Source: Helicobacteraceae bacterium
GTDB lineage: Bacteria; Campylobacterota; Campylobacteria; Campylobacterales; Sulfurimonadaceae
Assembly: GCA_947498025.1 (NCBI GenBank)
Contig: CANMJR010000032.1
Span: 1 to 32,899, forward strand
Reading direction: 5' to 3'
DNA: 32,899 bases
Of this stretch, positions 1-32,899 are shown one piece after another. The position numbers and the translations under genes were made by a program. The stretch's first letter is position 1, and every line of letters starts with the position of its first letter. The notes under the pieces are model-generated. The model saw only the letters and a list, made by a program, of their open reading frames with translations. It had not been told where the DNA came from and searched no databases.

Positions 1-126
1 TTTATGAATATTTATGCCTACATTCTGAGCGTTAAAAAGAATGGAATCAATATTATGCAAGCTCTCCTAGATGCTATGAATGGAAAACCTTTTATGCCTC
101 TTGTTTGTAAAAGTCCTACTTTTTAG
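1..126 (+). CDS. IS66-like transposase, C-terminal fragment (cut by window start)
   Basis: Frame 1 is open from the first base to a TAG at 124-126 and gives 41 residues. The pattern YAYILSVKKNGINIMQALL followed by a short NGKPF tail resembles the C-terminal end of IS66-type transposases, where a helix with a K-x-G-x-N pattern precedes a GNP/GKP stretch. The DDE catalytic core would lie upstream, outside the window. The stop codon is 19 bp inside the element end. An identical copy runs inward from the other window edge on the minus strand. Family assignment rests on this short tail and on the GTAA terminus. Confidence 0.6.
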   Translation, partial: FMNIYAYILSVKKNGINIMQALLDAMNGKPFMPLVCKSPTF

Positions 127-145
127 TGGGTAGGTGAGTGGTTAC
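1..145 (+). mobile_element. Terminal 145 bp of an IS66-like insertion sequence (left copy)
   Basis: Identical, in inverted orientation, to the last bases of the window (32753-32897). The outer tip, read inward from the element's edge, is GTAACCACTCACC. IS66-family ends are known to start with GTAA, which with the encoded transposase tail is why I choose this family. The element ends at 145. The 8 bases next to it are AAAAGATA. Only the transposase 3' end is visible, so the full element and its target duplication cannot be seen. Confidence 0.7.
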
Positions 146-490
146 AAAAGATATAAGGTTTATGATGCTACAAGAAAATTTTTGCACATAATAATTTCTA
201 AGCAAAAATATTCACACGAAGATTTAAATGAATTTTATATTATGTCGAGTGATTGCGAAATGTTATTTGGGCAAAAAACTTCAGATTATTTAAAAGAAAT
301 TAGAACAAAAGCTCAAAAAATGTCTAATGCAAAAGAAGAGATGCTTAGTAGCAATTTTGGCACAGAGGAAAGAAATTTATATATGCAGGAAGAACAAAAA
401 AATAGATATTGGCTAGACGACCAAATTATTAAAGGAAAATTAAATGATATGTTTAAAAAACATCTTAATTTTTCTAACATTAAGAATTAA
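146..490 (+). pseudogene. 5'-truncated hypothetical gene interrupted by the IS
   Basis: An open frame runs from inside the IS end to TAA at 490. A GTG at 134 lies in the IS terminus, so the first residues of any product would be IS-encoded; the gene's own DNA starts at 146. The surviving ~114 residues read KVYDATRKFL..., then FYIMSSDCEMLFG and YLKEIRTKAQKM. This pattern recalls a common bacterial hypothetical family in which a membrane-anchored N-terminus precedes this helical region. No catalytic motif is visible. The missing N-terminal half and the junction with the IS indicate a gene broken by insertion; function unknown. Confidence 0.6.
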
Positions 491-494
491 TGAA

Positions 495-571
495 ATAGGT
501 GTCATTTACACTTTTGAAACTTTTCTTATTTTTACCTTAAATAACGCCCCAGTGAATAAATCTCCACTTTT
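495..571. repeat. Three-copy dispersed repeat, copy 1
   Basis: About 77 bp starting ATAGGTGTCATT and ending with AATAAATCTCCACTTTT. It matches copy 2 (1581-1657) over its full length with scattered substitutions, and copy 3 (2368-2407) over its last 40 bp. Read on the minus strand it is open in two frames, one giving KSGDLFTGALFKV and another KVEIYSLGRYL. The first stays open upstream to about 645, so this may be the 3' tail of a degraded gene. Confidence 0.6.
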
Positions 572-672
572 TTCATGAGTCTTGTATATATCTTCAATAA
601 AATATTTGCAACGATAAAAGCCCAATATCTTTTTACTAAATGTTAGTTACAATAACGAAATTAGGAGTTTAT

Positions 673-894
673 ATGCGTACAATACAACTTAATATAGATG
701 ATTCCATTTTTGATAAATTTATGGGTCTGCTTGAGATACTGCCAAAGGACAAAGTAGAAGTTACGATTCAGAAGGAGTATCCGTCTATCTCTTTTGAAGA
801 AGCAAAACAAAAAGTTCAAAAGGCTGTAAATAGCATTTCAGAAAATAAGGGCATCCCTTTAAATCAAGCTATAGAAAAAATCCTCCAGTCTTAA
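673..894 (+). CDS. Type II antitoxin, ParD/RelB-like
   Basis: A 73-residue protein starting MRTIQLNIDD. I chose ATG 673 because AGGAG (663-667) lies just before it; the upstream ATG at 640 has no ribosome site. The N-terminus looks like a short ribbon-helix strand (RTIQLNIDDSIFDKFM), followed by an acidic, helical C-terminal half typical of toxin-wrapping antitoxin tails. The stop codon TAA directly abuts the toxin ATG (TAAATG), so the two genes are translated as a unit. The family of the DNA-binding part cannot be settled by eye. A paralogue-like N-terminus appears in the orphan antitoxin at 1286. Confidence 0.75.
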   Translation: MRTIQLNIDDSIFDKFMGLLEILPKDKVEVTIQKEYPSISFEEAKQKVQKAVNSISENKGIPLNQAIEKILQS

Positions 895-1176
895 ATGAAC
901 TACAATATCATTGTTGAGAGTGAAGCTTTAGAAGATTTGCAAAATATTTATAGTTATATCTCTGAGCAAGATTCAAGAAACAAAGCAAGAAAATTTATTT
1001 TTGAACTTCAAAAAAAGATGAACTCGTTAAGCCAAATGCCTCATCGCTGTAGGAAAAGTTACTATATTGACGACAAAGATACGAGAGATTTGATATATAA
1101 AAAATATACCATCGTTTTCAAAATCATTGAACAAAATGTGCACATACTAACACTCTTTAGACAGAGAATTTTTTAA
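895..1176 (+). CDS. RelE/ParE-superfamily toxin
   Basis: 93 residues with the ParE layout: an N-terminal strand (NYNIIVESEALEDL), two helices ending SQMPHRCR, then the C-terminal beta sheet with RDLIYKKYTIVFKI and HILTLFRQR. The Y/V-F-K-I and final F-R-x-R pattern is characteristic of this family, whose members poison gyrase (ParE) or cleave mRNA on ribosomes (RelE). ParE is favoured by the IYSYIS and MPHRCR segments, but target choice is not decidable here. The gene follows its antitoxin without a gap. Length is normal, so the module appears intact. Confidence 0.85.
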   Translation: MNYNIIVESEALEDLQNIYSYISEQDSRNKARKFIFELQKKMNSLSQMPHRCRKSYYIDDKDTRDLIYKKYTIVFKIIEQNVHILTLFRQRIF

Positions 1177-1285
1177 AATCACCTAAAAAAAATAGCATTA
1201 GCATGTGAAGCCTGAACGCATATTGCTCTTTTATTTGGGTAAATTTGGTACAGTTTTTAAAAATAATTGGTAGGAGAAAAGTTAA

Positions 1286-1513
1286 ATGAAAACTATAACA
1301 CTTAGAGTAAATGAATCAATTTCCGATAAATTTCAATGGTTTTTGTCTCACTTTTCAACTTCTGAAGTGGAAATAATCAAACCAATTGATGTGACAAAGT
1401 TGTCTAAAGATGATTTTGACTATATATCAGAGTCCAAAATGAAAGAGTTACAAAAAATTTCTAACGACTACAAAAGTGGTAAGAGAGATGATTTTGAAGA
1501 ATATCTTATCTGA
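1286..1513 (+). CDS. Orphan antitoxin-like protein
   Basis: 75 residues, MKTITLRVNESISDKFQWFL..., with a good ribosome site (TAGGAG, 1271-1276). The N-terminal MKTITLRVNESISDKF parallels MRTIQLNIDDSIFDKF of the antitoxin at 673, so both probably have a similar DNA-binding strand. The C-terminal half is charged and helical (KMKELQKISNDYKSGKRDDFEEYL). No toxin follows: the next ~170 bp holds repeat copy 2 and then the convergent MazF-type gene. It could be a relic of a lost toxin pair or a solitary regulator that cross-talks with the neighbouring module. Confidence 0.6.
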   Translation: MKTITLRVNESISDKFQWFLSHFSTSEVEIIKPIDVTKLSKDDFDYISESKMKELQKISNDYKSGKRDDFEEYLI

Positions 1514-1580
1514 TGAATAGGCTGATTTCAAAAAAAAGAGTCATCAAATTTATCGAAAAAAGAGTCCCCAAAGAAAGAAA

Positions 1581-1657
1581 ATAGATGTCATTCAAACTTT
1601 TGAAACTTCTTTTATTTTTATCTTAAATAATGCCCTTGAGAATAAATCTTCACTTTT
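1581..1657. repeat. Three-copy dispersed repeat, copy 2
   Basis: About 77 bp starting ATAGATGTCATT, between the orphan antitoxin and the 3' end of the MazF-type toxin gene. It aligns end to end with copy 1 at 495-571 without obvious large gaps. On the minus strand the frame giving KVKIYSQGHYLR corresponds to KVEIYSLGRYLR of copy 1. Confidence 0.6.
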
Positions 1658-1684
1658 AACCAAAGCTCTTTTGGCAGTTTTGCT

Positions 1685-2035
1685 TTATATAAATCCTAAG
1701 TGTTGTGACAATTTAAGATTTACCTCTTTTTGTTCTTCAAAAGTCAGTGTGGTCAATAAGCCGTTTAAGTCAATCCTTGAGAGGTCAAGCGTACACAGTT
1801 CATTGATACATATTTCACTTATGGCTTCAAGACTGTCTCTTTTGTCGATTTGCAGTCGCAAATTTCCACCACAGAGATTGGTTGTGAGCGGGATGACACT
1901 TACACCTTTAAAGTCTACTTTATCAATATTACGATTTGCTACATCATTTTGGATAATCAAAGCAGGTCTTATTTTGCCAAATTCGCTATTGTATTTTTTG
2001 CCGAAATTGACAAGATAAATTTCACCTCGTTTCAT
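1685..2035 (-). CDS. MazF/PemK-family toxin endoribonuclease
   Basis: 116 residues starting MKRGEIYLVNFG, the classic MazF/PemK opening in which the first strand carries R-G-E/D-I-Y/W. It continues with GKIRPALIIQND (the conserved R-P-x-L-V-I/Q-N-D core with the catalytic Arg), then VSVIPLTT and a C-terminal region with ELCTLDLSRI. Family members are sequence-specific mRNA interferases. The start ATG overlaps the antitoxin stop by one base (TAATG), so translation is coupled. Length is normal. The gene is convergent to the orphan antitoxin and ends next to repeat copy 2. Confidence 0.9.
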   Translation of the reverse strand: MKRGEIYLVNFGKKYNSEFGKIRPALIIQNDVANRNIDKVDFKGVSVIPLTTNLCGGNLRLQIDKRDSLEAISEICINELCTLDLSRIDLNGLLTTLTFEEQKEVNLKLSQHLGFI

Positions 2036-2280
2036 TATAAATCTTCCACTACAGTTTCAATTTGTAAAAAATCATCATAAGAAACTTGACTGAGAGCTTT
2101 TGTATTTTGTATCAAATACAGCTCATCTTCAATCTTCTCTTTCACTTTTTCGTACAATTCAAAGGGCAAAACAACACTTTTAGTGATATGTTTTTTCGCA
2201 TCTTGGACAAAAGTAATATCAAGAGGTTGCGTGATGTATGATGGTTTTTTAATGAAATCACTAGAATTTATAACTATCAT
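2035..2280 (-). CDS. Antitoxin of the MazF-type module
   Basis: 81 residues, MIVINSSDFIKKPSYITQPLDITFV..., followed by KKHITKSVVLPFELYEKVKEKIEDELYLIQ and an acidic tail. The arrangement (short antitoxin immediately upstream of a MazF-type toxin, one-base overlap) identifies its role. The PFELYEKVKEKIEDEL stretch may be the helical toxin-binding part, and the N-terminus the DNA-binding part. It does not look like a textbook MazE AbrB fold; a Phd/YefM-like N-terminus (INSSDFIKKPSYI) is an alternative. Transcribed from the sigma-70-type promoter at 2310-2338. Confidence 0.75.
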   Translation of the reverse strand: MIVINSSDFIKKPSYITQPLDITFVQDAKKHITKSVVLPFELYEKVKEKIEDELYLIQNTKALSQVSYDDFLQIETVVEDL

Positions 2281-2309
2281 TTAAGTGCCCTTTTTATAAA
2301 TATGGTTAA

Positions 2310-2338
2310 ATTGTACTACTATAAAATACTATTGTCAA
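2310..2338 (-). promoter_or_regulatory. Sigma-70-type promoter of the MazF-type module
   Basis: On the minus strand TTGACA (2333-2338) and TACAAT (2310-2315) are separated by exactly 17 bp, 30 bp before the antitoxin ATG. It is one of only two clear -35/-10 pairs I found in the window. Confidence 0.8.
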
Positions 2339-2367
2339 ATACTTTTTCTTTCTCGTTCTCTAATGGC

Positions 2368-2407
2368 AAACAACGCCCCTGAAAATAAATCTCCACTTTT
2401 AACAAAG
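2368..2407. repeat. Three-copy dispersed repeat, copy 3 (partial)
   Basis: 40 bp containing ACGCCCCTGAAAATAAATC and CTCCACTTTTAAC, matching the right-hand half of copies 1 and 2. The left-hand half is replaced by unrelated sequence. It lies upstream of the MazF-type module's promoter, so the two-gene module is bracketed by copies 2 and 3. Confidence 0.55.
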
Positions 2408-2541
2408 AAAGGAAAAACGCAGAATGGAAACGAAGCATTGCAAATTGCAATATAGTAAAAATGTAATACTATTTTCAGATGCCCAAAGTTATATCAAATC
2501 CAACAAAATTCTGCTCAAATATAATCATACAAAAAGTGCGA

Positions 2542-2547
2542 TATAAT
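2542..2547 (+). promoter_or_regulatory. -10 element (TATAAT) for the SDR/DUF2867 gene
   Basis: Perfect TATAAT 25 bp upstream of the chosen ATG with an upstream G/T-rich stretch but no convincing -35, as is common in this phylum. A 15-bp perfect inverted repeat, ATTGCAAATTGCAAT, lies about 90 bp upstream (2437-2451) and could be an operator. Confidence 0.55.
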
Positions 2548-2572
2548 CATTTATTAAATGCGGAGGTGTGGG

Positions 2573-3994
2573 ATGAGGGTTTTACTGACAGGTGCGAACG
2601 GATATATAGGGAGAAGGCTAAAAAATGTACTCAAAAATCAAGAGGGGATAGAGTTAAGGGTTTTTGTAAGAAATAAAAATAGTATATCGAAGGATAAAGC
2701 TGAGAATTTTGAGGTTTTTGAGGGGGATACCTTTGATAAAGACTCCCTAAGAAAAGCTCTTAATGGAGTTGATACGGCGTACTATCTCATCCATTCGCTC
2801 AACAAAGAAAACTATAAAGACCTTGACAAAATCTCAGCTCAAAACTTTATTGAGACGGCTGAGGAGTGCGGGGTAAAAAGAGTGATTTATCTTGGAGGTT
2901 TGGGCGTAAAAAACTCCGACACAAGTAACCATCTCCTCAGCAGAATCGAAACGGGTGAGATTTTAAGCGCATCTAAAAGCGTGCAAACCATCTGGGTGCG
3001 CGCAGGCGTTATCATCGGCTCAGGAAGTGCGAGTTTTGAAATCATCAGAAATCTTGTAGAAAAATTGCCTTTTTTGATAACTCCAAAATGGGTGGACACC
3101 TACGCCCAGCCAATCGCTGTGGAAGATGTTATAAACTATCTCTCTTCCTCTTTGTATCTTACTTATGAGAAGAATCTCATCGTAGATATAGGCACCACAA
3201 AAATGATGTATAAAGAGATGATGCAAGAGACGGCTCTGGCTTTGGGGCTCAAAAGATACCTCATACCTGTTCCTTTCATGAGCATAAATATCTCCTCTTA
3301 CTGGCTCAACCTTTTTACTCCTGTACCTTTTAGAGTCGCAAAAGCACTTATTGAGGGGCTGCGCTCCGAGGTCGTTATGCAAAATGAGAATGCAAAAATA
3401 CATTTTCCTCTCATCACTCCCTTAAGCTACATAAATGCGGTCAAAAAAGCGGTGCAAGAGATAGCGCAAAATCAGGTGATAAGCAGATGGAGCGATGCCG
3501 AAGGCTCTTCGTGGGACAAAATTCACTTAAAAGAGATAAATGACGCTATTTTTGTGGATAGAAAGGAGTCAGACATCAGCGCCTACGACAAAGAGAAGGT
3601 TTTTATGGCGATTAAATCTATAGGCGGCGAAAACGGCTGGTTCGATTATGACTTTTTGTGGGAGATACGAGGTGTCATCGACAAAGCTCTGGGCGGCGTG
3701 GGACTGAACCGTGGAAGAAGAGACAGCTGTGATTTAAGGCTTGGAGAGTGTCTTGACTTTTGGAGAGTCGAAGATATACAAGAGAATGAAAGGTTGCTTC
3801 TTTGTGCTCAGATGAAAATCCCAGGTCACGCATGGCTTGAATTTAAAATAGAGGGCGACAAACTTATCCAGTCCGCATATTTTTATCCAAAAGGGGTTTG
3901 GGGCAGGGTGTATTGGTATGCTCTTCTTCCGATGCACTATTTTATATTTAACAACATGATGAAGTGTGTTTTGAAAAACAGTATGAAACTTTGA
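2573..3994 (+). CDS. SDR-family NAD(P)-binding protein with C-terminal DUF2867
   Basis: 473 residues. I chose ATG 2573 because GGAGG (2562-2566) sits six bases before it. The N-terminus MRVLLTGANGYIGRRL is a Rossmann G-x-x-G-x-x-G dinucleotide site of the extended/atypical SDR (NmrA-like) type; YYLIHSL and GVKRVIYLGGLG follow in the order known for this family. The last ~170 residues (from about SRWSDAEGSSWDKI) match the layout of DUF2867, as in E. coli YbjT, with W-F-D-Y and a closing GVWGRVYWYALLPMHYFIF. The substrate is unknown for the family. Monocistronic with its own promoter, convergent to the ThiF-like gene 43 bp downstream. Confidence 0.85.
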   Translation: MRVLLTGANGYIGRRLKNVLKNQEGIELRVFVRNKNSISKDKAENFEVFEGDTFDKDSLRKALNGVDTAYYLIHSLNKENYKDLDKISAQNFIETAEECGVKRVIYLGGLGVKNSDTSNHLLSRIETGEILSASKSVQTIWVRAGVIIGSGSASFEIIRNLVEKLPFLITPKWVDTYAQPIAVEDVINYLSSSLYLTYEKNLIVDIGTTKMMYKEMMQETALALGLKRYLIPVPFMSINISSYWLNLFTPVPFRVAKALIEGLRSEVVMQNENAKIHFPLITPLSYINAVKKAVQEIAQNQVISRWSDAEGSSWDKIHLKEINDAIFVDRKESDISAYDKEKVFMAIKSIGGENGWFDYDFLWEIRGVIDKALGGVGLNRGRRDSCDLRLGECLDFWRVEDIQENERLLLCAQMKIPGHAWLEFKIEGDKLIQSAYFYPKGVWGRVYWYALLPMHYFIFNNMMKCVLKNSMKL

Positions 3995-4037
3995 TTTTTG
4001 AACTTGTATTTACATTTAAATAGTAGAAGCAAAAAAT

Positions 4038-4709
4038 CTACTCTTTAGGAAGACCGAACTTCTGCGTTACCAACTCGCCCTCTTCATTAAAAAAGAGATA
4101 GTAAAGGGTGTCTTTTTTGACACTTAGTCCCGCTAAATATCTGAGTGCTAAATTTGCTTGAAGAGAAGCGATGTGCATGACAATCGGTGCCGCGATTCCT
4201 GCGGGTGTTTTCTCTACGATTTTAAAAGCATCGGTAAAAGAGGAGTTTTCTATAAAAGCCACTTGACCGTGAAAAGCTTCGACACTTCCATAGACCCATG
4301 GGAGGTTTTTGCTTTTTGCATAGGCGTTAATCTCTGCGCGGGTAGGGAGGTTGTCGGTTGCGTCAAGGATTAAATCCACACTTATGTTTTTTTTACTCCA
4401 TGCTTTAAAGTCGCAGGGATGGGCTATTGCTTTTACAAATGGGCATCTCTTTTCAATCAACTCTGCATTTAAAAGGGCTTTGTTTTTGCCTTCATCACCC
4501 ATTTTAAAGGCTATCTGGCGGTGAATGTTGTGCAAACTTACTTCATCAAAGTCAACCATGTGTATCTCACCGATACCGCTTGCCCCCAGTGCAAAAGCAA
4601 GAGAACTTCCAAGTCCTCCCGAGCCGATTATTGCTATCTTTTTGTTAGAAAGTTTGGCTTGTGTCTCCTCTCCCCAGAGTTGAATTTGGCGGTGAAAATA
4701 GTTTGTCAT
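4038..4709 (-). CDS. ThiF/MoeB/HesA-family E1-like adenylyltransferase
   Basis: 223 residues. RQIQLWGEETQAKL, GSGGLGS (29-35, ATP-binding glycine loop), VDFDEVSLHNIHRQ and DATDNLPTRAEIN are the hallmarks of E1-like enzymes that adenylate the C-terminal glycine of ThiS/MoaD-type sulfur carriers. The two CxxC pairs that bind structural zinc in MoeB and ThiF are absent: GSVEAFHGQVAFI runs straight into KTPAGIAAPIVMHIASL. No sulfur-carrier or rhodanese gene is adjacent. It is therefore a zinc-free HesA/ThiF-like protein whose partner cannot be named. Preceded by AAGG and expressed away from the four-hairpin spacer. Confidence 0.8.
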   Translation of the reverse strand: MTNYFHRQIQLWGEETQAKLSNKKIAIIGSGGLGSSLAFALGASGIGEIHMVDFDEVSLHNIHRQIAFKMGDEGKNKALLNAELIEKRCPFVKAIAHPCDFKAWSKKNISVDLILDATDNLPTRAEINAYAKSKNLPWVYGSVEAFHGQVAFIENSSFTDAFKIVEKTPAGIAAPIVMHIASLQANLALRYLAGLSVKKDTLYYLFFNEEGELVTQKFGLPKE

Positions 4710-4754
4710 TCGTAAACCTTTGTGAATTTTTTAGAGTACCTTACTGATGTTACG

Positions 4755-4879
4755 CACCTAAATGAGCAAAGCCCATTTAGGTGGCAAGGACACCTGTGTC
4801 CTTTGCAATCCCCTAAAGCTTCTCGCATTTCATGCGAGAGATTTACAAAGATTTTACACACTTTTATGAAAAAGTGTGT
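4755..4879. repeat. Four consecutive hairpins in the ThiF-like / EAL spacer
   Basis: Four inverted repeats fill this spacer: CACCTAAATG 4755-4764 with 4774-4783; GCAAGGACAC 4784-4793 with 4796-4806 (one bulged T); TCTCGCAT 4821-4828 with 4832-4839; ACACACTTTT 4856-4865 with 4870-4879. The last begins at the stop codon of the EAL gene and may act as its terminator; the other three are unexplained. Could be stacked terminators, a small structured RNA or a REP-like element. Confidence 0.65.
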
Positions 4880-6957
4880 CATGTCAGTAATTTAGGCTCG
4901 CTGTAGTAGTAACCTTGCCCGTAATCGATGCCGAGTTCCGTTATAACTTTTTCAATTTCTGCAGAACTTACAAACTCTGCAACGGTTTTAATATCTGCAA
5001 GTTTTGCAAACTCAACAATTGATTTTACGACCAGCTGATTATTTTCGCTTTTGTCGATATTTTTTATGAGTGAGCCATCTATTTTTAAGATGTCAACATC
5101 AAGTTCGAGCAGATAGTTATAGTTCGAATAGCCGCTTCCGAAGTCATCTATGGCGATTGAAACACCAAAGCTTTTTACCTTTTGTATAAACTCTTTGAGT
5201 GCAGGAAAATCTTTAATCTCCTCACTCTCAAGGAGTTCAAAGGTAAGTTTTTTTGCAATCTCAGGGTTGTTTTGTAGAGTCGTAAGGATAAAATTATGGG
5301 TACCCTTGTGCATAATATCGTCTATGGAGAGGTTGAGAGATATAGGAACATTGTTTTCTATTACCGCTTGAATGCTTTTTACAATAACCTCATGTGTTAT
5401 TTGAGAGTAGAGTTTTGCTTTTTTTGATAACTCCAAAAAGAAAAAAGGGGAGATATATTTATCTTCATCCTCATCTTTGATACGAACAAGTGCCTCATGT
5501 TTTGCAACCTCTTTGGTCTTTAGATTTACCAAAGGCTGAAAAAGCATTGTAATATTGTCATTGTTAATCGCATACTTTATTTTTTTAATCATGTCGATAT
5601 TCTTTTGAATCTCTTGCTTGTTGTTGAGAGAGTTGTCAAACAGTGCAACTTTTTCACTATAGTCTTTTGAGATTGATTTGAGCGCTAACATGGCATTAAT
5701 TAAAAAGGGTTTTGCAGCACTTATTCCGGCTTGGAGCTGTATAGAAATCTCTTGCTCTAATCCATCATACTTATAATTTGAACGCTCTGCAACTTCTACA
5801 ATATTTGTAGCTATTATATACGCCTCTTCAAGAGTGTAGCCCAGCATTATAATAGCAAACTGATCTGCTCCGACTTTGAAAATATCCGTATCTTTTATAC
5901 ACTCGATGTTGGATCTTAGTTTTTCACCTAAACTCTTGAGTACAAAATCTCCTATCTCTATCCCATAAAGATTGTTGATTGAACTAAAATCTGTGATATC
6001 AAAAAGAATAATTATTGAATTTTTATTTTTCTCAATCGCTTCGAGGTAAGCGTTTCTGTTTTTGAGTCCTGTCAAAAAGTCGGTTGTAACAGATTTTTTG
6101 TAGCTTTTTTGAAGTTTAATGATTCGCTGTTTTTCGCTCTCTGACAAAAAGATGTAGTAAACAATAATTAAAAGGGTTAAGAGGGAGAAGCCTAGAATTG
6201 AGTAGTATTCCAAGTTAAGCTTCGATAAAACATTTATATTTTCGGATTTTATTCCATTTTTTAAAACAGTAAAATCATTTTCTACCGTATCATCCTTAAT
6301 AATTTTATTTATTAAATGCATATAGTTAGGTAGAGATTTTTTGAGTAAGTTAATATGTGTTTTATAGAGTTTGACATACGTTTTATCATATTCATCGATT
6401 GTTTCTATATTGTCTAAAAAGTCGATGTCAATTTCGACATCATCATTTGCATCGAGTGCCATGCTGCTCTTAATGGTTGTGAGATGACTTATAATATTGA
6501 GTAATTTTTGACTGTCTTTCTTCTTTAAGTTGCTCAAATGCTCAAGCGAAGATGTAATAAATGAAAATGAGTTTTTAATCTTGCCGTTTTCTCTTTTAAA
6601 AAGCTCTATATTGTCGTTGTACTCTTTCTGGTCGAAGATGAGATTGTTTAAAAATTCTTTTGTTTTTGGGTACTCTGTCGTTGTATATATTTCACTCTTT
6701 TGTAGCAGTTCTATTTGATTATCTAGATTTTTTATACCTTGAGTGATTATGTCATTATTGTAGATTCTATAGAGTGCACTCTTGAGTATGGTATCGTCCA
6801 ATTCTTTGTATTTTGTATTAAGCTCTTCTATCATGGTGTAGAGTTCATAACCCGTGTCTTGAACTCTTTGGCTTTTTTGCTTGTAGTTCATGACCCAAAA
6901 AGTTACCGATATAAGTGCCAATACTACGAGTAATACTTTAAACCATTTACTTAACAT
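4879..6957 (-). CDS. Membrane GGDEF-EAL protein, probably a c-di-GMP phosphodiesterase
   Basis: 692 residues from MLSKWFK; this ATG is preceded by GGAG and overlaps the cytochrome c peroxidase gene by 11 bases, and the longer ATG 30 bases upstream is less likely. Order: membrane helix near 5-23, a ~230-residue all-helical extracytoplasmic region, a second membrane helix (SILGFSLLTLLIIVYYIF), GGDEF, EAL. The GGDEF signature is degenerate (VGADQF in place of GGDEF), so cyclase activity is probably lost. The EAL part keeps EALVR, NLS, FELLE, IDDFGSGYS, KIDGS and a GYYYSEP end, so phosphodiesterase activity is plausible. Last gene of the metY operon; position after a periplasmic peroxidase suggests redox or peroxide sensing, but that is inference. 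Confidence 0.85.
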   Translation of the reverse strand: MLSKWFKVLLVVLALISVTFWVMNYKQKSQRVQDTGYELYTMIEELNTKYKELDDTILKSALYRIYNNDIITQGIKNLDNQIELLQKSEIYTTTEYPKTKEFLNNLIFDQKEYNDNIELFKRENGKIKNSFSFITSSLEHLSNLKKKDSQKLLNIISHLTTIKSSMALDANDDVEIDIDFLDNIETIDEYDKTYVKLYKTHINLLKKSLPNYMHLINKIIKDDTVENDFTVLKNGIKSENINVLSKLNLEYYSILGFSLLTLLIIVYYIFLSESEKQRIIKLQKSYKKSVTTDFLTGLKNRNAYLEAIEKNKNSIIILFDITDFSSINNLYGIEIGDFVLKSLGEKLRSNIECIKDTDIFKVGADQFAIIMLGYTLEEAYIIATNIVEVAERSNYKYDGLEQEISIQLQAGISAAKPFLINAMLALKSISKDYSEKVALFDNSLNNKQEIQKNIDMIKKIKYAINNDNITMLFQPLVNLKTKEVAKHEALVRIKDEDEDKYISPFFFLELSKKAKLYSQITHEVIVKSIQAVIENNVPISLNLSIDDIMHKGTHNFILTTLQNNPEIAKKLTFELLESEEIKDFPALKEFIQKVKSFGVSIAIDDFGSGYSNYNYLLELDVDILKIDGSLIKNIDKSENNQLVVKSIVEFAKLADIKTVAEFVSSAEIEKVITELGIDYGQGYYYSEPKLLT

Positions 6958-7867
6958 CTTCACTCCAAGTTTTTGGAATATCGCCATCGAGTGTTTTTAA
7001 AAATGCAACAATCGCTTCTGTTTCTTTATCTTCAATGATGGTGCCAAGATTGTAGTAAGACATTTTTATAACTGCTTCTTTCAGAGTGCTTGCAGAGGCA
7101 TCATGAAAATAGGGAGCTGTTTTATTGATATTTCTTAAAGATGGAACTCTGAAAACATTTTTATCCATCTCTTTTTTTGTTAGAGCATAAAGGTCCAGTT
7201 GACCTTCCATATAAGGATACTCGATTACGCTTCCAATCATCTGCATTGAATTCCCGCCTACATTTACACCATTGTGACATGCTGCACATCCATGCTCTTT
7301 AAAAGAGTTAAAACCATCTTTTTCAAGTTGTGTCAGAGAGTTTTCACCCTTTAAAAACCTGTCAAAACTAGAGTTTGGAGTTAAAAGTGTTTCTTCAAAA
7401 GCAACAATTGCATCTTTAAAAAGTTTATAACTAGGCACTTGATTATAGACTTTTTTGAAGGTTGCTTGGTACTCTTTTGATGTGTTTAAGTTGTTCTCTA
7501 CATCTCGGTCACTAGTTCCCATCTCGTAATCCGTATGAATCGGTCCATCAATCTGCTTACTGAGATTGACTGCTCTGCCATTGTAAAATTGTTTGTAGTT
7601 ATTTACTGCATTAAAAACAGTTGGAGTATGGATAACACCTTTTTTATTTTCAACGCCAAGAGAGAGAGCCCGTTTGTCTGCTCCAAAATCACTGTGGCAT
7701 GAGGCACAAGAAACTGTTCTGTCTTTAGAAAAATTTGTATCAAAAAAGAGTTTTTTTCCAAGTGCTACTTTAGCTTTATCAAATGGTTTAACATCCGGAA
7801 TCGGTGTGATTATTTCGGCTGATAAGAGCGTAGTAAATAATAAAAATAGTGCAATAGTTTTATTCAT
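6947..7867 (-). CDS. Dihaem cytochrome c peroxidase (CcpA/MauG family)
   Basis: 306 residues with an N-terminal signal peptide ending about LLSA-E (residues 1-17). Two haem c sites are visible: CASCH (54-58) and CAACH (194-198). Family members sit in the periplasm and reduce hydrogen peroxide to water using electrons from cytochrome c. The conserved ALGKKLFFDTNFS opening, HTPTVFNAVNN, and VFRVPSLRNINKTAPYFHDA segments all match. Start overlaps the stop of the upstream nitrilase-fold gene by four bases (ATGA), and its own end overlaps the EAL gene, so it is co-transcribed. Length is typical for the mature enzyme. Confidence 0.93.
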   Translation of the reverse strand: MNKTIALFLLFTTLLSAEIITPIPDVKPFDKAKVALGKKLFFDTNFSKDRTVSCASCHSDFGADKRALSLGVENKKGVIHTPTVFNAVNNYKQFYNGRAVNLSKQIDGPIHTDYEMGTSDRDVENNLNTSKEYQATFKKVYNQVPSYKLFKDAIVAFEETLLTPNSSFDRFLKGENSLTQLEKDGFNSFKEHGCAACHNGVNVGGNSMQMIGSVIEYPYMEGQLDLYALTKKEMDKNVFRVPSLRNINKTAPYFHDASASTLKEAVIKMSYYNLGTIIEDKETEAIVAFLKTLDGDIPKTWSEDVK

Positions 7868-8673
7868 AAATTTTTTACAGTTGGCAATCTTTTGGCTATC
7901 ATGTCTCTAAAACCCCAGAAACGGCGAGAATGAACTACTTCACTATGGCTCATATCCACTATCATGAGCTCCTCTTTATTTCCGAGGTGATTGAGTATGT
8001 CGCCATCCGGAGAGACCAAAAGTGAGTCTCCGTAAAACTGCCATGTTAAATCTTCGTCTTGATATTCACCGATACGATTTGCCCGTAAAACAAAGCAGTT
8101 GTGCGTAAATGCACGCGATTGAATAAGCATTTTCCATCTCTCAAAGGAGTCAAAAGTTGATACGCTTGGAACAAGTACACAATCTACACTTTTCTCAGCC
8201 ACATGCGACCAAAGCGCATCAAAATGAAGTTCAAATCCGCTCATTACTGCAAATTTGAAATTTCCGATTTTAAATGTCAGTGGTGCTTGCAGAGGTTTTA
8301 TTTCATTTGCAAAGAACTTCTCTTCGTTCCAGTGGGGATAATTGATAAGAAGTTGCTGTTGATAATACGCAGTCGAAGTCGGAGAAAATTTGGCTATGAC
8401 TTTGTAAACCTTTTCTTTTTTTACTACTATGAGGGGGGCTATTATTGTCATTTTATAAGTAGTCGCCAATTCTTTTAAAACCTTACTTTGGTGCTCTGCC
8501 TGCTCTTTTATCATGGCAACTGAGAGTGATTGCAACTCTTTAAAAAAAGGGTTGAGAATGTACTCTCCTAAAAGTAAGACTTTTACACCGTTTTTGCTTG
8601 CAATTCGAATGTAATTGTAGAGTTTTGTAGAACTCATTCCCTGTGCACTGAGTTGTAGGACTGCTGCCTTCAT
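7864..8673 (-). CDS. Nitrilase-fold (carbon-nitrogen hydrolase) protein lacking catalytic Cys and Lys
   Basis: 269 residues with the nitrilase superfamily frame: MKAAVLQLSAQG, LLLGEYILNPFF with the triad Glu at 37, and RAFTHNCFVLRANRIGEY later. The lysine loop reads YQQQLL (104-109) where Y-R-K-x-H-L is usual, giving Gln at 106. The nucleophile elbow reads MSGFELHFDALW where I-C-Y-D-x-R-F-P-E-L is usual, placing Gly 146 (or Ser 145) at the cysteine. Two of three catalytic residues are thus missing, so the protein is probably not an amidase. Coupled to xseB (TAATG) and to the peroxidase gene (ATGA). A structural or ligand-binding role is possible. Confidence 0.8.
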   Translation of the reverse strand: MKAAVLQLSAQGMSSTKLYNYIRIASKNGVKVLLLGEYILNPFFKELQSLSVAMIKEQAEHQSKVLKELATTYKMTIIAPLIVVKKEKVYKVIAKFSPTSTAYYQQQLLINYPHWNEEKFFANEIKPLQAPLTFKIGNFKFAVMSGFELHFDALWSHVAEKSVDCVLVPSVSTFDSFERWKMLIQSRAFTHNCFVLRANRIGEYQDEDLTWQFYGDSLLVSPDGDILNHLGNKEELMIVDMSHSEVVHSRRFWGFRDMIAKRLPTVKNL

Positions 8674-8858
8674 TAGTTGCTCTTTATCTCATTTATTTTA
8701 ATGACTGCATCTTCTAACATTTTTTGAGCCTCTGTAAGTTCGCTCATCCCTTTTTCATACGCTTTTACGCTCTCTTCAAGTGTAATTTCTGGATTCATAA
8801 GCGTCTCTAAGATTTTTTTTGCACTCTCTAATTTTGTTTCAAACTTCTCTTTAGCCAT
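8673..8858 (-). CDS. xseB: Exodeoxyribonuclease VII small subunit
   Basis: 61 residues, KFETKLESAKKILETLMNPEITLEESVKAYEKGMSEL..., a two-helix hairpin with the conserved L-E-E-S-V-K-x-Y-E-x-G-M-x-L signature. Several copies coat the XseA catalytic subunit, which degrades single-stranded DNA; xseA is not in the window. Overlaps metX by eight bases and the nitrilase-fold gene by one. I recall the metX-xseB-nitrilase order from other Campylobacterota. Confidence 0.93.
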   Translation of the reverse strand: MAKEKFETKLESAKKILETLMNPEITLEESVKAYEKGMSELTEAQKMLEDAVIKINEIKSN

Positions 8859-9957
8859 TGAGTATCTCCTTCACATGCTTTTCAAATTTATCTATTTCCA
8901 CCAAAAAAGCATCATGTCCGTAATCGCTATCAATATCGGTGTAGGTATAATTTTTATTGCCAATTTTATTGAGGACACTCTCTATCTCTTTCATCTCAAA
9001 GCTTCTAAAAAGCAAATCATTTTTAAAACTTATAAGATGTAAATCTGCTTGAACCTTTTTTATCGCCTCTTCAAGGGAGTCGAAATCTTTCGCAATATCA
9101 AAAATATTAATCGCTTTTGTGATGTAAAGATAGGCGAGCGGGTCAAACCATTTGGCAAAATTATAACTATTGTACTCTAAGTAGGACTCAACTTGAAACT
9201 TGCCAAAAAGCTCATAAAGCCCATCTGTAAGCCTATACTCCCGTCCAAATTTACTCTGCATGCTCTCCGGCGATAAAAAGCTGATATGTCCCGCCATTCT
9301 TCCAATTGCCATGCCGGATAATCCATGTTTTTTTACATGTTGGCTATCGTAATAGCCCTGTTTAAATTCCGGGTCTCTTAAAATCGCCTCTTGAGAAACT
9401 TTGTTGAAGGCTATCGCCCAGGCTTGCGTTGCGTAGGTTGTAGCCATGGTTATGATTTTTTGAGCAAAATTTGGATAGTGAACTGCAAACGCTAACGCTT
9501 GCATGCCGCCCATTGATCCGCCGATGATGGCATAAACACGGTGAATATTGAGTCTGTCAAAAAGTATTCTTTGCGCTTTTACCATATCTTTTATGGTGAC
9601 AACCGGAAACTTATAGCGGTAATGTTCGTTGTGAGGGTATCTTAAACTTATTGGACCCGTTGAGCCAAAACAGCTCCCAATCACATTCGAGCAAATTACA
9701 AAATATTTGTCGGTATCTATTGCTTTTCCTGAGCCGATTAAGCCATCCCACCATCCGGCCTTATTGTCACCCTCATAAGTACCTGCACAGTGGTGTGAAC
9801 CTGTGAGTGCATGGCAGATTACAATTACATTACTCTTATCTTCATTTAGGTTGCCGTATGTCTCATAAGTAATATCATAAGGCTCCAAAATACGCCCACT
9901 CTCCAAATAAAGAGGGTTTGTAAAATGCTCGGTGTGTGTTTGTAGGTTTAGGGACAA
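8851..9957 (-). CDS. metX: Homoserine O-acetyltransferase
   Basis: 368 residues of the alpha/beta-hydrolase acyltransferase type. Signatures: HALTGSHH, GWWDGLIGSGKAIDT, NVIGSCFGSTGP, and the nucleophile elbow GGSMGGMQA with Ser 148. The Asp is in ISFKNDLLF and the His in DYGHDAFL near the end. It acetylates (or succinylates) homoserine using the CoA thioester, the first committed step to methionine. The start is TTG at 9957, three bases after the metY stop, with GAGG eight bases upstream inside metY. The downstream partner enzyme MetY is the adjacent gene, giving the direct-sulfhydrylation route. Confidence 0.95.
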   Translation of the reverse strand: MSLNLQTHTEHFTNPLYLESGRILEPYDITYETYGNLNEDKSNVIVICHALTGSHHCAGTYEGDNKAGWWDGLIGSGKAIDTDKYFVICSNVIGSCFGSTGPISLRYPHNEHYRYKFPVVTIKDMVKAQRILFDRLNIHRVYAIIGGSMGGMQALAFAVHYPNFAQKIITMATTYATQAWAIAFNKVSQEAILRDPEFKQGYYDSQHVKKHGLSGMAIGRMAGHISFLSPESMQSKFGREYRLTDGLYELFGKFQVESYLEYNSYNFAKWFDPLAYLYITKAINIFDIAKDFDSLEEAIKKVQADLHLISFKNDLLFRSFEMKEIESVLNKIGNKNYTYTDIDSDYGHDAFLVEIDKFEKHVKEILNG

Positions 9958-9960
9958 CTC

Positions 9961-11226
9961 TTACGCCTCTAATGCCTGTTTCATGTCGGCTATCAAATCT
10001 TTTGCAGACTCTAATCCGCAAGAGATTCTGATGAGACCTGAAGGAACTCCGCATGCAATAAGTTCTGATTCAGTTAACTGCTGGTGCGTCGTAGAAGCTG
10101 GATGCGTAATGATTGATTTTGAATCGCCTATGTTTACAACGAGAGAGTAGAGCTTAGTTGCATTTACGATTTTTATTGCTGCGTCGAGATTTTCCACTTC
10201 AAAGCTTAGAAGTCCTGAACATGCACCGTTTTCAAAATATTTTTGAGCATTTGCATAGTTTACATTGCTTTTTAATCCCGGATAATTTACTTTTTTTACT
10301 TTAGGGTGAGACTCTAAAAACTGAGCAAGAGCAAGAGCGTTTGCCGAGTGCTCTTTGATGCGAAGTGAAAGTGTCTCCATCCCTTGAATAAATAACCATG
10401 AGTTAAACGGAGAAGAAGCCGCACCCAAATCTCTTAGAAGCGAGAGTCTTGCGCGAAGAGTAAACGGAGGAAGCGGCACATCTACATAGACCAAACCATG
10501 GTAAGAGTGGTCAGGCTCGTTGAAGTGCGCGTAACGAGCATTGCCTCTGAGTTTTTCTAAAAGACCTTTTCTCTCTACCAAAATTCCGCCGATTGCGAGA
10601 CCTTGCCCTGTCGTATATTTGGATGCACTATGCACAGTTACATCTGCTCCATGTTCAAGCGGACGGCATAAAACAGGAGTTGCAACGGTGTTGTCAACAA
10701 CTGTTAAAATTCCATGTTTGTTTGCAATAGTTGTGATAGCCTCTATGTCCGCCACATCGATACTAGGGTTTGTCAAAGACTCAAAAAAGATAACTTTTGT
10801 TTTGTCATCAATAAGAGCTTCTATAGATTTTGGATTATGCACATCAAAAAATCTAGCTTCGATTCCAAATCGTTTGAGAGTATGTGCAGTTAATGTAAGA
10901 CTTCCACCGTAAAGTTGTCTTGCACAGATGATATTATCTCCTGCCTCGGCAGCGTTTGCAATGGCATAAAAAATTGCACTCATTCCGCTTGAAGTTGCAA
11001 GTGCTGCTTCGCCACCCTCAAGAGAGGCAAACCTTTTCTCGAAAACATCGGTTGTAGGATTGTTTAAACGCGTGTAGATGTTTCCAAGCTCTTTGAGGGC
11101 AAAGAGATTTGCAGCATGTTCTGCATCACGAAACTCATATGCCGTTGTCATGTAAATAGGAACTGCCATAGTTCCCTGAGAATCTTTTGTATATCCTTCG
11201 TGCAGTGCTCTTGTCTGTAAATCCAT
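9961..11226 (-). CDS. metY: O-acetylhomoserine sulfhydrylase (PLP enzyme)
   Basis: 421 residues from ATG 11226; AGGA (11235-11238) favours this start over an ATG five codons upstream. It belongs to the Cys/Met-metabolism PLP family: YTRLNNPTTDVFE, ATSSGMSAI, DNTVATPVLCRPLEHGAD, and SASKYTTGQG with the PLP lysine at 203. The long insert around HFNEPDHSYHGLVY is typical of MetY rather than MetB or MetC. It makes homocysteine from O-acetylhomoserine and sulfide in the cytoplasm. First gene of an apparent six-gene operon (metY, metX, xseB, nitrilase-fold, peroxidase, EAL). Confidence 0.95.
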   Translation of the reverse strand: MDLQTRALHEGYTKDSQGTMAVPIYMTTAYEFRDAEHAANLFALKELGNIYTRLNNPTTDVFEKRFASLEGGEAALATSSGMSAIFYAIANAAEAGDNIICARQLYGGSLTLTAHTLKRFGIEARFFDVHNPKSIEALIDDKTKVIFFESLTNPSIDVADIEAITTIANKHGILTVVDNTVATPVLCRPLEHGADVTVHSASKYTTGQGLAIGGILVERKGLLEKLRGNARYAHFNEPDHSYHGLVYVDVPLPPFTLRARLSLLRDLGAASSPFNSWLFIQGMETLSLRIKEHSANALALAQFLESHPKVKKVNYPGLKSNVNYANAQKYFENGACSGLLSFEVENLDAAIKIVNATKLYSLVVNIGDSKSIITHPASTTHQQLTESELIACGVPSGLIRISCGLESAKDLIADMKQALEA

Positions 11227-11274
11227 CTTGATTTTCCTCATTTTTAAAATGTTCGAGTCTGAAATAATTTTTGT

Positions 11275-11283
11275 ATTTTAGCA
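11275..11283 (-). promoter_or_regulatory. Extended -10 (TGCTAAAAT) upstream of metY
   Basis: TGCTAAAAT on the minus strand, 49 bases before the metY ATG, is the best promoter candidate for the metY operon. A 12-bp palindrome CTTAAGCTTAAG lies just upstream (about 11292-11303) and could be an operator. I see no S-box or other riboswitch in the 49-base leader. Confidence 0.5.
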
Positions 11284-11310
11284 AAAATGACTTAAGCTTA
11301 AGGGAGTGTT

Positions 11311-11802
11311 TTACTCTCTATTTTCACCGTAGATTACGACAGTTCCTGCCACCAAATCGTGAAGAGTTCTTTTGTCGCTTCTAAAAGCTGCCATAATGAA
11401 ACCGAATAAGAGTGGCAAGCTTGAAAGAATATAGCCAAATGAGCGGATAATTGCCTGTTTGTTGTTAATGTCTTGAAATGTTTTTGCATCTACTATTTTA
11501 ACATTGAGTAATTTTTTTCCTGGAGTGGCACCACGCCATTTTTTCCAAAAAAGCATAGTAACGGCTAAAACAGCAAGTTCAAAAAGCAGTTCCCATTTTG
11601 TTGAAGTTTGCGGCTGAACATGCAAGGCTTGCGGATTTCCATTCAGAGCCATTGTCATATTTTGCTGTAACCCGGCAAAATCAAACCAAGCTCCGTCACT
11701 TAAAAAATAGATAACAATTCCAACCGGAACGGCCAAAAAAAGAGTGTCTAAGAGTGATGCGAGAAAACGAACCCAAAAACCTGCATATTTTATATTATTC
11801 AT
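11311..11802 (-). CDS. RDD-family membrane protein
   Basis: 163 residues from MNNIKYAGFWVRFLASLLDTLFL. The opening F-x-x-R-x-x-A-x-x-x-D is the RDD signature, and the second half has KKWRGATPGKKLLNVKIVD and DKRTLHDLVAGTVVIY, also family-typical. Three to four membrane segments are visible (about 15-35, 80-100, 125-145). I chose the ATG at 11802 because the longer frame to 11844 runs back through an 8-bp hairpin with no better ribosome site. RDD proteins have been linked to ion transport but the substrate is unknown. Downstream of guaB and probably co-transcribed. Confidence 0.8.
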   Translation of the reverse strand: MNNIKYAGFWVRFLASLLDTLFLAVPVGIVIYFLSDGAWFDFAGLQQNMTMALNGNPQALHVQPQTSTKWELLFELAVLAVTMLFWKKWRGATPGKKLLNVKIVDAKTFQDINNKQAIIRSFGYILSSLPLLFGFIMAAFRSDKRTLHDLVAGTVVIYGENRE

Positions 11803-11821
11803 TGGGAAATTCCAGAAGTGT

Positions 11822-11847
11822 GGCATGTGCAAATAAATCCACATGCC
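11822..11847 (-). terminator. Hairpin between guaB and the RDD gene
   Basis: GGCATGTG (11822-11829) pairs perfectly with CACATGCC (11840-11847), loop 10 bases, 13 bases after the guaB stop. No U-tract follows, so it is at best an attenuator or mRNA-stabilising stem between guaB and the RDD gene. Confidence 0.45.
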
Positions 11848-11859
11848 GAGATAATTTTA

Positions 11860-13332
<1,473 letters not shown>

Positions 13333-13357
13333 TTATGTTGCTATAAAAATTCTTTGG

Positions 13358-13363
13358 ATTATA
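13358..13363 (-). promoter_or_regulatory. -10 element (TATAAT) for guaB
   Basis: Perfect TATAAT on the minus strand 52 bases upstream of the guaB ATG. The 169-bp spacer to the WD40 gene holds this promoter and nothing else recognisable. Confidence 0.6.
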
Positions 13364-13474
13364 GCTTTGTTGTGGTTAAAACTAGGTAAAGTCATTTTAT
13401 TTGTAGCAGTTAACAGAGTTAAAATAGAGCTATCATTTGACCTTGCTCTCCCTTCTCCCTTTCAGTTATAAAAA

Positions 13475-14422
13475 TCAGTCCAGTAACCAGTAAAAAATAT
13501 CATTACTGCTTCCGACACTGAATATCTCTTTTTCGTTTTTAAACCAGATTTGGTTGATTCTGCTTTTATGAGCAACGAGAGTGTCTCCCAGAGCCTTTGA
13601 CTGTGTGTCAAAGAGTTGGATATTTTGCTCGTCACCGCTGGAAAATGCTCCGATTTTTCCGCTTGGACTCAGACCTACTGAGTAAACTAAAAAATGACTT
13701 TTTATATGGGAGTCTTTTTCTCCGGCTCTGTAAACTGCAACTCTTCTGTCTTGTCCTGCCGTTATGATGACACCGTTGTTATATGCAACGTCATAAACAT
13801 TATCCAAATTTTGAGAAGAGTAGATATGTTCTACCTTTGAACTCATAACATCTATAACCCTCACTTCACCGCTCTCATAGGACATGACCATCTTGCTTTT
13901 ATCACTGTTTAAAGCTATACCGCCCATAGTGCTTTGTGTTACATGGCTTTTATATAAATTGTAGTTTTCCCGAGTGTCATGCAGAATGATGTCAGAGCCG
14001 AAGGTGCCAAACAATATCTTCTCATCATTGATAAACAGAGCCTTTTTTATAGTGAGTTTTTTGCTCTCATTAACAATTTGTTTGAGTTCATATTTCTCAT
14101 AAATCCACACATTTCTATAAGAATTTTCTCCTATGCTGACTATAAGAATTTTATCATCTAGGCAGTCAACACTAATCACATTTTGAAAAATAAGTTTATT
14201 GGTGGCGGTTACAAGTGGGGGAAGTGCTATCTGGTGAATGATTTTTTGCGTTTTTATGTCAAATACATCTACCGTGCCCATATTACACGCGGCATATAAT
14301 TTTTCACCCTTTACTACGAAGCTGTTTATTAAACCTGTGGAGTGAAAAGTTGCAGTTGGATGGAGCTCTTTGGCTAAGAGCGAGTATGAAAACAGTAAAG
14401 AAACTATTATGAGTTTAAACAC
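13475..14422 (-). CDS. Exported WD40-like beta-propeller protein
   Basis: 315 residues from GTG 14422, chosen because AAAGG lies six bases before it and because a TATAAT at 14449-14454 makes the TTG at 14440 too close to the transcription start. The N-terminus VFKLIIVSLLFSYSLLAKE is a signal peptide, so the propeller is periplasmic. Repeated units end in patterns such as VDVFD, IILHD, VRVID, VAVYR, IQLFD and IFYWL, about seven blades. Resembles NapL-like WD40 proteins of epsilonproteobacteria in type, but no nap genes are near, so I do not assign that name. Ligand unknown. Confidence 0.75.
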   Translation of the reverse strand: MFKLIIVSLLFSYSLLAKELHPTATFHSTGLINSFVVKGEKLYAACNMGTVDVFDIKTQKIIHQIALPPLVTATNKLIFQNVISVDCLDDKILIVSIGENSYRNVWIYEKYELKQIVNESKKLTIKKALFINDEKILFGTFGSDIILHDTRENYNLYKSHVTQSTMGGIALNSDKSKMVMSYESGEVRVIDVMSSKVEHIYSSQNLDNVYDVAYNNGVIITAGQDRRVAVYRAGEKDSHIKSHFLVYSVGLSPSGKIGAFSSGDEQNIQLFDTQSKALGDTLVAHKSRINQIWFKNEKEIFSVGSSNDIFYWLLD

Positions 14423-14448
14423 TTCAAACCTTTGTATCAATGAGTTGT

Positions 14449-14454
14449 ATTATA
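14449..14454 (-). promoter_or_regulatory. -10 element (TATAAT) for the WD40 gene
   Basis: TATAAT on the minus strand 26 bases upstream of the chosen GTG; its position decides the start codon of the WD40 gene. Confidence 0.6.
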
Positions 14455-14519
14455 CATGATTTAATAACTTTTTAAAACTAGAGATTCAGACAAAAAAAAT
14501 AGTTATTTTACTATGTGTT

Positions 14520-14774
14520 TCACTCCTTGCAGGATTTGAGTTCAATCTCTAATAGGCGAATTTTTTGCTCCAAAAGTTTATCATCTTCACTTTTTTGAAA
14601 GGCAGTAAGATTATTCGTAAATATAAAAGTAGCAGTTTTTTCAAGAGCTGAATTCTGTTGTGATTTAAGCGCATTCAACTGATTTATTTTTTCGATGCAT
14701 GTAGAATTGTTTTCTGCAATTAGGTTCACATATGAAACGCTCATTAAAAATACTATTTTTAATGAGCGTTTCAT
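14520..14774 (-). CDS. Small exported coiled-coil protein
   Basis: 84 residues. MKRSLKIVFLMSVSYVNLIA is a signal peptide, cleaved near A20. The mature ~64 residues carry two cysteines (CIEKI near the start, SCKE at the end) and a heptad-like helix (LNALKSQQNSALEK..., KLLEQKIRLLEIELKSC); a disulfide between the two Cys could clamp a helical hairpin. No family recognised. The coding sequence of the signal peptide is itself a near-perfect 45-base palindrome (14731-14775) that includes the start codon, which could control translation. It lies 28 bases downstream of gatA. Confidence 0.6.
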   Translation of the reverse strand: MKRSLKIVFLMSVSYVNLIAENNSTCIEKINQLNALKSQQNSALEKTATFIFTNNLTAFQKSEDDKLLEQKIRLLEIELKSCKE

Positions 14775-14775
14775 A
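14731..14775. repeat. 45-nt perfect palindrome over a start codon and signal peptide
   Basis: Arms of 22 bases (14731-14752 and 14754-14775) are exact reverse complements around a single central base. The start codon of the small exported protein lies inside one arm. As RNA it would form a long hairpin with an A/U-rich tip downstream of gatA, able to act as a terminator-like or start-hiding structure. Confidence 0.85.
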
Positions 14776-14802
14776 ATACCTTCGTCTTCAGTTTTTCATA
14801 AT

Positions 14803-16152
14803 CTATGCTTGGCTAGCATAATTTATTTGCTTCTCCAAGCTCAAAGCACCGTCAAAAAGTGTCTGTTCATCGTAAGCTTTGGCGATTAACTGAAGTCCTA
14901 TCGGCATTCCATCTTCTGATTTTGAAATTGGCAGGGCGATTGCCGGGAGTCCTGCTAGGTTTACGCTAATGGTGTAGATGTCACTTAGATACATCTCCAT
15001 CGGGTTTGAAAACTCTCCAAATTTATTTGCAACGCTTGGTGCAACCGGAGAGAGAATCAAATCAACGGTTTCAAATATTTTTGCATACTCATCTTTGATA
15101 AGGTGACGGACTTTTTGTGCTTTTACATAGTACGCGTCATAATATCCGCTAGAGAGCACAAAGTTTCCAAGTAGAATACGGCGTTTCACTTCATCGCCTA
15201 AACCTTCACTTCTTGTTTTTACAAAAGTGTCGTTCAAGTCTTTGCCGATTTTGCGGTTTCCGTAGCGAATGCCGTCGAATCTTGCAAGGTTTGTTGTCGC
15301 CTCTGCCGTTGCCGTTATATAGTAAGCTGAAATGTCGTATTTTGCGTCCATTAGCTCTTTTTCTACTATCTCATGTCCCGCATCTTTGAGTGCTTGTGTC
15401 GCTTTTGCATAGGCATCTTTTACATCTTTTGAAGCATTTTCAATGTACTTTGGAAGTACTGCGATTTTAAGTTTTCTGTCTGGATTTAGATTTGGAGTAA
15501 CTTTATCATCCATTTTGGCATTCGTTGAATCTTTATCGTCAGAACCGCTGATAATGTCATACAAAATCGCCGCATCTTCCACATTCTGAGTCATCGGTCC
15601 GATTTGGTCTAGGCTTGATGCATACGCACCTAAACCGTAACGGCTCACTCTTCCGTAAGTCGGTTTCATCCCGACTATCCCGCAAAATGCGGCAGGCTGG
15701 CGGATACTTCCACCCGTGTCGCTTCCAAGTGCGGCAATGGCAAGACCGGCTCCGACAGCCGCGGCACTTCCGCCACTACTTCCACCAGGAACACGGTCGT
15801 TGGCATGTGGGTTTAATGTTTTGCCGTAAAAGCTAGATTCAGTAGTCGAACCCATGGCAAACTCGTCCATGTTTGTTCTTCCAAACGGGCTTAAACCTGA
15901 TGCCATCATCTTCTCTATAACAGTTGCATTGTAAGGAGCGATGTAACCCTGAAGAATATTTGAGCCGGATGTAATAGACCAATCTCTTACCTGAATGTTG
16001 TCTTTGATAGCGATAGGTACACCTTCACCCATGTTTAGTACATCGATGTACGCGTTTAATTCAGGACGAGCTTCTATCTTAGCTTTTAAATCGTTTTTGA
16101 AATTTTCTAGTTCTTCTTTACTTAATTTTAACGCTTCTTTTAATGTAATCAC
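14803..16152 (-). CDS. gatA: Glu-tRNA(Gln)/Asp-tRNA(Asn) amidotransferase subunit A
   Basis: 449 residues of the amidase-signature family. The Ser-cisSer-Lys triad is Lys 50 (PIAIKDNI), Ser 125 (GGSSGGSAA) and Ser 149 ([16 protein letters not shown]); the spacings 75 and 24 equal those of characterised GatA. GatA releases ammonia from glutamine for the GatB kinase/transamidase. gatB and gatC are not in the window. Start is GTG at 16152 with AGGAAA five bases upstream; a TATAAT at 16185-16190 gives it a private promoter between the cassette array and the gene. The slightly short N-terminus is normal for Campylobacterota. Confidence 0.97.
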
Positions 16153-16184
16153 TAGTTTTCCTATGGTTATAAATTATGGGGTGT

Positions 16185-16190
16185 ATTATA
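16185..16190 (-). promoter_or_regulatory. -10 element (TATAAT) for gatA
   Basis: TATAAT in the context TTTTGCTATAATAC, 32 bases before the gatA GTG. It lets gatA be expressed independently of the array upstream. The rest of 16191-16291 shows no gene and no recognisable attC fold. Confidence 0.6.
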
Positions 16191-16291
16191 GCAAAATGTG
16201 TTTATTTTTTCTTTAGCACTGTTTTGCAAGATAAAAAAGAGTCAAAAATTCGCTTGCGTGTTAGTATTGCTCTCTTTGTACTTATTAGATG

Positions 16292-16630
16292 TTACTCATA
16301 TTTTTGACCGTTATATTCTAGCCAACCACCAACATGACGCTTATTTGGATCACGATGTGTCCAATGCACAACTCCACCCTTGGCGTTATTTTCATATTCG
16401 CCACAAAACTTTATATAACCACCTTCTTTTAGTGAATTTACTTTTGGTGCTAAATCAATATTGTGAGCAATTAATAAAGTTTTTCCAGACGATAATTTTA
16501 CTATAAACCTTTGATGACGATTACCTGTATTGTCATCACTAAGCAGTTTAGCAACCTTTCCTGAATCGCACATTTGTGAACCGGCATATATTTCAATGCT
16601 CATAAGCAGTATAAAGAGTATTCTTTTCAT
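16292..16630 (-). CDS. Exported DUF3465 protein (cassette 8)
   Basis: 112 residues from ATG 16630; a longer frame starts inside the attC site and is unlikely. MKRILFILLMSIEIYAG is a signal peptide. The mature part, GKVAKLLSDDNTGNRHQRFIV, TLLIAHNIDLAPKV, then CGEYENNAKGGVVHWTHRDP and GGWLEYNG, matches DUF3465 as I know it, an OB-fold-like exported family that I recall as frequent in Vibrio integron cassettes. Function unknown. It is the last cassette; its stop TAA lies in a GAGTAAC box (16291-16297) that looks like an R'' box, but no palindrome or R' box follows, so its attC seems lost. Confidence 0.85.
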   Translation of the reverse strand: MKRILFILLMSIEIYAGSQMCDSGKVAKLLSDDNTGNRHQRFIVKLSSGKTLLIAHNIDLAPKVNSLKEGGYIKFCGEYENNAKGGVVHWTHRDPNKRHVGGWLEYNGQKYE

Positions 16631-16655
16631 TTTAAATCCAATCTTGTTTTTTTTC

Positions 16656-16723
16656 ATATAACGTTTAAATAGAGCGAATAAATTGCCGCTAGGCTACTTA
16701 TTCGCTTTTATGTTCTGTTAACT
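16656..16723 (-). other. attC site 7
   Basis: 68 bp. Minus-strand boxes AGTTAAC (R'') and GTTATAT (R'). Stem AGCGAATAA (16673-16681) pairs with 16698-16706. The brnA-like stop codon lies in the R'' box. Nearly the same sequence as attC 2 and attC 3. Confidence 0.88.
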
Positions 16724-16990
16724 AACTTGTAAATGTTCTGACTCTTCTTTTAATCTTTCAGCAATCCAAACTTTAATTATAGACTGTCTTGTTACACCAA
16801 TTTTTTTTGCTTCTTTATCAAGAGATTCAACTACTCACTCAGGAAAATCAACATTAACTTTTTTAGTTTCTGTTTTTAGTTTTTTCATATCTTTGAGTCT
16901 TATTGCTGTTGATAAATCTAAATATTCGCTAATGTCTTCACCATCATTAAATTTTTTATCAAATTCTTCAGCTGTTATTCTTTTCGCCAC
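16718..16990 (-). pseudogene. BrnA-like antitoxin broken by an in-frame TGA (cassette 7)
   Basis: Read from GTG 16990 the frame gives VAKRITAEEFDKKFNDGED..., then VNVDFPE, a TGA at 16835-16837, then VVESLDKEAKKIGVTRQSII and a TAA at 16718. This is the CopG-type BrnA antitoxin layout, and the TGA sits where family members have Trp (DFPEW), so TGG to TGA is the simplest explanation. 51 codons precede the stop and 38 follow. The ribbon-helix-helix DNA-binding end lies after the stop, so the truncated product would not bind DNA. Fused upstream to a broken brnT. Confidence 0.8.
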
Positions 16991-17069
16991 AAATTTTGTG
17001 CATCAACGAAATCAATTCCATGTTTTTCTTTATTGATTAGGCTTTGTTTTCATCATATTCAAATTTCAA
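16975..17069 (-). pseudogene. BrnT-like toxin remnant (cassette 7)
   Basis: From TTG 17069 the frame LKFEYDENKA matches the BrnT start, then hits TAA. After a one-base frame change NKEKHGIDFVDAQNLW follows, the BrnT K-H-G-I-x-F motif. The next ~60 codons that should hold the RNase active site are missing and the sequence runs straight into brnA. BrnT is normally about 90 residues and lies upstream of brnA. So the toxin has a frameshift and a large internal deletion. Confidence 0.75.
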
Positions 17070-17093
17070 GCAAGCTCTTTTTTATATATAAAA

Positions 17094-17123
17094 ATTATAC
17101 TTTTATTATATTTAATTTGTCAA
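17094..17123 (-). promoter_or_regulatory. Sigma-70-type promoter inside cassette 7
   Basis: TTGACA (17118-17123) and TATAAT (17094-17099) are separated by 18 bp on the minus strand, 24 bp before the brnT relic. The cassette therefore carried its own promoter, as toxin-antitoxin cassettes usually do. Confidence 0.75.
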
Positions 17124-17145
17124 GTTTGATAGTGTTTGTTTGAAG

Positions 17146-17215
17146 AGTTAACGTTTGAAATGAGCCAATAAATTTCCCGCAGGGTAATTTATTGGTCTCC
17201 TCGAACTTGTTATGA
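17146..17215 (-). other. attC site 6
   Basis: 70 bp. Boxes TCATAAC and GTTAACT on the minus strand. Stem CCAATAAATT (17165-17174) pairs perfectly with 17186-17195. Confidence 0.88.
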
Positions 17216-17234
17216 GTTTTGTAAATTAATCCAT

Positions 17235-18314
17235 TTAAATAAATTGTTTTGACAGTTCATTTTCAATATAACTAATTGCAAAATCAATTTTAGTAGTCAA
17301 ATTATTATTTGTATCTATTGTTTGATTTAGTCTGTCTTTTAATATTCTATTGCTTAAGTCATCTACCGATTTCCAGTATGAAAAATTATCTAAATATTTT
17401 TCTCTAGTTACCGCTAGTAGCTTACTTTTTGACTCTTGAAAATAAACAGAATGAATGTCAAGACTAATTCTATATAGCTTATAATCGTTTGTGCCTACCC
17501 AATTATCTAATTGTAGTGTTTTACCGTTTATATTAATACTAAGGCCTAAGTCTTCAGCAAAATTAGCACTACTTAGCCAGTGAATATCCATTGCAGCGTC
17601 AAATGCAAATTCTTGACATTTATTTAAAGTTGATTTTGACTTTGTAAAGTTCTCTTTAATATCCTTACGCCTTTTTTTAATACTTTCTGGTAACTGATTA
17701 ATTTCCTTGTTTGAAAGTTTCCAAAATGCATATTTTGCTATTTCAAGTTCAAATCCACTAATAATATTCAAAAGGTTTATTACACCATAAATATAAAATT
17801 CAAATTGTTTTTCTGGACTACAGTTGTTATATTTTAATTTTATTTTTTGTATAAGTAAAATGGAAATATAGGGAGCACCATATACCGTTCTTGAGCCATC
17901 ATCTAAATCAGAAAATTTAATTTTTTGTTGAATTGAATCCTTATCGTATATTCTTTGTGTAGCTAATTGATCATCTTTATGCCCAGGCCAAAATTTTTTA
18001 CAAAATAACTCATATGCTTCTTTTGCTTTTGTAACTCTACAGTCTGGCATTTCATTAATACCGATTGCACTTAATGTAACAAGACCACTGTTCAAAAGGT
18101 TTACTAATGGTAATAAACCAACGTCATTAACTTCTTTTAGACTTGCGCTACCTGATAACATTTCCATTCTTTGAATAGAACAATTGTCTAAATTGATTTG
18201 CACAATTTTATTGTTAAATAGTGCTGATTTGATATATTCAGGAGTTAGTTGACGAGGATTTTCATTTGGATTCCTACATGGTTTGATAAATAGAATATCC
18301 CAATTTTCTTTCAT
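17235..18314 (-). CDS. Unknown 359-aa protein (cassette 6)
   Basis: No family recognised. The N-terminus MKENWDILFIKPCRNPNENPRQLTPEYIKSALF is followed by a mixed alpha/beta region, IQRMEMLSGSASLKEVN, DQLATQRIYDKDSIQQKIKF, and two hydrophobic helices around YIYGVINLLNIISGFELEIAKYAFW that look buried rather than membrane-spanning. A lysine-rich helix (SIKKRRKDIKENFTKSKSTL) and CQEFAFDAAMDIHWL follow. No signal peptide and no P-loop, HxH or nuclease motif. ATG is preceded by AAAGGA. Codon use is very AT-rich like the other cassettes and unlike guaB or gatA. Context (a mobile cassette) suggests an accessory or defence role, but nothing in the sequence proves it. Confidence 0.75.
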   Translation of the reverse strand: MKENWDILFIKPCRNPNENPRQLTPEYIKSALFNNKIVQINLDNCSIQRMEMLSGSASLKEVNDVGLLPLVNLLNSGLVTLSAIGINEMPDCRVTKAKEAYELFCKKFWPGHKDDQLATQRIYDKDSIQQKIKFSDLDDGSRTVYGAPYISILLIQKIKLKYNNCSPEKQFEFYIYGVINLLNIISGFELEIAKYAFWKLSNKEINQLPESIKKRRKDIKENFTKSKSTLNKCQEFAFDAAMDIHWLSSANFAEDLGLSININGKTLQLDNWVGTNDYKLYRISLDIHSVYFQESKSKLLAVTREKYLDNFSYWKSVDDLSNRILKDRLNQTIDTNNNLTTKIDFAISYIENELSKQFI

Positions 18315-18356
18315 GCTAGACGTCCTTTTGTTCGAATGTAGATAATTTTAGTAGTC

Positions 18357-18425
18357 TCATAACGTTTGAGTTGAGAAATAAATTAGCCACAAGATAATTT
18401 ATTTCTCTCCAATAATTTGTTATCC
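18357..18425 (-). other. attC site 5
   Basis: 69 bp. Boxes GGATAAC and GTTATGA on the minus strand. The longest perfect stem of the set: GAGAAATAAATTA (18373-18385) with 18395-18407. Confidence 0.88.
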
Positions 18426-18428
18426 ATA

Positions 18429-19253
18429 TCAGCTAATTGGTATATAAAGCTCCGTTTTTAAATCTTCCTCTTTGATTCCTGTAGGGTCAAGATCAAGATA
18501 TTTTTGAAATGATGGCTCATCTCGTAACTCTACACCACTCTCAACTATCCAATCACCTATATTTCTAAAAGTTTCACCTATAAGTTTATAAGAGCCTTTG
18601 TGCATAAAAAGAGCATATTTACCGCCTGCAATTTGTTTGATAGAAACTTCCTCTTTTGGATTTACACTCTCATTTAACTCTAAGCAAGCATCATATCTCA
18701 AATTATGCTCTTCTATCACATTTGGATTATCATGAGAAATACCATATCTTGCAACTGCTTTTTCAAAAAGCCCGTTCTCAATAATAAATGTCACCATTGT
18801 TTTCCATGCTTCATCAGCAGAGTTTATATAATTCCCGGTTTTTCTCACATATAAAACCTCAATAGGCTCTATCTCTACAATCTTTGGTTCTAACATTTCA
18901 TCTCCTTTTTTCTTTTTTGCATTTTTTGAAAACTCTTTTGGAGTTATCCCAAAATAATTTTTAAAAGCTTTTGAAAAAGAGGCGTTTGTTTCATATCCGC
19001 TTGTTTGTGCGATTTGAGTGATATTAAGATTTGTTTTAAACTTCATTGTCGTACTTGAAAGTCTTACCTTTCTTATGTAGTCACTCAAATTCTCACCGAC
19101 AATAGATTTGAAAATCCTATGAAAATGATATTTTGAAAAACCTGCAACTTTAGATAGCTCTTCAAGGGTTAAATAATCATTATAATTTTGTTCTATATAA
19201 TAGATAATTTTGTAAATACTTTGAAGATACTCATCTTTGGTTGTCTTTTTCAT
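18429..19253 (-). CDS. AraC-family regulator with GyrI-like effector domain (cassette 5)
   Basis: 274 residues. The first ~115 hold two helix-turn-helix units: LTLEELSKVAGFSKYHFHRIFK and then ITQIAQTSGYETNASFSKAFKNYFGITPKEF, the AraC signature. Residues ~120-274 fit the GyrI-like/SOUL-type effector domain (EPKIVEIEPIEVLYVRKTG, AGGKYALFMHKGSY, ELRDEPSFQKYLDLDP, TELYIPI). This is the Rob/SoxS-like arrangement used by drug-responsive regulators such as the BmrR/GyrI group. Normal length, no defect seen. TATAAT at 19283-19288 gives it its own promoter inside the cassette. Confidence 0.92.
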   Translation of the reverse strand: MKKTTKDEYLQSIYKIIYYIEQNYNDYLTLEELSKVAGFSKYHFHRIFKSIVGENLSDYIRKVRLSSTTMKFKTNLNITQIAQTSGYETNASFSKAFKNYFGITPKEFSKNAKKKKGDEMLEPKIVEIEPIEVLYVRKTGNYINSADEAWKTMVTFIIENGLFEKAVARYGISHDNPNVIEEHNLRYDACLELNESVNPKEEVSIKQIAGGKYALFMHKGSYKLIGETFRNIGDWIVESGVELRDEPSFQKYLDLDPTGIKEEDLKTELYIPIS

Positions 19254-19282
19254 ACTGCCTCTTTTAAAAACTTTGTAGAGAA

Positions 19283-19288
19283 ATTATA
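19283..19288 (-). promoter_or_regulatory. -10 element (TATAAT) inside cassette 5
   Basis: TATAAT in the context ACTCTATAATTTC, 29 bases before the AraC-GyrI ATG and inside the cassette limits. Confidence 0.55.
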
Positions 19289-19336
19289 GAGTATCTAAAA
19301 ATTAAAAACTACTCTGAGATTGCTATTTTATTTTTT

Positions 19337-19391
19337 ATATAACGTTTGACTTCACCGACAGCTTGCTGTTCGGTGCTAGGTTTTGTTGTGT
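19337..19391 (-). other. attC site 4 (short type)
   Basis: 55 bp. Boxes ACACAAC and GTTATAT on the minus strand. Stem CACCGA (19353-19358) pairs with 19370-19375, extended by CAGC/GCTG across a bulge. Same outer sequence (AAAACCTAGCA, GAAGTCAA) as attC 1. Confidence 0.87.
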
Positions 19392-19394
19392 GTA

Positions 19395-20045
19395 TCACTC
19401 TTGAATGTCTATTTCACCTAGTAATCTATCAAAATCACTTTTATATGATTTATCTTGAATTACCTTGTATTTTTCAAATTCACTTATAGCAAACTCTTTT
19501 GCAATTTGTGCTGTAACTTTTCCAGCATTTTGTAAAATATCTCGTTCATTTATTTGTTGATAAAAGTTTCTTTCACTCTCTCTTATATCTCTGATTTCTA
19601 ATATTAAATCTTTGAAGTACTGAGGATTTAAATAACTACCATTTTTTAATCTTTCATTATCCAGTACATATCCACGAGTAGCATATTGTTTTAAAACTTG
19701 TGTCGCCCATCTTCTAAACTCTGTGGCTTTGTTTGAGTTGATTCTATATCCTAGTGAGATAATCACTTCTAAATTATAGTGGTTTGTATTGTAGTTTTTG
19801 CCATCATTTGCAGTTATTAGGAATTTCCTAATAACTGAATTTTCCTCTAATTCATGGGTTTTAAATATATTTTTTAGGTGTTCATTTATAGTTGCCACAT
19901 GTACATCAAAAAGTTTAGCTATTAGTTTTTGAGTTAGCCATACAGTTTCATTCTCAACTTTTACTTCTATTGTATCTTGTCCGTTAGCAGTTGTGAAAAT
20001 TAAAAATTCTGCTGTTGAGTTTCTTATGGTTAGGTTTTTATTCAT
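19395..20045 (-). CDS. RhuM-family protein with an internal deletion (cassette 4)
   Basis: 216 residues. The N-terminal domain is typical: ENETVWLTQKLIAKLFDVHVATINEHLKNI (a DNA-binding fold), NYNTNHYNLEVIISLGYRINS, FRRWATQVLKQYATRGYVLD, and RESERNFYQQI. The C-terminal tail NERDILQNAGKVTAQIAKEFAISEFEKYKVIQD also matches the family. Full-length RhuM proteins are about 330-350 residues; here about 120 residues between FYQ and NE are missing in frame (junction near residue 165). The reading frame is kept, so a shortened protein may be made. RhuM proteins are often found near restriction systems and mobile DNA; their biochemical role is unclear. Start overlaps a 24-codon ORF (ATGA). Confidence 0.85.
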   Translation of the reverse strand: MNKNLTIRNSTAEFLIFTTANGQDTIEVKVENETVWLTQKLIAKLFDVHVATINEHLKNIFKTHELEENSVIRKFLITANDGKNYNTNHYNLEVIISLGYRINSNKATEFRRWATQVLKQYATRGYVLDNERLKNGSYLNPQYFKDLILEIRDIRESERNFYQQINERDILQNAGKVTAQIAKEFAISEFEKYKVIQDKSYKSDFDRLLGEIDIQE

Positions 20046-20116
20046 TCTTCGCTCACTATAGTTAGGTTGTCATTTATAGTTTCAAAATTCCAATTTGAGT
20101 CATCTTTAAAACTCAT
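20042..20116 (-). CDS. 24-codon ORF coupled to the rhuM-like gene
   Basis: MSFKDDSNWNFETINDNLTI plus four residues, then TGA. AGGA lies seven bases upstream and the stop overlaps the rhuM-like ATG (ATGA). The cassette's R' box is only 23 bases upstream, so this is the first ORF of the cassette. The short acidic product has no known family; it may be a leader that loads ribosomes onto the next gene. Confidence 0.45.
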   Translation of the reverse strand: MSFKDDSNWNFETINDNLTIVSEE

Positions 20117-20133
20117 TTTCAATCCTCATGTAA

Positions 20134-20201
20134 GTATAACGACTGAATATAGCCAATAAGTCGCCGTGAGGCTACTTATTGGCTACTATGTTTTGTTATA
20201 G
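20134..20201 (-). other. attC site 3
   Basis: 68 bp. Boxes CTATAAC and GTTATAC on the minus strand. Stem TAGCCAATAAG (20150-20160) pairs perfectly with 20175-20185. The DUF4062 stop TAA lies within the R'' box. Confidence 0.9.
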
Positions 20202-21539
20202 TTTTTCATCCATATTTAGTTCAATAGTCTGTTTAAATTCTGTTTCAAATTCTTCACAAATAATACTTACAGTTACTAAATGTTTACCAAAAGTTAATGG
20301 TACTATTTTATATTCATCATCAAATTCGATACATCTAGTATGTAATAAATTATTAATTTTTATTGTTAATTTATTACTATCTAGTTTTGTCCATCTATTC
20401 TCATTAAATGGTTTTATATGATGCATGTTTAAATTAGGTCTAATAAATTCCACTAGGTTATTATTAATATTACCAAATAAAGGCTTCCTAATAATATTAG
20501 TTTGTTCATTTTTGATTAATGACTTTTGATATTTATTTTCCGCACTTTTTAATGGTGAATAAGGTAATGGATTTTCTGGTAATTCAAATTCCTCATCATT
20601 TTTTAAAATTAGAATTTCATTTGGAAATTTTATATCTATATATATATTATTAGCTTTAATTGTTCCTGCATTGCAAATTCTTAACAATAAATCTAGTGAA
20701 CAATTTTTTATTTTATAATATTTTTCAAATGTTTCGTTGAAGCTATCAACTATAGCTTGGCTTGGAATTTCTTTGTTATATTTTTCAATTTCTTCATTCG
20801 TAATAAATTTTTGTAGATGTTCCTCAATTTGATGAGACTGAATTTTAGTTGGTACAACTATTTGTTTGTAATCATTGAATTTTTCTTTATTAGTTATAAT
20901 AAAATTATTTTCATTAATAGTTAACTCAATCTTTGGGATCTTTTTAATTATTTTTGATTCTAAATTTTTAATAATATCTCGTAATTCTCTATTTTCTTTG
21001 CTTAAATTTGTTAATTCTTTTGACAACTCTTCAGAGATTACTTTATCTCCTCTAACCCAACCAATACTTGGTTTTTGCATAATTTGTTTCATAAGTGATA
21101 TAGATACATTTTTGGTTAATTCATCTGTATTTTGCCAGAACTGAGCCATTTTAGAATTTTTTAATACTAAGTCTCTAAAACTATTGATTTCATTTAAATT
21201 ATCATCTCTCTTGTCTTTTGATAAAGAGGCACTATCATCTAATATAAATGCCAGTATGGGTATCTTTTTTTCAAGAGCATATTCATATTCTTTTTGTGTA
21301 AAACTAATATTATCACTTGTTTTTGAACCATATCTTAATCCTAAAATTAAAATATAATAATCACTAATTTCAATAGTTCTTCTTATGATTTCCCATTGGT
21401 CTTCATCTTCTGCACTAAACATTTCCATTCCAATAGGAATATGATACATTTCTAAAATAGATTTAATTATACTTTCTCTTTCATTCTTTAAATCTTTATA
21501 TGTTGAGCTTATAAAAACCTGATATTTTTTCTCTGTCAA
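20196..21539 (-). CDS. DUF4062 protein (cassette 3)
   Basis: 447 residues. The first ~100 are DUF4062: YQVFISSTYKDLKNERESII (6-25), GMEMFSAEDEDQWE, and YYILILGLRYGS with ISFTQKEYEYALEKKIPILAF. The domain has a TIR/SEFIR-like alpha/beta fold and often heads NLR-like or other immune proteins in bacteria. A coiled coil follows (about 165-200, ELSKELTNLSKENRELRDIIKNLE), then a long beta-rich C-terminal region of unknown type with no NTPase motif. Start is TTG at 21539 with AAGGAG five bases upstream, ten bases after the start of the cassette region. Possibly a sensor-effector protein; function inferred only. Confidence 0.85.
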   Translation of the reverse strand: MTEKKYQVFISSTYKDLKNERESIIKSILEMYHIPIGMEMFSAEDEDQWEIIRRTIEISDYYILILGLRYGSKTSDNISFTQKEYEYALEKKIPILAFILDDSASLSKDKRDDNLNEINSFRDLVLKNSKMAQFWQNTDELTKNVSISLMKQIMQKPSIGWVRGDKVISEELSKELTNLSKENRELRDIIKNLESKIIKKIPKIELTINENNFIITNKEKFNDYKQIVVPTKIQSHQIEEHLQKFITNEEIEKYNKEIPSQAIVDSFNETFEKYYKIKNCSLDLLLRICNAGTIKANNIYIDIKFPNEILILKNDEEFELPENPLPYSPLKSAENKYQKSLIKNEQTNIIRKPLFGNINNNLVEFIRPNLNMHHIKPFNENRWTKLDSNKLTIKINNLLHTRCIEFDDEYKIVPLTFGKHLVTVSIICEEFETEFKQTIELNMDEKL

Positions 21540-21563
21540 AACTACTCCTTACTTGTAATGTAA

Positions 21564-21631
21564 CTATAACGGTTGAATAGAGCGAATAAGTAACCGCTAG
21601 GTAACTTATTCGCTCCTATGATTTGTTGTAC
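21564..21631 (-). other. attC site 2
   Basis: 68 bp. Boxes GTACAAC and GTTATAG on the minus strand. Stem GAGCGAATAAG (21580-21590) pairs perfectly with 21605-21615. Very similar to attC 7. Confidence 0.9.
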
Positions 21632-21645
21632 TTGTAATTTCTTGA

Positions 21646-23457
21646 TTATTTATTTCCTCTCAAAATATCTAAAAATAATTGATTTCTGCCTAAAGCATCT
21701 TCTACCATAGTCTCTAATGTTAAGATATGAATAACAGAATTTAATTCCTCATGATATAAATAAAACATTTCACCTTTTGTTGTATATGTTTTTTTAATTC
21801 CTGGAGTTAATCTAATCTCTTTTTTTGTTTCTGGATTGAATGTTGTAATCAAATATGACCATATACGAACTTCTTCTCCATCTTTTTCAAAATGTTCTTT
21901 TATCTTATCTGTATATTTATAAAGCTCATTTAATCCACCTGCATTTTTTTCACCAGTAGCATCACTTCCTTTAAGCTCAATAATAATAATTTCTTTTATA
22001 TCATTTTTACTTTTAGTAAATATACATATATCAGGTCTTGTATCTTTATCTTTATCGTTTAATCCTAAAATATTATTAATAGTATCATCACTATGCGCAT
22101 AACTATAAATCATAAATCTTTCATCAAAAAGCCAAAGGTTATTATCTTTGTAAGATTGGTCATCATCATTACTTGTTCTCTGTGGCATTATTTTTTTATG
22201 GATAATAGTTTCATTAGATTTCTTATTTGGATTCTCTATATCTGCTTTTATATCATTTATGATTTTTTCTCTATCAAATATATACTCAGCTAGTTCTGCT
22301 TGATTACTTGTATATAACCTTTTTTCATAATCATTTTTCTTGATATTTCTAATATCTCGAATATACTCTTTATCAGAATTAAATCTCTCTTTAGCTTCTT
22401 TTATAATCTCTGCACTAGTAGATTTATTTTTACTCTCTTTTATATATGTAGCTAAATAAGGAGCGGACTTTAAGCTTTCTTTTTGATTTGATTTTGTTTT
22501 TTCTTCTATATCGATACCGATGTTTTTACATATATTATCAATGCTTACAAATAGTTTACGATTAATAGTATCCCAATCTAGAGCGTCATCAAAAAAAGCA
22601 TTATTTTTATCTTTTATACTAAAGCTATTCCGTGAATCATCTACATTATTATCAAAAAACTTTGAACTTACAAAAAACAACAATCCTTTGTCTCTTGTAG
22701 TTCTAAATTTTAAACCTAATGTATCTTGTTTTACACTTCTTCCATTAGCACAATAATGCCCTTTGATTGTTGAACCTTTTTGTTTATATGAAACTATAAA
22801 TTTTTCTTCTTTTTGTCCAACTTTGATTGTAAAGTCATTATCTTCAAAACCTGCACCATGTTCTTTTGCTTCAATAGTAGATGTTAATTCACCATCAATA
22901 TAAAAATGCATAAATAGATTTTTTTCTGCATCTACCATAAATTTAAATATAGATAAAAAATGTCCTATTATTTCTTTCTCTTCATCTTGAAAATCTACAT
23001 TTATATCCCTATTGTGTACATTTACAAAGTCTATTTTTGTCTTTTTAACTAATGGCTCATTTTTAAGTCTTGTTAGTTTTATCTCTTCCATATTTAAATC
23101 AAAACTAAATTTCACATTTGAATCATTATTGTAGCTTGTAAATTCAACATTATCACAAAGAGTTAGGTATGTAAATCTACCTACACCTTTACATCCAAGA
23201 TCTTCTTTATAGTCAGATAAGTAGTGATTAAAAGAGTCTATATTATCATCCGTAAATCCATCTCCATTGTCAACAATAGTAAAATTTTTAACTCTTCTTT
23301 TTTCTTCTGTAATATCTATAGGTAAAGTTTCAAAATAAATATTTATTTCAGTTGCATTCGCTTGAATACTATTAGTTATAGCTTCCTCTAAAACACTTGT
23401 CAATTTAAAATTATCAGGAAGTTTTTTTAAGATTTGTTTTGTCGTAACTATTGGCAT
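21646..23457 (-). CDS. GHKL ATPase with C-terminal PD-(D/E)XK-like domain (cassette 2)
   Basis: 603 residues. N-terminal HSP90/MutL/MORC-type ATPase: LEEAITNSIQANA with the catalytic Glu near 24-25 and Asn 29, DNGDGF (63-68, nucleotide-binding), and GCKGVGRFT (88-96, ATP-lid glycines). A transducer-like region follows (KGHYCANGRSVKQ, DDSRNSFSI), then a helical linker to about 430. The C-terminal part has NLWLFDERFMIYSY, RPDICIF (Asp 476), IIIIELKG (Glu 494, Lys 496) and LNELYKY, which together look like a PD-(D/E)XK nuclease core. Candidate DNA-degrading effector gated by ATP. TGCTAAAAT at 23484-23492 is a promoter in the cassette. Confidence 0.85.
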   Translation of the reverse strand: MPIVTTKQILKKLPDNFKLTSVLEEAITNSIQANATEINIYFETLPIDITEEKRRVKNFTIVDNGDGFTDDNIDSFNHYLSDYKEDLGCKGVGRFTYLTLCDNVEFTSYNNDSNVKFSFDLNMEEIKLTRLKNEPLVKKTKIDFVNVHNRDINVDFQDEEKEIIGHFLSIFKFMVDAEKNLFMHFYIDGELTSTIEAKEHGAGFEDNDFTIKVGQKEEKFIVSYKQKGSTIKGHYCANGRSVKQDTLGLKFRTTRDKGLLFFVSSKFFDNNVDDSRNSFSIKDKNNAFFDDALDWDTINRKLFVSIDNICKNIGIDIEEKTKSNQKESLKSAPYLATYIKESKNKSTSAEIIKEAKERFNSDKEYIRDIRNIKKNDYEKRLYTSNQAELAEYIFDREKIINDIKADIENPNKKSNETIIHKKIMPQRTSNDDDQSYKDNNLWLFDERFMIYSYAHSDDTINNILGLNDKDKDTRPDICIFTKSKNDIKEIIIIELKGSDATGEKNAGGLNELYKYTDKIKEHFEKDGEEVRIWSYLITTFNPETKKEIRLTPGIKKTYTTKGEMFYLYHEELNSVIHILTLETMVEDALGRNQLFLDILRGNK

Positions 23458-23483
23458 TTTTACTCTTTAAAATAATATGTAGT

Positions 23484-23492
23484 ATTTTAGCA
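23484..23492 (-). promoter_or_regulatory. Extended -10 (TGCTAAAAT) inside cassette 2
   Basis: TGCTAAAAT on the minus strand 26 bases before the GHKL-nuclease ATG, within the 72-bp leader of the cassette. Confidence 0.5.
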
Positions 23493-23523
23493 TATTTCAG
23501 TTTTGTATAATTTACTATGTTAA

Positions 23524-23577
23524 GTACAACGGTTGACTTCAGTGATGCAAAGCGTTCACTGCTAGGTTTTGTTAGCG
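23524..23577 (-). other. attC site 1 (short type)
   Basis: 54 bp. Boxes CGCTAAC and GTTGTAC on the minus strand. Stem CAGTGA (23540-23545) pairs with 23556-23561. The upstream gene's stop TAA (23572-23574) lies inside the R'' box. Confidence 0.87.
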
Positions 23578-24642
23578 TCTTAAATGCATTACTCTTGATT
23601 CTGGAAATATTTTCTGAAGACGTTGACCTAAATATTCCACTGTATCCTCTAATACAAAGACTAAAGGTTTATTAAAACTTGCTAGTTTACTACGCTTACC
23701 ACCCAATTGATACATATCGCTTACTGACGGATGCTTATCAAATAGTATGTATAGGTCAGAACAAGATTCGTATGTATTAATTTCTACTGAATTCTCTGGT
23801 TTACAATATGCTGGATAAACTTTATATGTACAAGAAGAAATATTTTCAATTTGAGTTATTTCATTTACAAAAGAAATAATATTGTGATTTTTATTGTCAT
23901 GTCGTTCTGTCATAGCAATAATTTTATTTCCATATTTATCCATCATCTGAGTATATGATTCAACTCCACCTCTAGGACTTGGATTATCTAATAAGTCATG
24001 TTGAGAATATTTATTACCATCATCAATTAATGTAATTTTATTTATCCCAATTTCTAATTTTATATTCTTTGCATCTCCATATAAAAATGCATTACGAGTT
24101 ATTTCAATTAAATATATTTTAATATGTTCTACTAAGTCTTTACCCCAAAGAAAATGAGCATTTGAGTCAATAATAGCATCACCAATTAGTTGATTTTCAA
24201 AGCCATTAGTCGTATTATCAATTGTTATTGTATTCTTGGCTAAACCTAATGATAACAATGATAAATCTCCATTAATTGATTTGCCTAACTCATGTTCGAT
24301 TTTTGCTCTTTTTTCAGCTATTTCTTTCCACTGATGTAATGAATCAGCTGTAAAGCGTACTTCATCATTGTCAATTTGTTTACCATGTTTATAACACATC
24401 CAAATCCCATTATTAATAGACTTTCGTTGTTCTGGGGTCATACCTTTTTTATAACGTTTTGCACCTTTTCCATCTGCAGCCGCATATATGTGACAAGCCA
24501 TACCTGTGGCATCAATAGGGGATTCCATCTCATCACTTGGACCAATTGTTGTAGTCCAACATGATGGGAATGAGCATTTAAACCCTGTCCTTTTGGCAAG
24601 TATATCTTTGGTTGCTTGTGAAAAATTATCTCTATTTGACAT
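23572..24642 (-). CDS. HNH endonuclease fused to a GHKL-type ATPase-like domain (cassette 1)
   Basis: 356 residues. The first ~110 are an HNH-like zinc nuclease: C23 and C28 (KCSFPSC), ACHIYAAADG with His 51, TPEQRKSINNGIWMC with N77/N78 and C83, and H86 before GKQIDND. A helical linker leads to a histidine-kinase/MutL-like part: LIEITRNAFLYGDAKNIKLE (N box with Asn 184), ITLIDDGNKYS (Asp 207/208, G1 box); the G2 box is not clear. The tail (LFDKHPSVSDMYQLGGKRSKL) is not recognised. Nuclease plus GHKL in the opposite order to the next cassette. Stop overlaps attC 1. A defence role is plausible. Confidence 0.82.
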   Translation of the reverse strand: MSNRDNFSQATKDILAKRTGFKCSFPSCWTTTIGPSDEMESPIDATGMACHIYAAADGKGAKRYKKGMTPEQRKSINNGIWMCYKHGKQIDNDEVRFTADSLHQWKEIAEKRAKIEHELGKSINGDLSLLSLGLAKNTITIDNTTNGFENQLIGDAIIDSNAHFLWGKDLVEHIKIYLIEITRNAFLYGDAKNIKLEIGINKITLIDDGNKYSQHDLLDNPSPRGGVESYTQMMDKYGNKIIAMTERHDNKNHNIISFVNEITQIENISSCTYKVYPAYCKPENSVEINTYESCSDLYILFDKHPSVSDMYQLGGKRSKLASFNKPLVFVLEDTVEYLGQRLQKIFPESRVMHLRR

Positions 24643-24669
24643 AGTTCTTACCTCATTGTGAATTTTGTA

Positions 24670-24676
24670 AGCTAAC
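24670..24676 (-). other. Lone core box (GTTAGCT) at the upstream edge of the array
   Basis: The R'-like box GTTAGCT lies 28 bases upstream of the first cassette's ATG, the distance seen between R' boxes and starts elsewhere in the array (about 23-90). No palindrome accompanies it, so it is either the attI-like side of the first insertion, a secondary integration site, or chance. Confidence 0.4.
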
Positions 24677-24692
24677 TATTTATTCAAGGAAC

Positions 24693-24701
24693 ACTATAGC
24701 A
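24693..24701 (-). promoter_or_regulatory. Candidate promoter outside the array reading into cassette 1
   Basis: TGCTATAGT (extended -10) on the minus strand, 51 bases before the HNH-GHKL ATG and upstream of the GTTAGCT box, so it would drive the first cassettes from fixed DNA like a Pc promoter. Confidence 0.4.
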
Positions 24702-24838
24702 CAAAAATATTGAATAATAATTATTAAAGGAACATGAAAAATGTCCTCTCCAAAATATAAATTCAAGTGATTTTATGACAAATTGTCATGCTTTTGATAT
24801 TTTTTCCTCATTTACATTATTATACTTAAAGAATAGAG

Positions 24839-24922
24839 TGTCCAATTAGCATGGAGCTAGCTGTTATTTGGACAAAGTGTTCCGTTATTTGTAAAATAAC
24901 CCATTAAAAGGACACAATGTCC
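24839..24922. repeat. Three consecutive hairpins between the array and the small membrane protein gene
   Basis: TGTCCAA (24839-24845) pairs with 24868-24874 and encloses TAGC/GCTA (24847-24850, 24856-24859); GTTATTT (24884-24890) pairs with AAATAAC (24894-24900); GGACA (24910-24914) pairs with TGTCC (24918-24922). On the minus strand the last is followed by TTTT, so it may terminate the ileS-tail operon. The first two are unexplained. The gene-free stretch 24643-24979 holds these, the array edge and an A/T-rich segment with a further ACAT/ATGT stem near 24733. Confidence 0.55.
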
Positions 24923-24979
24923 CTTGAGCGAGAGGAGTGAATTATGGAGATTACGAAGAAATTGCTAAAAATTACATCC

Positions 24980-25102
24980 CTACGGATTTCTAGACTTTTT
25001 GCCTAGCTTAACAAGTGCAATACCGACGCCTATTATGACAAATATCACAGCTACTGTAACTGCGATAAATGTAAAAGAAACTGGCTCTGCGAAGTTAGGC
25101 AC
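24980..25102 (-). CDS. Small single-span membrane protein downstream of the ileS tail
   Basis: 40 residues from GTG 25102: VPNFAEPVSFTF, a strongly hydrophobic helix (IAVTVAVIFVIIGVGIALV) and a basic end KLGKKSRNP. GAGG lies six bases upstream within the ileS tail, and the two frames overlap by eight bases. I recall a small membrane-protein gene between ileS and gatA in Campylobacter jejuni and relatives, so this is probably that conserved gene and marks the original upstream neighbour of gatA. Positive-inside rule places the C-terminus in the cytoplasm. Function unknown. Confidence 0.7.
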   Translation of the reverse strand: MPNFAEPVSFTFIAVTVAVIFVIIGVGIALVKLGKKSRNP

Positions 25103-25241
25103 TTAGAACCTCGCTACATCTTTGGCATGTGGACTTTTCATCTTTAGCATGGTATTTCCAACATCTTGGGCATTTTGCTTTTGTTGCTTTTGAAATCACA
25201 AAAGTGTCTTTGTTGACTTTAAAAGTTCCAAACTCCAACTC
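25095..25241 (-). pseudogene. ileS: 3' tail of isoleucyl-tRNA synthetase gene (ileS remnant)
   Basis: 48 codons open to a TAA at 25095-25097: ELEFGTFKVNKDTFVISKAT, then KCPRCWKYHAKD and CQRCSEVLSA. The C-P-R-C-W-K-Y ... C-x-R-C-x-E-V-L pattern is the C-terminal zinc finger of bacterial IleS, which is about 900 residues in full. The frame closes at a TAG (25242-25244) and the DNA upstream is unrelated, so ~95% of the gene is missing. A complete ileS must exist elsewhere. A 3'-end remnant like this can result from a rearrangement or from an element inserted near the gene's end. Confidence 0.85.
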
Positions 25242-25303
25242 CTATAAGAACTACAATCTGCAATACAAACCCTCAAACCTGGGCTTAGAAGCTAGAAAAA
25301 CTT

Positions 25304-25573
25304 TCAAGCAACATCTTGGGCTAAATGTAGATTTCCTTGTTGTTTTAACTTTAAATAAAGTGACTCAGCACTTAATTCAAGCCCATTTTTCCAGCATAAA
25401 GCTCCGAAGTCGATAAAGAACTGTTGAAAATATGTTGTATCTTCCAAAGGTTTAGTTAAAACGGTACTAGCTTTTAAAAGATAGGAAAAATCAAGAATAC
25501 CAAAACTGTTATCAGAAAAATAAAGTTTTATTTTGTAATCTTCATAGAATGAGACTTTTATTACATTAATCAT
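25304..25573 (-). CDS. DUF2442-family protein
   Basis: 89 residues, MINVIKVSFYEDYKIKLYFSDNSFGILDFSYLL..., then FQQFFIDFGALCWKNGLELSAESLYLKL. The pattern (V-x-V/F, L-x-V/I-x-F-x-D/N-G, F-G-x-L-x-W-x-N-G-x-D/E-L-x-x-x-x-L-Y) is DUF2442. It overlaps the DUF4160 gene by eight bases, and this pair is very common on mobile DNA and in toxin-antitoxin-like contexts, though its biochemical role is not established. Its last codons share a 13-bp sequence with the ileS tail (CAACATCTTGGGC at 25159 and 25310). Confidence 0.85.
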   Translation of the reverse strand: MINVIKVSFYEDYKIKLYFSDNSFGILDFSYLLKASTVLTKPLEDTTYFQQFFIDFGALCWKNGLELSAESLYLKLKQQGNLHLAQDVA

Positions 25574-25832
25574 TATCTGCTCCTGCTATTTTTTCAAGTG
25601 GTTCAAATCGCTGTGCCAATTCCCAATCTACAAAAAGCTCCGCTTGATGCTCTAAAATCCACTCTTTGATAAGATTGTAAGCTTTTTTAGGAATGGTACC
25701 TTTTATTATTTGAGTATTCTGAATATCTATCAAAGCAACATACCCCTGATATTCAACATGAATGTGCATAGGAGGGTGGTCATCATGGTACATTCTTATG
25801 TAAATACCAAAAAAATATGAAATAATAGGCAC
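25566..25832 (-). CDS. DUF4160-family protein
   Basis: 88 residues from GTG 25832 with AAAGG upstream. PIISYFFGIYIRMYHDDHPPMHIHVEY is the hallmark of DUF4160 (F-x-G-I-x-I-x-M-Y-x-x-D-H-x-P-P-H-x-H), including the conserved histidine cluster that could bind a metal, followed by WILEHQAELFVDWELA. Partner gene DUF2442 overlaps its 3' end. A TATAAT at 25861-25866 lies 28 bases upstream. Probably a two-gene accessory module, toxin-antitoxin-like by context only. Confidence 0.87.
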   Translation of the reverse strand: MPIISYFFGIYIRMYHDDHPPMHIHVEYQGYVALIDIQNTQIIKGTIPKKAYNLIKEWILEHQAELFVDWELAQRFEPLEKIAGADND

Positions 25833-25860
25833 TTTTGAACCTTTTTTAGCAATTCAAAAA

Positions 25861-25866
25861 ATTATA
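25861..25866 (-). promoter_or_regulatory. -10 element (TATAAT) for the DUF4160-DUF2442 pair
   Basis: TATAAT in the context GTGTATAATTTT on the minus strand, 28 bases before the GTG start. The divergent sodB leader lies on the other side; a TACAAT at 25944-25949 is its likely -10 on the plus strand. Confidence 0.55.
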
Positions 25867-26002
25867 CACAAAAATAGATAAATTCAAATCTATCTTTCTT
25901 TATCAAGTTTTGATTTCTCCATATTTCCTCCATAGTTTTTATATACAATTTTATCAAGCTAAGTGTAGCTTTGAATTACTTAGATAAAAAAGGATGGATA
26001 AG

Positions 26003-26683
26003 ATGATACATGAATTGATAAAATTACCTTATGCATATAATGCATTAGAGCCCATGATGTCTGCCGAAACATTACAATACCATCATGATAAACATCATGC
26101 AGGTTATGTCACAAAATTGAATACTCTTATTTCCGGTACAGAGTTTGAATCAAAAAGTCTAGTAGAAATTATAAAACATGCGGAGGGTGCTGTTTTTAAT
26201 AATGCTGCACAGGTATATAACCACGATTTCTTTTGGACAACTCTATCGCCTAAACCATCAGCCCCGTCATCGGCACTTGACTCTATTATCGGTGCACAGT
26301 TTGGTTCGATAGAAGCCTTTAAAAAATCTTTTATTGAAAAAGGTATTGCCTTGTTTGGCTCAGGTTGGGTGTGGCTGTGCATTGATGATAAAGAGAATCT
26401 CAGTATTGTCAGTACCTCCAATGCTGATAATCCTCTTCGTTCAGGTTTAGTTCCGTTAATGGTGTGTGATGTATGGGAACATGCTTATTATATCGACTAC
26501 AGAAATGCGCGTGCAGATTATCTTGAGGGTTTTTGGAAACTTCTAAATTGGAGGTTTGTATCGTTTAATTTTGCAAACCATGAAAAACACCGCGGAGATT
26601 ATTTTTCCAACTTTTGCAAAGATAACACACCCTATTGTGATTACATAGACACACTTGAAGCGATGGAAGAATCAGGAAGCTGA
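26003..26683 (+). CDS. sodB: Iron superoxide dismutase with a C-terminal extension
   Basis: 226 residues from ATG 26003; the ATG at 25994 overlaps the ribosome site AAGGA. Metal ligands are His 27 (QYHHDKHH), His 74 (VYNHDFFW), Asp 156 and His 160 (DVWEHAYY). Gln 70 in NNAAQVYNHDFFW is the second-sphere residue typical of the iron type. The enzyme converts superoxide to peroxide and oxygen in the cytoplasm (no signal peptide). Usual length is about 193-200; here a ~30-residue tail (after SFNFANHEK) with two Cys has no known role. Heads a same-strand gene group including HiPIP, oxidoreductase and copper ATPase genes. Confidence 0.95.
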   Translation: MIHELIKLPYAYNALEPMMSAETLQYHHDKHHAGYVTKLNTLISGTEFESKSLVEIIKHAEGAVFNNAAQVYNHDFFWTTLSPKPSAPSSALDSIIGAQFGSIEAFKKSFIEKGIALFGSGWVWLCIDDKENLSIVSTSNADNPLRSGLVPLMVCDVWEHAYYIDYRNARADYLEGFWKLLNWRFVSFNFANHEKHRGDYFSNFCKDNTPYCDYIDTLEAMEESGS

Positions 26684-26707
26684 TAAATATTGATAAAGGA
26701 GATTATC

Positions 26708-26962
26708 ATGAAAGTTACAACACGAAGAAGTTTTTTTCAATATATGGCTATATTAGGTTTGGCTACCTTCAGTGCTACGCCATTGTATGCTAAAGGTACA
26801 AAGGCACAGTATTTATATCAAGAGAGTCCAAAAGACGGTAAGCAGTGTTCTCTTTGTATGCATTTTATTCCTGAGAGTAACGAATGTAGAATGGTAGAAG
26901 GTTCAATTAGCCCTGATGGTTATTGTGCCGCATTTTATAAAAAACCTGAAAAAAATAAGTAG
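26708..26962 (+). CDS. HiPIP-like iron-sulfur protein with a Tat signal
   Basis: 84 residues from ATG 26708 with AAAGGAG at 26696-26702. TTRRSFFQYM is a twin-arginine signal followed by a hydrophobic stretch, so the folded protein is exported. Four cysteines (47, 50, 60, 73) spaced C-x2-C-x9-C-x12-C within DGKQCSLCMHF, NECRMVEG and ISPDGYCAAF fit the high-potential iron-sulfur protein family, which binds one [4Fe-4S] cluster and carries single electrons in the periplasm. It sits between sodB and the oxidoreductase fusion. Its redox partner is not identified. Confidence 0.88.
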   Translation: MKVTTRRSFFQYMAILGLATFSATPLYAKGTKAQYLYQESPKDGKQCSLCMHFIPESNECRMVEGSISPDGYCAAFYKKPEKNK

Positions 26963-27040
26963 AAAGTTGTTTATGATAAAGGGCTTCTAGGGTGCTTTAA
27001 AAATAGATAATACTATGATTCACTTATTGAAAGGAATATT

Positions 27041-29494
27041 ATGACACTTGAAGAGTTGAGTCATTACAACGGTAGAGACGGGAACCCTGCTTATGTTGCA
27101 TACAAAGGTGTTGTGTATGATTTAAGCCAGAGTGATATGTGGAAAAATGGTGAGCATCAAGGAGAACATGTTGCCGGTGTAGATTTGAGTGAAGCTTTGC
27201 AGCATGCTCCGCATGGGGAAGATGTCTTCAAGGGGTTCAAAGAAGTTGGCAAGTTGGAAATGCATGAGAAGAAGATTCCCATGTCAAGACAAGAGTTGAA
27301 GCTCAAATACACGATAACTTCTAAAGAAAAATGGCGTAGATGGTACCAAATATATCATCCGCATCCGGTTACTGCTCACTTTCCGATTGTGTTGCACTTT
27401 TTTGCAGCGGGGATGGATATCGCTTTTATCTTCTCACCTCTTGAAAAGTTTGAACAGGGTACTTACTACGCTTTTTTATTTGCTACACTGTTTGGTTTGA
27501 TAGCTATGATTAGCGGAATTTTAAGCTGGTGGGTAAACTACAATTTTAATGTGATTCGACCACTTGTTATTAAGCTCTACACCTCCATATTTACATTATT
27601 GCTTGGAATCATAGGTATAGTATTGCATGTACTTAATCCTATGATAGCTTACAATAGTGATGCCTTAGCACTCTTTTATCATTTTTCTATTCTCATTACC
27701 GTACCATCCGTTATAGTTCTTGGCTATTATGGCGGCAGGCTCACATGGTGGAGACAAACGAAAAGTGATACAGAAATTGCAAACCATCTTCATCAAGAGA
27801 GCGTAGAGTCAAAATTTTTATTGCACAATGATTTTACGATTATGATTGGAGGCTCCGCAGGCTCCGGTATTAAAACGATAGAGACTTTGCTGAGTGATGT
27901 ATTTGCTTCGATGGGATATTATGTTTTTTCAACAAAAGAGTACATGTCAAGAGTAAGAGGCGGAAGTAACACAGTCCAAATTCGTGTGTCAGACACAATG
28001 ATAAAAGCTCCAAAGTGGAAGCCTGACCTATTCTTGGCTCTTGATGAATTGTCGGTATCGCATGTAAAAGATAGGATTGGAGTGGACACTTTTGTCATCG
28101 GAGGTCAAAATGAGAAGTTTTCAAATCATTTACAGATTTCCTTGCAAGAAGAAGCGAAAAAACATGTGACGAAACAGTTTATAAATACATTTGCGGCAGG
28201 CATGTTGTTTGGTTTGTTAAAATTACCGCTAGAAGCACTTGAAAACAGTTTGAAAAAACATTTTAATGAGAAAGACCACGAAGCGAATCTTGAGGCTATA
28301 CGACAAGGTCATATGTATGCCCAATCACAAAATATAGAGCTCAAAAAGTTTCCTGCCCCGCCTAAAAAGAGTGGTGAACCAATGCGTTACATAGATGGTA
28401 CGACTGCGGCAGGTTTCGGCTTTTTAGTAGGTGGATGCAATAGTGTAACATCCTACCCGATGTCTCCATCAACCGGAGTGCTCAATTTTTTAGCCGGATT
28501 ATCCAAAGATTTTGAGATTGCAATCGAACAGGCAGAAGATGAGATAGCAGCATTTAACATGGTTTTAGGTGTTTGGTACGCTGGAGGCAGAGGACTGACC
28601 ACAACATCGGGTGGCGGTTTTGCACTGATGAGTGAGGGTCTCAGCCTCTGTGGCATGACAGAGACACCTGCCGTTGTCTATTTGGCACAACGACCGGGAC
28701 CCGCAACCGGACTTCCGACCCGTACCGAACAAGGCGATTTAAATCTTGCCCTTTACGCCGGGCATGGTGAATTTCCTCGTCTTATCTTAGCTCCCGGTGA
28801 TGCTTTAGAAGCGTTAGAACTTGGGCATTTGGCATTTGAGATAGCAGACCGTTTTCAAGTCCCTGTTTTATATTTAAGTGATCAGTATTTAGCCGACTCT
28901 GTACAATCAATCCTCAAAGTAGATTTTGAGCTTTTTTCTCAAAAGAGATATATCGTAAAAAGTCAAGCAGATTATTTACGCTATAAGATTACACAGAGCG
29001 GCATAAGTGAACGAGCTATTCCCGGATACGGTGAGGGTCTTGTTTGTTGCGACAGTGATGAACATGACGAACGCGGACAGATAACCGAGTCTTATAAAGT
29101 CCGAGAATCTATGGTGGATAAGCGTAAACGAAAACTTGAACAGCTGCGCAATGTTGCTATCGCACCGGAGATTATCGGTGATGGGAATATCGCGATTGTA
29201 GGCTGGGGTTCAACAAAAGGTGCTATTTCAGAGGTTCTTTCTCAGCTTGACGATTCAAGACTTACACAGGTACACTTTTCATGGATATATCCGCTCAACA
29301 AAGGACATCTCTCAAAATTATCTGATATGGACTTTATTATCGTAGTGGAAAATAACTCTAATGCGCAATTCACCGACTTATTGAAACTTAGCGATGTCAA
29401 AGTGGATGCAACGATACTGCAATCAAACGGATTTCCATTTTTCAGTGATATTTTAGTCGATAAAATAGCACAAAAAGTCAAGGAATTGTCATGA
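27041..29494 (+). CDS. Cytochrome b5 / DUF2231 membrane / 2-oxoacid oxidoreductase gamma-alpha fusion
   Basis: 817 residues in one uninterrupted frame. Residues 1-75: cytochrome b5-like domain (YVAYKGVVYDLSQSDMW, NGEHQGEHVAG, LQHAPHGED) with candidate haem ligands His 39/43 and His 55/58. Residues ~105-235: DUF2231 domain (HPHPVTAHFPIVLHFF) with four membrane helices near 111-132, 142-164, 173-198 and 207-230. Residues ~264-440: gamma-type domain (GGSAGSGIKT, YMSRVRGGSN). Residues ~455-815: alpha domain of a 2-oxoacid:acceptor oxidoreductase (SYPMSPSTG, EQAEDEIAAFNMVLG, TGLPTRTEQGDL). The beta subunit gene overlaps by four bases. Four helices put both ends in the cytoplasm. Could pass electrons from the beta-subunit cluster to haem or the membrane instead of ferredoxin. 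Confidence 0.85.
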   Translation: MTLEELSHYNGRDGNPAYVAYKGVVYDLSQSDMWKNGEHQGEHVAGVDLSEALQHAPHGEDVFKGFKEVGKLEMHEKKIPMSRQELKLKYTITSKEKWRRWYQIYHPHPVTAHFPIVLHFFAAGMDIAFIFSPLEKFEQGTYYAFLFATLFGLIAMISGILSWWVNYNFNVIRPLVIKLYTSIFTLLLGIIGIVLHVLNPMIAYNSDALALFYHFSILITVPSVIVLGYYGGRLTWWRQTKSDTEIANHLHQESVESKFLLHNDFTIMIGGSAGSGIKTIETLLSDVFASMGYYVFSTKEYMSRVRGGSNTVQIRVSDTMIKAPKWKPDLFLALDELSVSHVKDRIGVDTFVIGGQNEKFSNHLQISLQEEAKKHVTKQFINTFAAGMLFGLLKLPLEALENSLKKHFNEKDHEANLEAIRQGHMYAQSQNIELKKFPAPPKKSGEPMRYIDGTTAAGFGFLVGGCNSVTSYPMSPSTGVLNFLAGLSKDFEIAIEQAEDEIAAFNMVLGVWYAGGRGLTTTSGGGFALMSEGLSLCGMTETPAVVYLAQRPGPATGLPTRTEQGDLNLALYAGHGEFPRLILAPGDALEALELGHLAFEIADRFQVPVLYLSDQYLADSVQSILKVDFELFSQKRYIVKSQADYLRYKITQSGISERAIPGYGEGLVCCDSDEHDERGQITESYKVRESMVDKRKRKLEQLRNVAIAPEIIGDGNIAIVGWGSTKGAISEVLSQLDDSRLTQVHFSWIYPLNKGHLSKLSDMDFIIVVENNSNAQFTDLLKLSDVKVDATILQSNGFPFFSDILVDKIAQKVKELS

Positions 29495-30354
29495 ATAATA
29501 CATTTATACGCCCCGAAACCGATAAGGCATGGTGTCCGGGATGCGGTAACTTCGGCATTCTAAATTTAGTTTCAGAAGTGCTTGAAGAACTTGAACTGGG
29601 TAAACAAAATCTAGTGTTTGTTTCAGGTATTGGACAAGCCTCAAAGACGCCGCACTATTTGGATGTTAACATGTACAACGGGTTACATGGGAGAGCTTTA
29701 CCTGTAGCAACCGGGATAAAAATGGCAAATCCGGAACTCATAGTTGTCGCGGAGGGCGGAGACGGTGACATGTACGGCGAGGGCGGAAACCATTTTTTAA
29801 ACGCCGTGCGCAGAAATTTAAATATCGTACATATCGTGCATAACAACATGGTGTACGGACTTACAAAAGGGCAGGCATCTCCAACCAGCCAAAGAGAGTT
29901 TAAAACCAAGGTTCAAGTAAACGGCGTAAGTAATGAACCGTTTAATCCTCTTTCAGTGGCATTATCATTAAATGCCTCTTTTGTCGCCAGAGCTTACATG
30001 CAGAACAAAGAACATACGAAAGAAATTCTTAAAGCTGCCTTTTTACACCAAGGGTATGCGCTTATAGATATATTTCAACCTTGTGTGGTATTTAACCCAG
30101 TAAATACCTATAAATGGTTTTCTGAAAATAGCTATATTTTAGAAGAGCATGATACGGCTAACATTATGTCGGCGATGGAAAAAGCTATGCAAACGCATCC
30201 CTTTGCTTTGGGAATATTTTATCAACAAGAGCGTAAGACTTTTGAAGAGTCATTATGGAAAAGCGAAGAAACATCAAATCCGCTGTATACTCAAAAACAT
30301 GATATAAAAGAGATGCAAAAGCAATTCGATAAATATACGCTTTCGTATCTTTAA
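29491..30354 (+). CDS. 2-oxoacid oxidoreductase beta subunit (TPP-binding)
   Basis: 287 residues. Overlaps the fusion gene by ATGA, so both subunits are made together. WCPGCGNFGIL gives two cluster cysteines and IFQPCVVFNP a third; the position that is Cys in many relatives (VSGIGCSS) is Gln here (VSGIGQASKTP), a variant I recall from some archaeal and clostridial proteins. LHGRALPVATG, GGDGDMYGEGGNH and HNNMVYGLTKGQASPT form the thiamine-diphosphate and Mg2+ site. With the alpha and gamma domains it would oxidatively decarboxylate a 2-oxoacid (pyruvate, 2-oxoglutarate or similar) to an acyl-CoA. Substrate not decidable by eye. Confidence 0.92.
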   Translation: MNNTFIRPETDKAWCPGCGNFGILNLVSEVLEELELGKQNLVFVSGIGQASKTPHYLDVNMYNGLHGRALPVATGIKMANPELIVVAEGGDGDMYGEGGNHFLNAVRRNLNIVHIVHNNMVYGLTKGQASPTSQREFKTKVQVNGVSNEPFNPLSVALSLNASFVARAYMQNKEHTKEILKAAFLHQGYALIDIFQPCVVFNPVNTYKWFSENSYILEEHDTANIMSAMEKAMQTHPFALGIFYQQERKTFEESLWKSEETSNPLYTQKHDIKEMQKQFDKYTLSYL

Positions 30355-30372
30355 ATAGAAGGAGGTTAGATA

Positions 30373-30570
30373 ATGATGTATGATTTAGGATTTCATGGAT
30401 TTGGAATGTGGATTGGTTGGTTTATACCTATTTTGATAATTCTGGTAATTTTCTATATGTTTCAAAATAAGGATGATAAGTTATCGGCTAAAGATATACT
30501 TGACAAGAAATATGCAAACGGTGAGATTGATGATGAAGAATATAAAAAAAAGAGAGACGCTATAAAATAG
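30373..30570 (+). CDS. Small membrane protein with SHOCT domain
   Basis: 65 residues with AGGAGG just upstream. An N-terminal membrane helix (MWIGWFIPILIILVIFYMF) is followed by LSAKDILDKKYANGEIDDEEYKKKRDAI, the SHOCT motif (x-I-L-x-x-R/K-Y-A-x-G-E-I-x-x-E-E-Y-x-x-x). SHOCT is a short C-terminal oligomerisation motif; such peptides often sit next to copper or heavy-metal transporter genes. It lies 14 bases upstream of the copper ATPase gene, so probably co-translated. Function unknown. Confidence 0.85.
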   Translation: MMYDLGFHGFGMWIGWFIPILIILVIFYMFQNKDDKLSAKDILDKKYANGEIDDEEYKKKRDAIK

Positions 30571-30584
30571 AGAGGAGGTACACT

Positions 30585-32753
30585 GTGAGTAAAGATGAAA
30601 ACATAAGCTGCAAAGATAATTCTTGTACTATTGCCCAAAATTATTATACATGTCCTATGCACCCGGAAATTGTAAACGACAAACCTGGTAGTTGCCCAAA
30701 ATGTGGGATGGCTCTTGAACCTGTGAGTGTAGAAGCTACTGGGGACTATGATGAACTTCACGATATGAGTCGTCGTTTTTGGATAAGTGCGATTGTGTCG
30801 TTGCCGGTTTTTATAGTTGCCATGATGGGTGACTTTGTTCCGCAATATCTGCCAGTCAGCATGCGAAATATTCAATGGTTTGAATTTCTCTTTGCAACAC
30901 CTGTTGTTCTCTGGGGAGGATACCCTTTTTTTGTGCGCGGATGGAAATCGGTTGTAACGCGAAATCTTAACATGTTCACCCTCATTGCCATCGGTGTGGG
31001 AACTGCGTGGATATACAGTATCATCGCACTCTTTTTACCAAATATTTTTCCACCCTTAATGCAGACCCACTCCGGTTTGGTACATGTCTATTTTGAAGCA
31101 GCCGCCATTATTACTACTTTTGTGCTTTTAGGTCAGGTATTGGAGCTCAGAGCGCGGAGCAAAACGAACAGTGCCATCAAGACCCTTCTCAATCTTGCTC
31201 CCAAACAAGCACATCTCGTTGATAAAGACGGGAATGAGAGGGATGTTGGTCTTGAACACGTTAAAGTAGGTGATTTTTTGCGGATTAAACCGGGCGAAAA
31301 AATACCTGTGGACGGTGTCGTAATACAAGGACAAAGCAATATTGACGAATCCATGATTACGGGAGAGCCTATTTTTGTTGCAAAAACGGTTGAAGACTTG
31401 TTGATAGGTGCCACACTGAACAAAAACGGAACATTAATCATGCGTGCCGGCGGTGTAGGAAAGGATACGATGCTCTCACAGATTGTGGAGATGGTGGCAC
31501 GCGCACAGCGTTCGCGCGCTCCGATTCAGAAGCTTGCAGATACAGTGTCAGGCTATTTTGTTCCGGCTGTTGTGCTATCTGCAGTTTTAGCTTTTGCAGG
31601 ATGGTGGTTTTTTGGTCCCCAGCCTCGTTTGGCATATGCTGTTGTAGCGGCAGTTTCTGTATTGATAATTGCATGTCCTTGCGCTTTGGGCTTGGCAACA
31701 CCCATCTCCATCATGATAGGAATCGGTCGAGCGGCACTAGAAGGAATATTAGTCAAAGATGCTCAGACAATAGAGATGATGGAAAAAGTCACTACGCTTG
31801 TAGTTGACAAAACCGGAACATTAACGCAAGGTAAGCCCACGGTTACAACTTTTAAAATGTTACATGGCATAGATACAAAAGAAGCGTTGCGTTATGCAGC
31901 AAGTTTGGAACGTGCCAGTGAACATCCTTTGGCAGAAGCAGTAGTAAACAAAGCCAAAGAAGAAAATGTATCACTGACTGAAGTTCACTCTTTTAACGCA
32001 ATTACGGGAAAAGGGATAGAAGGCGAAATAGATAATAAAAAAATTGCTATGGGCAGTGAGAAGTTTTTTCAAAGTTTGGGCATTTCTACTGAGGAGACTA
32101 TCCATGAAGTTCATCAATTGCGTCAAGAAGGAAATACAGTGATTTTCTTGGCTGTTAATTCTAAATTAGCCGGTATTATAGGGATAGAAGACCCCATAAA
32201 AGAAACATCAGCTGAAGCGATTAAAGCACTCAAAAATGAAGGAATTGATATTGTCATGATAAGTGGAGATAATGACACAACCGCGCATGCCGTAGCCAAA
32301 AAACTCAATATTACAAAAGTATATGCCAATGTGCTTCCTCATGAAAAGGCAGAGATTATCAAACTCTTGCAGGCAGACGGTGCAATCGTGGCGATGGCGG
32401 GCGATGGTATAAACGACGCTCCGGCGCTAGCACAGGCAGATGTAGGCATTGCCATGGGAGAGGGCACTGATGTGGCAATAGAGAGTGCCGGAATCACGCT
32501 CATCAAAGGGAATCTTCTTGGCATTTTAAAAATAAGAAAGCTCAGTCATGCCATTATGAAAAATATCAGACAAAATTTATTTTTTGCATTTTTTTATAAT
32601 AGCGTGGGTGTTCCTATCGCAGCCGGAGTTTTGTATCCATTTTTTGGTGTACTACTTTCACCCATCCTAGCTGCGGCGGCTATGAGTTTTAGTTCGGTAT
32701 CGGTCATTATGAACGCTCTGCGTTTAAAAAATATGAGTTACTTAAAAAAATAG
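30585..32753 (+). CDS. copA: Copper-type P1B ATPase, ending at the IS border
   Basis: 722 residues from GTG 30585 (AGGAGG, 30573-30578, six bases before). N-terminal metal-binding finger YTCPMHPEI...CPKCGMAL (about 21-46) replaces the usual HMA domain. Membrane core carries CPC (364-366, IIACPCALG), the phosphorylation site DKTGT (Asp 408), the SEHP motif (His 447) and GDGINDAPAL. This is the Cu(I)-exporting (CopA) type; silver is possible. The TAG stop uses the first base of the IS terminus at 32753 as its G, so the native C-terminus may have been longer by a few residues. The final NALRLKNMSYLKK is the normal place for the family to end. Confidence 0.92.
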   Translation: MSKDENISCKDNSCTIAQNYYTCPMHPEIVNDKPGSCPKCGMALEPVSVEATGDYDELHDMSRRFWISAIVSLPVFIVAMMGDFVPQYLPVSMRNIQWFEFLFATPVVLWGGYPFFVRGWKSVVTRNLNMFTLIAIGVGTAWIYSIIALFLPNIFPPLMQTHSGLVHVYFEAAAIITTFVLLGQVLELRARSKTNSAIKTLLNLAPKQAHLVDKDGNERDVGLEHVKVGDFLRIKPGEKIPVDGVVIQGQSNIDESMITGEPIFVAKTVEDLLIGATLNKNGTLIMRAGGVGKDTMLSQIVEMVARAQRSRAPIQKLADTVSGYFVPAVVLSAVLAFAGWWFFGPQPRLAYAVVAAVSVLIIACPCALGLATPISIMIGIGRAALEGILVKDAQTIEMMEKVTTLVVDKTGTLTQGKPTVTTFKMLHGIDTKEALRYAASLERASEHPLAEAVVNKAKEENVSLTEVHSFNAITGKGIEGEIDNKKIAMGSEKFFQSLGISTEETIHEVHQLRQEGNTVIFLAVNSKLAGIIGIEDPIKETSAEAIKALKNEGIDIVMISGDNDTTAHAVAKKLNITKVYANVLPHEKAEIIKLLQADGAIVAMAGDGINDAPALAQADVGIAMGEGTDVAIESAGITLIKGNLLGILKIRKLSHAIMKNIRQNLFFAFFYNSVGVPIAAGVLYPFFGVLLSPILAAAAMSFSSVSVIMNALRLKNMSYLKK

Positions 32754-32899
32754 TAACCACTCACCTACCCACTAAAAAGTAGGACTTTTACAAACAAGAG
32801 GCATAAAAGGTTTTCCATTCATAGCATCTAGGAGAGCTTGCATAATATTGATTCCATTCTTTTTAACGCTCAGAATGTAGGCATAAATATTCATAAAGA
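32753..32899 (-). mobile_element. IS66-like insertion sequence end (right copy)
   Basis: Begins with GTAACCACTCACC at 32753 and is the exact reverse complement of 1-145, with two extra bases at the window edge. It abuts the copper ATPase stop codon. The inner flanking octamer is AAAAAATA (32745-32752), versus AAAAGATA beside the left copy. Confidence 0.7.
32772..32899 (-). CDS. IS66-like transposase, C-terminal fragment (cut by window end)
   Basis: Mirror image of the fragment at 1-126; minus-strand stop at 32772-32774 and open to the window edge. Same protein tail (YAYILSVKKNGINIM, NGKPF). Both copies therefore point their transposase 3' ends toward the window interior. Confidence 0.6.
   Translation of the reverse strand, partial: FMNIYAYILSVKKNGINIMQALLDAMNGKPFMPLVCKSPTF

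Follow-up and report, generated by a model that had tools for sequence, protein, structure and literature searches.

Why does a fragment of ileS lie beside an attC array in this genome, and what became of the rest of the gene? The DNA analyzed here (the window; 32,899 bp) is the whole of contig C32 of a draft Sulfurimonas genome of 2.93 Mb in 102 contigs. An earlier reading made from the letters alone (the sequence-only reading) had recognized an IleS zinc-finger tail of 48 codons at positions 25095 to 25241. Translation of the minus strand from 25095 to 25229 gives GTFKVNKDTFVISKATKAKCPRCWKYHAKDEKSTCQRCSEVLSA followed by a stop, with the CxxC...CxxC zinc-finger cysteine motif intact, and this C terminus shares 91% amino acid identity with the same stretch of a full-length IleS encoded on another contig, C79. 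The tail is therefore real. Its length, however, had been overstated: DNA similarity to full ileS reaches its limit at 25231, the final ~10 bp of the reported span are not ileS, and the truncated second copy of the ileS 3′ end (25095 to 25231, minus strand) comprises 44 codons and a stop. Overlapping the end of the tail is a second copy of a gene for a 40-amino-acid (40-aa) membrane protein (24980 to 25102, minus strand), which follows ileS in most relatives in the genus; the products of the window and C79 copies are 97% identical over 39 aligned residues. We confirmed the order that had been described: on the minus strand, the tail is followed by the gene for the 40-aa membrane protein, then by the attC array, gatA, and guaB.

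A full ileS had been predicted to exist elsewhere in the genome, with ~95% of the gene gone from this locus. We found the full gene on C79 (positions 1004 to 3766); it encodes 920 amino acids and scores 884 bits against TIGR00392 (cutoff, 621). As in relatives, C79 (6,353 bp) carries ileS together with the same 40-aa gene and a divergent neighbor (called cinA). A sequence search of the genome contigs returned one other match to the tail, C79:885-1140, with an E value of ~1e-100, which excludes chance. The matching 256 bp (92% DNA identity) take in the ileS tail, the small gene, and a few bases of the end of intI, and they form a direct repeat whose arms stand on either side of an insert. The view that most of ileS has been lost is wrong, since the gene survives whole beyond an 8.3-kb insert and an IS; what the window contains is an additional, partial copy. 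That copy is a scar, and the intact ileS elsewhere keeps a working enzyme in the cell.

One IS type terminates C32 at both ends and C79 at its left end; across the genome, six IS ends are of one kind and four are of the other. Within the window, positions 1 to 145 and 32753 to 32897 are identical ends of this IS type, with 8-bp target duplications; the assembly contains these ends but not the interior of the IS. The end of the IS copy joining C32 to C79 occupies 32753 to 32899 (plus strand) and is recognized by the target duplication in its flanks, AAAAAATA, found at 32745 to 32752 and at C79:145-152. This is one of three perfect 8-bp flank pairs, the others being C22/C47 (AAATAAAC) and C72/C50 (GAAAAAAG); the probability of a chance 8-bp match among 24 pairs is ~0.0007 by base composition and is somewhat higher for words as A-rich as these. 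Furthermore, in a relative (G115), the homologue of C79:210-313 begins 27 bp past the copA 3′ end (window position 32746). Because of the paired flanks and the neighbors in G115, we infer that C32, the IS, and C79 are very probably contiguous, and this join across the IS is strongly supported. It gives the order ileS, small gene, ~8.3 kb (plus the IS), second tail and small gene, array, gatA, and guaB.

Gene order was compared across 80 named contigs plus 16 further genomes. The basic order is ileS, small gene, gatA, and guaB, often with nothing between (e.g., L092, L100, L115, L125, and L146). The order given in the sequence-only reading is thus seen without an array in many relatives, and in the genome studied here the array does divide the small gene from gatA. 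intI is present in 46 of 100 genus genomes searched, and in 9 of these (G005, G016, G049, G068, G073, G082, G086, G090, and G100) it lies directly after the small gene, in convergent orientation. The same seat is occupied in L082, L085, L087, L090, L130, L133, and L135, some of which are the same organisms as in the first set; in G012, one transporter-like gene lies between the small gene and intI. Two intI genes that we tested scored 414 and 407 bits against TIGR02249. In relatives, intI ends at the 3′ end of the small gene, and this point, not ileS, bounds the integron. In the closest relative, L078 (98% IleS), the order is ileS, small gene, a remnant of the intI end, a DUF3465 gene, and gatA; the DUF3465 gene also lies between the small gene and gatA in L097, L091, and L101. 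Since this gene, common to L078, is the distal gene of the array (16292 to 16657, minus strand; next to gatA), the integron site is old in the clade.

The sequence-only reading had also considered that close relatives might carry the same fragment or that no second ileS might exist. Neither is the case: the intact copy is on C79, and an ileS tail was found in 110 of 135 genus genomes, with a truncated extra copy in the present one (G000) and in no other. A candidate second truncated tail in G034 was rejected, because its two pieces come from one stretch that is present identically at the ends of two overlapping contigs.

The array consists of seven cassettes (16657 to 24642, minus strand), delimited by a repeat family, inverted repeats, and folding, with the cassette genes on one strand. 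The attC-like sites (near 16657-16720, 17149-17213, 18361-18424, 19339-19388, 20134-20200, 21565-21629, and 23525-23575) have common ends and a central hairpin. Five of the seven fold better than all 200 shuffles, and two short sites do not; the attC calls were made from the repeat family and folding, and a strict scan for the arm-pairing pattern gave just one clear site. Besides DUF3465, the cassette genes include those for DUF4062, a HATPase_c_3 protein, RhuM, and an AraC/Cass2 regulator. The native downstream flank is formed by gatA (14803 to 16152, minus strand) and guaB (11860 to 13305, minus strand), each of which occurs once in the genome.

A profile search detected no IntI above the TIGR02249 cutoff in this genome. 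In place of the integrase gene of a complete chromosomal integron, only head and tail codons are left, as a deletion scar at 24944 to 24983 (plus strand) in which codons 1 to 10 (MEITKKLLKI) are joined to the last ~7 codons, with ~310 of ~326 codons lost. Of the 3,492 start sites in the window, the one at 24944 scores highest against a profile of 18 IntI N termini (14.1 versus 8.9 bits for the next). Past the ten codons, the open reading frame enters the last ~25 bases of intI, and its stop overlaps the end of the small gene, as in intact loci; the head and tail DNA of the scar both align to intact intI. The upstream, attI-like region has been kept (24700 to 24943, minus strand) and is conserved with intact loci, having the same arrangement as that upstream of intact intI in G067, G086, and G049. 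It contains AAATAACGGAACACTTTGTCCAAATAAC at 24863 to 24890, and the matches to intact intI upstream regions are CCCATTAAAAGGACA, ATGTCCCTT, and CACTTTGTCCAAATAAC. The original site, and the origin of the array by deletion of intI, can still be read directly in the DNA.

The inserted block spans 25232 to 32752 (plus strand) and continues at C79:145-884. As annotated with Pfam, its genes encode DUF2442 and DUF4160 proteins, superoxide dismutase, a small redox-type protein, POR alpha with Cyt-b5/DUF2231, POR beta (the POR genes being those for 2-oxoacid:ferredoxin oxidoreductase subunits), a SHOCT protein, and a CopA-type ATPase. Parts of the block lie at separate loci in relatives; hence, this is ordinary chromosomal material that has been brought together. 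In the L078 genome, for example, a superoxide dismutase pair lies ~142 kb from ileS on what is apparently the same 306-kb contig, and in G120 copA stands directly before gatA. The block is therefore composite and may have entered in steps, and some of it may already have been in place between ileS and gatA, as copA is in G120. The earlier proposal that other DNA was inserted into the ileS-gatA locus is supported by the IS join and by the neighbors in relatives.

We consider the best explanation of the split ileS locus, with a probability of roughly 80%, to be a chromosomal integron with a deleted intI together with an insert bracketed by a repeat of the ileS tail, produced most simply by single-crossover integration. 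The ancestral order would have been ileS, the 40-aa membrane gene, intI (convergent), attI, cassettes, gatA, and guaB, with the integron, of the sedentary chromosomal type, lying between the small gene and gatA. Two later events are visible. A deletion within intI left ~10 first and ~7 last codons, turning the integron into an integrase-less attC cluster. In addition, ~8.3 kb of chromosomal-type genes was inserted, with the 256-bp segment now forming a direct repeat on both sides. The incoming DNA would most simply have consisted of the block and an ileS-tail allele from a relative, and a circle of this DNA would have integrated by a single crossover (Campbell-like), or it would have entered by an equivalent transformation event. 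Later, an IS landed in the insert, and the assembly broke there.

The sequences of the two tails bear on this proposal. They differ by ~8% (19 differences), compared with 93% identity between this genome and L078 over ileS. The dN/dS ratio for the pair is ~0.18 in the ileS part and ~0.04 in the small gene; as most changes are synonymous, the sequence was functional when most of them arose. At six differences in a row, with an exact match in all cases but one, the window copy follows L079 and L081 and the C79 copy follows L078. To judge from these patterns, the two tails look like two alleles and not like one decaying duplicate, which favors import of the second allele.

A tree of 249 bp does not separate import from an old duplication (AU test P values, 0.58 versus 0.52). 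Under the duplication explanation, the ileS tail and small gene were duplicated in tandem within the genome long ago, and insertions and deletions between the copies followed. In the tree, a sister relationship of the two copies is supported as well as any alternative, and at the interval's opposite edge L079 has a similar partial duplication (gatA 5′ end and DUF3465 3′ end). However, the sequence past the small gene differs between the copies, so that large later deletions would be needed; the copies have diverged, mostly at synonymous sites, by as much as separates this genome from the next species; and relatives with 97 to 98% IleS identity lack a second copy. We regard an old tandem duplication as possible but unlikely.

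The sequence-only reading had suggested that the remnant may be the scar of an element targeting the 3′ end of ileS. On this view, a site-specific integrative element would have inserted itself at that 3′ end, completing ileS with the tail it carried, and the original tail, now displaced, would be the fragment in the window. The layout is the classic one for such an element, with a direct repeat bounding the insert and with the intact gene and a 3′ tail at opposite ends; moreover, G115 carries a broken tyrosine integrase-like gene (L194:2771-3952) after copA and the homologue of C79:210-313, beside the latter. Nevertheless, Pfam annotation revealed no integrase, recombinase, or mobility gene in the sequenced insert (C32:25232-32752 plus C79:145-884). 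The repeat is 256 bp at 92% identity and not a short identical core, and no distinct att core was found. There was no plasmid match to the array or insert, no phage match to the junction region, and no relative of the ileS tail among viral contigs, nor did these searches turn up the block as a circle or in a donor. The truncated extra tail occurs in one genome of 135. An integrative element is quite improbable, and the suggestion is not supported.

More doubtful still is that the interval between ileS/small gene and gatA is a hotspot in which incoming DNA repeatedly duplicates the end of a flanking gene (the ileS tail here and the gatA head in L079) by an undescribed route tied to the integron site. 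Least probable of all is an artifact of assembly or binning, in which the tail was wrongly joined or C32 came from a second strain: the draft is in 102 contigs with a contamination figure of 2.29%, and the contig ends in IS copies, but the 19 differences from the C79 copy mean that the tail is not made of misjoined ileS reads, gatA and guaB occur once, C79 and C32 are both closest to L078, and the target duplication and G115 synteny join the two. Insertion of a cassette into ileS by IntI at a secondary site was dropped, since no attC was seen by eye beside DUF2442 and the duplication of the ileS tail would not follow from it.

With an intI-deleted integron and integration by a single crossover as the preferred reading, the locus is a local rearrangement of a known kind and not a new system. 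It resembles a Campbell-type insertion-duplication in having a direct repeat around the insert, with one complete and one truncated gene copy; it differs in that the repeat is 92% identical and the donor circle is only putative. A CALIN is an attC cluster lacking an integron integrase (PMC8618304, PMC9024848). The array descends from a sedentary chromosomal integron and, with at least two attC sites and no nearby intI, falls under this definition, its lack of a functional intI being due to loss of the gene. What sets it apart is that the intI scar, the upstream region, and the original site remain readable.

The closest published parallel is Xanthomonas, in which intI lies after ilvD, is ancestral in the genus, and is often inactivated by frameshifts, stops, and large deletions, while the attC arrays remain (PMC12444791). 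The locus described here is similar in its fixed seat at a housekeeping gene, its lost intI, and its attC array left in place. In contrast to Xanthomonas, the Sulfurimonas seat is at the small gene after ileS, before gatA, and there is in addition an insertion that duplicates the ileS tail. Campylobacterota are named among integron carriers (PMC8618304); among the papers searched for Sulfurimonas integrons, none on this site was found. Beside ileS, Sulfurimonas has a recurrent home for chromosomal integrons that parallels ilvD in Xanthomonas, and in the present genome the deletion that froze the array is legible at the level of single bases. Sulfurimonas is common at vents and in sulfidic waters and would lend itself to work on integron gain, silencing, and loss.

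Several further observations were made in the window and in relatives. The N terminus of the first cassette protein (23572 to 24642, minus strand) matches the PADLOC HNH/SAVED and PDC-M68A models, and RhuM (19395 to 20045) matches PDC-S05; the array may carry defense genes. Among small toxin-antitoxin-like genes (640 to 2280), a 79-bp direct repeat occurs at 493 to 571 and 1579 to 1657, with a third copy of 33 bp at 2368 to 2400. In L079 (S03.Bin072), a mirror-like scar is present (L079:16269-16675 and 22238-22760), in which the first ~58 gatA codons and a DUF3465 fragment are duplicated beyond ~5.6 kb of other genes, before the full gatA. G031 has two full-length ileS genes (C55:22903-23034 and C41:713-844), reflecting either a strain mix or a true duplication. 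Finally, in L060, L061, L063, L064, L067, L070, L072, and L077, intI is followed by a gene starting ATGATAGAGAGATTTTACTTAAAAGA, a pairing that suggests that the genus has another recurrent site for integrons.
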